Shown here in pieces: positions 1-64,000 of a stretch of DNA of 64,000 bases; within the stretch, counting starts at the first letter, position 1; each line of letters starts with the position of its first letter. Source of the stretch: a virus. The DNA is taken from the IMG/VR virus record IMGVR_UViG_3300030106_001122, positions 1 through 64,000 of that record; one strand, 5' to 3'. A program made the translations under genes and the position numbers. Under the pieces are notes generated by a model. The model did not search any database, was not told the origin of the DNA, and saw only the letters and a program-made list of their open reading frames with translations.

Positions 1-74
1 TAGGTAATGGTTCTTACAGGAAACACGGTTGCGCTCGTGCTGAAAACAATGAGGTTCGATTCCTCACTAGCTAC
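1..74 (+). tRNA. 3' part of a probable tRNA gene (5' end outside window)
   Basis: A canonical T-arm is visible: stem 50-54 (TGAGG) pairs with 62-66 (CCTCA) around loop 55-61 (TTCGATT). It is followed by CTAGCTA at 67-73, which would pair with TAGCTAG; the window opens with TAG, the last three bases of that strand. A weak anticodon-like stem (24-28 with 35-39) is at the right distance, but its loop is 6 nt rather than 7 and no D-arm GG is obvious. CCA is not encoded. The T-arm is solid; the identity and anticodon are not assigned, and a degenerate tRNA or tRNA fragment remains possible. Confidence 0.45.
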
Positions 75-94
75 TAACTTAAATTAAATTACAT

Positions 95-328
95 ATGGAT
101 AACCTATGGAAAAGACTGAAGCCAGCAGTTAAAAGTAAAATACTGGCAGAGAAAGATCAATATCCTTATTTAGTTAAAGATGTCAAAGATCAGCTACAAA
201 ATCACAAGTTCTGGACTGATTTGCCTATCGGCACGTGCAGACAAGTTGTAAACTTTTCACACAATAGTGTTTATGACGTTCCTTTAATTGATTTTATGTA
301 TGGTGATTTATTTATTAAAAAAGTTTAA
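95..328 (+). CDS. Small conserved-looking phage protein, unknown function
   Basis: A 77-residue protein starting MDNLWKRLKPAVKSK, charged at the N-terminus and more hydrophobic at the C-terminus (PLIDFMYGDLF). No signal peptide, membrane helix or catalytic motif is visible. It begins about 20 bases after the tRNA-like sequence and ends two bases before the next gene, so it opens the + strand operon seen here. The ATG lies in an A/T-rich leader without Shine-Dalgarno sequence. Short proteins of this look are familiar from marine flavobacterial phages, but no function is known to me. Confidence 0.7.
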   Translation: MDNLWKRLKPAVKSKILAEKDQYPYLVKDVKDQLQNHKFWTDLPIGTCRQVVNFSHNSVYDVPLIDFMYGDLFIKKV

Positions 329-330
329 TT

Positions 331-606
331 ATGACAAAAGAACAAACAGTACCTAAATGGTTTGAAGGCACAGTTTATGACGAAGGTGAAGTAGTCATGA
401 ATCGTTTTAGTGGAGCTGAATGTAAACTTAACGCACTTGAGTTATCTATATACGACATGATAATGGGTGCACAGCTTGCTATAGATTTAAAGTACAACGG
501 CGACATGCTTGATCCTAAAACAGCATACTTTCAACGCGAGATGCGTAAAGGTCTTGACTGGTTTAGAGAAAATAACGCTGAAGCTTACATGATCTTATTA
601 GATTAG
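331..606 (+). CDS. Small conserved phage protein, unknown function
   Basis: A 91-residue acidic protein with a compact predicted-helical core (LNALELSIYDMIMGAQLAID) and an aromatic C-terminal segment (MRKGLDWFRENNAEAYMILL). The combination of a PKWF.GTVYDEGEVV.NRFSG opening and an ALELS.YD.IMG core recurs in my memory of marine phage hypothetical proteins, usually near replication genes. No catalytic residues can be named. It starts two bases after the previous gene and its stop is shared with the GTG of a possible small gene. Confidence 0.75.
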   Translation: MTKEQTVPKWFEGTVYDEGEVVMNRFSGAECKLNALELSIYDMIMGAQLAIDLKYNGDMLDPKTAYFQREMRKGLDWFRENNAEAYMILLD

Positions 607-689
607 TGGATTGGCAAGTATATGCGTACATAGGTGTATTATTACTTTGCGCGGTAGAAACAGGAATTAATGTTAAATATAAAGAATAA
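606..689 (+). CDS. Possible 27-residue membrane peptide (GTG start)
   Basis: GTG at 606-608 overlaps the upstream TAG by one base, and the TAA at 687-689 overlaps the next ATG by one base, so the frame exactly fills the gap between two genes. The product has one hydrophobic stretch (VYAYIGVLLLCAVETGI), compatible with a single membrane helix. The perfect stop/start coupling on both sides is the main support; the length and the GTG start keep the call tentative. Confidence 0.4.
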   Translation: MDWQVYAYIGVLLLCAVETGINVKYKE

Positions 690-1012
690 TGACAACAAGC
701 GAAATTGAAAAACAATTAATTAGTAAATCATGCAAGGAAATAAACGAGCATGCTGAACTAATTGTAAGAGAAATGCAGGATTTTGGTAAACTGAATACTG
801 GCTACAATAAAAATTGTATGCACTGGTATCAAAGACATTACAAGCCAGTTAAAAAGTATACTACCGATCCTGAACCAGCTGACCCGTGGAACTCACTTGA
901 TTGGGATGAGTTTAAAAGGTTAATAGTAAGAAATATGAAAGCAACTTTCTTAGAGCAAATGGTTGAGGATAAAACAAAACGATTATTAAGTAAAATAGAC
1001 TTGTTCGAATGA
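689..1012 (+). CDS. Hypothetical protein, helical
   Basis: A 107-residue mostly helical, charged protein. Its N-terminal half is rich in Lys and Glu (IEKQLISKSCKEINEHAELI), followed by an aromatic/proline section (CMHWYQRHYKPVKK, PADPWNSLDWDEF) and a basic C-terminal helix. No recognised domain. It overlaps the next gene by four bases (ATGA), so the two are probably translationally coupled. A minus-strand frame covering the same bases has no support from context. Confidence 0.65.
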   Translation: MTTSEIEKQLISKSCKEINEHAELIVREMQDFGKLNTGYNKNCMHWYQRHYKPVKKYTTDPEPADPWNSLDWDEFKRLIVRNMKATFLEQMVEDKTKRLLSKIDLFE

Positions 1013-1263
1013 AAGCATTTACAATTAAAGAGTATATTGTTAACGAGCTAGGTAAACAACCTAGACATAATCTATATTCTTTAGCTAGTGCTATCACAGA
1101 TATAGCTGAAGAACAAGATATGAATGAAGATAAGTTAATGAGATTACTTCTAGCTAACGAACCTGTAGGCATGTCACATAGTTACGGGTTTCATACTAGA
1201 TGGGGTAGATTTATTATTGAAGAAACACAAAACAGATATTATGAGTATGAAGGAGAAATTTAG
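1009..1263 (+). CDS. Hypothetical protein
   Basis: An 84-residue protein: helical first two thirds (FTIKEYIVNELG, AITDIAEEQDMNEDKLMRLLLAN) and a short segment with GFHTRWGRFIIEE near the end. It overlaps the upstream gene by four bases. Its last codons contain the start of a small membrane-protein frame. The helical part could be a small winged-helix-like domain, but no family is recognised and function is unknown. Confidence 0.65.
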   Translation: MKAFTIKEYIVNELGKQPRHNLYSLASAITDIAEEQDMNEDKLMRLLLANEPVGMSHSYGFHTRWGRFIIEETQNRYYEYEGEI

Positions 1264-1339
1264 TGACGCAATACTATCGTTATTAGTATTAGCGTTAATC
1301 GCAGGTGTAATGTATATGGCAGTAAACAATGGCAACTAG
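1241..1339 (+). CDS. Small single-pass membrane protein
   Basis: An open frame of 32 codons (or 30 from the second ATG at 1247) in a different frame from both neighbours. The product reads MSMKEKFSDAILSLLVLALI, then a continuing hydrophobic stretch (AGVMYMAV) and NNGN: a charged N-terminus, one clear transmembrane helix and a polar tail. It fills the gap between two genes, overlapping the end of the first and the start of the next. Such one-helix peptides are common phage accessory genes; its role (membrane anchor, holin-like, inhibitor) cannot be decided. Too short for most gene callers. Confidence 0.55.
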   Translation: MSMKEKFSDAILSLLVLALIAGVMYMAVNNGN

Positions 1340-1781
1340 TGGTATAGTAAGGTTCGCTAAGCGCGAGCCAGGTGTATCATTTAGTGAGCACCCGAGCAAC
1401 TGGCATGCACAGTTTTATATACATTATGATGGCAATGTTGAGTCGTTAGGCTTAGACATTGCTAATTCTATTCTAAACCGTCAGGTTATAGACGAATGGG
1501 AGATAGATGAGTTGCATGCTTGGCACAATGATGCATACTACTGCTATTACATATGGCAAGCTCGTGACAAAGATACTTGGATAAGTATATTTAGAATTAA
1601 CCAAAGCTTTGAATGTGAGCATTGTGATAAATCTAAAGACATACCAGATGAGTGTATATTTGTAGGTAAACCAGTAGATTTACAAAAGAAAATTAACGAT
1701 TTAGGTGATTACCAGGCTTTTGATGCTAAGTCAAGAGGTATTGATTATAACTGGGATGGTAGCAAGATTACTTGTATATAA
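1329..1781 (+). CDS. Conserved-type phage protein, unknown function
   Basis: A 150-residue protein. The N-terminus has a beta-rich layout (SGIVRFAKREPG, then HAQFYIHYDGNVESLG) resembling a group of phage proteins that begin MATR and carry a YxHxDG motif, of unknown function. A CEHC pair at about residue 95 could bind metal, but no second pair is present. The middle is strikingly aromatic (HAWHNDAYYCYYIWQ). Cytoplasmic; no membrane helix. Its start overlaps the small membrane-protein frame by 11 bases. Confidence 0.65.
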   Translation: MATSGIVRFAKREPGVSFSEHPSNWHAQFYIHYDGNVESLGLDIANSILNRQVIDEWEIDELHAWHNDAYYCYYIWQARDKDTWISIFRINQSFECEHCDKSKDIPDECIFVGKPVDLQKKINDLGDYQAFDAKSRGIDYNWDGSKITCI

Positions 1782-1782
1782 T

Positions 1783-1814
1783 CACAAACTAAATACGAAC
1801 ACCTTTGGATAATA
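1783..1814 (+). promoter_or_regulatory. Copy 1 of a conserved leader element (16 bp + N7 + 9 bp)
   Basis: CACAAACTAAATACGA at 1783-1798, seven bases, then TGGATAATA at 1806-1814. Exactly the same two blocks with the same spacing recur at 6248-6279. Both copies sit immediately downstream of a gene and at the start of the next. The second block resembles an extended -10 box (GGATAAT) but also overlaps possible start codons, so a promoter or a translation-initiation leader are both possible. Confidence 0.5.
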
Positions 1815-2086
1815 TGACTGATAAACAAATTAAAAAGCTAGCAGAGGAAATAGCTAATGCACTAATTACTAAAGCTCTAGAGTCACAAGTTGATAACTGG
1901 GAAGTTGACAACAGTCTAGATCATTTAGTCGGCGAATTAGCTAGATGTATGACACTGCAAAATGCTTATCTCGAGAGAGAAGAATATGAAAAGTGTGCTC
2001 TTATGAAAATAAGAATACGAGAAATTAAACAGAAGTTAGGCATGCCGCCTGACGAAGAAATACCAAATGAAGATGATGAGACATAA
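1814..2086 (+). CDS. UVR-like motif protein
   Basis: A 90-residue acidic, helical protein. The C-terminal third (ARCMTLQNAYLEREEYEKCALMKIRIREIKQKLG region, residues about 45-78) resembles the UVR helix-hairpin motif of UvrB/UvrC and of small phage proteins: a pair of helices with a Y/E-A-x-x-x-R/K-x-x-I-x-x-L pattern. The motif mediates protein contacts; a target cannot be named. The start was placed at ATG 1814; a TTG at 1805 (encoding MDN before it) aligns with the ATG at 6270 in the conserved leader and is a real alternative. Overlaps the ligase gene by 20 bases. Confidence 0.65.
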   Translation: MTDKQIKKLAEEIANALITKALESQVDNWEVDNSLDHLVGELARCMTLQNAYLEREEYEKCALMKIRIREIKQKLGMPPDEEIPNEDDET

Positions 2087-2927
2087 ACCAATGCTGGCAC
2101 ATCCTGTCAGCGATCGACCAGTTGACTATGATTCTGGTCCTGTATTTATACAACCTAAGCTTGACGGCGTTCGTTGTCTAATACAGTATGACAATAGCAC
2201 AGTAACAGCGTACTCACGTACAGGCAAAGAGTGGAAAAACATTGACCATATACTGTTCAATCTAAAGTCTTTCTTTCAACTAAACCCTGATGTAGTACTC
2301 GACGGCGAGCTATACAATCACAAACTAAAAGATGATTTCGAAAAGATTATCTCTTGTGTACGTAAAACTAAACCTACAGACGAGCATAGACGTGAGTCTG
2401 AACGACTAGTACAGTTTCATTGCTACGATATTATTAAACCTAGTTCTCGTGGTATGACGTTTAGTGAACGCGAAGAGTGGTTAAGACTAAATGTACCAAA
2501 GCACAACTACGTTGTTAGACAAGTTGAAAGTACTATAGTTCGCAATGAAGTTGATGCACAACACGAGAATAATGCTAATCTAGCTGAAGGTTACGAAGGT
2601 TCTATACTGCGTACTAATGACATTTACCAACACAAACGCTCACACAGCTTACGTAAATTCAAACAGTTTCACGATGCTGAAGCTAAGATTATCGGCTGGG
2701 TTGCAGGTAAAGGTAAACGTATAGGTACTATCGGTAAGTTCATGGCAATGGATGCTGATGGCGTAGAGTTCGGTATGCCTGTCATGGATAAACAAAAGTA
2801 CCTAGAAGAAAACTTCGAAAAGATGCAAGGCTGGGTAGGTAAAATTGCTACGTTCAAATACTTCGAGCGTACAAAAGCTGGCAGCTACCGTCATCCTTTG
2901 TTCAAATGTATACGTGATTACGAGTAA
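2067..2927 (+). CDS. ATP-dependent DNA ligase
   Basis: Seals nicks during replication and recombination through a ligase-AMP intermediate. Adenylation motifs are in order: motif I K31-L-D-G-V-R36 with the AMP-accepting Lys31; motif III VVLDGELY at 77-83; motif IV E174-G-Y-E-G-S-I-L-R182; motif V LRKFKQ at 195-200. An OB-fold-like C-terminus follows (GKFMAMDADGVEFG; IATFKYFER). At 286 residues it is a minimal two-domain phage ligase, shorter than T7 ligase (359). It overlaps the upstream gene by 20 bases and shares one base with the next; internal ATG codons at residues 3 and 4 are alternative starts. Confidence 0.93.
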   Translation: MKMMRHKPMLAHPVSDRPVDYDSGPVFIQPKLDGVRCLIQYDNSTVTAYSRTGKEWKNIDHILFNLKSFFQLNPDVVLDGELYNHKLKDDFEKIISCVRKTKPTDEHRRESERLVQFHCYDIIKPSSRGMTFSEREEWLRLNVPKHNYVVRQVESTIVRNEVDAQHENNANLAEGYEGSILRTNDIYQHKRSHSLRKFKQFHDAEAKIIGWVAGKGKRIGTIGKFMAMDADGVEFGMPVMDKQKYLEENFEKMQGWVGKIATFKYFERTKAGSYRHPLFKCIRDYE

Positions 2928-3418
2928 TGAATATATTTTATTTACATAAAGATCCAGCTGAAGCCGCAAAGCTACAGTATAACAAGCATGTAGTGAAGAT
3001 GATACTAGAGTCAGCTCAAATGTTATGTACCGCACATCATCATTATGGTAATGGTGATAAAGTGCCATACAAAAAAGCACACTATAATCATCCTTCTACT
3101 ATATGGGTACGTGAAAACGCGTACAATTACTTATGGTTATACAGGCACATGCTAGCACTAGGTGATGAATATACTAAAAGATATGGTAAACTGCATTTAA
3201 CTATTACTAAGTGTTATGATCCGTTGTTTAGACTACCACCTGGTATACCTGTACCTAAAACCTTAACTCACACACAACCTCCTCAGGCTATGCCAGATGA
3301 GTACAAAGATGAGTGTAGCTTGCAGGCTTACTGGAATTATTACATTAACGATAAGAAACACATTGCAAACCTTAATAAGGAAAAATTGTATGAAGAAAGA
3401 CCTAAAGAAACGTATTGA
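2927..3418 (+). CDS. Phage protein of the MNIFxLxxDP...KHVVKMILE type
   Basis: A 163-residue protein opening MNIFYLHKDPAEAAKLQYNK, then HVVKMILESAQMLCTAHH and later HYNHPSTIWVRENAYNYLWLYRH. This conserved series of His, Asn and Trp residues is a familiar family in marine and T4-like phages, often annotated as a pyrimidine-dimer DNA glycosylase-related (Pyr_excise) protein. Enzymatic activity is not proven by anything visible here. It follows the ligase with a one-base overlap, consistent with a DNA-repair role. The C-terminus overlaps a small Lys-rich gene. Confidence 0.65.
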   Translation: MNIFYLHKDPAEAAKLQYNKHVVKMILESAQMLCTAHHHYGNGDKVPYKKAHYNHPSTIWVRENAYNYLWLYRHMLALGDEYTKRYGKLHLTITKCYDPLFRLPPGIPVPKTLTHTQPPQAMPDEYKDECSLQAYWNYYINDKKHIANLNKEKLYEERPKETY

Positions 3419-3515
3419 GGAATTTAACCAAATTAAATACACCAAAGATGATTCTAAAAGAATCATTGTGGCAACATTGGGGACTGTGACAACAGCCCCT
3501 ATATATAAAGAATAA
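3390..3515 (+). CDS. Small Lys-rich protein, unknown
   Basis: A 41-residue protein starting at ATG 3390 inside the end of the upstream gene: a very basic N-terminus (MKKDLKKRIEEFNQIKYTKD) and a short hydrophobic tail (IIVATLGTVTTAPIY). The same frame is open further upstream to 3297, but that part runs antiparallel to no family and lies wholly inside a well-supported gene, so the later ATG was chosen. Its last codons contain a stable hairpin. Confidence 0.45.
   Translation: MKKDLKKRIEEFNQIKYTKDDSKRIIVATLGTVTTAPIYKE
3479..3499 (+). other. RNA hairpin near end of small gene
   Basis: GGGG (3479-3482), bulged A, CTGT (3484-3487), loop GACA, ACAG (3492-3495), CCCC (3496-3499): eight pairs in an AT-rich setting, 23 bases upstream of the next start codon. 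There is no T-tract (TATATATAAAG follows), so it is not a standard terminator; it may slow transcription or influence translation of the downstream HTH gene. Confidence 0.45.
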
Positions 3516-3522
3516 CAGGCTT

Positions 3523-4143
3523 ATGTCACAAATACCACGTAATTTAGACTACTTACATCGTCGCAGAATAGTACATCGACGAGACCCAATAGAACCACCT
3601 GATATTGATACACCACATTACATGTTTTATGAGAATGGTACGTATCAAGCGTATGATCTATTTAAAGGTAATGCTAAGATTAACACTTACAAAAGCCTTA
3701 AATGGCATCTGCTAGTACTGTGGTACTTAAACCCAAAGTTAGATCCAGACGAGTTTAATAGTCTAGCTGAATTTATTGTAGATAAAAGTAACGGTTTTAC
3801 TACATTTAGTATATCTAATACAGGGCTTGAGCGTATTATACACGATGTCTACATGTCTGATCTTGATCGTCCGCCAACAAACAGATTACGTAAAGTTGTA
3901 TTTAAAATGAGTAGCGGACTTGATAAATTTGAAAAACTAAGCATAGTGGGTAAATTAATAGGTAGATCAAAACGCGTCCATCCTGACGATATTTATCAAT
4001 GTATGATAGATATGAACGATATGGGAAAAAAGATCACGATACGACGTCTAGCAGGCTTATTAGACTGTTCAGCACGCACAATACATCGTAATATGTGTAA
4101 TGAATTAAAACGTGAAAAAGAATTATTAAATAAAGAGATATGA
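3523..4143 (+). CDS. Putative DNA-binding protein with C-terminal helix-turn-helix
   Basis: A 206-residue basic protein. The C-terminal segment at about 165-200 (KKITIRRLAGLLDCSARTIHRN) has the spacing of a helix-turn-helix: helix, Ala-Gly turn region, recognition helix SARTIHR. The N-terminus is rich in Arg/His (LHRRRIVHRRDP); the middle is unassigned. It overlaps the sigma-factor gene by four bases, so the two are co-expressed and it may be a transcriptional regulator or a replication initiator. Function is inferred only from the HTH and the neighbour. Confidence 0.6.
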   Translation: MSQIPRNLDYLHRRRIVHRRDPIEPPDIDTPHYMFYENGTYQAYDLFKGNAKINTYKSLKWHLLVLWYLNPKLDPDEFNSLAEFIVDKSNGFTTFSISNTGLERIIHDVYMSDLDRPPTNRLRKVVFKMSSGLDKFEKLSIVGKLIGRSKRVHPDDIYQCMIDMNDMGKKITIRRLAGLLDCSARTIHRNMCNELKREKELLNKEI

Positions 4144-4895
4144 AAAAGTATAACGTCGATAATTATATCAGATATAAAGAAGACGTAAAAGATAGCATTG
4201 AAAGAATACCAAGAAAAGATTTTCATGAGTATACTAGAAATGAACTTATAGTAACATTTCTACCATTAGTAGAGAATTTAGCACGAAAGTTTTCAACATC
4301 ACAACAAGCTTCTGGTGTCATGACTATAAACGATTTGATACAAGAAGGTAGCGCTGGTTTAATAGCGGCTGTAGACAAGATAATATGGCCAAATATTACT
4401 GAGTCAGAAGATCCTGAAAAAACTATTAAGTCGTTTTTCTCTAAACGTATACGTGGTGCAATACGTAGGCGCATAGATATAAATAGAGGTAGCATGCGTA
4501 TACCAGAGCATAAGTTAAATGAAATACGTAAAGACTTTGGTGAAGATAAAAAAGCTGTAGAAATGTTTTTTAACTCTGTATTTTTAAGTTTAGACACACC
4601 ATTTAATGAAGATGGATCAACTTATGATGCACCTGACGAACAAAAAGAGTACAACCTAGACATACTAGGTGCTTATATAAAAAGCTTGATGCATCAATAT
4701 TTAAACCATAAAGAGTTTCAAGTGTTGAGATTATCTTTTGGTCTTGACTGTAAAAAGCATTCGGCAAAAGAAATAGCATCAATTTTAGGTATGAAAGGTG
4801 ACAGTTCATATGTACGTGTTTCGCAGTTAAAAAAGCAAGCTATAGAAAAATTAATAGACAACGTGCCTTACTCGCAAGTGGTTGATTACCTGTAA
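4140..4895 (+). CDS. Phage RNA polymerase sigma factor (sigma-70 family)
   Basis: A 251-residue protein with the two diagnostic regions. Region 2 at about 34-120: NELIVTFLPLVENLARKF, then MTINDLIQEGSAGLIAAVDK, then a basic helix RIRGAIRRRID. Region 4 at about 185-238: FQVLRLSFGLD, AKEIASILGM, SYVRVSQLKKQAIEKL, an HTH that normally reads the -35 element. The conserved GxxGLxxAVdKfd surface used for -10 melting is recognisable although it deviates. It would redirect host RNA polymerase, most simply to the - strand late block. It is the last gene before a 73-base gap with a promoter-like sequence. Confidence 0.88.
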   Translation: MKKYNVDNYIRYKEDVKDSIERIPRKDFHEYTRNELIVTFLPLVENLARKFSTSQQASGVMTINDLIQEGSAGLIAAVDKIIWPNITESEDPEKTIKSFFSKRIRGAIRRRIDINRGSMRIPEHKLNEIRKDFGEDKKAVEMFFNSVFLSLDTPFNEDGSTYDAPDEQKEYNLDILGAYIKSLMHQYLNHKEFQVLRLSFGLDCKKHSAKEIASILGMKGDSSYVRVSQLKKQAIEKLIDNVPYSQVVDYL

Positions 4896-4919
4896 GTTAG
4901 GTGCAAAATAAATGTTAAA

Positions 4920-4950
4920 TTTGTGTATCTATATGTAATTATATAGGTAC
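4920..4950 (+). promoter_or_regulatory. Candidate promoter/operator before the recombination genes
   Basis: A 73-base gap between the sigma-factor gene and the ERF gene. It holds TGTAATTATATAGG (4934-4947), related to the TGTGATTATAGTAA motif found twice upstream of late genes, 21 bases before ATG 4969. Overlapping it is an interrupted palindrome CTATAT-N6-ATATAG (4929-4946), a possible operator, with TTTG at 4920-4923 upstream. Position and similarity support a promoter; strength and regulator are unknown. Confidence 0.45.
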
Positions 4951-4968
4951 CGATAAACCCTAAAACCA

Positions 4969-5514
4969 ATGGCAGAATTAACTAAGACATTAGCGGTTAT
5001 TCAAACCGAGCTAAAAGCAAAAAAGTCTTCATATAATGCTTTCGGAAAATACTATTTCCGTAAAGCTGAAGACATCCTTGAAGCGGCAAAACCGTTTCTC
5101 ACAAAGCATAATGTGTACGTTAAAGTCGATGAAGAGATTATTAGCGTCGACCCAGTACCGATGATGCAGTCCACCGCCACTATTTCTAATGGCAAAGATT
5201 CAATAACAGCAACGGCAATTGTAGGTGTAGACCTTAATCAAAAAGGTATGCAGACCTCACAGCAGTTTGGTGCAGCTTCTACTTATGGTAAAAAGTATGC
5301 GCTAGGTAATCTATTTCTTATTGATGACACTGAAGATGCAGACGCTACGAATAATCATAGCAATACAGCTACAGTGACTAAGAAAAAGATAACTGATGCT
5401 CAAATGAAAAAAGCTGTAGAGTTTGTTAGTGGTGGTGGAGACGTCAAAGCTATACTATCTAAGTATACTTTAACACCCGCACAGCTAACTGAGTTAAAGA
5501 AATTAACTAAATAG
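4969..5514 (+). CDS. ERF-family single-strand annealing protein
   Basis: A 181-residue recombinase that anneals complementary single strands. The ERF signature is clear: LxxIQTELKAKKSSYNAFGKYYFRKAEDIL at the N-terminus, LTKHNVYVKVDEEI, TATISNGKDSITATAIVGVD, and the hallmark GAASTYGKKYALGNLFLIDDTED around residues 100-122. After an Asn/Thr-rich linker, a C-terminal helical domain (residues 135-181) probably contacts partners. It lies one base before a RecE-like exonuclease, the standard phage annealase-exonuclease pair. Confidence 0.92.
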   Translation: MAELTKTLAVIQTELKAKKSSYNAFGKYYFRKAEDILEAAKPFLTKHNVYVKVDEEIISVDPVPMMQSTATISNGKDSITATAIVGVDLNQKGMQTSQQFGAASTYGKKYALGNLFLIDDTEDADATNNHSNTATVTKKKITDAQMKKAVEFVSGGGDVKAILSKYTLTPAQLTELKKLTK

Positions 5515-5515
5515 T

Positions 5516-6247
5516 ATGAAAGAGATACTCGAAAAATTAAGAGTAGACGAACATTATTACGGTGAGTATGGTAACCAGTTCTTAAGTAACTCTGATATAA
5601 GTACGTTACTAAAAGATCCAGCCAAACTAAGAGCTAAGCGGCCACAAATCCCTGCGTTCTTAGTTGGTGGTTACTTTCACACCGCAATACTAGAGCCTGA
5701 AAAGCTCAAAAGCTTTAGAATAGTTGAAGCTACAACTAGAAATACTAAAGCATACAAAGAATTATCTGGTGGTGAAATGTGTTTATTACAAAGCGAGGTT
5801 GATAAGATCGAGCTCATGACGCAAGCTATGATGGATAATGATGTTTGTAGAGATTTAATAAAACCTGTACTAAATGAGGTTGAATATGAAGAGCCACGTG
5901 TTGGCAAGTTATTCGACAATATGTGGAAGGGTAAAGCAGACATTATTAACCACGAAGAACAACTCGTGATCGATCTTAAAACCACGTCTGATATAGATAA
6001 GTTTAGGTGGTCAGCATCTAAATATAATTATGACAGTCAAGCTTATATATACAGTAAACTGTTTGGTTATGAGATGATATTTATAGTCATAGACAAAAAC
6101 ACTAATAGAATAGGTATATACGATTGTTCACCTGAATTTTACAAACGTGGTGAAGATAAAGTACGACGAGCTAGTGATGCTTACGACTTGTTCTATAAGT
6201 CTGGCGATTATGACTTTAAACAATATTTACATAATGAAACACTTTAA
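5516..6247 (+). CDS. RecE-like PD-(D/E)XK exonuclease
   Basis: A 243-residue nuclease that would resect double-strand ends to feed the ERF annealase. Motifs seen: LLKDPAKLRAKRP; GGYFHTAILEPEK with His55; WKGKADII with Asp142; VIDLKTT with Asp153 and Lys155; and YDSQAYIYSKL with Gln175. This is the H, D, (D/E)XK, QxxxY order of RecE/RecB-type nucleases (DUF3799-like). It follows the ERF gene with one base between. Motifs plus neighbour make the call firm. Confidence 0.88.
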   Translation: MKEILEKLRVDEHYYGEYGNQFLSNSDISTLLKDPAKLRAKRPQIPAFLVGGYFHTAILEPEKLKSFRIVEATTRNTKAYKELSGGEMCLLQSEVDKIELMTQAMMDNDVCRDLIKPVLNEVEYEEPRVGKLFDNMWKGKADIINHEEQLVIDLKTTSDIDKFRWSASKYNYDSQAYIYSKLFGYEMIFIVIDKNTNRIGIYDCSPEFYKRGEDKVRRASDAYDLFYKSGDYDFKQYLHNETL

Positions 6248-6279
6248 CACAAACTAAATACGATTACTAATGGATAATA
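6248..6279 (+). promoter_or_regulatory. Copy 2 of the conserved leader element (16 bp + N7 + 9 bp)
   Basis: CACAAACTAAATACGA at 6248-6263 and TGGATAATA at 6271-6279, identical in sequence and spacing to 1783-1814. It begins directly at the end of the exonuclease gene. An ATG at 6270 overlaps the second block and encodes MDN, as does the TTG at 1805 in the other copy. If the element is a promoter, transcription would start about 6285, upstream of the ATG at 6318. Confidence 0.5.
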
Positions 6280-6317
6280 CAATTAAATCAATTATTAATT
6301 TGCTAAAACCAAAAACC

Positions 6318-6509
6318 ATGGCAAGAAGAAAAATGAAAATGTGTACAATATCAGGAAAAAAGTTTACAGCTAACACTACAAACTTTTATGTAAACCACAA
6401 TACTTCTGATGGCTTACACCCTTATCATAAAAGCTTCGATAATTTCCGTCGAACAACCGGGGCTACTGTATCACAAGTTCGACAATTAGTTAACTTAATA
6501 AACGGATAA
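6318..6509 (+). CDS. Degenerate zinc-ribbon-like small protein
   Basis: A 63-residue protein from ATG 6318, preceded by TAAAACCAAAAACC, which resembles the leader of the ERF gene. An in-frame ATG at 6270 would add 16 residues. The layout (MCTISGKKFTANTTNFYVN, then SDGLHPYHKSFDNFRR) matches phage zinc-ribbon proteins that read C-x-x-C...F..FY...DGLxxxCK.C, but three of the four Cys are missing, so metal binding is probably lost or altered. The basic C-terminal helix may bind nucleic acid. Confidence 0.6.
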   Translation: MARRKMKMCTISGKKFTANTTNFYVNHNTSDGLHPYHKSFDNFRRTTGATVSQVRQLVNLING

Positions 6510-6512
6510 ACT

Positions 6513-6824
6513 ATGGCTAGTATTATTAAAACAAGTATCAACTTAAACGAGATACCAAAAGACAAAATCATTACGGGTAAAAAAGGTAAGTATCTACCTA
6601 TTACAGTAACCTTAAACGATGAGGTTGATCAATTCGGTAATCAAGGTCCGGTTTGCGTTGAGCAGACTAAAGAAGAGCGCGATGCTAAAACAGCTAAAAC
6701 ATACTTAGGTAATGTTAAGGTTGTGTGGACTAACGGTGAAAACGTTGCCACAGCACCACGTGATAATATGCCACAGCAAGCTGCACCGCAGCCTACGACA
6801 ATGGAAGATGATTTACCATTTTAA
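6513..6824 (+). CDS. Single-stranded-DNA-binding-like protein with acidic tail
   Basis: A 103-residue protein with a beta-rich N-terminal part (KGKYLPITVTLNDEVDQFGNQGPV; then TYLGNVKVVW), a Pro/Gln/Ala linker (PQQAAPQPTTM) and the tip EDDLPF. Bacterial SSB proteins end in DDDIPF, the tail that recruits replication partners; the near-identical ending and an OB-fold-compatible core support an SSB role. It lies three bases after one small gene and nine before the primase-helicase gene, as expected for a replication module. No sequence identity to canonical SSB is evident. Confidence 0.75.
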   Translation: MASIIKTSINLNEIPKDKIITGKKGKYLPITVTLNDEVDQFGNQGPVCVEQTKEERDAKTAKTYLGNVKVVWTNGENVATAPRDNMPQQAAPQPTTMEDDLPF

Positions 6825-6833
6825 TAAGACTTA

Positions 6834-8540
6834 ATGGAGACAGTAGAGATCAATGGATTTTTGATTGACGAGTTCAATCAACATGGCTTGGAAGCCGGTA
6901 AAACGCAGGGGATTTGTCCCCTGTGTTCGTCTTCTAGGAAACCTGAGAATAGAAAAGCCAAATGTGCTTCATATGATTGGGAACGTGGTCTTGGTACCTG
7001 TCATAACTGCGACAGTACTTTTCAATTGCATACATATAAACGTAAAGGTAAATCAACGCGTGAATATGTTAAGCCAGATAAAACTGGTCATGTTGCATCA
7101 GAAAAGATTATAAATTGGTTTGCTGAACGTGGTATATCTAAAGATACACTTCAAGAGCTTAACGTTCGTGAAGGTAAAGAGTATATGCCACAAACCGGTA
7201 AACTAGAAAATGCTATACAGTTTAATTATTATATGGGTATGGATCTCATTAATATTAAGTATAGAGATGGTCGCAAGAATTTTAAGTTATACAAAGGTGC
7301 TGAGAAAATATTTTACAATATTAACAGTGTTGTAAATCATGACTGGTGTGTTATTGTTGAAGGTGAGATGGATGTATTAGCTTTACATGAAGCTGGTATT
7401 AAAAATGTAATATCTGTACCTAACGGCGCAACGCTAAACAGTAACAACCTAGATTACTTAGACAATTGTATTGACTATCTAGACGATAAAGAGAAAATTA
7501 TATTAGCAGTAGATGCAGACGAACCAGGCCAAGCTTTACGTAACGAATTTATACGTAGACTTGGTGCTGAAGTCTGTTATCTTGTAGACTTTGAAGGTGA
7601 TAAAGATGCAAACGATTACCTTTTAAAACATGGTAAGGAAAAATTATGTGACGTAATTAATAAAGCAACTCAAGTACCTCTTGAAGGTGTATCTACACTT
7701 CGTGATCTTGAAAACGATTTATTAGACTTTGTTCACAATGGTTTTAAACCTGGCTTTCAAGTTGGTCTACCTAACTTTGATAAAATATTCTCTACGTATA
7801 CCTCGCAGTTTATAACTGTTACAGGTATACCGTCGTCTGGTAAGTCAGACTTTGTAGATCAAATGTGTGTAGGTTATAATAGAAATTATGGATGGAAAAC
7901 TGCGTTTGCTTCTCCTGAAAACAAGCCTAATTATCTTCATGCTCATAAGCTTATTCGTAAGACTTGGGAAGGTATGCCAACAAAAGATGATGTCGGTACT
8001 AGTAAGTGGAAGCAGGTCACCGATCATGTTAACGATAATTACTTTTTTATCGATATGGATAGGTATACACTTGACGAAGTCCTCAAAAAAGGAGGAGAGT
8101 TAGTTAAACGTAAAGGTATTAAATGTCTTGTTATAGATCCTTATAATAAAGTTAGAGACGTTAATTGTAAAACAGAAGACGTTAACCGTTATACAATGGA
8201 GTATCTAACTAAGATCGAAGTCTTTGCAAAGAAGTATGATGTACTAGTATTTATTGTAGCACATCCTACTAAAATGTATAAAGATAAAGACGGTCAGATT
8301 GAAGAGCCTACTATGTATAATATTAAAGGTGGTGGCGAATGGTACGATGCTAGTTACCACGGTATACTTGTACATAGAGACTATGATGCTAAAACTGTTA
8401 AAGCTAAAGTATTGAAAGTTAAGTTTCAAAACCTAGGTGAAAACGGTGCTGAAGCTCATTTCACGTGGGAACCTAAGTCTGGTAGTTACATACCTTTAGC
8501 GACTGACATGGCGGCTGACGAAGCTATGCCTTGGGAATAA
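6834..8540 (+). CDS. T7 gp4-type primase-helicase
   Basis: A 568-residue replicative enzyme. Zinc-binding domain: C28, C31, C44-region and C56-x-x-C59. TOPRIM primase core: VIVEGEMDVLALHEAG with Glu176, and AVDADEPG with Asp226/Asp228. DnaB-type ATPase: Walker A G331-IPSSGKS, Walker B near LVIDPYN (about 425), and a later HPTKMYKD sensor region. The C-terminus ends acidic (DMAADEAMPWE), like T7 gp4, where the acidic tail binds the polymerase. No DNA polymerase gene lies in the window. The stop overlaps the next ATG by one base. A perfect hairpin (6906-6923) lies in the zinc-finger codons. Confidence 0.92.
   Translation: METVEINGFLIDEFNQHGLEAGKTQGICPLCSSSRKPENRKAKCASYDWERGLGTCHNCDSTFQLHTYKRKGKSTREYVKPDKTGHVASEKIINWFAERGISKDTLQELNVREGKEYMPQTGKLENAIQFNYYMGMDLINIKYRDGRKNFKLYKGAEKIFYNINSVVNHDWCVIVEGEMDVLALHEAGIKNVISVPNGATLNSNNLDYLDNCIDYLDDKEKIILAVDADEPGQALRNEFIRRLGAEVCYLVDFEGDKDANDYLLKHGKEKLCDVINKATQVPLEGVSTLRDLENDLLDFVHNGFKPGFQVGLPNFDKIFSTYTSQFITVTGIPSSGKSDFVDQMCVGYNRNYGWKTAFASPENKPNYLHAHKLIRKTWEGMPTKDDVGTSKWKQVTDHVNDNYFFIDMDRYTLDEVLKKGGELVKRKGIKCLVIDPYNKVRDVNCKTEDVNRYTMEYLTKIEVFAKKYDVLVFIVAHPTKMYKDKDGQIEEPTMYNIKGGGEWYDASYHGILVHRDYDAKTVKAKVLKVKFQNLGENGAEAHFTWEPKSGSYIPLATDMAADEAMPWE
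6906..6923 (+). other. Perfect 7-bp hairpin inside primase gene
   Basis: CAGGGGA (6906-6912), loop TTTG, TCCCCTG (6917-6923), in codons 25-30 of the primase-helicase, encoding the first CxxC of the zinc finger. The stem is GC-rich in an AT-rich genome. It could be an mRNA structure affecting early elongation, or simply reflect codon constraint. Confidence 0.4.
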
Positions 8541-8806
8541 TGTTTAAGAAGAAGAAAGCTCCATCTAGGCGAGCACCGTACCTACACCCAAGCAAGTCTC
8601 AGTATGATGCTTGGTCTTGGTGTATTAACAACAAGATAGGTGTTTGTGTCGTGCCTGACTGGCCTAACGCTGGCAAATGGAAAATAGAGATAGTTATGAA
8701 TGAAAAAACATCAGTTGACCCAAACAGTTATGACGGTGTAGAAGCCTTAACTAAGATGTACGAATACTGTAAATACTATAAAAATAAATATGAAAATACA
8801 CTTTGA
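8540..8806 (+). CDS. Hypothetical small basic protein
   Basis: An 88-residue protein with a strongly basic N-terminus (MFKKKKAPSRRAPYLHPS) followed by a compact aromatic domain (QYDAWSWCINNKIGVCVVPDWP, WKIEIVMN, MYEYCKYYKNKYEN). ATG 8540 was chosen because it overlaps the primase stop (TAATG); a TTG at 8531 is possible but lies inside the primase frame. It overlaps the next gene by 17 bases. Function unknown. Confidence 0.65.
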   Translation: MFKKKKAPSRRAPYLHPSKSQYDAWSWCINNKIGVCVVPDWPNAGKWKIEIVMNEKTSVDPNSYDGVEALTKMYEYCKYYKNKYENTL

Positions 8807-9431
8807 AAATGCAAATGAAGCTTACGAATACTACCATGATCGTATATTACAACATGGCATATCATTTGGTGATACTAAAGCACTCTTCAATATAGGGTTT
8901 TATTTAACCAACCCATCTTTACGACAAATAACAAATAAAGAACGTAAATGGAGTTTTGATTATGCTGAAGCTGAATGGCAGTGGTATTTATCTGGCGATC
9001 GTAGTATTGACAAACTAGGTGAAATATACGGTAAAATACCTGAAATATGGAAACGTATGGCTGATGAAGATGGTTGCGTAAACTCTAACTACGGTTGGCA
9101 ATGGATGCGTGAAGATCAACTAGCTAAAGTAATTAACATACTTCGTGATGAAAAAGATACAAGGCAAGCTGCTATAAGTATATATGACGGTAAAGAGATG
9201 CATATGTATGCTCACGATACTCCTTGTACTTATGCAGTACAGTTTACTATAATTGGTGGTAAACTATGTATGTCAGTATATATGCGATCTAACGATTTAT
9301 GGTATGGTTTTTGCAATGATCAATACCAGTTTTCACTGTTACAAGAGTTAGTAGCATCAATGCTAGGTATTGAAATTGGTTGGTATTACCATCATGCACA
9401 TAATATGCACTTATATAACGACAAGATATGA
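8790..9431 (+). CDS. Putative dCMP hydroxymethylase (thymidylate synthase family)
   Basis: A 213-residue homologue of thymidylate synthase. Without gaps from the catalytic loop onward it aligns with E. coli ThyA in the same numbering: Cys146 in TPCTYAVQF, Arg166-Ser167-x-Asp169 in MRSNDLWYG, and HLYN near the end. At the base-reading position, where TS has Asn177 (uracil specificity), this protein has Asp177 (GFCNDQYQF). Asn-to-Asp here is the hallmark of dCMP-specific enzymes such as T4 gp42. The C-terminus is about 50 residues shorter than TS. The MazG-type genes downstream fit removal of unmodified dCTP. Cytosine specificity is inferred; hydroxymethyl versus methyl transfer is not decided by sequence alone. 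Confidence 0.78.
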   Translation: MKIHFENANEAYEYYHDRILQHGISFGDTKALFNIGFYLTNPSLRQITNKERKWSFDYAEAEWQWYLSGDRSIDKLGEIYGKIPEIWKRMADEDGCVNSNYGWQWMREDQLAKVINILRDEKDTRQAAISIYDGKEMHMYAHDTPCTYAVQFTIIGGKLCMSVYMRSNDLWYGFCNDQYQFSLLQELVASMLGIEIGWYYHHAHNMHLYNDKI

Positions 9432-10219
9432 CATACTGTTTATACCACATACCCGGTAAAAAGATCGGGGTAAGTAAAGACCCTAAGTATAGGGTAGAAG
9501 TTCAGCAGGGTTATAACCCAGATGAATATGAAATAATCGAGATGTCTGACGATATAGATTATATTTCTGAAAAAGAAATATTCTTGCAGAAACAATACGG
9601 TTATAGAATAGATAAAACACTTTATAAAAACTTAAATCAAAATAATAAAATGAGAATAAACGTTACTGATCAAACAACTACATTTCCTGTACCACTTAAC
9701 AAACTAAGAGGTAGATTAATGGACAACGTAGGTATGGAGTTATCTAGCAACGAAGGCACATATCAATTAACTTCTGGTTTAATAAACTGGATAATGCAAA
9801 ACGCTGTAACATCTCAGTTTAATGTAGAACGCTGTTATGTTTATAATAAAGCTATGGCTAAATTTATGAACGCTAAAGAAATATTTTCAAATGAAAATAT
9901 AGATCAGCAAATATCTAGATCTAATATCTTTGATAAGATACGTAGCTGGGCTACAGTTAGAGGTATATACGATAAAGGTAATTCGCATACACAATACGTT
10001 AAGTTAATGGAAGAAGCTGGTGAGTTAGCTAGAGCATTACTTAAAAACGATAAGCCAGAAGTTATAGACTCTATCGGTGATATGGTTGTAGTACTCACAA
10101 ATCTAGCTAAGCTAGAAAAGCTAGACATAGAAGATTGTATAGATAATGCTTATCAAACTATATCAAAACGTACAGGTAAAATGGTTAATGGAACATTTGT
10201 TAAAACAGAATCACTATGA
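9428..10219 (+). CDS. GIY-YIG-like / MazG pyrophosphohydrolase fusion
   Basis: A 263-residue two-part protein. Residues 1-70 (MTYCLYHIPGKKIGVSKDP, then YRVEVQQGYNPDEYEI) follow the layout of a GIY-YIG nuclease-like domain, with YHIPG...KIGVS in place of GIY..YIG, though catalytic residues are not all evident. After an unassigned middle (80-165), the C-terminal MazG domain has the metal-binding pattern E195-E196-x-x-E199 and E211-V-I-D214. MazG enzymes hydrolyse (d)NTPs to monophosphates. It overlaps the hydroxymethylase candidate by four bases and the next MazG-like gene by four, suggesting one nucleotide-pool unit. Confidence 0.75.
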   Translation: MTYCLYHIPGKKIGVSKDPKYRVEVQQGYNPDEYEIIEMSDDIDYISEKEIFLQKQYGYRIDKTLYKNLNQNNKMRINVTDQTTTFPVPLNKLRGRLMDNVGMELSSNEGTYQLTSGLINWIMQNAVTSQFNVERCYVYNKAMAKFMNAKEIFSNENIDQQISRSNIFDKIRSWATVRGIYDKGNSHTQYVKLMEEAGELARALLKNDKPEVIDSIGDMVVVLTNLAKLEKLDIEDCIDNAYQTISKRTGKMVNGTFVKTESL

Positions 10220-10554
10220 GCAGTAGAGAAATAATGGATGCTAAAAGCGGTATGACAACTAAAAGTATGAAGTTTAGAGATCCTATAGTTGAAAACGTTT
10301 GTGATAAATTTTTACGTAGATCAGACGTTGGTTATGAAAAGTATGGTCGTACATTAGATGACGAACGTAGAGGTAAGCATAAAGACTTACTTGGTTATCT
10401 AAATGACATACAAGAAGAATTAATGGATGCGATATTATATATTCAAGCAGCGCGCGAAGAAATGATAGATCAAATTGAAGAGCAACGCATGAATAATATA
10501 ATGCGCAACGGTAACAACGGAGAGCATTATGACAACACGCCGGAAGAGCACTAA
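10216..10554 (+). CDS. MazG-like small all-helical protein
   Basis: A 112-residue helical protein: FRDPIVENVCDKFLRRSDVG, KYGRTLD, then DLLGYLNDIQEELMDAILYIQAA with Glu67/Glu68 and Asp71. This matches short phage MazG-like proteins (EELxDxxxY motif with K-YG-TLD upstream) thought to be nucleotide pyrophosphohydrolases. A complete EExxE...ExxD metal site is not visible, so activity may need dimer partners or be reduced. The C-terminus is overlapped by the resolvase start for 26 bases. Confidence 0.65.
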   Translation: MSSREIMDAKSGMTTKSMKFRDPIVENVCDKFLRRSDVGYEKYGRTLDDERRGKHKDLLGYLNDIQEELMDAILYIQAAREEMIDQIEEQRMNNIMRNGNNGEHYDNTPEEH

Positions 10555-10993
10555 GAAAAAACGCGGCCCGGTTAAATCAAAGAAGGTGACCTATGATGGG
10601 ATCACCTTCGCCTCCGGGCTTGAGCGTTATATGTATCAAGCACTAAAGAAAAATAAAATAAAATCTAGGTATGAAGGTGAGACTTTTGTACTTGTTGATG
10701 GGTTTTATTTTGAGAACGAGGTTTATGAAAGACAAAGCAACGGTAAAGGTGAGATGGTTAACAGAGGTTGTAAACGTATATTACCTATAAAATACACGCC
10801 TGACTTTATTGGTAAAGACTTTATAATAGAAACAAAAGGTAGAGCCAATGAAAGTTTTCCAATGCGTTGGAAATTATTCAAGAGATTAGTTATGAATCAA
10901 TTTCCGCATGTAACTTTATATAAGCCTCAAAATCAAAAAGAGTGTGATGCAGTAATTCAATTAATATTAAATAAAAGAAAAGACAATGACTAA
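10529..10993 (+). CDS. PD-(D/E)XK endonuclease, DUF1064-like (resolvase candidate)
   Basis: A 154-residue nuclease. After a basic N-terminus (TTRRKSTKKKRGPVKSKK), the core reads VTYDGITFASGLERYMYQALKK with Glu32, YTPDFIGKDFIIETKG with Asp92, Glu101 and Lys103, and a Lys/Arg-rich helix. This is the DUF1064 (phage endonuclease) arrangement, probably acting on branched DNA. It sits between nucleotide-metabolism genes and the reductase. Codons 13-31 carry a nested inverted repeat. The first bases overlap the MazG-like gene. Confidence 0.8.
   Translation: MTTRRKSTKKKRGPVKSKKVTYDGITFASGLERYMYQALKKNKIKSRYEGETFVLVDGFYFENEVYERQSNGKGEMVNRGCKRILPIKYTPDFIGKDFIIETKGRANESFPMRWKLFKRLVMNQFPHVTLYKPQNQKECDAVIQLILNKRKDND
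10566..10619 (+). repeat. Nested inverted repeats inside the resolvase gene
   Basis: GCCCGG (10566-10571) with CCGGGC (10614-10619) encloses GAAGGTGA (10582-10589) with TCACCTTC (10602-10609). Both arms are perfect. The patch is visibly more GC-rich than its neighbours. It lies fully within coding sequence (residues about 13-31). It could fold in mRNA or as a cruciform in DNA. Confidence 0.5.
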
Positions 10994-11147
10994 CTGGGAG
11001 CTTTCAATAGGGTTTTACCCTGGAGTTTTAATAGGTTTTAGAAGTTACCCAGATACTGGGTATGGTGTAGAAAACCATGTATTATATTTACCATTTATAG
11101 ATTTATGTTTAACAATAGAAAGAGAAGCCAATGACAAACACGAGTAA
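10986..11147 (+). CDS. Small conserved-type phage protein (53 residues)
   Basis: An ATG at 10986 overlaps the end of the resolvase gene, and the frame runs to TAA 11147, overlapping the reductase start by 17 bases. The product (MTNWELSIGFYPGVLIGFRS, then HVLYLPFIDLCLTIER) has the FYPGVLxGFR...HVLYLPFxDL pattern I associate with small proteins common in marine phages next to replication genes. Predicted beta-rich; no signal or catalytic motif; function unknown. Below the usual length cut-off of gene callers. Confidence 0.72.
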   Translation: MTNWELSIGFYPGVLIGFRSYPDTGYGVENHVLYLPFIDLCLTIEREANDKHE

Positions 11148-12996
11148 GGATATACTATCCGACATTACAGTGCATATGAAATATGCTAAGTATATTCCAG
11201 AACTAAACAGAAGAGAAACTTGGGAAGAGCTTGTAACGCGTAATATGAACATGCACATCAAGAAATACCCTAAACTAGAAGACGAAATAAGATTAAACTA
11301 CAAGTTTGTTTACGATAAAAAGGTTTTACCTTCGATGCGTAGCTTACAGTTTGGTGGTAAGCCAATTGAAATATCGCCTAACAGATTATACAACTGTTCG
11401 TTTTTACCTATCGATCATATTGATAGTCTCTCTGAAATAATGTTCTTATTATTATCAGGTTGTGGTGTAGGTTATTCAGTACAAAAGCACAACATCAAAC
11501 AGCTACCTGATATTATTAAGCCACATTTAAAACGTACTAGACGTTTTGTTATTGGTGATTCAATTGAAGGCTGGGCTGATGCTGTAAAAGTATTAGTTAA
11601 GTCTTACATGGGTGATAAACGATCATCTAAAATAGAGTTTGATTATTCTGATATACGACCTAAAGGTGCAAGACTTGTAACGTCTGGTGGTAAAGCACCT
11701 GGTCCACAACCCTTGAAAGAGTGTTTAACTAAAGTTCAAGGTATACTTGATGCTTGTGAAGAAGGTACTAAGCTAACTTCAATACAAGCTCATGACATTG
11801 TATGCCATATCGCTGACGCTGTGTTAGCTGGTGGTATACGTAGAGCAGCTCTTATATCTTTGTTCTCTGCAGACGATGAAGAAATGATAGCGTGTAAGTC
11901 TGGTAACTGGTGGGAAACAAACCCACAAAGAGGTAGGGCAAACAACTCTGCTGTGCTTATGAGGCACAAGATAACTGAAGAGTTTTTCTTTGACCTATGG
12001 AAACGTGTAGAGCTATCTGGTTCAGGTGAACCTGGTATTTACCTTAACAATGATAAAGCTTGGGGTACTAACCCATGTTGTGAGATAGCATTACGACCTT
12101 TTCAGTTTTGTAATCTATGCGAGGTAAACGTGTCGGATGTTGAGTCGCAAGAAGATTTTAATTCACGAGTATGTGCCGCCGCTTTTATTGGTACGCTACA
12201 AGCCGGTTACACTGACTTTCATTATTTAAGAGAGGTATGGAAAGAGACAACAGAAAGAGACGCTCTTATAGGTGTGTCAATGACAGGAATAGGGAGTGCC
12301 GCTGTGCTCCAAATGGATATGAAGGAAGGTGCAAATATAGTCAAAGCAGAAAACGCGAGGGTAGCCAAGATAATAGGTATAAATAAATCAGCACGATGTA
12401 CAACTGTTAAACCTGCAGGGACGACATCTCTGGTCCTCGGAACGTCATCGGGTATTCATGCATGGCATAATGATTATTATGTCCGTAGACTGCGCGTAGG
12501 GAAAAACGAGGCTATATATTCATATCTTAATGAACAACATCCTGAAATATTAGAAGATGATTATTTCAGACCTCATGATACAGCTATTATTAGTATACCT
12601 CAAAAAGCTCCTAAAGGTTCAATCATTAGAACTGAGTCTGCTATGGATCTGCTTGAACGTGTAAAGAAAGTAGCGACTGAATGGGTGAAAGAAGGTCACA
12701 GACACGGTAGTAATACTCATAATGTATCTGCAACTGTGTCATTGAAAGACACTGACTGGGGACCAGCTGGTGAGTGGATGTGGGCTAACAGAAATAAGTA
12801 CAATGGTTTGTCCGTGTTACCTTATGATGGTGGTACTTACACTCAAGCACCGTTTGAAGATATAACAAAAGAGAGATATGAGGAAATGGTAAAAGCCCTA
12901 CACCAAATAGATCTCTCTAAAGTTGTAGAGCTTGAAGATAATACCGATCTTAAAGATCAGTTAGCTTGTGTTGGTGGTGCTTGTGAAATAGCATAA
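11131..12996 (+). CDS. nrdJ: Class II (adenosylcobalamin-dependent) ribonucleoside-triphosphate reductase
   Basis: A 621-residue monomeric reductase that makes dNTPs using coenzyme B12, so it works without oxygen or a small subunit. Residues match Lactobacillus RTPR: Cys89 (RLYNCSF; C119 there), Asn314-Pro-Cys316-x-Glu318 (thiyl Cys408, Glu410), Cys327 (C419, spacing 11 in both), and the C-terminal shuttle pair Cys613/Cys618 (CVGGACE; spacing 5 in both). The middle carries KPAGTTSLVLGTSSGIH, the conserved phosphate/substrate loop. At 621 residues it is shorter than RTPR (739). It ends the + strand block. The segment at about 12270-12510 uses noticeably different codons. Confidence 0.92.
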   Translation: MTNTSKDILSDITVHMKYAKYIPELNRRETWEELVTRNMNMHIKKYPKLEDEIRLNYKFVYDKKVLPSMRSLQFGGKPIEISPNRLYNCSFLPIDHIDSLSEIMFLLLSGCGVGYSVQKHNIKQLPDIIKPHLKRTRRFVIGDSIEGWADAVKVLVKSYMGDKRSSKIEFDYSDIRPKGARLVTSGGKAPGPQPLKECLTKVQGILDACEEGTKLTSIQAHDIVCHIADAVLAGGIRRAALISLFSADDEEMIACKSGNWWETNPQRGRANNSAVLMRHKITEEFFFDLWKRVELSGSGEPGIYLNNDKAWGTNPCCEIALRPFQFCNLCEVNVSDVESQEDFNSRVCAAAFIGTLQAGYTDFHYLREVWKETTERDALIGVSMTGIGSAAVLQMDMKEGANIVKAENARVAKIIGINKSARCTTVKPAGTTSLVLGTSSGIHAWHNDYYVRRLRVGKNEAIYSYLNEQHPEILEDDYFRPHDTAIISIPQKAPKGSIIRTESAMDLLERVKKVATEWVKEGHRHGSNTHNVSATVSLKDTDWGPAGEWMWANRNKYNGLSVLPYDGGTYTQAPFEDITKERYEEMVKALHQIDLSKVVELEDNTDLKDQLACVGGACEIA

Positions 12997-13013
12997 CCAA
13001 CATATAAAACAAC

Positions 13014-13043
13014 AAAGGGGATAGCTTAATAGTTATCCCCTTT
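13014..13043. terminator. Bidirectional intrinsic terminator between convergent blocks
   Basis: AAAGGGGATA (13014-13023) pairs with TATCCCCTTT (13034-13043) around a 10-base loop. On the + strand it is followed by a run of T to 13049, ending the reductase operon; on the - strand the A-rich side gives a weaker T-rich tail for the late operon that ends at 13048. Placement between convergent genes supports use in both directions. Confidence 0.9.
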
Positions 13044-13047
13044 TTTT

Positions 13048-13500
13048 TTAATCTGCTACAGTGTAATAAGAATACTCAACTTCAATAGTACCTGTACTAG
13101 CTTGTAGTACTAAAGCATTTTCGTCACCACTTGCTGGGTCTTGACCGTTGTCGTATGGGAAGAAAGCCCATTCACCAGTTTTTAAAGACATTATCTGAGT
13201 ACCATCAGCGGAAAGTTCTCCTTCAAAGTTCTTAACTAATAAGTCAGCTGTTGTAGCGGCACCTGTACTATCAATACCATTATGTTTTATATACAAATAT
13301 CTTCTAGAATCTGTACTAGGTAATACCGTGTTTAATACACCTTGAGCGCTATCATGATCAGTAGTAGTATCAACAACTACTTTTGAAAGACCAACGAAAG
13401 GTTTTTGTACTGTTAATGCTTTAGTTACAGATAAAGCTACCGCTGCTCCATAATCCGCTGAAGAGCCGGTCAATGTTAATTTTGATGTTAATGTTCCCAT
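13048..13500 (-). CDS. Structural protein paralogue 1 (MxTLTSKLTLTGS family)
   Basis: A 150-residue protein, last gene of the late operon. It shares its opening (TLTSKLTLTGSSADYGAAVA) and its ending (VEYSYY) with the next two genes. Beta-rich, no signal peptide, no Cys. A block YLYIKHNG and EWAFFPYDN recurs in the siblings. The position after tail fibre and endolysin genes suggests a virion surface or fibre accessory protein; the family is known to me only as unannotated phage structural-type proteins. It ends five bases from the bidirectional terminator. Confidence 0.7.
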   Translation of the reverse strand: MGTLTSKLTLTGSSADYGAAVALSVTKALTVQKPFVGLSKVVVDTTTDHDSAQGVLNTVLPSTDSRRYLYIKHNGIDSTGAATTADLLVKNFEGELSADGTQIMSLKTGEWAFFPYDNGQDPASGDENALVLQASTGTIEVEYSYYTVAD

Positions 13501-13512
13501 TTTTATTATTTA

Positions 13513-13890
13513 TTAAGTTCTTGACCAATAAGCATATTCAACTTCTACTGTAGCACCTCCAGCTATAACTTGTACACCTTCATTTTTATCTACAGGTATC
13601 CAAGCAAACTCTCCGTTTTCTAATGTACCAAAAGTATTATTACCATTGTCAATTTGTAAATCTAAATATCCAGATCCAGTTGTATTATTATTTTTAATAT
13701 AACAAAATACTGTTCCATTAGAACCAGCGTCAGCGTATACCACTTCAGTAGCACCTGATGCTAAATCTAACCTACTAATACCTTTAAAAGGAGATGATAC
13801 ATCTAGTGTATTTGTTTGAGATAAAGCTACTGCAGCACCATAATCAGCGGATGATCCCGACACAGTTAGTTTAGTTGTTAATGTTGCCAT
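13513..13890 (-). CDS. Structural protein paralogue 2
   Basis: A 125-residue protein homologous to its neighbours: TLTTKLTVSGSSADYGAAVA at the N-terminus, FCYIKNNN, EFAWIPVD, and VEVEYAYW at the C-terminus. It is 12 bases downstream of paralogue 3 and 12 upstream of paralogue 1, each with an A/T-rich leader (AATAAATAAATAAAA) and no Shine-Dalgarno sequence. Likely a small beta-sandwich on the virion, copied by tandem duplication. Function not known. Confidence 0.7.
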   Translation of the reverse strand: MATLTTKLTVSGSSADYGAAVALSQTNTLDVSSPFKGISRLDLASGATEVVYADAGSNGTVFCYIKNNNTTGSGYLDLQIDNGNNTFGTLENGEFAWIPVDKNEGVQVIAGGATVEVEYAYWSRT

Positions 13891-13903
13891 TTTTATTTAT
13901 TTA

Positions 13904-14755
13904 TTATGCGTTAGTTCCAAATATGCAATACTCAACTACAGGTGAATCTGAAGCTGAAGTATATGCCATTAAATTATCGTTAGAGGTGACTGGTATATAA
14001 GCAAACTGCCCACCTCTTATTTCCATAAAATCAGTTGCTAAAGTATTATCCCAATATAGGTAAATTATATTATCAGTAGCATGATATGTCTCTTCATTTC
14101 TTATGTATAAAATAGCTGGAGATGAAAACTCGCCTTTGTTTAATATAGTTATATGATCTTGTAAGCTATTAGTATTAGCGTGTAGAATCGAAAACGTAGA
14201 GTTCTTACTGTCTACAAAAGGAGGTGCTGATGAATCTCTATTTGTTAAAGTCGTACTCTGAGGCCCATCAGCCGCGCCAGCAGGAGTTGTAGCTACAATT
14301 GATCCGTTATGACCGTTAGCATGATTAATAGCTGTAGCTAGTAAAGCTAGTATAGCATTTTCAGTTAGTCCATCCGTAACATCAATTGCAACACCGTTAA
14401 CTAGTTCAAGCCTACTTAAAGCTGTTAACGTACCCGCTCCAATATCAGAACCAGCTACTAATATATCTCCAGTAGCGACACTTGTATTTTCACCGTCCAC
14501 AAAGACATACCTCTTCTTTAAACCATGGTTATCCATAATGTCTATATATTGACCTTCATGAGTACCAGCATCAGCAACAGCAAGATCACCGTCAGTAATA
14601 AATATCTGACAAGTTTTTGATGTTGATGTAACATGTGTTTGTGCTAAACCAGACGTATGCGCTCCGCTAAATGTAGTGCTTTGTGATACGTTTAATGCTA
14701 AACCGAAATCCGTTGCACTACCTACTAATGATATTTGCGAGGTTAATGTTCCCAT
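13904..14755 (-). CDS. Structural protein paralogue 3, with insertion
   Basis: A 283-residue family member: TLTSQISLVGSATDFGLALN at the start, then ILYIRNEETYH, GGQFAYIPVT and VVEYCIFG at the end, matching the smaller siblings. An extra section of about 110 residues (residues 45-160), which includes QYIDIMDNHGLKKRYVF and ENAILALLATAINH, is absent from them; it resembles repetitive phage head/fibre modules. Upstream is a 70-base gap with a weak match to the late promoter motif. Confidence 0.68.
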   Translation of the reverse strand: MGTLTSQISLVGSATDFGLALNVSQSTTFSGAHTSGLAQTHVTSTSKTCQIFITDGDLAVADAGTHEGQYIDIMDNHGLKKRYVFVDGENTSVATGDILVAGSDIGAGTLTALSRLELVNGVAIDVTDGLTENAILALLATAINHANGHNGSIVATTPAGAADGPQSTTLTNRDSSAPPFVDSKNSTFSILHANTNSLQDHITILNKGEFSSPAILYIRNEETYHATDNIIYLYWDNTLATDFMEIRGGQFAYIPVTSNDNLMAYTSASDSPVVEYCIFGTNA

Positions 14756-14825
14756 TTTGTAATTATTTCTTTAATACGTAATTGCCACTAAGTAATATCA
14801 TTACATAGTTTTTAGTTAATCTACT

Positions 14826-15284
14826 TTAAATATCAGCCACCTTATAAGCTGTGTCTCCATCACTGTCTTTGTAGGCTTCTAATATTTGTTTTCTATTTTT
14901 ACCGTTTGATTTTAATGATATGTGAATCCAAGCATAATCAAACTCGTTTATCATTTGATCAAACTCTATCTCTTCTTTGATAACCCAGTCGTATATTTCT
15001 TTATTACACATCTCGCCTTTTTTGAAAAACTGAATATCAACAGCTTGACCTTTACAATGCTGGCTCTTGCTCGAACCACCAATGGCTCTATTAAGTGCCG
15101 GGGAACGGTAACCACTACTAATCCTAATAGGACCAAGAGCGTTACGCATAGGCTGTATAAGATCTCTAATAAGGATTTGCATATTATTAAGGTGTTCTTT
15201 ATCCGGCGCATTTTTTATACCTAATCGTTTAGCTGTATTACTTTTTGTTATCTCTGATAACGTAAAATTCTTACTTAGTCTCAT
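14826..15284 (-). CDS. Endolysin: peptidase M15-type D,D-carboxypeptidase/endopeptidase
   Basis: A 152-residue zinc peptidase that would cut peptidoglycan peptides at lysis. Visible: LSEITKSNTAKRLGI (substrate-side helix), SGYRSPALN at 57-65, SKSQHCKGQAVDI with zinc ligands His76 and Asp83, and WIHIS with His121. This is the M15A/PF08291 layout. No signal peptide, so release would need a holin; a 3TM-type holin candidate is at 62443 and small membrane proteins are at 18347 and 22564. Its start overlaps the upstream stop by one base. Confidence 0.9.
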   Translation of the reverse strand: MRLSKNFTLSEITKSNTAKRLGIKNAPDKEHLNNMQILIRDLIQPMRNALGPIRISSGYRSPALNRAIGGSSKSQHCKGQAVDIQFFKKGEMCNKEIYDWVIKEEIEFDQMINEFDYAWIHISLKSNGKNRKQILEAYKDSDGDTAYKVADI

Positions 15285-15640
15285 TAATTTATTCTTACCG
15301 TTAATAATGGGTTAGTACCTGTGTTAGATACAACTAGTTTGTGTGTGTTTACGTTTAAAGAAAATGGATCATCTAAAACTAAAGTCACTCCAACTGGTAT
15401 TTCAACTTTTGCGTTCGTTTGAGTACCACCTAATAAATGAAAGTGTTTATTAGCATCGCTACCTATCAATACGTCTTGAAATAATTTAACATAAGCAGCA
15501 TTATCACTAGCGTTTGTTATACTTATTTTAGATATAGTAACTATATTGGTACCTCTCAAGTTAGTAGTACTATTTATAGAATAATCACTAGCTTTAGCTA
15601 TTTCAGTATCAGTTTCACTCACTATTGTATAATGCCTCAT
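15284..15640 (-). CDS. Hypothetical virion-associated protein
   Basis: A 118-residue beta-rich protein: RHYTIVSETDTEIAKASDYS, then VTISKISITNASDNAAYVKLF, and HLLGGTQTNAKVEIPVGVTLVLDDPF. The pattern of a repeated small strand module with a 'local-constraint' loop is typical of phage fibre-tip or decoration proteins. No Cys, no signal. It is packed between a small coiled-coil protein and the endolysin. No family name can be given. Confidence 0.62.
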   Translation of the reverse strand: MRHYTIVSETDTEIAKASDYSINSTTNLRGTNIVTISKISITNASDNAAYVKLFQDVLIGSDANKHFHLLGGTQTNAKVEIPVGVTLVLDDPFSLNVNTHKLVVSNTGTNPLLTVRIN

Positions 15641-15641
15641 A

Positions 15642-15935
15642 TTATGCTACGCTTACTATTCCTCTGTTATTCCATAATGTACCAGAGGACAACCCTCTAT
15701 TACTTGTAGGTAAACTACCTCCACCTGCATCAACTAAAAGTTCTGCACTAACTATATATCTACGTAGCTCGTCTATATCATTTTGCATTAACTGCAATTG
15801 ATGCAGTATAGCGGCTTCACCTTCAAAGTCAGCTAAGTCTAAGTGTTTATTATTAGTGTAACTAGTACTCATAGCTGTTAAATCACTACCAGTTTTATTG
15901 TGTATTCTACCTGCTTCTTTACTTGCTAATGCCAT
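15642..15935 (-). CDS. Small fibre-associated protein with helix and SGTLWNNRGIV tail
   Basis: A 97-residue protein: an N-terminal section with DLTAMSTSYTNNKHLDLADF, a central heptad-like helix (ILHQLQLMQNDIDELRRYI) and a C-terminal SGTLWNNRGIVSVA. The latter resembles the tlW.d.G.l.i motif that ends many phage fibre chaperone-less tips. It lies one base downstream of the trimeric-fibre-like gene. Role as fibre or fibre assembly partner is inferred. Confidence 0.6.
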   Translation of the reverse strand: MALASKEAGRIHNKTGSDLTAMSTSYTNNKHLDLADFEGEAAILHQLQLMQNDIDELRRYIVSAELLVDAGGGSLPTSNRGLSSGTLWNNRGIVSVA

Positions 15936-15936
15936 A

Positions 15937-17448
15937 TTATATTTTTGCTATAGTTAATTTACCTCCGTATACTTCTTCACCAGATGCTTGTGCCAACTCT
16001 ATTAATATATAATTAGTAGCGTCAGAGTTAACATCAGTAATATTTATTTGTGTACCAATATTACCAGTACCTTTACTTGTCACGGTCTTACTGTTAATAT
16101 CAGCTTCATAAACAGTAACAGCAGATGTTGCACTACCGTAAATGTCTACATGAGTAGCTTTAAAACCTACAGGTATATCTACATAAGCATAAAGCTTTGC
16201 TGTACTATGAGATTCTAACCATCTATCACTACTTGTATCATCTATCATTGCTGGTCTACCAACATCATCCGGCATAAAATCACTTGGTAATATTTTTACA
16301 TACGTTATACCAGGTAAAATATTACCAGTTACGTCTAAATCTCCACCAACATTTACATCATTATTAAACTGTGAAGTTCCAGCGGCAACGTAAAGAGCAT
16401 AAGGATTAGTAATGGTTTGATTTGTACTTGCTACTGGTTCTCCTTTTATATAAACTGTATAAGCATTTGTGGTTGTAACACTTGAGTTTGTAGCCATCAG
16501 TCTAGGGTTTTCAACCATTACATGAGCGAAAGAAACAGCTGTTCCCGAAGCAGACGTACTTCCATCTGTTATATCCATAGCGTCAATGTGTAATGCAACA
16601 CCGTCGCTGCCAGCTGTTACAGTGTTATTACTGTTTAGTGTCATTCTTTTTCCAAAACTTGTTTCTCCAGAAAAAGTTTTTTGTCCAGTAAATGTTTGAA
16701 CACCAGTAAGGTGTGCAGTATCGGAATCTAAATAAGCGCTATCTATAACACTACCTTGCCAAGTACCACTACTGATTGTACCTACTGTAGTTAAATTAGA
16801 ACAAGTTGTTATTGCCGCTTGTGTACCACTTGTTACCGTAGCTGATGTACCTGAAGCATTACCTGTTACGTTACCCGTTATAGCTCCTGTAACGTCTAAG
16901 TTGTTTGGTATTACAACATCACCATCAGTATCTATTTTTAAACTAGTCTGATTATTTTGACCAATACAAACGTTATGATTACCTGAGCTGTTGATAAAAA
17001 CATCTCCGTCAGCGGTTCCAATAATACCACCGTTAGTGGCATTTGAAACACCCACCAATAAAGTGTTATTGTCGTTAACCATAGCTAGTTCAGACATGCT
17101 ATCAGTATTAATACCAATAGTTAATCTTGGTGGATCATACTTTAAAGACTGCTCAGCGTTTATAGCATCAGCACCGGTGGCAGTTAAAACCCTATTGTCA
17201 ACACCGTTAGTCATAAAATCAGAGACATCTACAGACAAAGAAACATCACCACTATCACCGCCACCATCTAAACCGGTACCCGCAGTAACACTAGTAATGT
17301 CACCCGTAGAAACGTCTTGTTTGTATAGCTTACCATCAGAATCTATACCTACAACATGATCTTGCGCTGACTCAGTTACGTTTTCTAAATATACATCATT
17401 ACGAAACCTAGATATAAAATCCCATATATGTTGCCCTATCCATTTCAA
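15937..17448 (-). CDS. Tail fibre-like protein
   Basis: A 503-residue protein. The first 20 residues (MKWIGQHIWDFISRFRNDVY) form a conserved opening seen in fibre-like proteins of many marine phages. It is followed by LENVTESAQDHVVGIDSDG, Gly/Ser/Thr-rich repeats (AGTGLDGGGDSGDVSLSVD), a VTGNASGTSATVTSGTQAAI stretch typical of trimeric fibres, and a C-terminal beta domain. It overlaps the next gene by four bases. No C-terminal chaperone domain or enzymatic motif is visible. Adhesion role is inferred from composition and context. Confidence 0.75.
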   Translation of the reverse strand: MKWIGQHIWDFISRFRNDVYLENVTESAQDHVVGIDSDGKLYKQDVSTGDITSVTAGTGLDGGGDSGDVSLSVDVSDFMTNGVDNRVLTATGADAINAEQSLKYDPPRLTIGINTDSMSELAMVNDNNTLLVGVSNATNGGIIGTADGDVFINSSGNHNVCIGQNNQTSLKIDTDGDVVIPNNLDVTGAITGNVTGNASGTSATVTSGTQAAITTCSNLTTVGTISSGTWQGSVIDSAYLDSDTAHLTGVQTFTGQKTFSGETSFGKRMTLNSNNTVTAGSDGVALHIDAMDITDGSTSASGTAVSFAHVMVENPRLMATNSSVTTTNAYTVYIKGEPVASTNQTITNPYALYVAAGTSQFNNDVNVGGDLDVTGNILPGITYVKILPSDFMPDDVGRPAMIDDTSSDRWLESHSTAKLYAYVDIPVGFKATHVDIYGSATSAVTVYEADINSKTVTSKGTGNIGTQINITDVNSDATNYILIELAQASGEEVYGGKLTIAKI

Positions 17449-17690
17449 TATTTGTAAGTGTTTATAGGCCTTTCTATTGTATCAACGAAAACCTCTCTTT
17501 CTCTTATACCATCATCTGCCATCATACGCATTCTCCAACCTAAAGTTGGTTGGTAGAAAAACGAATTACTAATACGTCGCCAAGACAAATCATAATACTT
17601 ATATTTAACAGTGTCCACTATGTGACTTGTTTGTGCCGCGGCAATAGCGCTTAGCATAAATAATGCTATAGTAATTATTTTCTTTTTCAT
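17445..17690 (-). CDS. Small exported protein (signal peptide, Q-rule)
   Basis: An 81-residue protein with a clear signal peptide (KKKIITIALFMLSAIAAA) and predicted cleavage before Gln20 (AAA|Q). The mature part of about 60 residues is rich in Arg and aromatic residues (YYDLSWRRISNSFFYQPTLG, RMRMMADDGIRERE); no domain recognised. Predicted periplasmic or surface. It is the downstream end of a run of exported proteins. Confidence 0.7.
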   Translation of the reverse strand: MKKKIITIALFMLSAIAAAQTSHIVDTVKYKYYDLSWRRISNSFFYQPTLGWRMRMMADDGIREREVFVDTIERPINTYKY

Positions 17691-17703
17691 AATTTAATTT
17701 AAT

Positions 17704-18042
17704 TTAAAATGCTTCCATTGTAATTTCATCTATAGAGTCTTGCACTTCTTTTCTTGTAGCCTCCATAGTCATCATTATATTCGCTTGAAACCTTTTAGCC
17801 TCTTCGTTGTTATTAAAAACAACTAGCGTGGGAACTACCACTATTTTGTATTCACTTGACCATCTTGAGTCCGCGGCTATATCCACTCTTTCAACCTCAC
17901 AATCCGTTAACTTAGATAACCATTGTACTTCGTTGGCTTTATTAAAGCTAGCATTAAACTCTACAACAACTAAACCTTCAGGAAAGTCTTGAGCAAAGCA
18001 CGTAGTGGTTAGTATTGACAGTAGTAAAATTAATTTCTTCAT
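17704..18042 (-). CDS. Exported thioredoxin-fold protein lacking CxxC
   Basis: A 112-residue protein with signal peptide (KKLILLLSILTTTCFA|Q18). The mature part follows thioredoxin order: VVVEFNASFNKANEVQW where WAxWCGPC would stand, then CEVERVDIAADSRWSSEY, then VVVPTLVVFNNNEEAKRF with the cis-Pro motif VPT. The redox CxxC is replaced by NASFNKAN, so it cannot act as a normal oxidoreductase and probably binds a protein or lipid in the periplasm. It overlaps the next gene by four bases. Confidence 0.72.
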   Translation of the reverse strand: MKKLILLLSILTTTCFAQDFPEGLVVVEFNASFNKANEVQWLSKLTDCEVERVDIAADSRWSSEYKIVVVPTLVVFNNNEEAKRFQANIMMTMEATRKEVQDSIDEITMEAF

Positions 18043-18341
18043 AATGTTATTCTAATTGTTACAACACCAAGACTAGCACCGACTACATCAGCAGCTATAT
18101 CGTTAATATCTGGGTGACCGTGTTTTATATCGTGAATCTCTTTAGCTACACCTATTAAAACTGAAACACCAAATCCGTATAGCAAAGATTTTTTCTTATC
18201 ATTTGTTTTATCGTAAACTAAAGCCGCAACACTAGAGCTTATAACATAACAACCACCAGCGTGTAGTAATTTATCTTGCTGCACGACCTGAGCACTTACT
18301 ATATTTGTTATCATAAAAAATATAATGAGTGCTTTTATCAT
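18039..18341 (-). CDS. Exported membrane protein, YfiM/DUF2279-like
   Basis: A 100-residue protein with signal peptide (IKALIIFFMITNIVSA|Q18), then QDKLLHAGGCYVISSSVAAL, GFGVSVLIGVAKEIHDIKHG and DINDIAADVVGASLGVV. The DKxxHaxxxY, KExxD and DxxaDxxGa motifs match the YfiM/DUF2279 group of small periplasmic/inner-membrane proteins of unknown role. One or two hydrophobic segments remain after cleavage. Predicted envelope location; role in lysis or exclusion is conjecture. Confidence 0.68.
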   Translation of the reverse strand: MIKALIIFFMITNIVSAQVVQQDKLLHAGGCYVISSSVAALVYDKTNDKKKSLLYGFGVSVLIGVAKEIHDIKHGHPDINDIAADVVGASLGVVTIRITL

Positions 18342-18346
18342 AGTTG

Positions 18347-18631
18347 CTACTTTAGTTTATCAATTTTCTCTTCTACTCTAATCATTTGATCCTTAATCTC
18401 TTTAACGTCTTCTTGAGTTGACATAATTGTCTGCCTTATTAACTGATCTTTCATGTCATACTCCATACGGGTTATTTCCGGATCGGGAGGTAAAGGTAGT
18501 TCTTTTGCTTCTGTTATATCTGATTGTAATGTAAACCACATACCTACCAGCGTAAATATTAAAACTGCTATGCCTGCTAAAGTTTTTATACTTAGCTGCA
18601 ATGTTGTATCTTCGTTTAATTCTTTTGCCAT
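18347..18631 (-). CDS. Single-pass membrane protein with coiled coil
   Basis: A 94-residue protein: short polar N-terminus, one membrane helix (IKTLAGIAVLIFTLVGMWFT), a Pro-rich joint (ELPLPPDPEITRMEYD) and a C-terminal helix of heptads (TMSTQEDVKEIKDQMIRVEE). The layout is that of a membrane-anchored coiled coil and fits an inner-membrane spanin-like or holin-assisting protein, though no lipoprotein partner is certain. It lies between exported proteins in the envelope cassette. Confidence 0.65.
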   Translation of the reverse strand: MAKELNEDTTLQLSIKTLAGIAVLIFTLVGMWFTLQSDITEAKELPLPPDPEITRMEYDMKDQLIRQTIMSTQEDVKEIKDQMIRVEEKIDKLK

Positions 18632-18633
18632 GA

Positions 18634-19716
18634 TTAAAATATTACGTAGTTAAGACCAACGCTAAAGTTATGCCAGTCTCTATTCCAATACTTATTGTAT
18701 CTACCTTCTATAAATGTTCCTAAACTTTTATTAAATCTATATCCGAATATAAGACCAATAGAGTAGTCGATCCACTGGCCGTTATTAAACTTATAATAAG
18801 AGTATATGTTGTTAGACTTGATGTGGTAAGGCATTAAGTTGCCCCAGCTATGAAACCAAAAATCTTTTGTAAAGTGGTAATAGTCAAACCCTAACACGGT
18901 AGAATACTCTACAATACTAGACAAAGCGTTACGTTGATTTTGAACGTAATCGTTTATTACCTCAGGTATTATAACCTCTTCCCACACAGCTTGATTATCT
19001 GCTACCAGTGTACCGTCAGGCGCATAGTATAAACCATTAAGTGTAACGTTATAACCTTCTTGTAAAGCTAGATAAGTGTAATGTAATGTTCCATTGTCTA
19101 AAACCCAGTCAGCTAGAGGGTCAAACCCGTATGGCTCAGACAGTCTCTGAACAGCTCCAATATTAAAAGAGAGCTTACCATCATTAATTTGTTTTCTGTA
19201 TCTCTGGGACGCCTCAAAATACTTTATATCAGCAAAACCATCTTGTAGGTACTCTACTTTTGCAACCCAGCTATCTGCAACATACCTTACAAAATGATGT
19301 TGGTTTGTATAGTTAACGCCTAACCGCCTCACAAAGTCAGCTTCAAATAAATATTCAAAGCCATCTACCCGGCCTAATGTTGCGGCGTCTGAGTATGAAT
19401 TTTCAGTACCGTTATAAAATGTTAATGCTCTATTTTCATAACCAAATCTTTTGATCTTTCTAATACCTATAGATACTGTGTAGTCAAAAGGTGTTTGAAT
19501 TATATCTTCCTGTAACTGACCAGAGGTTATAGACCAAACTTGATTATCAGACAATGAAGTCCCGCCGTTAACAGCTGCGTAAAAAGTTGAGTATTTAAGT
19601 ATTCTGCCTTGAGCGTTACACCCTTGAGCAGACATCATAAGAATAAAACTAAATACTATTACTAATCCTACCGCGCTTAAAAGTTCGTATAATAACGAGT
19701 TGTTTTTATTTGTCAT
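18634..19716 (-). CDS. Outer-membrane beta-barrel-like protein
   Basis: A 360-residue protein with an N-terminal hydrophobic signal (residues 8-30) and likely cleavage at CNA|Q36. The mature part alternates polar and aromatic residues in strand-sized units (FEYLFEADFVRRLGVNY, HHFVRYVADSWVAKVEYLQ, LGFDYYHFTKDFWFHSWG, DYSIGLIFGYRF) and ends with strand NFSVGLNYVIF, whose terminal Phe is the outer-membrane assembly signal. An AQGC stretch could be read as a lipobox instead. It overlaps the T9SS protein gene by four bases. A phage-made barrel could block receptors or help envelope rupture. No specific family recognised. Confidence 0.7.
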   Translation of the reverse strand: MTNKNNSLLYELLSAVGLVIVFSFILMMSAQGCNAQGRILKYSTFYAAVNGGTSLSDNQVWSITSGQLQEDIIQTPFDYTVSIGIRKIKRFGYENRALTFYNGTENSYSDAATLGRVDGFEYLFEADFVRRLGVNYTNQHHFVRYVADSWVAKVEYLQDGFADIKYFEASQRYRKQINDGKLSFNIGAVQRLSEPYGFDPLADWVLDNGTLHYTYLALQEGYNVTLNGLYYAPDGTLVADNQAVWEEVIIPEVINDYVQNQRNALSSIVEYSTVLGFDYYHFTKDFWFHSWGNLMPYHIKSNNIYSYYKFNNGQWIDYSIGLIFGYRFNKSLGTFIEGRYNKYWNRDWHNFSVGLNYVIF

Positions 19717-21962
19717 TGCTTAATAACCTGTCTTGTTACTGTATTATTATTACACGTTATAGAAAAGTTGTACACCCCAGATGGTAGGTTAGAAACGTTG
19801 AGCTGATTCAAACCTTTTATGGTGTACCTCTTTTTAACATGCACAACTAGTTTACCACTAGCATCATATACTTTTATTTCTACTTTGTTTTTAGTAAGTA
19901 TATTTAAAACATCTTTTGCTGGTACTGGGTATATAGCTACGTCGTTTGATCTCATTAAGTCCCTAACATCCATGTCGTTATCTTCATAACATTTCCAATA
20001 AAGCTCTTGACATTTCTGATCCCACTCGTTATTACAACAGTATGGATCAACCATTATAACCCAAGCATAACAAGAATCGTTCAACCAGTATGGATCGCCA
20101 GGTTCACCAATACAACCAGCATCGTATAGACATCCACCACTTTCTGTATTTGCAAACACGTCATAGTTGTACGCTGTCGGATCCATACAACCCTCTAGTA
20201 TCTCTACACAAGAGTTATCTTCTGTGTTAGCAAATTCGTTGTAATTAAACGCTAAAGAGTCTAGACATCCATACACTACTGGTATACAACTAAAATCTTC
20301 TGTGTTAGCTTCTTCATTATAATTAAAAGCTTCAGGGTCGGTGCAACCTAACACTGTAATAAAACAAGTACCATTATCTACATTAGCCTGTGGATCGTAG
20401 TTATCAGCAATAGGATCCATACAACCAAAGTATATACAGCTACCATCTTCTACGTTAGCAGCAAAGTTGTAGTTCCAAGCCATGTTATCCATACAGCCAA
20501 CTACAACCGCAACGCATCCACCATCATCAACGTTAGCTAGTGAATCGTAATTAAAAGCTAATTCGTTTGTACAACCATACACTGCTTCAACACAGCTACC
20601 GTCATCTGTGTTAGCTTCAGGTATATAATTTATAGCAGACTCTTCTAGACAACCATATACTTTAGGTATACAGTAATCACCACAGAAAGGTAGTGAGTGA
20701 TACACGTGCCAGAAAGGTGGCGCGTAAGGTTTTAAAGCACCGGCACCGTTTTCTGCAAATGGATATACACCGCCTTGCAGCGTAACATCACCAGCAGAAT
20801 TAATAAGCTTAAATGAGTTGTGCATAGTTTGAAAAGCAACCTCAGCCGGTGGGGTTTGTGGACTAGCTATCTCAAAGTAGTAAACTTTAACTGGTTTATC
20901 TGTTTCTAATATTATATTAAACTGTTGAGAATAAGGACCAGGTCCCATAGTATATGTTCCAAGAATACTATCTTCTTGTACTACACCTATATAACAATCA
21001 CCCCAACCGTCGCCACCATCATCTTCAATTACTAAAGTGTAATTACATACAGGCACTATTTCATTTAACGTAGCTAGTGAATCGTAATTAAAAGCATTAG
21101 GGTTTATACAGCCAAGTGTATGTAAAGTTTCACAACTACCATCATCAAGGTTAGCTTGTGGGTTGAACTCTATATACGTGTTGTTAGTACAACCTTCAAC
21201 TACTGGTATGTCACACTGGTTCAACCATATAGGACCTGAGTAAGCAGCGTTACCAAAATTAGCTTCAGGTAAAGCCCATAACGTATCTAAACTACCGCAA
21301 GGTTCGGCATCGCCTAATATAATTATGTTACCATCAGTACCGCCATTATATAAAGACCCAGCAACACCGTCACCGTACGTATCATTAAGTATTATTTCAA
21401 CCCCAGTTTCTGGTATACATATATCGTATATTATAGTTTGATTAGCCTGCTCGTAATCATACTCACCAGCTACAACGTTATCCACTGGTTGACCATTAGA
21501 TAAATCTGTTATAATCCAACCTGTCTCACCTGGAAACTGATCAAGCGTTAGCTGTAAAATAATTTTGGCCTCTCCGTCAGAGCAACTAACTCCAACACAG
21601 CTGCCATCATCTGCTTCTGCCCAGGGATTATAGTTCGGTGCTTCAGGATCGATGCAACCGAATATTGGATACTCACAACTACCGTCGTTAACAGTAGCCT
21701 CTGGTACGTAGTTTAAGGCTAACATATCTGTACAACCAAGTACAGTGTCTATGGGTGCTTCACAATCACCTTCATCCCAGTTAAACTCTTCACAGTCAAA
21801 GTAAACGGGTATACCATTGTAAGTGTAAGCACCGTCATCACACCAACCATCACCTAACCAACCTGAAACAGCTGTAACATCTGTACCCAAGCAATCATAC
21901 AAAGTGTCTTGAGCATTTAAGCTACCAGATAAAATAATTAATAGTAAAAGTATTTTTCTCAT
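19713..21962 (-). CDS. Secreted Cys-rich repeat protein with T9SS type A sorting domain
   Basis: A 749-residue exported protein. Signal peptide 1-17 ending LNA|Q18; an LNR-like Cys module (GDGWCDDG, FDCEEFNWDEGDC) at about 25-70; about eleven repeats of the form GCxDxxAxNYNxxAxxDDGSC between about 73 and 635, interrupted by a beta domain near 130-400; a CCNNEWDQKC module near 650; and from about 674 a C-terminal domain (DVAIYPVPAKDVLNI, IKVYDASGKLVV, LPSGVYNFSI, TRQVIKQ) with the layout of the T9SS type A sorting signal. It should be exported by Sec and then moved to the cell surface by the host's T9SS. It lies in a late operon, next to a barrel protein. Confidence 0.85.
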   Translation of the reverse strand: MRKILLLLIILSGSLNAQDTLYDCLGTDVTAVSGWLGDGWCDDGAYTYNGIPVYFDCEEFNWDEGDCEAPIDTVLGCTDMLALNYVPEATVNDGSCEYPIFGCIDPEAPNYNPWAEADDGSCVGVSCSDGEAKIILQLTLDQFPGETGWIITDLSNGQPVDNVVAGEYDYEQANQTIIYDICIPETGVEIILNDTYGDGVAGSLYNGGTDGNIIILGDAEPCGSLDTLWALPEANFGNAAYSGPIWLNQCDIPVVEGCTNNTYIEFNPQANLDDGSCETLHTLGCINPNAFNYDSLATLNEIVPVCNYTLVIEDDGGDGWGDCYIGVVQEDSILGTYTMGPGPYSQQFNIILETDKPVKVYYFEIASPQTPPAEVAFQTMHNSFKLINSAGDVTLQGGVYPFAENGAGALKPYAPPFWHVYHSLPFCGDYCIPKVYGCLEESAINYIPEANTDDGSCVEAVYGCTNELAFNYDSLANVDDGGCVAVVVGCMDNMAWNYNFAANVEDGSCIYFGCMDPIADNYDPQANVDNGTCFITVLGCTDPEAFNYNEEANTEDFSCIPVVYGCLDSLAFNYNEFANTEDNSCVEILEGCMDPTAYNYDVFANTESGGCLYDAGCIGEPGDPYWLNDSCYAWVIMVDPYCCNNEWDQKCQELYWKCYEDNDMDVRDLMRSNDVAIYPVPAKDVLNILTKNKVEIKVYDASGKLVVHVKKRYTIKGLNQLNVSNLPSGVYNFSITCNNNTVTRQVIKQ

Positions 21963-21973
21963 ATATATTTAAT

Positions 21974-22333
21974 TTAACATTTCCATCTTGCTCTTGCCTT
22001 CTTACCTCTCTCACCAGTCCAACCTCTAGATCTAGCACAAAAGCTTTTTCTACGTTTAGCATCTTTACTACCTGGTTTAACCTTACCTGTAACAGGTGCG
22101 GATAGAGTACTACCAGGGTTTTCCCTTTTATACGCAGCTCTACCTTTAGCTGTCATACCAGCACCTTCGTCAGCGTGTAAAAAATGCCTGTCTTTACCTC
22201 GTGTAGTTTTTCTTAGTTTATTGAACGGACTTTCTTTAGTACGATCATCACCAGGGTCACCACCTTGTGTAAACGTTCTACGCCTACCACAGCTAGTAAC
22301 TTTGAACGGGTTGTTTGATTGCTTGTATGCCAT
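21974..22333 (-). CDS. Small basic phage protein, DUF6321-like
   Basis: A 119-residue very basic protein with AGMTAKGRAAYKRENPGS, then PVTGKVKPGSKDAKRRKSFC and AR-rich tail ending WKC. The GMTAKGRaxYxR...PVTGKVKPGSxxxKRRKSFCAR core is a widespread family (DUF6321-type) in marine phages, with Cys and basic residues that may bind nucleic acid or metal. The N-terminus has an unusual CGRRRTFTQGGDPGDDR extension. Function unknown. Confidence 0.75.
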   Translation of the reverse strand: MAYKQSNNPFKVTSCGRRRTFTQGGDPGDDRTKESPFNKLRKTTRGKDRHFLHADEGAGMTAKGRAAYKRENPGSTLSAPVTGKVKPGSKDAKRRKSFCARSRGWTGERGKKARARWKC

Positions 22334-22335
22334 AG

Positions 22336-22560
22336 CTACTTTTTAGGTACGCAGTTAGGTACTGTTCTTCCACCTTTCTTTTTCATACCAATCATTTCGT
22401 AACCAGTCCAACAAGGTCCTTTTTTATTTAGCGGAGAATCATCTTTCATTTTGTTAGCGTGTTTTCTAACAATCTTAGCTTGTTTACCATGAGCTTTAAC
22501 AGCTGAATCAAGTTGATCAGCAACTTGCTCAAGGTTTTTGTACTTCATTTTAAAGGGCAT
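22336..22560 (-). CDS. Small basic phage protein (PCWxGYEMxGMKKKGGxxVPNCV family)
   Basis: A 74-residue protein: a helical N-terminal half (KNLEQVADQLDSAVKAHGKQ) and a C-terminal motif of PLNKKGPCWTGYEMIG, MKKKGGRTVPNCVPKK. The motif with two Cys recurs in many marine phages and usually stands near DUF6321-type genes, as here. Possibly a small nucleic-acid-binding or virion protein; function unknown. Confidence 0.72.
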   Translation of the reverse strand: MPFKMKYKNLEQVADQLDSAVKAHGKQAKIVRKHANKMKDDSPLNKKGPCWTGYEMIGMKKKGGRTVPNCVPKK

Positions 22561-22563
22561 AAC

Positions 22564-22776
22564 TTATTTTTTTGCAAACTTTTCTACGCCTGATATACCA
22601 AAGCAACCAAGTACAACCCAAACAAACGAGTTGTATACGTATTCGTTTATTATTAAATCCTGACCTACCCAACCAGTGACTAAGTCAGCTACCATTATCA
22701 TACACATAACTGCAAATGCTATAAAGCCTACCACAGCTTTTTCGTTCCAGTCATTGTTGTTTTTAAATATTTCCAT
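22564..22776 (-). CDS. Small two-helix membrane protein (holin-like)
   Basis: A 70-residue protein with two membrane helices (AVVGFIAFAVMCMIMVADLV and YNSFVWVVLGCFGISGV) joined by a short loop, charged N-terminus and a KFAKK tail. Size and topology fit a class II holin, and it lies in the block with the endolysin, though 7 kb away. Another holin candidate is at 62443, so which one times lysis is open. Confidence 0.65.
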   Translation of the reverse strand: MEIFKNNNDWNEKAVVGFIAFAVMCMIMVADLVTGWVGQDLIINEYVYNSFVWVVLGCFGISGVEKFAKK

Positions 22777-25700
22777 TTATTTATGAGTTGCTAAACCTTT
22801 TTTATAATTCTTTGTTTTCTCTGCAGCAGTTAAAACTTTATTATAAATCTTAACATCATCTATAATACCATCAAACCTGTCCGCATCTAAAGCTTCATTA
22901 GCACCGATTATAAGTGGTGCGGCTCCATTAAAGTTTCCAGACCAAGTACCTGTACTATAAGTCTCAACGCTACCATCATCCTTATAAAATAATATTTGAT
23001 CGTTTTGAGTGTCTATCACAACGGTAATCATCGCCCAAGTATTTAAAGATAGAGTACTAAAATTATTCCCTGAATCAAGACTTGCGTTACCTGAGTCCTC
23101 TGCGTAAACCCTAACTGAAGCATTGTCCGAGCCAACGCTAATCATCCACTCTGCAGCATCAGTTTTACCTTTAGTTATAATTCTATCATTTGCAGTTAAA
23201 CTAAATGGTTTAACCCAAGCCTGAATAGTAAAACCTGTAGTACCAAAATCAAAGTCAGAGCTATCATCTATTTTTAAGTAACCATCGCCGTTCAAGTTTA
23301 AACCACCCTCTCTAATCTTATTCATTGGTAAACCTAGAGAATCTTTATCAAAGTAAGGAACTTTTTGAAGTTGTATTGTAGTTGGAGAACCGTCAACAGT
23401 ACCGTTGTTAGAGTTAGTTGATAAATCAGTCCAAGTATCTACACCGTTATTCCTCCAGTAAGCAACAACATCAGAGTAAGCACTATGATCTCTAACATCT
23501 AACGCTGTACCTGAATTAAATATTTCTTGTACTTCTGATTCTGTAAGCTTCTTATTAAATATAGAAACTTCATCTACAAAGCCTTCATAATTGTTGCCGC
23601 CCCCTGCTGCACCACCTATAAAAAGATCACTCGAAGCATCACTAGTGGCAGAGCCAGTAGGAGCTTCAGTCTCACCATCAGGAATAAATTTAGTAACAGT
23701 TTGCTTTATACCATTAACATATATATCAGGGTTATGCCCATTAGAATTAGAATTATATGCTACAGCAACGTGTGTTAGCTTACTGAAAGTTATTGCCGGT
23801 GTTTTCCAGTTACCGTTATTACCACTAAAAGACTTTAAAAATCTAATTACAGGGTTGCCACTGTCTGAAGCGACTCTAATTCTAACATTACCTTTAACTA
23901 TAATATCAGGATTACTAGCTTCACCAAAATTGTTAGGTGAAATCCAACAACTCCAAGTTCCACCATCAGTAAATATGTTGTCTATAGTAGTGTCACTTCC
24001 GCAATTGACATTATCGTCTGTTCCATCAAATATAGCTTTTTTAGAATAAGAAGACATAGCATATTGTGGAATATATGGTTGAGCGGTTTTCCACTCAGTA
24101 GTATTATTACTTCCATCTACGTAAGCGAAAGAATCGTTTAGAGTTATTTCTTTAAAAGAAACTTTGTCAACATAGAATTCAGCTACACTATTAACAGACC
24201 TAAGCCATACATACCCCGCAGGATCTGCAGCACCTGCCGTACTCTCACTCATTACTACAGCTTTAATAGTTTCCCAACTACCAGTGTTTGTTGTTGTAAT
24301 AAAATTATCAGAAATATCACCGTTCGGAGTATCGAATCTAAAATCTCCTGATTCAACGAATACATCTACTTCTACACTATACAGAGTATCACGTTTAAAA
24401 CCATCACCATTTATCGCATAAGTTCCACGATCAAAATCCTGTCTTATTCTATCATTGTTATCAGTTCCAAGTGTGTTTATTTTAGCAACATTTTCTCTAC
24501 CTTTGAATGTACCTACTTCTATTGTAGCTCCAATATCTTCTGGTTCCCAACCTGTAGTTCCATTAGAAAAATCATTGTTGTAAATTAGTTCTTTACTCAA
24601 AACTGGCGCAGCGTCATAAAGTCTTATTCCAGCTCCTTCATTTAATCTAAGTAAGGTCTTACAGTCTGTTGGTTGAATACCTGTACTTTGATATTCTTTT
24701 ATAGTTAGATTATCTAAGTAACCCGCTGCATTATTATTACTACCGTCCTCTTTTATACCAAAAAACCTAGTCTTATCGCTGTGGGTAAATATCTGTGTAT
24801 AAGTAGTAAAATTTGTATCAGATGATGTTATATTAGCTATAGCCGTTTGAGCGCTACCAGTATTTAGCGAAGAAGTAGTATTGAATTGTAATATAAAATC
24901 ATCACCAGACCCAGAATGTCTAGAGTCTATCTGAAGTTTATAGAGCTTGCCAGCAGTTAATATAGAATCCAAATCCATGTAAGTTCTATCACCATTGCCT
25001 GTAGATTGAAATTTTATGGAGTGATTGCTATTGCTAGTAACAGATGAATCTAATGTTATTTTTGAATGTGTAAAACCAGTAGTACCATCTGTGGAAGTTG
25101 GTATATTACTACTTTCATTAGTAACGCTAGTAGGGTTTTCAATAGTATTTAGTTCATCACCAATAACCATAGCAACTCTATCTTTATCATCAAATACATC
25201 TTTATCTGGATTGTCCCAGTCATATGTTACATCTGAAGCCGTCCAACAAGCATCGTAAACTTGGAAATCTGAAACCATGCCATCGTACTCAAAGTTAGAT
25301 TCAGCTCCATGTCTACCTATTGTAAGATTAGCTGTAAGCGTTGTGGGGTTAAACGTTGATACTCTAGTGTATTGAAGCTCTCCATCTAAATATACGTAAG
25401 CAGTAAGACCGTCTGCTACTATTACAGCTCTATACCATCTATCTGCCACGATAGTGGGTGCTGCACCTGTTGTAGGTGTGCTATTTTGATCTCCATAATT
25501 AAAATAAAGTTTATTGCCAGATGTCCACAAATAAAATCTATTGTTAGCAGGAGAAGTTTGACCACACCCAAAAATCATTCTTGAGCCTAACGTTGCGGCG
25601 TTAAACCACAAGGCTACAGTACACTTAAAGTTTGAGTCTACCGTTGTCCCTGCTGCTGGATAATCTGTTGTTACATAATCAGGATCATCTTCAGCTCCAT

Positions 25701-26718
25701 CAAAGTCTAAAGCAGTACCAGAATATAGTACTGCATTATTTTTATTAGAGGAGTAGTCACGAACAGAGTTTGTTATTTCTTTTAATGAAACCTTAGAAAC
25801 TGTAGCGGTCACACTTGTTGCATCTTCAGTTCTAGCTATAGAAAAAGTATTATTACTAGTTGACATCATCTCAAAAGTGTTAACACCCACGCTTAAAGTA
25901 TTATTATCGTTACCAGTATGTACTTTAAGTTTGTTATCAACACTAAGAGAATCTACTACAATTTCAACTTTATATTTTTTATTTAAAGTAATGATACCAC
26001 CAATGCTTATACCAGTGTTCTGATTATCAGTGCTATTGTAATCTATAAGTACAGAACCATCCTTAATTGTAACTTCACTATTATTACCACTACCATTAGA
26101 TATTGCCCAACTATCATTAGGGTTAGTTCGCTTAACAGATACATCGTCTATTTCTATATATTGACTATTTTCAACTTGGTGCCAAGCTAGTACTCCAAAA
26201 GAAATATCTACACTATCTGATGCTGCTGTGTAATAAAAAATAAATTCTTGAAAGTCCGTTGTTAAAGATTGGTTTTCAGCTATATTATTATCACCGCTGG
26301 CGTCATTTTTACTTCTTACATGGAACGCCATACCATTTTCGCTAGCTCTAACTCTAGCCTTAATCTGATATGTTTTACCAGACTCCCAAGTAATAGCTTG
26401 CTCAACGAACTTTTTTCTCCAGTCGGTGTTGGTTCCAGTAGTGGCATTAGCTAGTCTTAAGTAACCTCCTTGATTAGTTACTGTAGCTAAACCAGGATTA
26501 CTTGTACTATCTTGATCATAATTAAACCACCCAGTAATACCGTTACTAAAGTTACCATTGCTTACTAGCTCTGGCCCAGTTAAAAAACTACCATTAGCTA
26601 TCTCCTCCTCCCCTAATGGAGCTTGAGTAACATCAGCTTTGTACCAAGCTTGTAAACCGTCTTTGACGATCCTCCTAATTTTACCGCTTTTTCCAGCGCC
26701 AGAACCTATACCTAACAT
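22777..26718 (-). CDS. Large LamG-type tail fibre / receptor-binding protein
   Basis: A 1313-residue protein. It opens MLGIGSGAGKSGKIRRIVKD, a short virion-anchor-like segment. Two CBM-like units (ELVSNGNFSNGITGWFNYD; ELIYNNDFSNGTTGWEPED) are each followed by SGKTYQIKARV-type strands. At least three LamG/ConA-like lectin domains are seen: near 395-520 (KCTVALWFNAATLG, RWYRAVIVADG), 940-1100 (GTWSCWISPNN, EGFVDEVSIFNKKL) and 1165-1310 (FTIQAWVKPFSLT, DRFDGIIDDVKIYNK). Such lectin folds bind surface glycans, so this is the strongest receptor-binding candidate. No signal peptide, consistent with virion assembly in the cytoplasm. Confidence 0.85.
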   Translation of the reverse strand: MLGIGSGAGKSGKIRRIVKDGLQAWYKADVTQAPLGEEEIANGSFLTGPELVSNGNFSNGITGWFNYDQDSTSNPGLATVTNQGGYLRLANATTGTNTDWRKKFVEQAITWESGKTYQIKARVRASENGMAFHVRSKNDASGDNNIAENQSLTTDFQEFIFYYTAASDSVDISFGVLAWHQVENSQYIEIDDVSVKRTNPNDSWAISNGSGNNSEVTIKDGSVLIDYNSTDNQNTGISIGGIITLNKKYKVEIVVDSLSVDNKLKVHTGNDNNTLSVGVNTFEMMSTSNNTFSIARTEDATSVTATVSKVSLKEITNSVRDYSSNKNNAVLYSGTALDFDGAEDDPDYVTTDYPAAGTTVDSNFKCTVALWFNAATLGSRMIFGCGQTSPANNRFYLWTSGNKLYFNYGDQNSTPTTGAAPTIVADRWYRAVIVADGLTAYVYLDGELQYTRVSTFNPTTLTANLTIGRHGAESNFEYDGMVSDFQVYDACWTASDVTYDWDNPDKDVFDDKDRVAMVIGDELNTIENPTSVTNESSNIPTSTDGTTGFTHSKITLDSSVTSNSNHSIKFQSTGNGDRTYMDLDSILTAGKLYKLQIDSRHSGSGDDFILQFNTTSSLNTGSAQTAIANITSSDTNFTTYTQIFTHSDKTRFFGIKEDGSNNNAAGYLDNLTIKEYQSTGIQPTDCKTLLRLNEGAGIRLYDAAPVLSKELIYNNDFSNGTTGWEPEDIGATIEVGTFKGRENVAKINTLGTDNNDRIRQDFDRGTYAINGDGFKRDTLYSVEVDVFVESGDFRFDTPNGDISDNFITTTNTGSWETIKAVVMSESTAGAADPAGYVWLRSVNSVAEFYVDKVSFKEITLNDSFAYVDGSNNTTEWKTAQPYIPQYAMSSYSKKAIFDGTDDNVNCGSDTTIDNIFTDGGTWSCWISPNNFGEASNPDIIVKGNVRIRVASDSGNPVIRFLKSFSGNNGNWKTPAITFSKLTHVAVAYNSNSNGHNPDIYVNGIKQTVTKFIPDGETEAPTGSATSDASSDLFIGGAAGGGNNYEGFVDEVSIFNKKLTESEVQEIFNSGTALDVRDHSAYSDVVAYWRNNGVDTWTDLSTNSNNGTVDGSPTTIQLQKVPYFDKDSLGLPMNKIREGGLNLNGDGYLKIDDSSDFDFGTTGFTIQAWVKPFSLTANDRIITKGKTDAAEWMISVGSDNASVRVYAEDSGNASLDSGNNFSTLSLNTWAMITVVIDTQNDQILFYKDDGSVETYSTGTWSGNFNGAAPLIIGANEALDADRFDGIIDDVKIYNKVLTAAEKTKNYKKGLATHK

Positions 26719-26719
26719 A

Positions 26720-27085
26720 CTAGTCTCCTATGTAAGCAATTACTTTTCCAGAGTTCAAATCTATCTCAGTCCATCTACCATAGATAGTTATACCCTCTGG
26801 GAATGTAACTGAGTTAGCTATGACTTGACCACCAGAACCTTCATCTGTAGTTTCAGAGCCACTTGCTAAATCATTAGCAGGTTGAGCTGAACCAATGTAT
26901 TGATCTGAACCTAAAACAGGTATATCAGCCACTAAACCATCAGTGTTATCAAACGTAGTATCTTCTAACATAGTTATAGCTACAAACACTTTGTTTGTTG
27001 GTGGTTTCAAGGCATCTGATCCATCAGAGTAAGCAGATCCTAGTTGTCCAAAGTTGTAAGCAACTTCTGTTGAATTAATTCCCAT
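26720..27085 (-). CDS. Small structural protein
   Basis: A 121-residue beta-rich acidic protein beginning GINSTEVAYNFGQLGSAYSD with KVFVAITMLEDTTFDN and VTFPEGITIYGRWTEIDLNS. The last motif (GxtiyGRWxxidlnxGkviaYiG) looks like a repeated module of virion-base proteins that anchor fibres; it immediately precedes the LamG fibre gene by one base. Upstream is a 54-base gap with a promoter-like motif. No named family. Confidence 0.68.
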   Translation of the reverse strand: MGINSTEVAYNFGQLGSAYSDGSDALKPPTNKVFVAITMLEDTTFDNTDGLVADIPVLGSDQYIGSAQPANDLASGSETTDEGSGGQVIANSVTFPEGITIYGRWTEIDLNSGKVIAYIGD

Positions 27086-27107
27086 AATTTTATTTATTAC
27101 TTGTTCA

Positions 27108-27125
27108 TAGTTATAATATTACACA
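27108..27125 (-). promoter_or_regulatory. Weak match to the late promoter motif
   Basis: On the - strand the gap upstream of the gene at 27085 reads TGTGTAATATTATAACTA, sharing the TGTR...ATTATA core of the exact motif copies at 39492 and 51082. It sits about 26 bases before the start codon, with two extra bases inside. A separate promoter here would be useful after the 9.6 kb gene upstream. Confidence 0.35.
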
Positions 27126-27138
27126 CTACACAAACAGT

Positions 27139-30100
27139 TTACTGGTGCGCATAACATTTCTTGTTTTTGTTTTCTGTTATATTCTTACATCGCGGACCTT
27201 TTCCTTTTCTAGTGTAAGCTGTACACCTGTACTCTTTTTTACCATCACCATCTAGGTCATCTCCGTCTTTTCTATTTTTTTCAGCCTCAGCTCTTTTTAT
27301 TTTATTTTCTTCTTTTTTCTTTTTATCTTCTTTTTCTTTCTTTTCTTTACGATCTTGCTTAGCTTCTTCTTTAGCTTGCTTTAAGTCTTCGTCTTCAATA
27401 TTTAAACTCCATTTATCCCAACCAAGTAGCAGTGCTATTCTTTTCCAGTCTTCATTATTGCTATTAAAAACCTCCTCTATGTTCTGAGCTTTTCTAATAA
27501 CTCTAGCTACAGGTACGTTAGTGGCAGCTTCAATTACGTTACCAACAACATCTAGTGCTGGGTTATCTACATCAAATCCCATTTTTTCAGAAACTCCTTC
27601 ATTAAACTCTTTACTGTAGACAGCTTTCATTATCTTTCTAATTTTGCTACCTATAGGTGGTGATAACTGAACTAGCTCTAAACCTACTTTAGATAACTCT
27701 CTCTTACCATAAGGCTTCTCACTCTCCTCGTAATACTTCATAATAGTATTCTTAATAGTAGAAGCCATAGCACCGTAAACACCTGTACCTCTTAGTATAG
27801 TATCTAAAGCACCGTTAGCAACTCTAGTAACTTTAGTTTTAGTTTTCTCTTCTTCTTCATCACCACCAAACATTAAGAAAGCTAAACCACTTTGTAAGCT
27901 ACCGAATATAACGTTTTGCATAGCGCCGTAATACATTATCCTAGACACGTGAGCTTTCCAATCACCTCTACCGTTAACTAAATCAGATATAGCTTTCTTA
28001 GTTAGTCTAGTGTATTGCATTGGTGTATTTTGCCAAGCTAATATTAATCTACCTAAAACACCTGCTTGTTGTTGAGATATAAGATCAGGTCTAGAAGACT
28101 GCTGAGTTTCTTCTGCTATCTCTTGAAAGTCTTCAAATGCTTTTGCCTCAGCATCTTTTTTATTCATACCTTCTTTAAGGTATTTCTTTATTTTATTTCT
28201 GTAGAACGTAGCACCACCAGAAGCTATAGCAAAACTATCTGCTATTTGCGTAGGTGTAAAACCTATTTGCAACAAGTATCTAACAGCTGCTTTGTATTTA
28301 TCTTTAGGTCCACTCTTAGCTATAGTGTTAGTAAGCTCAGATAAGTTTACATCAATAGACATACCGGCTCTACGTTGCTTTAACATGTCTGAGTTAAATA
28401 GTGTCATGAAGTCTGACCAGTATTGTTTTTGATTAGCAAACGCAGCTGCAGCTTTAAATATATTATTATCATTCCAGTTTACAAAGTTAACAGTAGATAA
28501 TGTTTGTAGCACAGCTGATCTAGCGTTGAAGAACATTACAGCACCTACAGATCCGTTTATCCAATCTAAAAAACCGTTTACTGTTTTGTCTTTACTACCT
28601 GTTAACCTGTTAGTACCAGTTTCCATTCTCTGAAGCATGTTCTCTAGTGCATCTCTAAAGTCTGTACCGTACACAGCTTCTATTTTGTTCATGTTCTCAG
28701 GAGAGAATATAACGTTTTTATTTTCAAGCCACTCAGCTAAAAAGTCAGCTCTATTAACCTTACTAGTCTGCTCATTTAAATCAGAGGCTATACTACCAAC
28801 TGTCCAGTTTTCTGTTGGCTTCACATAACCGTCTTCAGCTCTAGATATAACACCAATTTTATCTGCTAAAGCTGAAAGCTCTGGGTTAGTACGCACCACG
28901 TCAGATAACTGAGCTATTTCTAATGGAGATAAACCTGGTACATCTATACCGTTTTTATTCCATAAGTAAACTCTAACAGCGTCACCTCTTGTAAACGCTG
29001 TATCACCTACAGTATCATTAAGAGTTTTCATTAATGCTTTATGAGTTTTTCTAAGCTCAGAAAACTCATTTGCTATAACTTGCTTTGCTGTGTTTATATT
29101 TCTTATACCTTTAGAAAAAGGATCTAACAAGTGTTGTTTAAAGAAAGCCATATCAGTATCCCCTTGTTTTCCTTTACCTAAAAAGTTGTAAAGCAAACCT
29201 TTAAAATCTTCTGCTGAAGGTGGAACAAAGAATCTAAATCCACCTGCCTTAGAACCTCTAGCTCTAGCAGCAGCATCAGAGAATATTTTATCTTTAGGTA
29301 CACCAGTATTTCTTTGTAGCATTTCGTTAAACTGTATACCACCTTCTTTGCTAAACTTCATTTTAGCTTGAACAACCTTAGACTTAATATCTAAAGCATC
29401 TAATACTTGCTTAACAGCTTTAACGTTGGGCATAGCGTCGTCAACAAAGTACATATCGTTATAACCCTCGCTAAACTTATTAAGCATCCAGTCTGCTTTA
29501 GCAGAGCCTTCACTCTTACCTAAACCTGTTATATTTTTTAAAGGTATATTAATACCTTTAGACTTTAACCATTCATGTATAGGACCAGCGGCATCTTGCA
29601 TACGAGCTGTAAGCACAAATACATTATCAGGACCGTACTTAGTTATTTGGTTTTTCATTTTCTGTAGCAGCGGTCCATCTGTACCACCTCTTACGTTTAC
29701 AAAATCTGAAAAGTCAAACTCATATCCTCGTTGTGCAAGCTCTGGACCTTTAATAGGCCACTGATCAGAGCTTATCTTAACCTCTTTACCAGTAGAAGAA
29801 TCTGTAGCTATTACAAAGTTTTCACCATCTATAATTAATGTTTCATCAAAGTCAAACGTTGACATACCTTTTGTTGGTGTATCTTTAGACCACATACCCG
29901 ATCTTCTACCTTTCTTTAACTTCTGTAGTTTCTCTTGGGGTAAACTATCAATATCAGAGTGTATAAAGTTAGCAGCCGTAATCCAAGCTTCACCCATCAC
30001 GTCTGGATTACTAGGATCTAAACTAATAAGAGGAGCTATCTCGCTTAGCTCTTGCTTAGTTAAACTTTTAACCAAAGCTAAAGTGTCTTCGTTAAAAGCT

Positions 30101-33100
30101 CTAGGTTGACCATCTTGTCTTTCAGTAAACTTATTACCTGACGCGTCTATTAAGTTATCTAACTTCTTATGTATAACCTGAACTGTATAGTTGTCCCACA
30201 CATCATCAGTCATCTCATTGTTATTAATATAAGAATCTATTATTTTAGATGCTACAGCTTCTTTAGGTGTTCCATGTTCGTATTGGAATATCTTACCAAC
30301 AGCATTTAAACCATACTTAGAAACTAAAGCTTTATAGTTAGAAGGAACTCTATCTGCGTAAGCAGCTTTTCTAAGAGGACCATTCATACTAGATCCTAAA
30401 CTCATAACTAACAAACCAAAGTCACCAGCGTTAAAGCTGTCTGCGTTATTATTAACTCTACTCCAAGCTAGGTCTAATATAGTTTTGGCAACTTGCCTAG
30501 CTTCTAAAGAAGCTTTTTTTCTATCGTTAAACGCTTCAACAATGCCTTTGTTTTTAATGTCAGTAAACAAAGCTTTAGTAGACTCTTTTGGCAACGATGT
30601 TTCTAGTGTGGTTCTTGATCCATCAGGAGATACAAGCACGTATGAACCAACCTTACCCGAGGTGTCAACACTGTAGCCTTTAGGCAAACCTTTGTTTATT
30701 AAAGCTATGTAGTCTGCCTTACCTGAAGTAACTTGCTGTCTGTTTTGTCGAACTCTTTTATTACCTTTTGCATCTAGCTTAAACGATCCGTCGTTGTTTC
30801 TTTGCCATTTCAAACCGTTCTCACCGTTCCAGTTAGGCGTGTCTACAACTTTACCACCAGGTGTTTCAGCTATATATCTACCGTCACCCATCTTACCTGA
30901 ACCAGCAAACGAAGATATACCGTGAGCTATCATAAGTCTAGCGGCTTCAGCCACGTTATCTGTCTGCTGTACTAAAGCTTTGGTGCTATTAACTATATGA
31001 CCTCTTTGAGTATTGAGACCTTGCTTGGTGTTAGCTATTGTACCAGGATTTATAGGTTTACCTTTATCGTTTAAAGGTAATATTTTAGCTAGCATTTTTT
31101 TAACACCTTGAACGTGAGAGTTTATAGCTTTATTCTCTGTAAACACATCTAGTAAGTCTTTACCAGATATACTAGTAAACTTACCTTTAAGCGCTAAGTC
31201 TTTTTGTTTAAAATCTTGAACTTGGTTGTAAGTGTCGTTAACAAGTTTGTTTTTTTGTCTAGCAGTCATAGAGTCACCAAACACTCTATCAGCAGCTGCA
31301 GCTATATCTAAAGCGTCTAAACCACTATTAGAAACTTGTTGGTGAAACTCTTGAATATCACTTGTGCTAGCTTCTTTACTGAACACCATCTCACCTCTAC
31401 CCTCACCAAGCTTTGCCATCACAGCGTCGCTAACAGATCCGCTTTGCATAGCCTGAACTCTCATTTGTTGGTTAGCTTCTAGCTGAGCCATCTGAACTAC
31501 CAAAGCTCTTATGGCACCATCGTTTCTAGTGCTAGCGTCTGTAGAGCCATCAGCTTGCAGACCAAACCTACCAAGAAACTCTTGCATTGAAACATCGGTA
31601 CGTTTGTTTTGAAGAGGTTTACCAGCGGCTGTAGCACCTTCAGCCATAGCTGCTCTTTCACCTTTTACGTAAAAATCACCTAGTTTAGTATTTGCAACAC
31701 CAGTGGCTATACCACTACGTGTATCTCCCTCTGGTAGCAACTCAAGAAGCTGGTTATTAAAAGATCCGTCTGGATTAACAGACTTGTTGTATATTAATTG
31801 TTGCGCAGCTTTTCTTTGCTTAGTATTAAGATCTTGATCTGCTAATATTCTCAATGGGTCAACACCAAACTCTTTAGATACAGCGTCTAAAACTTTAAAT
31901 AATGGACCACTTGGTTTAACATCACCAGTCTTTGTAGCCTTAAATAGTTTAGGCTTACCAGTCTTCTTGTCTATTATTGTGTTACCGTCTTTACCTTTTT
32001 TAGTTATTTTCTCTGCCGAGTTAAGAAAAGCTTTAACATCCTTATAGTTTAAACCATCTAAAGGAACTCCAGCTTCTTTTATAGCATTGTCTATAGCTGT
32101 ATTAGTTTGAGCATTAAACTCTAAAACCTCTCTTGCCTTAAGTTCATTAATAACTTGTTGAGCCTCAGCTTTTCTGCCGGGTGTTAAATCAGCGTCATCT
32201 AAAGCTTCTAATGAAGAATCTCTTTGATCTTGTATAACATCGCTTAACGAAGAGCCCTCACCTATAGGTGCGTCAGCTGAAACTGTATCTGCTGCTTGGC
32301 TTTTCTTATATCTATTCATTACATCACCTTTAGCTCTGTATATAATAGATTTACCAGCACCACCTGAAACACCTGTTAGCCAGCCGAACAAACTCTTGTT
32401 TGTATCGTAGTTATAGTTTTGTAAAAACCTTCTACCCAACTCCTCCTTAACTTCTCTAGTAAAATCTCTCAAAGCTTCAGGCGGTAGGCCAAGCTCGGTC
32501 ATACCTTGTTGTATAAGACCATCTAAAGCTTTACCATCCGTTATAGTAAAGTAAGCTTCAGTGCGATCTGGAGACAACTCAAAGTCTTCTGCCGACTGAT
32601 GTTTAGGATTACCATCTTCTGTTTTAGTAAACTTATCAAAAGTCTGCATTAAGTCTGGGTTAGACCTTATGTTAGCTTCTACACTTTTGAAAAACTTTAT
32701 TCTTGACTTAGCAGTTTGACCGTCTATTAATTTACCTTTAGCACCTTTAACGGTCATTCGAGATATAGCTCTATTAGCTTGCCCACTTTTTACTGACTTA
32801 TGAAAGTCTTTTAAAAAGTTTCTAACGTCGTTAGCATTATTGAAATTCATGTCGTAACCTAAATGTTGTTGTGCAAAGTTTCTAATAATGTCTTTAAACT
32901 TTTGAACTAAACTATCGTTAAACTCAAGATCACCATCAGCCAACATCTCAGAAGCTATAGCTAACATCTCTTCTCCTCTTACATCAGAATCATAACCAGC
33001 AATTCTACTTTCGTAAATTTGTTTTGCTCTTTCAGACTTGAACTTAAGTTTATTAGATTTTAGTAAATCACCGATCTTAGATCCTAGTCTAAGTCTAGTA

Positions 33101-36100
33101 GCGGGATCTCCTTTTAACGTCTTGTTTAAAACAGCGTGAACAAATTCATGTGCTTTAGTAGATATTTTACCGTTAGTTAAAGCTAAAGCTTTGTTTATAT
33201 AAATATTAAAACCTTTATCTGTGGGTATCATACCACCATAAGTGTTGCCCTCACCTACAGCCGCGTCAATACCTTCTTTAGATTGTCTAGCTTGCTGTAA
33301 TGCCTCTAACTGTTTCTTGGCTTCAGCTCTTTCTTGAGGTGTAGAAGCTGGGTCAGATATAATTTCTTGAGCATCTGAAATCATAGAGTCAACCTCTAAA
33401 GCTTTCATCTGATCGTTAGTAACATTTGTAGATTTTATTTCTACATCGCCACCCATCTCTTTTATCTGAGCGTTAGTTTGATCTATTAAGGTTTGTTGAT
33501 TAGCTTGGTGTTTTACTACATCCTTAGGCTTAACACTGTTTAGTATATCGTTCTTAGATTTTTGGTTAGCTTGATACTTCTTTATTATACTTTGACTTCT
33601 TCTTTCTTTTACTTGTGGATCTAAGTTTTTGTTGTTCTTTAATTTGTTGTACTCGTTCTTTAACTTTCTATCTGTATTGTCTATTCTAACTAAGTCAGTT
33701 TTTTGTTTATCAGAAAGTAAATCTACTCTACCTAAATCTTCTGCTATCAAGTTTTTGTTAATAGCTAATATCTGACCTATCTCATCTTGTATACTCTCTA
33801 TTTGATCTACAGATAAAGAGTTTTTCTTTGTGTTTAAAGTTCTGTTTAATGTTTCTAATCTTTGTCTGTTAGCGTCTAAAGCATCTCTTGCACTAACAGA
33901 TTTAAAAGGATTGTACATACTGTTAAACAGTAGAGGTGTCTTCATCGTAGAAGATATTAACGTACCGCTTACAAAAGATTCTAAGCCACCATCAAAAACG
34001 CCAATGTCTTTACCTACAACGTACTTGTCTAATATATTAGTTCCTAACGTAGCTAAAAATTCACTACCACCTTCTTCAAACATGTCTTTACCCGTGTGAA
34101 GTAGAGCGCCTGGAGTAATAACATGTTTTGATAAATAGTTAATAAAACCGCCAACACCAGCTTTTCTAGATGTACTAATACCCATTCTAAGCCCACTCTT
34201 TACATATTTCATTTGGCCAAGAGTAACTCTTTCAGATAAAGCTTCAAAAGTACCACTAGCTAAAGACACACCCATCATAGTCCAGAAGTCAGCATCATAA
34301 CCATACTTACCACCTGAAGACTTAAACAGCTGCCGCTCTTCGTCCATTTGAGAAAACTTCTGACCAGCAGAACTAGCACCCATTAAAACTAAACCAGACG
34401 TCCCACCCGTTGCAGCCATTAAAGCTAGCTGAGGCACTTGCGCTGCAAACATTGTACCAAACCATTCACCGGCGTCGCTAGCGTTTTCTATGTCTTCAAA
34501 AGCGATAGCATCTTGAACTCTCTCTCTATAACTTTCCTGCCAATCATTTACAGCCTTGACACTCATGTCTCTTACGGTTGGTGTGTCGGGGTTTGCATCC
34601 CAATCAACACTTGCAAATTGACCTGTTGCAACCTTACCAGCTGTTATAACATCTCTTAAAAATGGATCTGTTATGTGTCCTTCTTCTAGTAAGTAATCAG
34701 ATATTTCACCAAAAGGATTAACCATGTACGTGAACTGTTCTATACCTTGAAGTAAGTCAATGCTAGCATTCACAGCACTGTTAGTCATTTGAGTACCTAA
34801 CTGATGATTCTTACCCATTAAATTAGTATACTCGCTAAACTGCTCTTCATCCATCTCTATGCCACTTAACTTTCTGCTAATAGCACCTTGTGATTTTTGA
34901 AGCATCTTAAGTTCTTCAGCATTCTGGTTATACCGATCTATATAATCTTGCTGCGCTCTTACAAGCTCTTGCATTTCAGCTTGGTCAGAGTTTATAGACT
35001 CGTTATACTGATCTACCAATAATTGTCTTTCACTGATAAGGTTATCTATTTTAGCTTGTGCATTGTCGGCTTGCTGTTGAGTTGTATATTCACCTTGAGA
35101 TATTTTCTTTATCTCAGCCTCTATATTATCTATCTCTTCTGTAGATCTGTCTCTAGATTGTATCTCTTCTATTTTAGCTTGAGTACCTTCAACATCTATG
35201 TTAGCCATCAAGTCTTTTTGAACAGCTATCATATCGTTATACCTATCTTTTACTATAGCTGCCTCAGCAATAACTTTTTTCTTTTCAGTGTCTAGTGTTT
35301 TTAACTTCTCACCACTATCTCTTTCAAGCTTCTTTTGAAAATCAGTTTTAGTAAACAAGTTACCCCAAGCTCCATCTAAAGCTTCTATTTGCTTTGTTAT
35401 GTTTTTCTTTAAAGTCTTATTATTAAAATCAGACTCTGTAAGACGCTTAGTAATATCAACTACTTGCTCGTCGTTGTTTTGTATGCCATCATAAATACTT
35501 TGAAGATTAATATCACCTTTTGATATTTCAGATATATCTTGAGTAGCCATCAACTCTTTGACCTCTTGACTATTTAAACCAACTTCCTCGGCGTATCTGC
35601 GTTTAGCTAATATCATTTTAGCCACGTCAAAATTGTTTCTAGAGGTATTGTTTTTTAAAGTCTCTCTTAAAGTAGAAGGTCTAGGTATACCTAATTCTTT
35701 ATATCTTTTATTAACACGATCTTCAAGCTTACCTATTAATCCAGCACCTTCATAACCACTAACGCCTTCTTTTAACATTAACCTACGCTCTTCTTCTTTG
35801 ATTTCACTTTCTCGAGCATAATCTTCAGCCGTAAAAGCATCAACTACAGCTTTATCGTTAAGCATTTTGTTAACAACTTCAGAAGCTTTACCTTTGTTTT
35901 TTGATCTTTGATCTACAGTAAGTTCAGTAGCATCAGCCATACCTTCAGCTGCATCATCACCTACATATGAAGCATGCTCCTTTAGAAACGCATTTAATTT
36001 AGCTGCAGACTTTGCGTCGTTGCTTTCAAAAAAGTTGTCAACATCTACAGATAGTTCTGCACCATCTTTAGATTTAACTTTTATTGAGTCACCCCAACTA

Positions 36101-36720
36101 GAGTCTTCCTCGAAAGTAAAACCATACTTAGAATAAGTTTCTTGAAGTTGATTTAAAGAACCGTCATCATCAAACAAACCAAAGAAGGATATGTCACTTT
36201 CATCCGTACCCATTAGTTCAGTACTAACCTCTGGCATTTCATCTAAAGCTTTTTCTTTGTCCCTTAATCTTTTTTCTTCTAATATTTTTATAGCCTCTCC
36301 ATGTTCAGGGTCTTCTTCGTTAACAGGTATAGACTCACCCTCTCCAACTCTAGACCAACCAGTCTCATAGTTGTAACCATAGTTATCCATGTCTAACAAA
36401 GGCAGTTCAGCCTCTTGTCTAGCCATGTTTAAATCATCAAATTGTTTTAAGTGGGGATTTTGCTCGTCTTCTTCTATTAACTCTTCTGATATAGACTTAG
36501 CGTCTTGAGAGTCCGACGAACCAGTTTCCGATAGTGATTCCGATGCTGTAGTTGTTTGCTCTGCAGTCGCATCCTCTACAGAGCTTTGTGTGTTTCCCTG
36601 CTCACCACCTACTAGTTGAGCGTTTGGATTATCTTTTAACCATTGCTGTCCTTGCTCTGATTCTACGTTAACATTGTACTCCGTAGGATCATTAGGAAGC
36701 TTGTACTTCTGTCTTGCCAT
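27139..36720 (-). CDS. Giant multidomain virion protein (HExxH, HAD-like, zinc tail)
   Basis: A 3193-residue protein, the largest gene here. Visible parts: disordered acidic N-terminus; long coiled coils (about 430-650) with AQAKIDNLISERQLL; Ala/Gly-rich hydrophobic segments (about 770-900) such as LALMAATGGTSGLVLMGASS; a metallopeptidase-like HEFVH at 1191-1195 with later GEEMLAIASEML; a HAD-like D2290-F-D-E-T with VFVLTARMQD and MYFVDDAMPNVKAV; membrane-like segments near the C-terminus; and a final Cys/His finger (RCTAYTRKGKGPRCKNI...CYAHQ). This resembles 'polyvalent' proteins injected with phage DNA, or a podovirus ejection protein. Lack of a signal peptide and the late-operon position support virion packaging; enzymatic activities are unproven. 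Confidence 0.72.
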   Translation of the reverse strand: MARQKYKLPNDPTEYNVNVESEQGQQWLKDNPNAQLVGGEQGNTQSSVEDATAEQTTTASESLSETGSSDSQDAKSISEELIEEDEQNPHLKQFDDLNMARQEAELPLLDMDNYGYNYETGWSRVGEGESIPVNEEDPEHGEAIKILEEKRLRDKEKALDEMPEVSTELMGTDESDISFFGLFDDDGSLNQLQETYSKYGFTFEEDSSWGDSIKVKSKDGAELSVDVDNFFESNDAKSAAKLNAFLKEHASYVGDDAAEGMADATELTVDQRSKNKGKASEVVNKMLNDKAVVDAFTAEDYARESEIKEEERRLMLKEGVSGYEGAGLIGKLEDRVNKRYKELGIPRPSTLRETLKNNTSRNNFDVAKMILAKRRYAEEVGLNSQEVKELMATQDISEISKGDINLQSIYDGIQNNDEQVVDITKRLTESDFNNKTLKKNITKQIEALDGAWGNLFTKTDFQKKLERDSGEKLKTLDTEKKKVIAEAAIVKDRYNDMIAVQKDLMANIDVEGTQAKIEEIQSRDRSTEEIDNIEAEIKKISQGEYTTQQQADNAQAKIDNLISERQLLVDQYNESINSDQAEMQELVRAQQDYIDRYNQNAEELKMLQKSQGAISRKLSGIEMDEEQFSEYTNLMGKNHQLGTQMTNSAVNASIDLLQGIEQFTYMVNPFGEISDYLLEEGHITDPFLRDVITAGKVATGQFASVDWDANPDTPTVRDMSVKAVNDWQESYRERVQDAIAFEDIENASDAGEWFGTMFAAQVPQLALMAATGGTSGLVLMGASSAGQKFSQMDEERQLFKSSGGKYGYDADFWTMMGVSLASGTFEALSERVTLGQMKYVKSGLRMGISTSRKAGVGGFINYLSKHVITPGALLHTGKDMFEEGGSEFLATLGTNILDKYVVGKDIGVFDGGLESFVSGTLISSTMKTPLLFNSMYNPFKSVSARDALDANRQRLETLNRTLNTKKNSLSVDQIESIQDEIGQILAINKNLIAEDLGRVDLLSDKQKTDLVRIDNTDRKLKNEYNKLKNNKNLDPQVKERRSQSIIKKYQANQKSKNDILNSVKPKDVVKHQANQQTLIDQTNAQIKEMGGDVEIKSTNVTNDQMKALEVDSMISDAQEIISDPASTPQERAEAKKQLEALQQARQSKEGIDAAVGEGNTYGGMIPTDKGFNIYINKALALTNGKISTKAHEFVHAVLNKTLKGDPATRLRLGSKIGDLLKSNKLKFKSERAKQIYESRIAGYDSDVRGEEMLAIASEMLADGDLEFNDSLVQKFKDIIRNFAQQHLGYDMNFNNANDVRNFLKDFHKSVKSGQANRAISRMTVKGAKGKLIDGQTAKSRIKFFKSVEANIRSNPDLMQTFDKFTKTEDGNPKHQSAEDFELSPDRTEAYFTITDGKALDGLIQQGMTELGLPPEALRDFTREVKEELGRRFLQNYNYDTNKSLFGWLTGVSGGAGKSIIYRAKGDVMNRYKKSQAADTVSADAPIGEGSSLSDVIQDQRDSSLEALDDADLTPGRKAEAQQVINELKAREVLEFNAQTNTAIDNAIKEAGVPLDGLNYKDVKAFLNSAEKITKKGKDGNTIIDKKTGKPKLFKATKTGDVKPSGPLFKVLDAVSKEFGVDPLRILADQDLNTKQRKAAQQLIYNKSVNPDGSFNNQLLELLPEGDTRSGIATGVANTKLGDFYVKGERAAMAEGATAAGKPLQNKRTDVSMQEFLGRFGLQADGSTDASTRNDGAIRALVVQMAQLEANQQMRVQAMQSGSVSDAVMAKLGEGRGEMVFSKEASTSDIQEFHQQVSNSGLDALDIAAAADRVFGDSMTARQKNKLVNDTYNQVQDFKQKDLALKGKFTSISGKDLLDVFTENKAINSHVQGVKKMLAKILPLNDKGKPINPGTIANTKQGLNTQRGHIVNSTKALVQQTDNVAEAARLMIAHGISSFAGSGKMGDGRYIAETPGGKVVDTPNWNGENGLKWQRNNDGSFKLDAKGNKRVRQNRQQVTSGKADYIALINKGLPKGYSVDTSGKVGSYVLVSPDGSRTTLETSLPKESTKALFTDIKNKGIVEAFNDRKKASLEARQVAKTILDLAWSRVNNNADSFNAGDFGLLVMSLGSSMNGPLRKAAYADRVPSNYKALVSKYGLNAVGKIFQYEHGTPKEAVASKIIDSYINNNEMTDDVWDNYTVQVIHKKLDNLIDASGNKFTERQDGQPRAFNEDTLALVKSLTKQELSEIAPLISLDPSNPDVMGEAWITAANFIHSDIDSLPQEKLQKLKKGRRSGMWSKDTPTKGMSTFDFDETLIIDGENFVIATDSSTGKEVKISSDQWPIKGPELAQRGYEFDFSDFVNVRGGTDGPLLQKMKNQITKYGPDNVFVLTARMQDAAGPIHEWLKSKGINIPLKNITGLGKSEGSAKADWMLNKFSEGYNDMYFVDDAMPNVKAVKQVLDALDIKSKVVQAKMKFSKEGGIQFNEMLQRNTGVPKDKIFSDAAARARGSKAGGFRFFVPPSAEDFKGLLYNFLGKGKQGDTDMAFFKQHLLDPFSKGIRNINTAKQVIANEFSELRKTHKALMKTLNDTVGDTAFTRGDAVRVYLWNKNGIDVPGLSPLEIAQLSDVVRTNPELSALADKIGVISRAEDGYVKPTENWTVGSIASDLNEQTSKVNRADFLAEWLENKNVIFSPENMNKIEAVYGTDFRDALENMLQRMETGTNRLTGSKDKTVNGFLDWINGSVGAVMFFNARSAVLQTLSTVNFVNWNDNNIFKAAAAFANQKQYWSDFMTLFNSDMLKQRRAGMSIDVNLSELTNTIAKSGPKDKYKAAVRYLLQIGFTPTQIADSFAIASGGATFYRNKIKKYLKEGMNKKDAEAKAFEDFQEIAEETQQSSRPDLISQQQAGVLGRLILAWQNTPMQYTRLTKKAISDLVNGRGDWKAHVSRIMYYGAMQNVIFGSLQSGLAFLMFGGDEEEEKTKTKVTRVANGALDTILRGTGVYGAMASTIKNTIMKYYEESEKPYGKRELSKVGLELVQLSPPIGSKIRKIMKAVYSKEFNEGVSEKMGFDVDNPALDVVGNVIEAATNVPVARVIRKAQNIEEVFNSNNEDWKRIALLLGWDKWSLNIEDEDLKQAKEEAKQDRKEKKEKEDKKKKEENKIKRAEAEKNRKDGDDLDGDGKKEYRCTAYTRKGKGPRCKNITENKNKKCYAHQ

Positions 36721-36752
36721 TACTGTTTCGTTAGTTACCCGTTATTAAAAAT

Positions 36753-38012
36753 TTACCCTATATCTACGCTTTTAACGTTGTTATTTGCAGCGCCTGGGTT
36801 AGCGGCGTTATATTGTTCTACAACAACACTGTGTTGCTTATGCCAAGTCTGTGACATAATATCTGTATAGTAAGTTGTTAACATCTCTTCTCTCTCTGCC
36901 TTCATGTCACCAGACGTTAGAAACTTTCTTAATATAGACTCTTGGTCTTGAGAAGTTAAAGCATCAGACCCAATTACACCATCTGGATTTTCTTCTCCAG
37001 CTGCTCTTTCTATTTCAAAAGCTTCTTCAGGACTTATACCTAACTGAGCGTATGTTACGTTTGCTAACATACCAGATCCCATTAAATCGTTTTTAAAAGA
37101 TCTACCATCTATTAGCTCATCGTACATTAATGATAGCTTCTTGTCAGAGTTGTTAATTATTTGTTTAACTTTGTTTTTAGCAGAGCCAATGTCAAACTTA
37201 GCATCGTGCTTAGACTCGTCAGCTAAATCTGTCATAGTGTTTTGTAGGGTTAGTAGTTCAGCTTGACTTGCTTGATCTACTCTAAACCTATCAGACATTG
37301 CCATAGCTTCTTCTGCTCCCATGTATTCATACTCACCAGTTTCTTCGTTAAGACTACCTCTTAAACCTATTTTAGATCCAACAACCTCACCAGCATCGTT
37401 AATATCATCACTTATATTAAATGAATCTTTAGCGGTATGCCCACCTAATATATTTTTTTCATTAGCGTAAGCTTCGTCTTGTAGTGCAGAAGAGTAACCA
37501 TCGGTATTAAAAGGTTTACCTTCTCCGTTGGCGTTAACTAGTAAAGATGCGTTATCAGTAGAATATTGTTTTATACCATCAACTTGTTGAGTTCTTTTTT
37601 GTAACTCGTTCATAGCCATCTGTCTTTCTTTCGGACTACCGTTTATAAACTTGCTTTTTAAATCACCGTTTATATTGTCATATAATGCTCCATAGTTTTC
37701 GTTACTAAAGTCACCGTCAGCGGCAAGTATAGCATTAGCGTTACCTGTAGTTTCTTTCTCCCACTTAGCCTCTAGTCTTTTCTTTTCAATTAAAGCTTGT
37801 TGCTCTAAAGCTTCGGCTTCAGATGTAGCCTGCTTCTGCATCTTTGCTTGCTCAGCTTGTTGCTTTTGCTGAGCCACTTCTTTTTTCTTTGCAGAGTTCG
37901 CTATTTGCTTATTAAGATTATTAAATAATTCTTTTCTAGCTTTATCTACTGGACCACCATAATATTTACTAGCGTCCCTGGCTCCTTGTACTAACGTTGC
38001 ATCTGCTGCCAT
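36753..38012 (-). CDS. Putative internal virion protein (coiled coil)
   Basis: A 419-residue acidic protein with a strong coiled coil at 25-90 (KKKEVAQQKQQAEQAKMQKQ), followed by globular helical sections (ALYDNINGDLKSKFINGSPK; DELIDGRSFKNDLMGSGMLA). It lies between an S74-like protein and the giant protein, its start sharing one base with the former's stop. In podoviruses this slot holds ejection/internal core proteins. No family recognised; role is inferred by position. Confidence 0.62.
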   Translation of the reverse strand: MAADATLVQGARDASKYYGGPVDKARKELFNNLNKQIANSAKKKEVAQQKQQAEQAKMQKQATSEAEALEQQALIEKKRLEAKWEKETTGNANAILAADGDFSNENYGALYDNINGDLKSKFINGSPKERQMAMNELQKRTQQVDGIKQYSTDNASLLVNANGEGKPFNTDGYSSALQDEAYANEKNILGGHTAKDSFNISDDINDAGEVVGSKIGLRGSLNEETGEYEYMGAEEAMAMSDRFRVDQASQAELLTLQNTMTDLADESKHDAKFDIGSAKNKVKQIINNSDKKLSLMYDELIDGRSFKNDLMGSGMLANVTYAQLGISPEEAFEIERAAGEENPDGVIGSDALTSQDQESILRKFLTSGDMKAEREEMLTTYYTDIMSQTWHKQHSVVVEQYNAANPGAANNNVKSVDIG

Positions 38013-38872
38013 TATTTAATACTTTTAAATTCTACATCTATCTTAGAGTAGTCTATCATTTCGTATCCACTTTCATGTTTAGTAACTACATCTCTAGGTA
38101 CCTCATCTGACATAGCGCCCTGGAACTTACCTTCACCAAATTTCTTGTCTTTATACTCAAACACGTATATACCTATACCGCTAGGCGAGCTACCTATTAA
38201 TTCTATGTTTTTCTTTGCTCTTCTATCTGAAAGACCAGCTAAAGAACTTACACCACTACTAAGAGCTTCCATTTGAGCTGCTTCATATCCAGCTGTTCTC
38301 TCTTGAGCTCCAGCGTAAGCTTGTTGATCCATGCCCAACAGAGTAGACTGTTTGTCCATTTCTCTTTGCTGAGCTGTTTGTTCACCTGTAGCTATTTGAG
38401 TAGCGACATCCTGAGCTCCTTTAGCTTCCTGTGTTTGTAACCTACCAGCTTCCGCTGCCATCTTAGCTTGATTAGCTGATTCTTGTTGACCAATACTAGC
38501 TGATGCTTGCTGTGAGGCTAACTGACCAGACTGAGCCATTTGTTGTGCTAGCGCAGCTATACCACTACCACCAGCAGCTCCACTCATTTGATCCATTATG
38601 TTAGCTCTTTGCTGTTGACCTTGCTGGTTCATCATTTGAGCTTCTTGCTGATTAACAGTAAGATCCTCCATAGTATTCTCCAGTCCAGCAAACTGATTAG
38701 TCATGCCAGCAAAGGGATTACTAGTGTCAGTGGCTTCAAATGCTGCTCTTGATTTAGCCATTTGAGCCTTAGCCTTAGCTTCTTGACGTTCAGCTTGCTT
38801 TTTCTTTTTTCTATTACTAAAGTAACTTACACCTGCACCGGCTAACCCGACACCAACTGCTATAAAACTCAT
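38012..38872 (-). CDS. Internal/tail protein with C-terminal S74-like domain
   Basis: A 286-residue protein. N-terminal hydrophobic Gly-rich segment (FIAVGVGLAGAGVSYFS) then basic (NRKKKKQAERQ); a long Gln/Ala-rich helical middle (about 30-205), typical of podoviral internal core or needle proteins; and a C-terminal LSDRRAKKNIELIG from Ser215, with GIYVFEYKDKKFGEG and GAMSDEVPRDVVTKHESGY, matching the self-cleaving S74 intramolecular chaperone start (SDxRLKxNI). Cleavage is uncertain because the domain is short (about 70 residues). Confidence 0.7.
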   Translation of the reverse strand: MSFIAVGVGLAGAGVSYFSNRKKKKQAERQEAKAKAQMAKSRAAFEATDTSNPFAGMTNQFAGLENTMEDLTVNQQEAQMMNQQGQQQRANIMDQMSGAAGGSGIAALAQQMAQSGQLASQQASASIGQQESANQAKMAAEAGRLQTQEAKGAQDVATQIATGEQTAQQREMDKQSTLLGMDQQAYAGAQERTAGYEAAQMEALSSGVSSLAGLSDRRAKKNIELIGSSPSGIGIYVFEYKDKKFGEGKFQGAMSDEVPRDVVTKHESGYEMIDYSKIDVEFKSIK

Positions 38873-38873
38873 A

Positions 38874-39473
38874 TTATTCTATTTTTAAATTAACTTTTTT
38901 TAACACCTCTATAGCATCGCAATCAGGTGGTAAGTCTTCATACTTAGCACAGACAACTTCTTCTTCAACTTCTTTTATCGATGTGTTCTCTGTTGCATGC
39001 ACAGTAATAAAAACACACTCTTCATGAGTGTATATAGCTCTTTTAGTACCTGGCTTTGTAACACCTTGATAAGGAGCTTCAATAGTATCTATGCCTTCTT
39101 CTGTTAATATAGACATACTACCTTTCATTAAAAAAAACGGGTGTTCTTTTTTATGAATCTTAGTTACTATTAAATGATTAGCAGGGTTGTATATTTCTCT
39201 TATATAACAACCACCTGCAAATGTATGCTTAACTGGGTTTGCTTTATGTAACTCACCATTACTCATACCATGTTCTAGTAAATTATTTTCAAGCTCCACC
39301 ATTTTCTCTCTAAACTCTTTTCTTCTTCTTATTTCTAAACCTATTTCCCAAGCTTCATCAAAATCAAAAGAATGTTTCAAGCCAAACTTTTCAGTCATTT
39401 CATAAAACTGAGCTTTGCTTTCTTCTTTAGTTAAAGGCTTTTCTCTAACCTGTTTATCTATTTTGTCTTTCAT
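38874..39473 (-). CDS. Cupin-fold protein
   Basis: A 199-residue protein: helical N-terminus with FDEAWEIGLEIRRRKEFREK, then a cupin barrel (FAGGCYIREIYNPANHLIVT, KIHKKEHPFFLMKGSMSILT, VTKPGTKRAIYTHEECVFIT, VHATE). His/Glu residues in HKKEH and YTHEE could bind a metal. Cupin proteins of this kind occur among tail genes of many phages with unknown substrate. It begins a new transcription unit: an exact copy of the late motif lies just upstream. Confidence 0.75.
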   Translation of the reverse strand: MKDKIDKQVREKPLTKEESKAQFYEMTEKFGLKHSFDFDEAWEIGLEIRRRKEFREKMVELENNLLEHGMSNGELHKANPVKHTFAGGCYIREIYNPANHLIVTKIHKKEHPFFLMKGSMSILTEEGIDTIEAPYQGVTKPGTKRAIYTHEECVFITVHATENTSIKEVEEEVVCAKYEDLPPDCDAIEVLKKVNLKIE

Positions 39474-39491
39474 AAAATTACATTAAATTCA

Positions 39492-39505
39492 TTACTATAA
39501 TCACA
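39492..39505 (-). promoter_or_regulatory. Candidate late promoter (exact 14-bp motif, copy 1)
   Basis: On the - strand, TGTGATTATAGTAA at 39505-39492 is identical to the copy at 51095-51082. It stands 18 bases before the ATG at 39473, in the 43-base gap upstream of the cupin gene; the flanks are also alike (CTATAACTGTG versus CTATACTGTGTG). ATTATA fits a -10 element. Confidence 0.6.
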
Positions 39506-39516
39506 GTTATAGATTT

Positions 39517-39903
39517 TTATTTACTACTCTCAAACACTTCACAACTAATAGAAAATATCTCACTTTTTATTTTTGAGTTATTAACCACTTTTGCTTTAGC
39601 AAAGTACCCCAGGGGTGAAGACATATTTACAGCGTTGTCTTTACTAAAAAGTATTAAACTTTGATTAGGGGTAGGTTGTACTACGTTACCAGATACTAAA
39701 ACCTTTATAGAGTATTTTGTTATGTTATTAGATGTAGTTATTATTATATCTGTTATAGGTCCAAGTTCTATTATATCAGAATTTTGACCCTGCATTCCAA
39801 AATCATAAAGCGGAGGTGATGTTGAGTTTACAAAATAAGCAGTATCACCAACTTGAGCTGAAGTGTTTATATCATTTGAAAATGTTAATGTAAGAGTAGG
39901 CAT
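39517..39903 (-). CDS. Hypothetical structural protein
   Basis: A 128-residue beta-rich protein (PTLTLTFSNDINTSAQVGDT; DIIITTSNNITKYSIKVLVS; LFSKDNAVNMSSPLGYFAKA). No Cys clusters, signal or helix. The last motif SPLGYFAKAKVVNNSKIKSE resembles a 'gyfa.akfvNns..kaELF' tail-protein ending I recall in crAss-like and T4-like tail modules. It follows the 823-residue tail protein after an 11-base gap. Function unknown. Confidence 0.6.
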   Translation of the reverse strand: MPTLTLTFSNDINTSAQVGDTAYFVNSTSPPLYDFGMQGQNSDIIELGPITDIIITTSNNITKYSIKVLVSGNVVQPTPNQSLILFSKDNAVNMSSPLGYFAKAKVVNNSKIKSEIFSISCEVFESSK

Positions 39904-39914
39904 ATTTTTTGTTA

Positions 39915-42386
39915 TTAAGATTCAATAAATATTTCTTTAAAATCAATACTCAACATCTGGGTTTGTTTACCATATTTTATCAATCTAACCTGAATATCTA
40001 TAGTGCAATCAGTAACAGCGTTATCTTGTAAACCATTACCAATATGTGCTCTAGCCTGTATAGTATATTCCTCTCCGTTATTTTTTATTGATTTAGTAAA
40101 AAACTTAGAAGGTATAGAGTAGTAAGCAACGGTTGTTCCATCAGCAGCGTACTTAGGTGTTAGTACACTTGTATTTAGTGAGAAAGTAGCACCACCTTTT
40201 CTTTGTCTAAATTGAAAGCTTTTAGTTTCTCCAGACTTAGATAATGGTTTAGCACCATACCTATTGTTAGCTAAAACCCCTGAAGTTCCACCAAAAGGTT
40301 TAGCATCTGTGACAGTATAATTTGCTATTGGTGAAGCACCTGCATGAGTGTAAGCATTAAATTTAACGCCAACTGGAGGGTATTGATAATATTTATTTAC
40401 TAACGTAACGCCTACATTTGAGGTTTTATTTGACTCTTGCACAGCTGGTCTATGAAGTACTCCACCGTCATTTAATGCTGATTTCAATATGCTTGTATTC
40501 AAACTAGCCGCCAAGTGTAGTTCAAAAACTTTAAACGCGTCTCGAGATTCTAATCTTTTTATTTCGGGTAAATTAATTGTATAAGCGCCGGACTTAGGCA
40601 ATTTAATTCTACCTATTGGCATACCGCTAACTACACCTCCATTAAGTATGCTAGAAGTTATATCGGCTGTCGCATACCCACCTGATTTGCTTAAACCTGT
40701 TTGTGCTGTATCCGAGTCATTGATTCCAGATTCAACTTCCTTAAGCATTACTTCAAACTCAGCACCGTAATCCCCTAATATAGTAATCTCACCTTTACCT
40801 TCACCAATACCCTCTGATGGTATTAGATTATTAGACTTACTGCCACTAAGTTTGTTAAAGTTAGTTATAATATTTCTTATAGCATAAGATTCTGTTTTAT
40901 TAATTGTATTATAAGATGTAAATCTACTAGGCGCAACACCAGTATCGACATCAAGTGAATACAATCTTGTGTACCATCCTTGATAACACGTGTAATTTAA
41001 ATTCCAAAAATAACCCTGTAAAGTATTGTTCCAATATCCACCATTTCTAGGCCCGGTTACGCTATCATCAAATCCCAACATAAATCCTTCGAACGGGTGC
41101 GCTGGATCTGTAATTAAAGCTGGCTCACCGTGCTCGTCAAGCGGATGTTCACTATTAAAAAGATCACTACTATCAGAGTCAAAATGCTCATACATTGACA
41201 AAGGATTGTCAGGTTTTAAACCATTAAAATTTTCCGTAAAAACTAAATCATAACTAATTCCAGTTACTACAGTTGTATATTCACCAGAGTAAGATCCTCC
41301 GTATCTATTACCACTAACTGTATTTGTGAATGTAACGTTTTGTTGAGAAAACTTGTTTGGATAGTTATCATTAATGTAAGTATCTCTCTTTATAACGTTA
41401 TCATGTCCCAGTACTTTTACGCATTTTGTAGGGTTAGTATCAAAATCGTCAGTACCACCTACTTTTGCAAAACCAAAAACTAATTGAGTACCTGGGTTTG
41501 GCTCAACAGAACTTTGTAAGAAAGGCCTAATTTGATTTTTACTGTTCCACTCTAATGGATATTCTAAATCAAAGCTGCAGGTTATATTAGCTAATATTTT
41601 TGGTACAGCTGTTTGTTCAGCAATATTAACTTCTACATCTGTAGTAAAATAATGTATATAAGCCATATGATTAAAACCTGAAAGGTAACCGTAAGAAGTA
41701 TTTTCTCCATCTAAACTTAATGAAATTGCATTACCTGGTCCAGCTTGTTGAGGACTTTTATATCGTTGGTTTCCAAAATCATTAGTTATATTGTCATGTA
41801 ATGAAGCACCGTAATAAACAACACCTTCTGCTGGTACTACAGTAAAATTACTTGGCCTAGGTCGTTGATTATCGCCTGGTGAGTTTGTACATGGTTCTAA
41901 AAAAGCTATGGTGACTCTTCTAGTTTCTATGTTTAAATTATTCCAACTTTTGTTGTAAAAATCTAACTGAAGAGTCATATCGCTGGTAGGCACATAAGAA
42001 CTATTAAGTTTTATTTCTGCTTTAACCTTATTACCCTCAACCCAAGCGTTGCTAGGTTCATCAGCGGCTGGGTTAGTGTTAGTAAATCTCACACCTTGTG
42101 TAAAACCATCGGTATTTTGACTAACCATTAACCAATCGCTTGGATTGTGATTAAACAATTCAGGATGGTTGCTGTATGTTGCTAACGTCTTGTTTTCAAA
42201 ATCTGTTGCATTAATAGCGAAACCATCATCAGGTATTATCATCAACTCAACTATAGTACTTGGAAGAGCAACACCACCGCTTAAAGTAATTGTGTTTGGA
42301 ACAACTGTCTTACAGTGTGTTAAAAGTTCATCGTGCGGATCAGTGGACTGTGTCCATACTCCATCAATTTCTATAAAATGTGGCAT
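39915..42386 (-). CDS. Large tail/virion protein
   Basis: An 823-residue beta-rich protein. It starts PHFIEIDGVWTQSTDPHDEL and contains many Ser/Thr/Asn-rich strand motifs (LQLDFYNKSWNNLNIETRRV; NISFDLEY-type; YTCYQGWYTRLYSLDVDTG) and a C-terminal RLIKYGKQTQMLSIDFKEIF. Few Cys, no signal peptide. It lies between the 2276-residue tail protein and small tail genes, so it is likely a tail tube, nozzle or fibre-base component. No named family. Confidence 0.62.
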   Translation of the reverse strand: MPHFIEIDGVWTQSTDPHDELLTHCKTVVPNTITLSGGVALPSTIVELMIIPDDGFAINATDFENKTLATYSNHPELFNHNPSDWLMVSQNTDGFTQGVRFTNTNPAADEPSNAWVEGNKVKAEIKLNSSYVPTSDMTLQLDFYNKSWNNLNIETRRVTIAFLEPCTNSPGDNQRPRPSNFTVVPAEGVVYYGASLHDNITNDFGNQRYKSPQQAGPGNAISLSLDGENTSYGYLSGFNHMAYIHYFTTDVEVNIAEQTAVPKILANITCSFDLEYPLEWNSKNQIRPFLQSSVEPNPGTQLVFGFAKVGGTDDFDTNPTKCVKVLGHDNVIKRDTYINDNYPNKFSQQNVTFTNTVSGNRYGGSYSGEYTTVVTGISYDLVFTENFNGLKPDNPLSMYEHFDSDSSDLFNSEHPLDEHGEPALITDPAHPFEGFMLGFDDSVTGPRNGGYWNNTLQGYFWNLNYTCYQGWYTRLYSLDVDTGVAPSRFTSYNTINKTESYAIRNIITNFNKLSGSKSNNLIPSEGIGEGKGEITILGDYGAEFEVMLKEVESGINDSDTAQTGLSKSGGYATADITSSILNGGVVSGMPIGRIKLPKSGAYTINLPEIKRLESRDAFKVFELHLAASLNTSILKSALNDGGVLHRPAVQESNKTSNVGVTLVNKYYQYPPVGVKFNAYTHAGASPIANYTVTDAKPFGGTSGVLANNRYGAKPLSKSGETKSFQFRQRKGGATFSLNTSVLTPKYAADGTTVAYYSIPSKFFTKSIKNNGEEYTIQARAHIGNGLQDNAVTDCTIDIQVRLIKYGKQTQMLSIDFKEIFIES

Positions 42387-42397
42387 ATGTTTTTATA

Positions 42398-45300
42398 TTA
42401 ATTTCCGTCATCGGGACTGTGTGTTCCCATCTCTGTTATTGTTATATCCCATGAAGTATACTCGCAAGATCCATCATCAACATTTGCATCAGGATTATAA
42501 TTGTCTGCGTCTGGATCCGTACATCCCTCAATGTCAAATACGCATCTGCAAACAGGGTCGTAATTATTCCAGAAATTTATTGGATCATCATTATATACGG
42601 CGAAAACGTCTGATGGCATGTTCGCGAAGTTGATAATGTTACTAGGTGTAGCATCTTGTCCAGCTTCTACAAACCAAAAATATTGGTTTAATTGATCCGT
42701 ATCTGAGCAACCAGTCGTGTTTGCGAGTGGATTAAAGTTAATAGCATCTATATCCATACAACCTGTAATTACTGGTATACAACAAGCATCTTCTACACCA
42801 ACAGCGCTTTGCCAGTTAGCTGGATGTATTTCTTCACAGAACTCTTGTGTGTCGGCTAACGGGTCGTAATTCCAAGCATCTGGATCCATACATCCCGAGT
42901 TGTAAACACACACGTTTGCAAATGGATTACCTTCACTAGCTTCTGAATTCCAATTAAGAGCTATAGGATCAGTACACCCATCAACATGAGGTATACATGT
43001 ACCATCATCTTCTTGAGCTAGTGGATCATAGTTTTGAGCTGTAGGATCCATACAGCCATAAGCAGTGTAAGTACAACAGTCAGCACAAGCAACAGTAGCA
43101 TTAACATCGTAGTTGTTAGCCAAAGAATCCATGCAACCAACTTTTACTTCTTCTTGAAACTCGCAAGAACCATCATCAACGTTAGCATTTGGATTATAAT
43201 TTATTGCATTTACATCCATGCATCCCTCAATTACTTCAACACAAGAACCATCATCTATGGTAGCAGCACTATTAAAGTTAAATGCGTTAGGATCTGTACA
43301 ACCGCTTATATCGTAATTACAGTCGTTTGAACTAACTGTAGCCTCTGGGTTATAGTTTGCCGCTAAAGGATCCATACATCCAACAACTTGAGGTATACTT
43401 ATTGAACTTACCATACCTATACCCTGCACTGTAAACTCAGAAGTATCTAAATTTTCTAAAGTAGTAGGTATGCCATTTATATTACTAAACCACTTACCTT
43501 CTTTGTTTATAAATTCTAAAACAGAAGACTCTTGAAGATCGGTATTAAAACTCTCTACAAACCAACCGTCTTTACTGTGCCAGTTGTAGTACTCATTATC
43601 TCCAACGTAACCAAGACTATTACCACTAGCGTCTAACGCTAAATGGCCAGTGTAACCCCACTCAGTTATTTTAGCTTGATCACCCTCGTAATTCATAGCT
43701 GTAAAACCTTTTATAGCCCCAGGGTTTTCATTAAATAATATATCTATAGTAGAGTTGTATTGCTCACCATAAAAATTATTTGCTGGTACAACTAATCCTT
43801 CAAACCCACTGCTATTAATTGTTACATCTTTATTATGATGTGACCAAACGCTACCGTTAGCGGCGGTTATATATTCGGCGTTAATAGATAAACCAGTGTC
43901 TGGCACGAATGATTTAAAACTTGGCCAACCTTTAGTTTTTTCGTTAAAAGATACAGTGGTGCTTGTTAAACCTTCATTTGATCTTAAATACGGGTCACGG
44001 TATTTAATAGTTAAATTATATTCGCCTTTTACCTCATCAAAAGTACCAATCAACTGATCAGCGTGTTTTAAGTTATCTCTAAAGTAACTTGACATACCAA
44101 CGTCGGATATTGGTGTTAAACCATCTTGTGATAATCTAAGAACTTTACCTCGCTGCTTGTCTGTAAAATACATTCTATAAGCGTCAAAAGCTAAAGACTC
44201 TGGATTTGAAGATATACCATAATCACCAGCAAATGCCTTAGCATTACCCAACACAACATTAGAAGCGGTAACATTAGAACTACCGTCTGCATTGTATAAA
44301 GCGTCTTTGTTGGCTAGTATTTGTAATACTTTATCTTCACAAAATGTAACTAAATTAGTGTCTCTAGTCTTTAAAGCTTGTATAGACCCATATAGAGGAT
44401 TTAAGTCTTTAGTTATAGCTTCAGCCATATTGAACTCGTTAAGCTTATTAACACCACTTGTAGAGTTGTATATTCCTGACCATATTAAACCACCACTTCT
44501 TCTTTCTCTTCTATAATCTTCTAACCCAGTAGAAACTTTACACCCATTATCTATTTGAGGCGCGTTGAAATCATCTCGTATCCTATCAGACTCTAATCCA
44601 TTCCCAAATGAATAACAGTTAAACCAAGGTAAAGTAGTTTTGTTATTGTAAACATTTTGATTTAATCTATAATAACCAGTCACCTCTCTAAATGTTATAT
44701 CAAAACTACCACTCTCTAAAACCTGTTGTTCACTGTAACCACAGTTATGCCAATATATAGTCGTGTAAGTACTACCAATGTCTATACCTGGAGTTGGACC
44801 GGCTGCAGTCTTAGTGAAAGTTCCTTTGAGTATGCTTAAATCTGAAGATGTTATTTCCCAAATCTTACCATCATCACTATTAAAATCGTCAGGTAAAGAT
44901 GCTGTAAGTAGCTCTATAGTACTTTGACCATCAAAATTAGCCACAGTACATTGCAATGTGTATCTTGATGACTTTTCATAAGAAGCTGGGTTAAACGGGT
45001 ATTCAACTTCCTGCTCTTCCACCATGGCACCAATAGTGCCAAAGCCCGTATCAACATCAACATAAACATTTTCTATAGCAGTGTAAGCTTCTTGATTGAT
45101 GTATGATGTTATTGGTTTGTAGTAGTCTATAACTTTAGCTCTAGTCACGGAGCCATCCAATCTGTTAAAACTTAACTCATCTCCAATAGCTATAGGATAA
45201 CGAGTAACATTATCCACGTCATCTGCTTGACCTAACCCTACAACATCTCTAATAGCGTATCTAACTGTTGGGGTAGCTGTAACAGCATCATCAACATAGC

Positions 45301-48300
45301 AATAATCTAAATTTACCGGTGTCATTTCAGCGTCTAATCTTTCAGACGTAACTGGAGTATTGCTAGGCGCAAATGATTGTATATTAGAATTGTTTAACTT
45401 TAAAGGTAAAGCACTAGTTGCTTCATAGTATAAATCTAATCCTACGTCTTCTTTAGGTTCAGTTTCCCATATAGCATTACCAACACTAGTTTGTAATACA
45501 TCAGTATTGTCGTAACTAGATTGTACAATTTCTATATAAGTCATAGTAGTACCGTCATGTCTTAAGGCTGATCTAGGGTCCCAATAATCTAAATCTAAAC
45601 CTTTAGTGTAATCGTCATACCTAGAGAAGTATAGTTTAAATGTACCACGCTTACACACGTTACTCCAGTTAGCACCTTCATAACATTCATGGCAATATGA
45701 GTTACCACCCGAGTGTTGTCCACCATAATTAGAGCTTGCCAACCCAAAACCACTTTCTCCAATATCAGTACCTCTAACTACATATATAGTAGGTTCACCT
45801 GTGTACTGTCCATCACCATTACCTACTCCACCGCCGGGGTCAGATTTGAATCTAAACAGAGTACCTTCTTGTTGTAAGGCATCACGAAAAGCTAAAGTTT
45901 CCTCATCCCACGTGTCATCTCTCATTGCTGAAAAAGATATATGATTGACACCATCATCTACACTAAAAGGAGCAGCGTTACCGATAGCATTCATAGGACC
46001 ACTAATCTCTCCACAGGGTTGATCGTTTGTTTTATTCCAGTTTGACCCATCTATAAACCACTTTGAAGAACCTTGTGGATTGTTATTCCAATACCATTTC
46101 CAAAACCCTTTAGTATTAGAAGCGCCTTCACCGCCATCGTCTCGAGCAAGCATATACCCATTCTGTATATTATGAGCATTGTTAGCGTTTGACCAGTCAC
46201 CAAGCGCGTTACCTTCTCCCCAATTGTTTAATGAGGTGGCACATGTACTATAGTTGATGTCTGCAATAGTAGCGTCACCTTGAGAAGGTGGGGCGTAGTC
46301 ACCTTGGTATTTAGCCCAACTAGCTGGGTTTTTACCGTCAGATCTTGTACTATCTACATAACCAATTTTATATGAAGATACTGTTTTATATGACGAGGTT
46401 GCCACGTTAGTGCCTAAGATAGTGTTAGTTAACGTAGCATCTTTAAATACTTTTACGAAGAATCTACCCTCAAACTCTGGTCTGTTTTCTTCTACTGAAT
46501 CTCTAACCTCTACGCTAACAGTTAAACCTGTACTAGTACCGAAGTTAATATCACCCGACATATCAGCTGTTGGACCAAAAGACCCAACAACAGTTATAGA
46601 TCTGTTTGCATCGTGCAGTCTAGCTATTCTAACCCATTTAGAAAATCTTGTAACACCAGCTAGGGTACCAACTATTCTAGCCCATCCAACACCTTCAAAT
46701 TTATAATCTTTAAAGGTATTATCATAAGCATCCCATGATTCACATTGAACACCTAAACTATTACTTAGATCAACACCAGAATCGCTGGACAGCGCTTCAA
46801 GACCTATAATTCTGTTAGTACTCTTTATAAATCTAGGAGCTTCGTTTGATATTGCTAATATCTTATATCTAGCGTCTTCCTCTACAGGATCCTCACTACC
46901 GTGTTTATTTTTTAAAGTTAGATATGTTTCTATATCTACTTTGTTTCTATCAGAAGATTGAAAAGATAACCATATATTACCATCTTCAGCTGGATACCAT
47001 CTATCCATAACTAAATTGTAATACTCATTGCTGGTTTCTTTTATATAATACTTATAATACTCGATCCAGTTATCAGGATTACCATCCCAATTTAACTCAG
47101 CACTAATCTTATTTACTTTAAATGAAACATTTTTAGGTACAAAAATACTATCAGGAAATGTTTGGTCTGCATAATCATTAGAAACTTCTTCCAGCGCTTG
47201 AGTATAAGCACCACCACCATTACCAATAACCTTACCACCAATACCCATTACTGGTGTTTCTCTACCATACTTATCACCAAATACAACTCCAACTTTGTAT
47301 CTCCTAAGAGATTTTATAGATTTTATAGGGCTTAAATCTGTTGGGTGATCAGTAGATTCAATAGTAGAATGTACAAATACCTTTGATAAAGTATCATAGT
47401 TCTGCTCGTAGTTTGCAAAAACAACTCTATTGCCAGTAACCTCTTGAGCTTTAGCTGTTATTGGTACGTTATCCCAAGCTCTCAATGTTTGAGAAGATGG
47501 GAGAGTTTTATGTATCATTTCAGTAGTTATATCTACAACACCTGAATTACCACTACCCTCAGCGTTGTCATTCCACTCTTCGTCATAACCTCTTCTTATA
47601 GACTTTACTACATAAACATTTGGAGATACAGTATCTTTAAATAAAATGTCAACAGCAATAACATCATCTGGTCTTTGAAAATCTTCTACAATAAAGTCTG
47701 TTATTTGTAAACTTCTCATAGTGTTTACCATACCTAAATTGTAACCCTTTGTAGGTAAGTAATCAAACTTGCTGGGTATAAAAGCTAACTCAGACCACGG
47801 CGAAAAAGAAGAATATTCTCCATCTTGATACTTGTATCTATAACCAAATCTACCAAACGTAGTTTCAAATATAGATTTCTTTTGAACAATTTCTATATCC
47901 CACTCTAAATGACTACTATTTATTTCATCATCTATTTTAATTATTTGCACTCTGTGAACTCCAGAGGAAAGAACTTGCGTTACCTTAGCCGTTACAACTA
48001 AAGGTTCAGTAGTGCAAGTAAATTGTAGTGTTTGTCCTATACTAAACGAATCTCCATTTGCTATACAAGAGGTGTTTAATGAATCTCCATTCTCATTAAA
48101 AGTATCAAGTTTAACGTAGTCATCTACACCTGGTAAACTTTCTCCGTCCTCTAAAACCCAATTAAAAACACAGGAAGAAGAATAAGACGCTCCTTTTCCA
48201 CCTTCAAATTGAGACATTATCAATTTAGGCGCAGTCCTAGGGGCTCTTCTAATAAGAGTTATATGTTCCTCTTTATAAGCGCTATCTGTAGATTTGTCTA

Positions 48301-49228
48301 TATATTCTAGTTGTATTAAACTATTTGTTGTTGTTGTTGGGTTGTCTATAAATAAATCTGAGTGGCGAGTAAAAAATGCTGACTCTTTTAATCTATCTAA
48401 ATTTATTTTTCTAGGCTCATTTATATTATCAGTCCATAATAATAAATTATTTACAATATTTATACCTGATATATAATGAGAGTGTGGTTGTGAAAACCTT
48501 AAAACCTTTTCAGATGTAAATACAAAATAAGCAGCGCTCTCTAAATTTCCTACAACATATCTATCAAACCAAATCGTATTAGTGTTAGAATCAAACTCTC
48601 TAACAATAACACTTTCAGACATTCCATTTAAAGTATTATAAGCGCTCATGTCTGTACCTATAATTGACATGCTAGCAGCGTTTAATACGTTTATACTCAT
48701 GCCAGGTCTAACATAGCCCGATAAACTACTAGACACAACTATATGATCATAACTAGCATACTGGCTACCTATGTCGTTTAAAGGTATATCACCCACTACT
48801 TCACTAGCTGGTATTTCAACTCTAAATATATCAGTAAACACTGGAAACAACTTCTTACTATCACTGTTATATTTTATAATCATGTCCTTATAGACCCTAA
48901 CACTTGGTTCGGCTGTTTGATCTATACTTGTAACCGTAGGTGACGCTACAAAAAAGTAAGAGTTGTTAGTTTTTTCATCTGAAATACATCCCACAAAATA
49001 ACTTTTTTCACCATCACTGTTTACAGTGGGCTCTATAGGATTTCTAGCTTTGTCATACGATAATCTTTCTAAAGTACCGTATAGGTTTTGAGCAGCACCT
49101 ATATCGTTTCCATCAGAAGTTCTAACCTCTATATTTAAAGCGTCTCTATACTCACCTTGAGGAACTAGTCTTTCGTCTAGATCCTTATTCATTTTACCGG
49201 CTTGAAACGTGTGTTTAATCTCTGGCAT
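42398..49228 (-). CDS. 2276-residue tail protein with C-terminal Cys-rich DDGSC repeats
   Basis: The N-terminus (HTFQAGKMNKDLDERLVPQG, then EYRDALNIEVRTSDGNDIG) is the signature of a widespread tail stabilisation/nozzle-type protein in Bacteroidota phages. The body is beta-rich with recurring adhesion-like and strand motifs. From about residue 1945, nine repeats of the form GCxDPxAxNYNPxAxxDDGSC follow to the C-terminus, the same family as in the secreted T9SS protein at 19713. Cys-rich modules on a cytoplasmically assembled virion protein are unusual. The tail location is inferred from the N-terminus and from neck genes just upstream; receptor or Ca2+ binding by the repeats is conjecture. 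Confidence 0.8.
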   Translation of the reverse strand: MPEIKHTFQAGKMNKDLDERLVPQGEYRDALNIEVRTSDGNDIGAAQNLYGTLERLSYDKARNPIEPTVNSDGEKSYFVGCISDEKTNNSYFFVASPTVTSIDQTAEPSVRVYKDMIIKYNSDSKKLFPVFTDIFRVEIPASEVVGDIPLNDIGSQYASYDHIVVSSSLSGYVRPGMSINVLNAASMSIIGTDMSAYNTLNGMSESVIVREFDSNTNTIWFDRYVVGNLESAAYFVFTSEKVLRFSQPHSHYISGINIVNNLLLWTDNINEPRKINLDRLKESAFFTRHSDLFIDNPTTTTNSLIQLEYIDKSTDSAYKEEHITLIRRAPRTAPKLIMSQFEGGKGASYSSSCVFNWVLEDGESLPGVDDYVKLDTFNENGDSLNTSCIANGDSFSIGQTLQFTCTTEPLVVTAKVTQVLSSGVHRVQIIKIDDEINSSHLEWDIEIVQKKSIFETTFGRFGYRYKYQDGEYSSFSPWSELAFIPSKFDYLPTKGYNLGMVNTMRSLQITDFIVEDFQRPDDVIAVDILFKDTVSPNVYVVKSIRRGYDEEWNDNAEGSGNSGVVDITTEMIHKTLPSSQTLRAWDNVPITAKAQEVTGNRVVFANYEQNYDTLSKVFVHSTIESTDHPTDLSPIKSIKSLRRYKVGVVFGDKYGRETPVMGIGGKVIGNGGGAYTQALEEVSNDYADQTFPDSIFVPKNVSFKVNKISAELNWDGNPDNWIEYYKYYIKETSNEYYNLVMDRWYPAEDGNIWLSFQSSDRNKVDIETYLTLKNKHGSEDPVEEDARYKILAISNEAPRFIKSTNRIIGLEALSSDSGVDLSNSLGVQCESWDAYDNTFKDYKFEGVGWARIVGTLAGVTRFSKWVRIARLHDANRSITVVGSFGPTADMSGDINFGTSTGLTVSVEVRDSVEENRPEFEGRFFVKVFKDATLTNTILGTNVATSSYKTVSSYKIGYVDSTRSDGKNPASWAKYQGDYAPPSQGDATIADINYSTCATSLNNWGEGNALGDWSNANNAHNIQNGYMLARDDGGEGASNTKGFWKWYWNNNPQGSSKWFIDGSNWNKTNDQPCGEISGPMNAIGNAAPFSVDDGVNHISFSAMRDDTWDEETLAFRDALQQEGTLFRFKSDPGGGVGNGDGQYTGEPTIYVVRGTDIGESGFGLASSNYGGQHSGGNSYCHECYEGANWSNVCKRGTFKLYFSRYDDYTKGLDLDYWDPRSALRHDGTTMTYIEIVQSSYDNTDVLQTSVGNAIWETEPKEDVGLDLYYEATSALPLKLNNSNIQSFAPSNTPVTSERLDAEMTPVNLDYCYVDDAVTATPTVRYAIRDVVGLGQADDVDNVTRYPIAIGDELSFNRLDGSVTRAKVIDYYKPITSYINQEAYTAIENVYVDVDTGFGTIGAMVEEQEVEYPFNPASYEKSSRYTLQCTVANFDGQSTIELLTASLPDDFNSDDGKIWEITSSDLSILKGTFTKTAAGPTPGIDIGSTYTTIYWHNCGYSEQQVLESGSFDITFREVTGYYRLNQNVYNNKTTLPWFNCYSFGNGLESDRIRDDFNAPQIDNGCKVSTGLEDYRRERRSGGLIWSGIYNSTSGVNKLNEFNMAEAITKDLNPLYGSIQALKTRDTNLVTFCEDKVLQILANKDALYNADGSSNVTASNVVLGNAKAFAGDYGISSNPESLAFDAYRMYFTDKQRGKVLRLSQDGLTPISDVGMSSYFRDNLKHADQLIGTFDEVKGEYNLTIKYRDPYLRSNEGLTSTTVSFNEKTKGWPSFKSFVPDTGLSINAEYITAANGSVWSHHNKDVTINSSGFEGLVVPANNFYGEQYNSTIDILFNENPGAIKGFTAMNYEGDQAKITEWGYTGHLALDASGNSLGYVGDNEYYNWHSKDGWFVESFNTDLQESSVLEFINKEGKWFSNINGIPTTLENLDTSEFTVQGIGMVSSISIPQVVGCMDPLAANYNPEATVSSNDCNYDISGCTDPNAFNFNSAATIDDGSCVEVIEGCMDVNAINYNPNANVDDGSCEFQEEVKVGCMDSLANNYDVNATVACADCCTYTAYGCMDPTAQNYDPLAQEDDGTCIPHVDGCTDPIALNWNSEASEGNPFANVCVYNSGCMDPDAWNYDPLADTQEFCEEIHPANWQSAVGVEDACCIPVITGCMDIDAINFNPLANTTGCSDTDQLNQYFWFVEAGQDATPSNIINFANMPSDVFAVYNDDPINFWNNYDPVCRCVFDIEGCTDPDADNYNPDANVDDGSCEYTSWDITITEMGTHSPDDGN

Positions 49229-49234
49229 AAACTA

Positions 49235-50134
49235 TTACTTAATAGGTTTACTAATCCCTTTTAATATTTGAGTAAACTCTTCCATTTTAATATTGGAAAG
49301 CCTTATCTTTGCTTTTCTAGTTTCTGCAAACTTTTCTCTTTTAAATCTTTGAACTATACCTTCTGGTATTCCAGCTCTACTAGATATTAATCCGTACATA
49401 ATATGTTTGTATACGGCTTCTTCACAAAACTTATGTACTATCATCTCAGCATCAGTACCTAAGCCATCACTAATATATTTTAAAGTTATCGTTTCTCCTG
49501 AAAGATCGGAACTAAAGTGAATAAATCCAGTTGATTGATCTATATAAAATGTTCCGTTATTTTGAGCATGCTGAGGATCAAGCCCATATCTTCTACCTCT
49601 ATTGTCAAACCTCATATGATCAGCGGCATCATAATCCATATTGTCATTATGCGTGGGTATAGAGCTAAATCTTCTACGCGTATCTGAAGTGCGCGGGTCT
49701 GTGCCTCCATCGCTTTGTCTGCCTAAGCTACCGTCATCCTCAAATATATATACTCCAGAGTTTGTATTTTGATTTATAGGAAAAGGGTTTGAAGTTTTAC
49801 CTGTAGGATATATAGGTTTTTCTATACCATTAGGATCTACTCTAACTATTTTAGTATAGTTAACATAATCCTGTGGTAAAGGCATTGCTAGTGTTGCCGG
49901 TACCTCTTGTTCAAAAGCTTTATGAGAACGAAGAACATCGTATGATAGTTCTTGTATAGCTCTCATACCATGAAACTGAACGTCTGTCTTGTTAACCGTA
50001 GTTAGTATTTTACTATCACCAACGTACACTACCATAAAAGCATCTATTATTTCGTCTAACGAAACAAATTGATAATTACCTCTATTAGTACCTGCGTAAT
50101 AACTTTGTTGAGTTGTACCGTTTAATGCTCCCAT
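49235..50134 (-). CDS. Neck/tail connector protein
   Basis: A 299-residue protein (GALNGTTQQSYYAGTNRGNY; FVSLDEIIDAFMVVYVGDSK; FHGMRAIQELSYDVLRSHKA; PLPQDYVNYTKIVRVD) with a basic helical C-terminus (VQRFKREKFAETRKAKIRLS). The PxPxDYVxYxKIxxVD and E-A-V-Y-K-H-I-M motifs recur in head-to-tail connector or tail-tubular proteins of Bacteroidota podoviruses. It lies between the smaller connector and the large tail protein, two bases from the former. Assignment is from context and partial motif memory. Confidence 0.72.
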   Translation of the reverse strand: MGALNGTTQQSYYAGTNRGNYQFVSLDEIIDAFMVVYVGDSKILTTVNKTDVQFHGMRAIQELSYDVLRSHKAFEQEVPATLAMPLPQDYVNYTKIVRVDPNGIEKPIYPTGKTSNPFPINQNTNSGVYIFEDDGSLGRQSDGGTDPRTSDTRRRFSSIPTHNDNMDYDAADHMRFDNRGRRYGLDPQHAQNNGTFYIDQSTGFIHFSSDLSGETITLKYISDGLGTDAEMIVHKFCEEAVYKHIMYGLISSRAGIPEGIVQRFKREKFAETRKAKIRLSNIKMEEFTQILKGISKPIK

Positions 50135-50136
50135 AG

Positions 50137-50901
50137 TTATCTATTTTTTTTAGCTTCGTTCATTTGTTCATTTCTTATAGCAACTTCAGATAAACCTGGT
50201 TTATTAATTACTATACCCGCGAGCTCTAATATTTTGTTTACTAAAGAACTTTCTTCACTAGAATGTAAATCAAAGTTGTTAGAAGAAGAAGCATTGTATA
50301 ATGCTTTACCGTTAACAACAACATACCCCCACTTAGGGTCAGACGGTTTTTTTATATAATCAACTTCTACATTATTAACACTAAAATGAGGTAGCGAGTC
50401 GGTTGCGGTCCAAGTATTGTGAGGATATAATCTTATATGACTACTTATGCTTGATCCAGTATGTGTACCTGGTCTAGTATAAACAGGGTGACTAATCCTA
50501 GGTTTTGTTTTATAGTTACCTTGAGAGTTATGAAAATCTTCAGTACTTATTGGAGATATAATTCTGTGTCCACCAGTATTGGCATAATAAACATTACCTA
50601 AATAATATAAGTCATCTGGAAGTTTAAATTCCCAAGAGTCAGAGTCGGTACCATCTTGGACAGTTCCTTTGTATATTTTAAATGGACCTATCTTGTCGTT
50701 CATTATATCTCGTTTGTTACCTATATTAATGTCAAGATTTGGCTGTATAGCCGCTTCTCTAATATCGCCAAAATAAGAATTAAAAATATCCATTTGAGCT
50801 GTATTAGCTAATAAATTAAACTCTTGAGGTGTTATATAACCTCTTTGTTCTTTATTAGACACAGTTAAAACTTTTTGATAAACGTTATCTATACTAACCA
50901 T
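50137..50901 (-). CDS. Head-tail connector (ring/adaptor) protein
   Basis: A 254-residue protein beginning VSIDNVYQKVLTVSNKEQRG with YITPQEFNLLANTAQMDIFN, a start I recall from connector proteins of marine Bacteroidota phages. The middle has SWEFKLPDDLYYLGNVYYAN and VEVDYIKKPSDPKWGYVVVN, as in tail-tubular-A-like adaptors; the end is helical (LVNKILELAGIVINKPGLSE). It shares one base with the small upstream gene (TAATG). Role inferred from position after capsid genes. Confidence 0.74.
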   Translation of the reverse strand: MVSIDNVYQKVLTVSNKEQRGYITPQEFNLLANTAQMDIFNSYFGDIREAAIQPNLDINIGNKRDIMNDKIGPFKIYKGTVQDGTDSDSWEFKLPDDLYYLGNVYYANTGGHRIISPISTEDFHNSQGNYKTKPRISHPVYTRPGTHTGSSISSHIRLYPHNTWTATDSLPHFSVNNVEVDYIKKPSDPKWGYVVVNGKALYNASSSNNFDLHSSEESSLVNKILELAGIVINKPGLSEVAIRNEQMNEAKKNR

Positions 50902-51065
50902 TATTTTTTTGAATTATAAGGAAATTGCTTATTTAACCAAGCCTTCCTTTTGTTGCACCCACAATCTTTAATACCCATAAAGCTGGAACTTAACTTTACT
51001 AAACTATCTATCTTAGTAGCTTTAGTAAACTTCTCTATTGAATCTCCTAGTCCTTTTGATTTCAT
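50901..51065 (-). CDS. Small conserved phage protein (54 residues, CGC motif)
   Basis: ATG at 51065 to TAA at 50901-50903, which overlaps the next ATG by one base. The product reads MKSKGLGDSIEKFTKATKID and later MGIKDCGCNKRKAWLNKQFP. The GLGDxIExxTxxTxI...DCGCxxRxxxLNxxFP pattern is a widespread short protein in Bacteroidota phages, found near connector genes; two Cys close together could bind metal. First gene after a strong terminator and a candidate late promoter. Below the usual length cut-off. Confidence 0.85.
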   Translation of the reverse strand: MKSKGLGDSIEKFTKATKIDSLVKLSSSFMGIKDCGCNKRKAWLNKQFPYNSKK

Positions 51066-51081
51066 AATATTCTTTTTTACT

Positions 51082-51095
51082 TTACTATAATCACA
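51082..51095 (-). promoter_or_regulatory. Candidate late promoter (exact 14-bp motif, copy 2)
   Basis: On the - strand TGTGATTATAGTAA, identical to the copy at 39492-39505, ends 16 bases before ATG 51065. It lies in the 55 bases between an intrinsic terminator (51121-51153) and the start of the connector-tail operon, exactly where a promoter is needed. TTGCTATAC stands 7-15 bases further upstream. Confidence 0.65.
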
Positions 51096-51120
51096 CAGTA
51101 TAGCAAGGAGTTAGTATAGG

Positions 51121-51153
51121 GTAAAAAAAATAGCCACCCGAAAGGATGGCTAT
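51121..51153 (-). terminator. Intrinsic terminator after the head-protein genes
   Basis: On the - strand ATAGCCATCC (51153-51144), loop TTTC, GGGTGGCTAT (51139-51130), then a run of T (51130-51123). Ten pairs with one G-T. It lies 21 bases after the end of the gene at 51174 and separates head genes from the connector operon. Confidence 0.92.
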
Positions 51154-51173
51154 TAATATTAAGTAAGTATTTA

Positions 51174-52016
51174 TTATGCTCCAGGACCTCTATTACCAAG
51201 AGTTAATATAACTCCATGCACAGCAATACCTCTACTACTAAAAGCATTATGTAATTTTTGTCCAGTAGAATCTAGATAATGAACTTTCACTGCTTCATCG
51301 TAAACACTTGAGTTGCATATATCTTCCATAGCTTCACAAACTTCTTTAAACTTACCGCCAGTATGAATAATATCAACAGTATCAACAGACCTGTCGGCAT
51401 CACCAGATTTGAATATTAATCTAGTTTTATCTACAGCAGTTTGATCATAATGTAACCCACCGCCAGCAGTATAACCTAAAGGTTCAATACCTATTAAAGA
51501 TGAAGCTGGAACACATAGATCAGCACCTAAGGTAGCTATTGGTAACACAGCTGCATTAAAAGATACTTCTTCTACATAAAAGAAATCATTAGTTGTAGCA
51601 GTAATACCAGTGGCTACAGTACCAGCAGTACCCGCAGCAACATTATTACCAACAGTTACAACTTGATCACCAGAACCTACAATAAAAGCAGATGCGCTAG
51701 TTAAGTTAGTGACTTGACCAGCTTGAATATCATCTGCATTTTTATCTGCATCCCAAGCAGTTGCACTTGAGAAAAGTTCTCCAGTAACAAAATCAGTGGT
51801 GTAATCTGTTCCTCTTTTGTCATCAACAGCATCCACAGCTCTATGTAAAACTCTATAACCTAAAGTTGTTGGATCTACGCTGTCTGCTTTTACAATAGGT
51901 AGCATACCACCATTAGCGTTTGTTATAGCTGTTAAAGCCATAACATTTGAGCTTACTGATGGAGCGTTTTGAACGTAGTAACCTTTTCTTCCGAAATATA
52001 AATAAGGTGTTTTCAT
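51174..52016 (-). CDS. Head-associated protein, paralogue C
   Basis: A 280-residue protein opening MKTPYLYFGRKGYYVQNAPS. Shares with the two preceding genes the YLYF opening and a core LCVPASSLIGIEPLG corresponding to ACFPVSHLLGTQ in the gene at 52400. Between are Ala/Gly/Thr-rich segments typical of virion surface proteins (GNNVAAGTAGTVATGITATT). C-terminal FKEVCEAMEDICNSSVYDEA helix and GIAVHGVILTLGNRGPG. Probably a capsid decoration or head protein; no enzymatic motif. Confidence 0.68.
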   Translation of the reverse strand: MKTPYLYFGRKGYYVQNAPSVSSNVMALTAITNANGGMLPIVKADSVDPTTLGYRVLHRAVDAVDDKRGTDYTTDFVTGELFSSATAWDADKNADDIQAGQVTNLTSASAFIVGSGDQVVTVGNNVAAGTAGTVATGITATTNDFFYVEEVSFNAAVLPIATLGADLCVPASSLIGIEPLGYTAGGGLHYDQTAVDKTRLIFKSGDADRSVDTVDIIHTGGKFKEVCEAMEDICNSSVYDEAVKVHYLDSTGQKLHNAFSSRGIAVHGVILTLGNRGPGA

Positions 52017-52028
52017 ATTTTAATTATT

Positions 52029-52394
52029 TTAAGAGTCAAGAGTTACAGTTATACCTGTAATCCCACCTGGTTTAACATTCTCGATCTCGCTATAAGCTAC
52101 AACAAAACCTTCTCTATTTCTCGTATTCGCTTTAGACACCATAGCATCTATTGCTTTAACTCTATTTGCTCTATCAACTTCATCACTTCCAGAAGCATCA
52201 ACAGCTAAAACAATATCATCTGGTGCATCAAAATGCCCATTGTGTATTGCTTCAAAATACATAGTAGCTGCACCAGCAGCCGTACTATTCATAGCCATAA
52301 GTTGACTAGATCTGTACATGTTACCATCATCAGTCCAACTGCTGGCCACTGGGTCAGCCATGTTGAAGTACATAAAATTTGCGTCTTGTCTCAT
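52029..52394 (-). CDS. Head-associated protein, paralogue B
   Basis: A 121-residue protein from ATG 52394 (MRQDANFMYFNMADPVASSW), six bases after the upstream stop. A non-ATG start 11 codons earlier would overlap that gene. Includes AATMYFEAIHNGHFDAPDDI, VKAIDAMVSKANTRNREGFV and a C-terminal ITGITVTLDS that matches the ITCTGIQITQ ending of the next-door gene. Likely a small head decoration or structural protein. Confidence 0.66.
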   Translation of the reverse strand: MRQDANFMYFNMADPVASSWTDDGNMYRSSQLMAMNSTAAGAATMYFEAIHNGHFDAPDDIVLAVDASGSDEVDRANRVKAIDAMVSKANTRNREGFVVAYSEIENVKPGGITGITVTLDS

Positions 52395-52399
52395 GTCTA

Positions 52400-52792
52400 T
52401 TATTGTGTTATTTGTATGCCTGTGCAAGTGATTTGAGTACCATCATTAATGGCTTCAAACTCTTCAGCGACAACGCCGCTTGCAGTATCTACAACGGTTA
52501 ATACTTTCCCTTTTCCAGGGTTTGCTGCAATTCTAGCTATAGCTCTAGCTACTTCTTTATGTATGTTTGCGGTCGCTGAAATGTTGGCATGAGTTAAAGT
52601 AATTTGATTTACTTTACCACTAGTACCATTTAGTCCAGTTAGATTAGTCGAGTCTGTGTAAAAAACTTTTGTAGTAGTAGCACTAGCTACTTGAGTACCC
52701 AAAAGATGAGACACAGGAAAACACGCAGCATCATTGGCAGCGTCTCCAGCCGTTCCAGTTTTTGCAAAATACAAGTAATTTTCTTTTTGCAT
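52400..52792 (-). CDS. Head-associated protein, paralogue A
   Basis: A 130-residue protein: MQKENYLYFAKTGTAGDAAN, DAACFPVSHLLGTQ, QITLTHANISATANIHKEVA, RAIARIAANPGKGKVLTVVD. It shares openings and motifs with the two genes downstream, indicating ancient duplication. Preceded by a 97-base gap that contains a terminator for the upstream gene and an AT-rich leader, so it may start its own transcript. A head-surface role is inferred from the site next to the capsid genes. Confidence 0.66.
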   Translation of the reverse strand: MQKENYLYFAKTGTAGDAANDAACFPVSHLLGTQVASATTTKVFYTDSTNLTGLNGTSGKVNQITLTHANISATANIHKEVARAIARIAANPGKGKVLTVVDTASGVVAEEFEAINDGTQITCTGIQITQ

Positions 52793-52872
52793 TTGTCTTT
52801 TTTTAATGATTAATAAATAATTGTTTGTGAATTAAGGTTTAAAGTTTAAGGATTAAGGTTTGTGCTTATTTA

Positions 52873-52901
52873 GTATTAAAAAGAAACGGTTATGATAACC
52901 G
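52873..52901 (-). terminator. Intrinsic terminator overlapping a stop codon
   Basis: On the - strand CGGTTA (52901-52896), loop TCA, TAACCG (52892-52887), followed by TTTCTTTTTAAT. The stem includes the last codons and the TAA of the gene at 52890. Only six pairs, so efficiency may be partial. Confidence 0.7.
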
Positions 52902-53744
52902 CTTCTCTATATTAGTATATATCTCCATACCTTCATCAGTTTTAAACCAATGAGCTAATGCAGTATATGGATGTTCATCAAACGGGACAGTCATTAACTT
53001 TCTATTGGTAGATCCCCACATAAAATAACGTTGATCTGAAGATAGCTTTATAACTCCTTCTTCCGTAGCTTTAATACCAAAGTTCCTAAGTTGAACATTA
53101 TCATCAGTAGCTAATTCTAAGAACATTTTAGGATTATTTCTAGCGAATAGTAATAAATCTCTTCTAAGCTCTTTAGAACTCATCTTAGACACATCAGATC
53201 CAATCTCAACTCTCATGATAGCTTCAGCCATATCAATATCAACATCTTTAGCTAAATTAAGAGCTTGGATTTCAAACTCTAACCAATCAAGTTCGTTTTC
53301 AGCTATGACTTTAGGTTTGTGTTCGTAATACAATTGACCTCTGTGTGGGTGATATAATGAAAGTAATTTTTGTAGTATAGTTTTTTCTTTAGGTACAAAC
53401 AAAGATCCACCTCTAAATATAATATGAGATAATCTTTGATCCCCCTTCATTTCATCTACAAAACAAGTTTGTTGATTTTGACAATACTTCATCTCTCTTT
53501 CAAAACCTTTTTCCTCGTCAAACCAATATATACCAGAAGACTTAATCATTCTAGATAAAGGTCTTTTGTTACCTTTGAGGTAATATAATCTATCTTTAAT
53601 TTCCCACTTAGGTTCAGTAGGTTTAGTAGGTTCTTTAGGAACTTCTACTTTAGGTGTTTCAATAACAGGTTGCTCCATCACTTCAACCACCTCTTGTTCT
53701 ACTACAGTTTCTTTCACCGCAGTTTTGGTTTGTTTTTTAGCCAT
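52890..53744 (-). CDS. Conserved-type phage protein after capsid, unknown
   Basis: A 284-residue protein with a disordered charged N-terminus (residues 1-45, Glu/Val/Pro/Thr repeats), then RLYYLKGNKRPLSRMIKSSG, IYWFDEEKGFEREMKYCQNQ, GDQRLSHIIFRGGSLFVPKE and a helical C-terminus (AEAIMRVEIGSDVSKMSSKE). I recall similar proteins directly following the major capsid gene in marine Bacteroidota phages, function unknown; a head-completion or capsid-binding role would fit. Its gene lies between two intrinsic terminators. Confidence 0.7.
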   Translation of the reverse strand: MAKKQTKTAVKETVVEQEVVEVMEQPVIETPKVEVPKEPTKPTEPKWEIKDRLYYLKGNKRPLSRMIKSSGIYWFDEEKGFEREMKYCQNQQTCFVDEMKGDQRLSHIIFRGGSLFVPKEKTILQKLLSLYHPHRGQLYYEHKPKVIAENELDWLEFEIQALNLAKDVDIDMAEAIMRVEIGSDVSKMSSKELRRDLLLFARNNPKMFLELATDDNVQLRNFGIKATEEGVIKLSSDQRYFMWGSTNRKLMTVPFDEHPYTALAHWFKTDEGMEIYTNIEKRLS

Positions 53745-53760
53745 AATATAATATAATAAA

Positions 53761-53795
53761 AATTAAAAAAATAAGGTGGGGCCGAAGCCCCAACC
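53761..53795 (-). terminator. Intrinsic terminator with UUCG-type loop after capsid gene
   Basis: On the - strand GGTTGGGGC (53795-53787), loop TTCG (53786-53783), GCCCCACC (53782-53775), one bulged base, then a T-rich run (53774-53761). C(UUCG)G is the most stable tetraloop. It lies five bases after the end of the major capsid gene, in line with high separate expression of that gene. Confidence 0.92.
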
Positions 53796-53799
53796 TATA

Positions 53800-55305
53800 T
53801 TAGTTCATTAACATAAAGTTGTTAGCACCTTGAGTAACTAAACATCTTTCTGATAACATGTGAATTTGCATAGCATCCAACGCTGATGTAGCGGCTCCAA
53901 CAGATCCAGTAGTCCAAGTCTTGAACTTTCTATTATCCGTTTGTGAAGCTCTATAGCGTGTATGTAAGAAAGGACGCTTTAAGTTTTTACCAAGACTTTG
54001 GTCATAAACTGTAGACGTACCAGCAGGTATAAACACCCCTCTAATTGCACTAGCTGCATTTGCTTCGTTAATACCTCCACGAGTAGCTTTGTCGTTTAAG
54101 TATCTAAAGTCAGATTTGTAGAAGTCATAAGAACCTCTTCTGAAACCAGAGAAACCTAAGTTTAAAGCCATATCTTCGTCATTGTCGAATACTCCGTAAG
54201 AAGTACCACCAGCACCGTAAGAATTCATAGAAGCAAGCATGTCATCTATAGCAAGAGATGAAGCTCTATTTACAAACATCATGTACTCTTCAATAGCACC
54301 TTGCTTGTCAAACTCTGCTAAGATAGCGTCAAACTCAGCTAAGTCAGTAGCAGCGTTAACACCAGTAATACCAGAAGTCATATTACCCCTAGATTCAATA
54401 GCAGCAAACAAACCTTCAGTACCCACGTTTCCAGCACCACTTTCTGACCCTGCAACAAGAGCGTGACCATCAATATTAGAGTTTGCAACGTTAAGTTCAC
54501 CTTCAATCATCGCCATCTCTAGATAATCAGTAAAACGAGCACGAGTGTCAGCCTCAGCCTTTAAATACCATAAGTAACCTGAAGCACCTTCTTCAGAAGT
54601 AACTTCAACCCAACCAACTCTAGCTGTATCAGAACCAGACACTTGGTAATGATCTTTTAAGATAATTGGTTTGTTAGTATAAGTCTTAAACTGAGGTTCA
54701 TTAGATCCTCTTTCGTCTGTAGAAGTACCATCACCAGCAGTTAAGTAGCTCATACCTTTACCATATTCAGAACCGTAAACTAAAACAGTTGTAGTCTCAG
54801 AACCACCAACTGATGATAGACCAGCAGCGTTTAATGATGCTTCAGAATAAGGCATAACATCAATAATGTCTGTAGCTACAGCTTCGACAATACATTTAAC
54901 AACACCTTCTGAGTTTGCTACAATAATAGTATCATTAACTCTAATAGGTAACTTACCAGAAGTAACCGCATTACCGTCAATGTCTTTTTCTAATTGGATT
55001 TGACCACCTGAAGCTGTACCACCAGCATTCGATTCAACGTGACCTTTAAATGAAAGGTGTAATCTACCTTGTTCAGACCATACAACTTGATCAGCTTGCA
55101 TTGCCTCTTCAGCACCTATTTTTGATAAGAAACCGTTAATAGTTCTCGGTCCGAAAACTTCAGCTTCCTTCTCCATTAGGTCTGGGATGTATTGTTGCGC
55201 CCAATCATTTCCTGATCCAGCTGCAAAATCTAAGTAGTTTGAAGACAGCGCCTGCTTAATAGCGGACGGAGTTTTATTCAAACTAGCACCACCTGTAATT
55301 GCCAT
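53800..55305 (-). CDS. Major capsid protein
   Basis: A 501-residue protein. N-terminus SNYLDFAAGSGNDWAQQYIPD and AEVFGPRTINGFLSKIGAEE; then beta-rich central domain, a FTDYLEMAMIEGELNVANSN segment and a long helix-rich section (LAEFDAILAEFDKQGAIEEY). Size, the position after portal and scaffold-like genes, and its own terminator all fit the HK97-fold coat protein of a tailed phage. No primary-sequence signature of a named capsid family is claimed. About 500 residues is the usual size for crAss-like and related podoviral coat proteins. Confidence 0.82.
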   Translation of the reverse strand: MAITGGASLNKTPSAIKQALSSNYLDFAAGSGNDWAQQYIPDLMEKEAEVFGPRTINGFLSKIGAEEAMQADQVVWSEQGRLHLSFKGHVESNAGGTASGGQIQLEKDIDGNAVTSGKLPIRVNDTIIVANSEGVVKCIVEAVATDIIDVMPYSEASLNAAGLSSVGGSETTTVLVYGSEYGKGMSYLTAGDGTSTDERGSNEPQFKTYTNKPIILKDHYQVSGSDTARVGWVEVTSEEGASGYLWYLKAEADTRARFTDYLEMAMIEGELNVANSNIDGHALVAGSESGAGNVGTEGLFAAIESRGNMTSGITGVNAATDLAEFDAILAEFDKQGAIEEYMMFVNRASSLAIDDMLASMNSYGAGGTSYGVFDNDEDMALNLGFSGFRRGSYDFYKSDFRYLNDKATRGGINEANAASAIRGVFIPAGTSTVYDQSLGKNLKRPFLHTRYRASQTDNRKFKTWTTGSVGAATSALDAMQIHMLSERCLVTQGANNFMLMN

Positions 55306-55322
55306 AATTTTTTATTTTAAAG

Positions 55323-56498
55323 TTATTTATTCTTTTTGATTTTAAATTTGAAATCAGAAGAATCATCGCCTAACACTCTAACTGTTGTACCACCAATAGT
55401 TTTACTACTGTGTGTACCTCTTGGGTCGACGTTAATGTTTTTGTCTCTAGCTACAGAGTCTTTGATTGCATCTGCTTTTCCTTGCTCGTAAAAATGTTGA
55501 GCTACAGCGTCAGCGTTCATTGCTGTAAATAAAGACTTGTGATAACCTTTTGCGTCAGCCATTTGATTTTTATCGTTCAAAAACTTTTGAACAAAATTGC
55601 TGAGATCGCTTTGTGTATTCTTTACGTCTCCCACGTTTTTCACGTTGTAACGATAAGTCTTATCTCCAACCTTATAGTCAAAACCTTTGAACTGGTCGTT
55701 AAATAAGTTATCTGTTTTCTTTAGAAAAACATCTTTGTTAGCTTGCGTCACTCTTTGAGTTTCCTCAGATTCCGCGTTGTATTTGTTGTAGAAATCAATA
55801 GCTTGTTGCTGCTCATTGGTAAGCTTGCTACCAGCTTTGATGTCTTCATAGTATTTAGACTTTTGCCTGTCTAAGTGGGCTTTCGCTTCGGCAACTTGCT
55901 CTTTTAAAGCGATTTTCTTTGATCTTATTGTACGCTCATCATCTGTGTCTTCATCAAAGCCAAACTTATCTTCTAATAAAAAGTTTCGTTCAGCCGCTGT
56001 TAAATGAGACTTGGTCGAGCGGTAGTATTCATCTAAAACCTCAGAGTCATCTAGTTTATCTATATCTCTGTTTAAGGTTACGTAATCGTTTATATCTCCA
56101 CCAGTGTCTTCCATAAAGTCAACTAACTTTTGAATACCTTCTGGTAAAGGTTTTCCAGTTTCTATAGATTCATTTATAGCTTCTACAACTTGCTCTTCAA
56201 CTTGCTGAACTTCTTGTTCGACTTCTCTTACTTCCTCTAATACTGGTACTTCTGTTTCTTGTACTTCTCCTTGCGGCTGTACTTCTTCTTGTTTTTGTGG
56301 GGTGTCGGGGGTTTCATCGCGTCCCACCACTCCTGCTGTGTCAGCTTCTGTTTCTGTAGTTTCATTTGTTGGTATTTGATCTAGGTTTATTTTAACTACA
56401 CTGTCATCACCCTCGCTCATCCACGTAGGTTCACTAGTAGTTTCTTCAACTGGTTGTTCTGTAACTTCTTCCGTTACATTTTCTATTTCTTCTGACAT
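55323..56498 (-). CDS. Putative scaffold protein
   Basis: A 391-residue very acidic protein. Residues 1-125 are disordered and rich in Glu, Val, Thr, Pro (ENVTEEVTEQPVEETTSEPT; EVREVEQEVQQVEEQVVEAI); the middle is helical (DKLDDSEVLDEYYRSTKSHL; KIALKEQVAEAKAHLDRQKS); the C-terminus is basic (DDSSDFKFKIKKNK), as needed to bind coat protein. Position between portal and capsid genes is the classic scaffold site. No protease motif is visible. Confidence 0.72.
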   Translation of the reverse strand: MSEEIENVTEEVTEQPVEETTSEPTWMSEGDDSVVKINLDQIPTNETTETEADTAGVVGRDETPDTPQKQEEVQPQGEVQETEVPVLEEVREVEQEVQQVEEQVVEAINESIETGKPLPEGIQKLVDFMEDTGGDINDYVTLNRDIDKLDDSEVLDEYYRSTKSHLTAAERNFLLEDKFGFDEDTDDERTIRSKKIALKEQVAEAKAHLDRQKSKYYEDIKAGSKLTNEQQQAIDFYNKYNAESEETQRVTQANKDVFLKKTDNLFNDQFKGFDYKVGDKTYRYNVKNVGDVKNTQSDLSNFVQKFLNDKNQMADAKGYHKSLFTAMNADAVAQHFYEQGKADAIKDSVARDKNINVDPRGTHSSKTIGGTTVRVLGDDSSDFKFKIKKNK

Positions 56499-56519
56499 AA
56501 TAAAATATTATAAAATTAA

Positions 56520-58898
56520 TTATTTAGGGTTAAACCTCTCTAAACCAAGGCCTCCTCCTACTACATCATTACCTGATGACTCAAAGTTTTTAAGTGATTG
56601 ACCTTGTTTTATTTTTTCTTTTTTTTCTTCACGAACATCTTTACGGTCTTCCATCTGCATGTCCCTTTGGTTTTGTATTCCATTAAGTTTCATGTTAATA
56701 AACATTTCGTGATTCATTAACTCTTTCTTAACATCAGCTTCTTCTCTCAAATAAGCTAATTTCATTTGATTTTTAGTTTGCTCTAACTGCATTTGAATTT
56801 GAGCCGCTTGTTGAGCTTTTTGCATTTCTGCTTGTGCAGCTGCTTGTTGAGCTTCTTGATTTGCTTGAGACTGAGCTTGAATGTTCTGCTGCTGCATAGC
56901 TTGATCTCTTTCAAGTTTTTTCTTTCGTTTTATTTTGAGCAGTTGATTTGCTAACTTAACATTTCTAACATCACGTAAATCTATAGCGTCATCTAAGTCT
57001 ATTAGTTTTTGAGCTAACGCTTGTTGTATATTATTTTCAAGAATTTGTTTTTCTTCATCATCTGGCATTAACTCTATAAATATACCAAAGTCATATAAAT
57101 GCAAGTTAGACATTTCTTCTAGTGTGGCTACGTTGTGAGCTCCTATTGCCTGTATAAAAGCATTTTTAGTTGGTGAATATTCTATAATATCTGATATTCT
57201 AAGAGATAAAGACTCAGCTGTTTCGGAAGCTATTAATAGCATAGACTGTAATACATGTCTTGTCGCTGTGTTAGAGTTTGCGGCAGCTAGTTTTTGTATA
57301 CCAACTAAAGCATTTTTATCTGGCGTTGAAGCGTCTCTAGATTCATTAAGCCCGGTGACATCACGGATCATTTGCAAGTAATAGTTGTAAGTCTGTATTA
57401 GACTTTGTATTTTATTACCACCTGCCCCATTCTGTATTTGTTGAATAGGTATTTTACCAGGGTTTTGATCACCTTCAGAAGTAAATGATCTACCAATAAC
57501 CGAACCAGTTTGGAAGAACATGTTTAAAGCTTCTTGTGGTGAATAGTTAGTTCCGTTACCTAGATCTATCTCAGCTAAACCATCAGCATCCATGTAAACA
57601 CCATCAGGCACCATGCGTGATAAAACTTGTTGCAGTTTTAAGTGAGTTAACTGTATCATATCAGCAAACCCAGTTATTCTACTTACTATAGACTCTATCT
57701 TACCTTTATACATTCTAGGCGCAACAATGCTATAGTTAGTTCTGACCTTTGTAAAGTCAGATTTATTACGCATCATATTAGGTGCCATTTGCCATCTAAG
57801 CAGTTTGTCTGTACCTAAAACTAAAACACCCTCGTATAAGCATTCAACCACTTTTTCTAACTTTGAAAAGTTACCTTCCATATCTGATGGCGGATTAAAC
57901 GTGTCATCTTTCTGTATAACTCTTTCAGAGCCGCTACCAGTTTCTTTCAGCTTGTACGTGTTATTCTTGTGAGTTTTAAAGTTGAAGTACAAAACGTCAA
58001 CCTTGTTATTATCTTTGCTATTGTAATTTCTACCGTGACCTTGGTAATTTCTCATAGAACTTTTAGGCCCAGTTACTAGCTCTTTAACTTCCGACTCAGT
58101 TAGTTCAGGAAATTGTTTTACTAACTCGTTTATAGGTATTTCTTTAACTTCACCTACGTAATATATATCCTCAAAATAAGGAGACTCTGTATAAGAATAA
58201 ACTAAATTAGCAGGATCAACATATTCAACTTTTGCGCCTTCACTAAAATTAAAGGTAGTTTTAGTAGCGCCTATGCCTATAGTTGTTAAGTCATATAGCG
58301 CTCTTCTTTTTATTAAATCAAATCTACTACCATCCATTAAAACATTTATAGCCTGCTCTTCAGCTAACTCAACAGCTTGCTTATAATCTAGTTGCATATG
58401 TAATGCTAACTCTTCCTCTGTATCTGGTAATTTCTCAGGATCATTTTCGTAAAGATCCATGTTTAAACTTTTCTTAGCAGCTTCATTAAACTCTCTAGCT
58501 CTAATGTCTCTTAAAACAGACTCCATATATTCTGTTCTTTTACTAACGCCATAAGAGTCTTGAGAGTAAGCCTTGACTTCGTAAGATCTTTGAGCCATAC
58601 CATTCACTACTATATCAACAAATTTAGGTACAATAGGTACTGGCTTCCAGTCTAGGTTTAAATAGCTTAAGTCACCGTTTATAGATAACTCATTTTTGTA
58701 TTTTTGTATTGGTTGTTCTCCTCTAGCGTATAATCTTAAATTATGAAAATTACTTTGCTGCTTGTAGTATCTGTGATTATTACCAGAAAACCACTCGTGC
58801 TCTATAGCTCTAGCAACTTTTAATCCATACTCTGTTGTCATCTTCTCTAGATCGCTAACCGCTTGAGAAGGAAAATTACTTATCGCAGACTCTGCCAT
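56520..58898 (-). CDS. Portal protein
   Basis: A 792-residue protein placed between terminase and scaffold. N-terminal half has ARAIEHEWFSGNNHRYYKQQ, FVDIVVNGMAQRSYEVKAYS, and NVLMDGSRFDLIKRRALYDL, DLTTIGIGATKTTF; then KIESIVSRITGFADMIQLTH and QMIRDVTGLNESRDASTPDK, the helix that lines a portal channel and its DVTGxNexRD loop. The C-terminus (about 650-790) is a Gln/Ala-rich coiled coil ending in an extension (VVGGGLGLERFNPK). Size and motif order resemble podoviral portals of crAss-like phages. It forms the DNA-entry ring and docks terminase. Confidence 0.85.
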   Translation of the reverse strand: MAESAISNFPSQAVSDLEKMTTEYGLKVARAIEHEWFSGNNHRYYKQQSNFHNLRLYARGEQPIQKYKNELSINGDLSYLNLDWKPVPIVPKFVDIVVNGMAQRSYEVKAYSQDSYGVSKRTEYMESVLRDIRAREFNEAAKKSLNMDLYENDPEKLPDTEEELALHMQLDYKQAVELAEEQAINVLMDGSRFDLIKRRALYDLTTIGIGATKTTFNFSEGAKVEYVDPANLVYSYTESPYFEDIYYVGEVKEIPINELVKQFPELTESEVKELVTGPKSSMRNYQGHGRNYNSKDNNKVDVLYFNFKTHKNNTYKLKETGSGSERVIQKDDTFNPPSDMEGNFSKLEKVVECLYEGVLVLGTDKLLRWQMAPNMMRNKSDFTKVRTNYSIVAPRMYKGKIESIVSRITGFADMIQLTHLKLQQVLSRMVPDGVYMDADGLAEIDLGNGTNYSPQEALNMFFQTGSVIGRSFTSEGDQNPGKIPIQQIQNGAGGNKIQSLIQTYNYYLQMIRDVTGLNESRDASTPDKNALVGIQKLAAANSNTATRHVLQSMLLIASETAESLSLRISDIIEYSPTKNAFIQAIGAHNVATLEEMSNLHLYDFGIFIELMPDDEEKQILENNIQQALAQKLIDLDDAIDLRDVRNVKLANQLLKIKRKKKLERDQAMQQQNIQAQSQANQEAQQAAAQAEMQKAQQAAQIQMQLEQTKNQMKLAYLREEADVKKELMNHEMFINMKLNGIQNQRDMQMEDRKDVREEKKEKIKQGQSLKNFESSGNDVVGGGLGLERFNPK

Positions 58899-58901
58899 AA
58901 T

Positions 58902-61130
58902 TTATTTTTTTATAATTGTTGAGTTAAATCCAGTGTTTCTATATTTTGATATTGTTAGGTTTAACGGTTGCTTTTTATATTCAGGGTTTGGTCTATACAT
59001 GTGTCTGTTGCAAGCCATAACTGCTAGCCCAGAGCTTATTGAAGCATCATGCTTTGTTCTTTTATTTATATCAAACCTGCTCCAATCGTTTAATGTATCG
59101 TTAAAATACATAGTGCCATAAGTGCCATCTTCAAGTAAACCCACGTGATCGTTAACGTACATTTCAATAGCGGCTGCATGTGCTTGTTTTATATCTTCAC
59201 TAGAATTTGGTATACCACCAACTTCTTTTTCCGCCGTTGAAAGCTTGTTCCAAACTTTATCAGGCCTGTTCATACTAAAACCTCTGTAACCTCTACGTCT
59301 TAAATAGTATAATAGTCTAGGCTTATTGTTCTCTGCTAATATCGGCATGCCATAAAACACTAATGCCATAAGTACATCTTCAAAAAACAGTTCAGCAGTC
59401 TGAGGTCTAGCTAAGTATTCTAAGAAAAAAGTATTAGCAGGAGCATCTTCCATACTGAACTTAGTTAAACCGTGTAAAGCTCCTTTAGATCCTTTACCAT
59501 CAACAGTACCACTAATATCATAGCTGTCACAACCAAACGCACCCATATGTTCGTTACCTGGGTATTTAATACCGTTCTTCACTATAACGTTATTCTGTAC
59601 ATTTGCGTTAGGCACCCAGCTAACTTTAAACCTACCATTAGGCGTTGGGTTAAACACCACGCTGGTATCTTTTACTCCATTAACCCATTGAAAGTTACCA
59701 GTGTTTAAAACAGATGAGTTTCTATTACCTTCGTTATAGTCTATCTGTTCGTATATTTTAATTAAATTAAAAAGAGAGTTTTTAGTCTCATCTCTAAATG
59801 CGTGTTCTTCAGATCTAGGAAACTGTCTATAAAATTCATTTAGAGCGTCTTGATCTTCTTTTAAACCGTCAACTTCATTTTCCCAGTAGTCAACAACGCC
59901 TACGTCTATTAATTCGCCATGTGGGCCTCTTCTTCTGCTACTAGGCGTATCAAATACTGGAAGTCCATACTCGTCAATAAATCCTTCATAGTTCCATTCC
60001 ATTGGGATAAACAAAGAGTATAGACCAGATTTTGTTTGACCATTTCTATTTCTTTTTGTGACATCTGAATCATTATAGAGTTTTTTAAAATTGTCACCAC
60101 CTTTATCTAAAGCGTTTGACGTTGATCCCATCATACACTTACCTACTATTCTACCACCCAACCTTAAACAGGTTTTAGTTACTCGCCAGTTGTTTAATAT
60201 GTTATCAGGCCTTTCCCATTTACCACTCTCATCGTGTACTAATAAAGAAAGCTTTTCACCATCATAACTGTTGTCACCTGTGTTTTTCCAGTCAATAGTA
60301 GTATCAAGTCCCTGCATGTCATCTTCAACTTCTGTTTCACGCATTTTACGTCGCGTAAACTTCTTAGCAGGTATACGATATGCTAGCTCTGACTTTGGTC
60401 TATCCATACCATCTTGTATGGGTTTAAAGAAAAAAGGATAATTAATACTTATGGGTACTACCTTATCCGTAAACATTTTCTTTGCATCAGCACCACTTTT
60501 AGAAAGCACTCCAAATCTACTATCACTTGCAAGAGTGGCTAAGTTAACGGTTTCAGCTGAACTCATAAATGAAAAACCAGAACGTCTGTTTTTTAAATAG
60601 CACATGCCATAGCAACGTTGATCTGCTTTACAAGCTTCCCAAAATATAAAGAACAGTCTGTTTGCTTCTCTAAAGTCTGGAGCGCCGACGTCAATCTTAC
60701 TCCATTGTAAATACATATAGTAACTACCAGGTAGATAAGTTGGTTTACCATTATTCATAAACCAAAAACCGTTTTCTCTTCTATCAAACTCTTGGTCTAT
60801 GTAAGCGTAATGCTTTTCTTTAAACTGCTTAGGATAATCCTCCCAATCAAATCTAGTTTTTATTTTCTTAAAAACATCTGGAGTTTCAAACTTTATCCAC
60901 TTCTGTTCAGCTTTTTTATTAGACCAGCTAAACACGTTCTTGGGTGTTTTAGGTAAAGCTATTTTTAAACCTTGTATTTCTAATATCTCACCTATTTGAC
61001 CAGACTTAGATATAACTACTACATCACTTTCTTTATCGTAACCATACTCCCACTTCTTACCCTTGTTAAGGCGGTTAATGGTGGTTAGTTTTAAAGGTTG
61101 TATTACTTTGTATAAAGACTGCTCGTACAT
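58902..61130 (-). CDS. terL: Terminase large subunit
   Basis: A 742-residue DNA-packaging motor. ATPase: Walker A-like K180-N-R-R-S-G-F-S187, lacking the normal GKS lysine position; Walker B LSLLVHD300-E301 followed by SGKW; coupling motif MMGSTSNAL at 333-341. Nuclease: FGCDSYDIS with Asp535, YRQFPRSEEHAF at 433-445 in the linker, and DASISSGLAVMA with Asp near 702. The variant Walker A with Arg-Arg and the HDESGKW Walker B resemble terminases of crAss-like phages, as I recall them. It follows the small gene at 61130 with a one-base overlap and precedes the portal. Confidence 0.9.
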   Translation of the reverse strand: MYEQSLYKVIQPLKLTTINRLNKGKKWEYGYDKESDVVVISKSGQIGEILEIQGLKIALPKTPKNVFSWSNKKAEQKWIKFETPDVFKKIKTRFDWEDYPKQFKEKHYAYIDQEFDRRENGFWFMNNGKPTYLPGSYYMYLQWSKIDVGAPDFREANRLFFIFWEACKADQRCYGMCYLKNRRSGFSFMSSAETVNLATLASDSRFGVLSKSGADAKKMFTDKVVPISINYPFFFKPIQDGMDRPKSELAYRIPAKKFTRRKMRETEVEDDMQGLDTTIDWKNTGDNSYDGEKLSLLVHDESGKWERPDNILNNWRVTKTCLRLGGRIVGKCMMGSTSNALDKGGDNFKKLYNDSDVTKRNRNGQTKSGLYSLFIPMEWNYEGFIDEYGLPVFDTPSSRRRGPHGELIDVGVVDYWENEVDGLKEDQDALNEFYRQFPRSEEHAFRDETKNSLFNLIKIYEQIDYNEGNRNSSVLNTGNFQWVNGVKDTSVVFNPTPNGRFKVSWVPNANVQNNVIVKNGIKYPGNEHMGAFGCDSYDISGTVDGKGSKGALHGLTKFSMEDAPANTFFLEYLARPQTAELFFEDVLMALVFYGMPILAENNKPRLLYYLRRRGYRGFSMNRPDKVWNKLSTAEKEVGGIPNSSEDIKQAHAAAIEMYVNDHVGLLEDGTYGTMYFNDTLNDWSRFDINKRTKHDASISSGLAVMACNRHMYRPNPEYKKQPLNLTISKYRNTGFNSTIIKK

Positions 61131-61411
61131 TACTTACTCCTTCCTTCAGCAAACCCTTGAAACTTGGGCTTACTTTCTTTTGGTTTATCTAAATCCTTTA
61201 ATATACGCTCTTCCTCTTCTATTCTTGACAATATTTCAAAAGCATCAAATATAGCTAGCTTTTTAGTTGCTGCTGCATTTTTTAATCTATCGGCAGATAT
61301 ATCATCATCAGAATCTACAATCGGCTCTTTAGCGACTTTAATTAACTCTTCTACTGCTCTCCGCCCAGCTTGGATTATACTCTTCTTCGTCTCCTTTGTA
61401 TTCATATTCAA
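61130..61411 (-). CDS. Putative terminase small subunit
   Basis: A 93-residue charged helical protein (SIIQAGRRAVEELIKVAKEP, then SADRLKNAAATKKLAIFDAF and EILSRIEEEERILKDL) directly upstream of the terminase large subunit. The ADRLKNAAATKKLAIFDAxE pattern is shared by proteins in this slot in many marine phages. DNA recognition is not visible as an HTH, so the call rests on position and that pattern. The start overlaps the upstream gene by 74 bases; a later ATG at 61405 is equally possible. Confidence 0.58.
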   Translation of the reverse strand: MNMNTKETKKSIIQAGRRAVEELIKVAKEPIVDSDDDISADRLKNAAATKKLAIFDAFEILSRIEEEERILKDLDKPKESKPKFQGFAEGRSK

Positions 61412-61940
61412 TTGTAATAAAATTATTCATAACTCTATATAACCTTTCTCCATCCACAACAAACTCAAACTCACTACTAGGTCTAAAACCTACTAACTGT
61501 GTAGGTAAAAAAGTACCGTCAGAGTATTTAACTATACCAACTAACGGTCTTTCTTTTAACGTAGAGTATTTATCTATATTTCTTAAAGGCTTAACAAAGG
61601 TATAACCACTTGTGCATTCCCACCTAGCATCTTTATACATAAATATTTGATCTGGCCCGGCAAGGTATTCATCTTCGTTTAAAAAACCTCTACTGTTTTT
61701 TTCTACACCTTTAACGTTATGCCAACGCCTAAATATGTTATGATGAACTATTATTTCTTGACCCTTCTGTAAGTTGTGTACGTTATCAATAGGAGTAGAG
61801 ACAACAACAGCTTTACGATTAATATATCCATGATTAAATATCTCAGTATTAACTATTAAACTTTTGCCATCAGCTACTTCTACAGAATTATTATATCTTC
61901 TACCTAAAGGTTTTATTACATAGTCATATACTGGTCTCAT
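61338..61940 (-). CDS. Possible GroES-like duplicated barrel protein
   Basis: A 200-residue protein with two similar halves: YDYVIKPLGRRYNNSVEVAD with KAVVVSTPIDNVHNLQKGQE (residues 5-65) and WECTSGYTFVKPLRNIDKYS with PLVGIVKYSDGTFLPTQLVG (residues 107-150). Both have the IKPL...KG.Vv.tp layout of co-chaperonin GroES-type barrels. NVKGVEKNSRGFLNEDEY and the residue order HHNIFRRWHN are a phage-specific insertion I have seen in similar proteins. A co-chaperonin role is a guess. It overlaps the next gene by 74 bases, unusual but both frames show protein-like content. Confidence 0.62.
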   Translation of the reverse strand: MRPVYDYVIKPLGRRYNNSVEVADGKSLIVNTEIFNHGYINRKAVVVSTPIDNVHNLQKGQEIIVHHNIFRRWHNVKGVEKNSRGFLNEDEYLAGPDQIFMYKDARWECTSGYTFVKPLRNIDKYSTLKERPLVGIVKYSDGTFLPTQLVGFRPSSEFEFVVDGERLYRVMNNFITIEYEYKGDEEEYNPSWAESSRRVN

Positions 61941-62164
61941 TAATAGTTAAGATCATATTCGACAGATATTGCCATGTTCTTATTAAAATCTTTCCAAGGT
62001 ATTACTATATCTTGTTTGCGAATATATATAGAGTACTTTTCTTCTTCTTCTAGTATGTCGCATATTGTGTGACCACCATAGACGTCTTGACCAACTGAAT
62101 AATGCATTGAATCATTTTTATAGTCTTTGCCTATAGTGATTTTTCTAATTACGTGGCTGTCCAT
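61940..62164 (-). CDS. Small conserved-type phage protein, unknown
   Basis: A 74-residue protein from ATG 62164 (MDSHVIRKITIGKDYKNDSM, HYSVGQDVYGGHTICDI, YSIYIRKQDIVIPWKDFNKN). An upstream ATG at 62191 would add MVLLIIPLK but lies wholly inside the preceding gene. The pattern IRKITIGxDYKxDSMHYxVGQ, ending in WKxFNxxxxISVEY, recurs in small Bacteroidota-phage proteins near packaging genes. Beta-rich; function unknown. Confidence 0.72.
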   Translation of the reverse strand: MDSHVIRKITIGKDYKNDSMHYSVGQDVYGGHTICDILEEEEKYSIYIRKQDIVIPWKDFNKNMAISVEYDLNY

Positions 62165-62429
62165 TTTCAGTGGGATAATTAATAGTACCATCAGCTAGGT
62201 TTATATCGAAAGTACCATATTTTTTACTAAATTCACTTTGAGCTTCCGCTATCTGCTTTTGTACACTAGCATGTTTGTGTACTAGCTCGTGCTTCTGAGT
62301 TTCAACAGCTCCTATTTTAAATTGAATAGCATTATTTTGATCTACTATTGCTTGTAGGTTTTTTAACTCTTCCTCAGTAATTTTTTCTGCCTTTGGTTTT
62401 AAGTCAATAACTTTTTCTTTTGTTGCCAT
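62145..62429 (-). CDS. Small coiled-coil phage protein
   Basis: A 94-residue protein with a long helix (EELKNLQAIVDQNNAIQFKI; GAVETQKHELVHKHASVQKQ; IAEAQSEFSKKYG) then a short strand end (FDINLADGTINYP). The LQ..V..NN.iqfkIG..e.QKhel pattern is common in marine Bacteroidota phages at this spot. No DNA-binding motif. It overlaps the next gene by 20 bases. Function unknown. Confidence 0.74.
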   Translation of the reverse strand: MATKEKVIDLKPKAEKITEEELKNLQAIVDQNNAIQFKIGAVETQKHELVHKHASVQKQIAEAQSEFSKKYGTFDINLADGTINYPTENGQPRN

Positions 62430-62442
62430 AATAAAATTAAAT

Positions 62443-62835
62443 TTACTTTTTTGTTTTTTCTAATGATCGCCCTCCGAAGTAAGCACCAATCACTGTTATT
62501 AATACTAATTGTAATAAGTCAGTCCATTTTTTCTCTACTTCAAAAGCTATAACACCAGCGTCAATAAATATCATTAACACTGTTGATACAACTAGAAATA
62601 TGAGAACTAATGGCCTAACATTCTTCGATAACCAAGAGTCTGACTTCATATCAGCTTCCCATCTGTTGGTTACTTGCTTTTGTAATTCTAACTCATGGTT
62701 AGATATTAATTCTTTAATCTTTTGTTGAGCTGCTAACTTTTCTTCTTTAGTTGTTGTTAAATTATCTAAAACTCCCCCTACATCTTTAATAAGTTTACCA
62801 GCTCCACCAGAAAGTACTTTTTGTAATATTCCCAT
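62443..62835 (-). CDS. 3TM-type holin candidate
   Basis: A 130-residue protein: amphipathic N-terminus (LQKVLSGGAGKLIKDVGGVL), a coiled helix (EEKLAAQQKIKELISNHELE), WEADMKSDSWLSKNVRPLVL, then two membrane helices (LVLIFLVVSTVLMIFIDAGV and DLLQLVLITVIGAYFGGRSL) and a basic tail. The DMxSDsWLSKNVRP...iD...W..LL..v.gaYFGgRsxEK signature matches the holin-of-3-TMs (GTA holin) family. A partner of the M15 endolysin at 14826 is plausible. It lies in the packaging block rather than beside the endolysin. Confidence 0.78.
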   Translation of the reverse strand: MGILQKVLSGGAGKLIKDVGGVLDNLTTTKEEKLAAQQKIKELISNHELELQKQVTNRWEADMKSDSWLSKNVRPLVLIFLVVSTVLMIFIDAGVIAFEVEKKWTDLLQLVLITVIGAYFGGRSLEKTKK

Positions 62836-63185
62836 TATTCATTGTCTCTTGCCCTCTTCTCCCAAGGAAAGCTCATACTACCCTCTTCGTGCCATTTACC
62901 ATTGTACTTAATCTTACCATCTTTTCTATGATAAGTCTTACCATTATATCTAACGTAGTCATCTCCATAAGACAGCTTACCTGACTTCATGTCTTTAATA
63001 TGCTGCATTTCATGATTAATAACTCTTTTCTCTAGTGCGCTACCTTTCTTAACGGACTTGTCTATATCTATAGATCCGTCGTCATTAGCTTTACCCATAA
63101 CACCAGTCTCTAGCTTTTTTCTAAATATAGGTGTGTTTTTAGAGTTTCTAATCTGTCTACGCTCTTTACCTAATTTAAAACCCAT
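62835..63185 (-). CDS. Small HExxH metallopeptidase-like protein
   Basis: A 116-residue basic protein with H58-E-M-Q-H62 in ALEKRVINHEMQHIKDMKSG, followed by GKLSYGDDYVRYNGKTYHRK, GKIKYNGKWHEEGS and FPWEKRA. The HExxH plus later Asp/Glu would make a minimal zincin. Proteins with this HEMQHIKDM, SYGDDYVRYNGKTYHRKDG pattern occur in Bacteroidota phages; target unknown. It shares one base with each neighbouring gene, so is tightly coupled to the larger protein upstream. Confidence 0.72.
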   Translation of the reverse strand: MGFKLGKERRQIRNSKNTPIFRKKLETGVMGKANDDGSIDIDKSVKKGSALEKRVINHEMQHIKDMKSGKLSYGDDYVRYNGKTYHRKDGKIKYNGKWHEEGSMSFPWEKRARDNE

Positions 63186-63895
63186 TACGCCATTTGTGAT
63201 TTTGGTTGTTTATTTATTTTGTTTGAAGCTTTGTCTTCGTCTTTTGTATATGAGCTAGCTACTTTCTTTTCAACCTTTTTAACACCTTTCTTAGTGGCAG
63301 CTTTTTTTACAGCTTTACCTACACTAGCTGTTGCGTCTCCAGCGTAATACTCTTTAAAGCCCTCACCTTTACCTTTAAGTACGTCTCCAGCATCTGAAAC
63401 ACTTTTCTTAACGTAGTCTTTACTTTTAGTAGCTAAGTTCTTAGTCGCGTCTAAAGCTCCTTTTGCTTTAGTTTTAGCTTGAGTACCTTTCTTTATAAGC
63501 TTAGCGGCATCAGCTGCTTTGTCAATTGTTTTAGCTCCTTTAGCTGCAGCTATACCGGCTTTAGCTAGCTTAGCACCACCAACGGCTAAACCAGCGCCTG
63601 GTATAGCAGCGGCCATGTTTATAGCCATATTAGCCCCATGCTCTTTAACACCAGCCTCATCACCAGTTGCTTTAGCATACGCCGCCCTACCACCTGATAA
63701 CGCTACGTTAGCTAAATCAGCAACATTACCCAAACCAGGTACCATACCAGCGGCTGTTAAACCAGTTGAAACATTGTCAAGCACACCACTCCAAGACCAA
63801 TGTAACGGCGATGAGTCGTGTTGAGATTTGTTTCGTCTAGAATGTGGTACACCAGCTGAACGAACTGCGTGACCCGCTTTTTTATTATAAGCCAT
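63185..63895 (-). CDS. Protein with pretoxin-like hydrophobic domain and basic tail
   Basis: A 236-residue protein. Residues 38-110 (VLDNVSTGLTAAGMVPGLGN, VADLANVALSGGRAAYAKAT, AAAIPGAGLAVGGAKLAKAG) form the Gly/Ala-rich helical-hairpin seen before toxin domains in polymorphic toxins and in some phage virion proteins (GLIPGxGxxaDlxNa...aaaiPGaG pattern). The rest is Lys/Ala-rich, with no toxin domain. It is probably a membrane-interacting structural or ejected protein rather than a toxin. It overlaps the next gene by one base and the upstream partial gene by one base. Confidence 0.65.
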   Translation of the reverse strand: MAYNKKAGHAVRSAGVPHSRRNKSQHDSSPLHWSWSGVLDNVSTGLTAAGMVPGLGNVADLANVALSGGRAAYAKATGDEAGVKEHGANMAINMAAAIPGAGLAVGGAKLAKAGIAAAKGAKTIDKAADAAKLIKKGTQAKTKAKGALDATKNLATKSKDYVKKSVSDAGDVLKGKGEGFKEYYAGDATASVGKAVKKAATKKGVKKVEKKVASSYTKDEDKASNKINKQPKSQMA

Positions 63896-64000
63896 TATCT
63901 GTCTTTGTCTTTAATCATATCATCTATAGCCTTATTCATAACTTTATCAGTATATGATTTGTTCTTATAGTAAGGATTTGTTATTGCAACAGGTATATCC
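63895..64000 (-). CDS. Partial gene at window edge (C-terminal 34 residues)
   Basis: An open frame enters from the right edge and stops at TAA 63897-63895, overlapping the ATG of the next gene by one base. The visible C-terminus is IPVAITNPYYKNKSYTDKVM then a charged helix ending DDMIKDKDR. The tight stop/start coupling indicates a real gene of the packaging operon; nothing can be said about function. Confidence 0.6.
   Translation of the reverse strand, partial: DIPVAITNPYYKNKSYTDKVMNKAIDDMIKDKDR

Follow-up and report, generated by a model that had tools for sequence, protein, structure and literature searches.

Does a gene in the late operon of a marine bacteriophage really encode a protein tagged for export by its host's type 9 secretion system (T9SS), and if so, what would a phage gain from it? 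The gene lies at 19713-21962 on the minus strand of the window, the 64,000-nucleotide stretch analysed here, which makes up positions 1 to 64,000 of the 65,308-base IMG/VR virus record IMGVR_UViG_3300030106_001122. The original prediction, made from sequence alone, was that its 749-residue product carries a Sec signal peptide cleaved before Gln18 and, from residue about 674, a T9SS type A C-terminal sorting domain (CTD), that this large Cys-rich repeat protein sits in a late operon, and that such use of the host machine would be an unusual strategy serving surface masking against superinfection, altered adhesion of infected cells, or a debris/receptor decoy. We find that the observation is correct, with one small correction to where the CTD begins, whereas the interpretation is supported only in part.

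The comparison of the C-terminus with the curated CTD profiles, proposed at the outset as a check, came out far above chance: residues 677-749 (19716-19934, minus) score 47 bits to TIGR04183 (E 1.8e-12, cut-off 23) and 49.1 bits to Pfam PF18962 (E 7e-13, cut-off 27), so that the profile starts at residue 677 rather than about 674 and runs to the very C-terminus. An AlphaFold2 model built from 64 relatives has seven strands at residues 675-748, with a local pLDDT of about 80-86, and the best PDB match in Foldseek is 8glk_D, the NucA substrate CTD bound to the Flavobacterium johnsoniae T9SS (TMt 0.82 over 77 columns, rmsd 1.6), followed by the mirolase CTD (8qb1), with the FspA (8glj) and RemA (8gl6) CTDs lower in the list; some large proteins also score, with meaningless whole-length alignments. 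The C-terminal lysine, Lys748, part of a motif described in PMC11285876, is conserved in at least 90% of relatives.

At the other end of the protein, the first 17 residues (21912-21962, minus) form a Sec signal peptide, MRKILLLLIILSGSLNA|QDT, with cleavage before Gln18 as predicted and in keeping with the Bacteroidetes Q-rule (PMC5837995). This was judged from the sequence and a home-made Sec/Q-rule scan rather than with SignalP; 72 of 87 relatives pass that scan against 6 of 951 other ORFs, and many of the misses are ORFs truncated at contig ends or with mis-called starts. Between the two signals lies a Cys-rich beta/repeat region, with 40 Cys in the whole protein and about 10 Cys repeats of the GCxDxxAxNYxxxAxxxDxxC type, a block of which occupies residues 431-611 (20130-20672, minus). 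This is followed by a Cys-rich pre-CTD domain at residues 612-676 (19935-20129, minus; YWLNDxCYAWVIxVDPYCCNNEWDxKC), the best-conserved part of the cargo.

The late-operon position is also confirmed, as contiguous minus-strand genes, mostly with gaps of a few bases, run from TerL (58902-61130) through a portal and structural genes on the same strand to a hairpin with a T tail at 13014-13043. This hairpin lies between the last late gene and a convergent adenosylcobalamin-type ribonucleotide reductase gene of the phage (11131-12996, plus), and is likely the end of both operons. A promoter scan was uninformative (40 found, 39 expected). Just upstream of the terminase is a GroES-like co-chaperonin (61338-61940, minus; phrog_13932), as in related flavobacterial phages. 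Directly upstream of the cargo gene is a basic DUF6321 protein (21974-22333, minus), a domain that also occurs inside larger phage proteins (PHROGs), and just upstream of the cassette described below is a 1313-aa, probably fibre-like protein with three LamG-like (Laminin_G_3) stretches (22777-26718, minus).

Is the cargo a maintained phage gene, or contamination with a chance CTD? The search for the same gene in related phages had likewise been named as a test, and it rules out the latter: a scan of IMG/VR with the cargo gave 46 loci, a scan with the neighbouring gene brought many more, and 83 of 87 distinct relatives on viral contigs match TIGR04183. Against close relatives dN/dS is 0.05-0.10 for the whole gene and, where computable, 0.055-0.15 for the CTD, indicating purifying selection. 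In the four exceptions (loci L034, L037, L039 and L045), and in a further cargo (L214), the CTD is replaced by a short tail of the type ITDxLGRx..YIYDDGxxxKxIIxK. This tail matches proteins in 30 of 79 genomes drawn from the order of a Flavobacteriales MAG, up to 44 per genome, it ends proteins of unrelated function in four host examples (L217-L220), and no Pfam or NCBIfam model matches it. It is possibly an uncatalogued sorting signal. Replacement of one C-terminal tag by another suggests that export is selected for, although the second tail is not a proven T9SS signal.

What the original prediction missed are the partner genes. The next gene, at 18634-19716 (minus), overlaps the cargo gene by ATGA and encodes a 360-aa protein predicted to be an outer-membrane barrel of 12 strands (pLDDT 73). 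Its family is well conserved (43 representatives, 52-82% identical to the first), usually ends in an aromatic residue (NYVIF, although some relatives end in L), and appears to be exported, with 75 of 96 barrels passing the Sec/Q-rule scan; the window's own barrel fails it, although it has a long hydrophobic N-terminal stretch followed by CNA|Q. Fold searches gave only generic porins in the PDB, NanC best (E 8e-5), and one viral protein without a name, A0A516LKJ4 (E 1e-22). The idea that the barrel is PorV, PorP or SprF was rejected, as no such family was found among the Pfam matches of 43 members at E 0.1.

The linkage between cargo and barrel is tight. Of 76 unique loci found with the barrel alone as query, 72 carry the cargo, and in the other four the barrel starts at or near a contig end. 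Of 115 pairs, 86 overlap by four bases, and 11 have the reverse order yet stay within about 3 kb of each other. A profile scan found at least 593 viral stretches encoding a relative; of 75 loci examined from it, 71 carry the cargo, although many contigs are shared with the first set.

Two further genes travel with the pair: gene T, a 94-aa single-TM protein with a charged C-terminal helix (18347-18631, minus), in 111 of 118 barrel loci, and gene X, a 112-aa exported thioredoxin-fold protein with a Q-rule signal peptide (17704-18042, minus), in 110 of 118. The thioredoxin matches of X are weak but consistent, and CxxC is lacking in all but one of 91 sequences, so we take it to be redox-inactive. 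An M15 endolysin directly follows X in many relatives, but in the window it lies further away, at 14826-15284 (minus). The window's run also holds two more exported small proteins, a DUF2279/VanZ-like protein of 100 aa (18039-18341, minus), present in a minority of relatives, and one of 81 aa (17445-17690, minus), rare in relatives. Near the cassette in one further locus, a 1294-aa frame (L202:2074-5955) ends in a sequence resembling a Hint/intein C-terminus (..NNTLVHNAQ..).

Of 35 virus records with the cassette, 13 share the window's terminase (50-92% identical), 6 match it only weakly, and 16 not at all, including contigs of 110-246 kb; the cassette therefore sits on several unrelated phage backbones. 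By contrast, the cultured-phage collection searched, of 50,697 records, holds no homologue of cargo, barrel, T or X, and six records with related terminases that were checked lack any CTD, so that published virion proteomes could not be used to ask whether the cargo is a virion component, an outcome that had been named as evidence against the prediction.

The host was not identified, but several observations point to the Flavobacteriales. All 87 records with a related TerL are Flavobacterium, Cellulophaga, Tenacibaculum or Maribacter phages or one unassigned phage, and 64 of the 79 genomes in the Flavobacteriales sample match the repeat/CTD part of the cargo, with repeats up to 57% identical, although weak matches there may be to the CTD only. 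Two Bacteroidota MAGs whose bins hold a cassette contig also hold SprA and many CTD proteins; as binning of phage contigs is unreliable this is supportive only, and it leaves undecided whether the host of this phage itself encodes a T9SS. A third MAG contig (L129), with a cassette fragment of cargo CTD plus barrel, is labelled as the archaeon Nitrosopelagicus and is almost surely a misbinned phage contig.

Phage-borne T9SS cargo is not categorically new. Cryophage (PMC7468147), a cryoconite phage, encodes three T9SS type A cargos in variable regions, an endoglucanase, a GH39 and a PA14-domain gene, and its authors proposed hijacking of the host T9SS and possibly superinfection exclusion; here, instead, one family, non-enzymatic as far as profiles show, is linked to a barrel across many marine phages. 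One crAss-BACON ORF near head genes also contains a T9SS sorting domain (PMC6949934), but with BACON repeats and no linked barrel that we saw described, and Porphyromonas gingivalis phages encode Q-rule proteins (PMC10367356). Compared with the T9SS type A cargo proteins of Bacteroidota, which have the same Sec signal peptide, seven-strand sorting domain and host-type Cys repeats, the present cargo differs in being encoded in a phage late operon and tied to a phage barrel. SprF/PorP barrels are encoded directly downstream of T9SS type B cargo genes such as SprB, an arrangement like that seen here, but our cargo is type A. Uncultured phage porins and cyanophage OMP-like barrels are likewise phage genes for outer-membrane barrels, yet of a different family, with only generic structural similarity apart from A0A516LKJ4. 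The calling of the strategy “unusual” thus needs qualifying, as it has published precedents and is widespread among uncultured marine phages. What is new is the conserved family, the linked barrel, the cassette and its spread, of which searches of the open literature found no description.

We believe that the cassette most likely serves late-expressed remodelling of the infected cell's surface. In this view, the host's Sec system exports the cargo, signal peptidase cleaves it at A|Q, and the host's T9SS recognises the CTD, carries the cargo across the outer membrane, and attaches or releases it. The co-translated barrel would insert in the same membrane as the cargo's partner or anchor, with the one-TM and thioredoxin-fold proteins assisting on the periplasmic side, and the exposed, acidic, Cys-rich repeat protein would cover or alter the surface, so that other phages, and the phage's own progeny near the time of lysis, adsorb poorly to the infected cell and its debris. 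The late-operon position, the two export signals of the cargo, their conservation and the linkage to the barrel are read directly from sequence; secretion itself, display or release at the surface, the physical partnership with the barrel and the anti-adsorption role are our inferences. Delivery by the host T9SS to the surface or medium is well supported by profile, fold, conservation, signal peptide and the tail replacement, although secretion was not assayed in wild-type or T9SS-mutant cells. The whole chain is tentative, with a probability of roughly 0.42, and we favour it because the product is exposed, non-enzymatic as far as profiles show, variable in length and repeat number, and paired with an outer-membrane protein. 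A functional analogue, not a homologue, is T5 Llp, encoded beside the receptor-binding protein gene, which excludes by acting on an outer-membrane receptor (PMC9586334). Llp and Cor are small periplasmic lipoproteins without T9SS or barrel partner, whereas the cargo is 749 aa long and its signal ends in AQ with no lipobox Cys at the cleavage site; whether it blocks adsorption was not measured. Exclusion genes elsewhere are, moreover, often early or prophage genes, and a partner role for the barrel rests on gene linkage alone.

The main rival, which we consider less likely, is a lysis aid, in which cargo, barrel, T and X together weaken or open the outer membrane after the M15 endolysin acts, as a Bacteroidota substitute for spanins. 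The late position fits this, as does the commonest gene order, cargo-barrel-T-X-endolysin, with median gaps of about 6-13 nt (42 of 75 loci in the second scan), and the genes are predicted to span inner membrane, periplasm, outer membrane and surface. However, in the window and in other relatives the endolysin lies elsewhere, lysis needs no protein tagged for export beyond the outer membrane, and the variable cargo length and repeat number suit binding better than lysis. A spanin pairs an inner-membrane protein with an outer-membrane lipoprotein; T has one TM and a charged helix, but X carries a Q-rule site rather than a lipobox, which does not settle the comparison either way.

Somewhat less likely again is an adhesin or matrix role, the cargo being displayed or shed to change attachment or aggregation of infected cells, or to hold released virions near particles. 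The repeats are of the kind found in long Flavobacteriales proteins, and about 9 related Cys repeats end a giant 2276-aa late protein of the same phage that lacks a signal peptide (42398-49228, minus). On the other hand, no adhesion domain is recognised, and the repeats in the giant proteins do not match their own phage's cargo best, so we see no sign that the two co-evolve. That cargo and barrel form a surface receptor or porin pair feeding the infected cell is improbable: the barrel search does return porins such as NanC, but no catalytic or solute-binding domain is recognised in the cargo, and the position is late rather than early. Least likely is a virion protein whose CTD is vestigial or moonlights in assembly, as the gene lies near structural genes but its signal peptide is conserved, and its CTD is under purifying selection and, when lost, replaced by another host-type tail. 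The suggested purposes of masking, adhesion and decoy are untested, and only the export part of the original interpretation is well supported.

In the papers found here, phage use of the T9SS has been noted only in passing. The cassette is conserved, testable and present on many marine phage contigs, with a closely linked phage barrel, and lends itself to experiments on exclusion, adsorption or lysis in Bacteroidota. The boldest reading compatible with our data, and a tentative one, is a mobile, multi-layer cassette of inner-membrane protein, periplasmic thioredoxin-fold protein, outer-membrane barrel and T9SS cargo that takes over the host's T9SS to redecorate the infected cell, a Bacteroidota-specific form of superinfection exclusion or surface takeover shared by many uncultured marine phages. 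The cassette predicts that infected marine Flavobacteriales carry a phage-made outer surface and, if true, it would define how phages of a dominant marine phylum act outside the cell.
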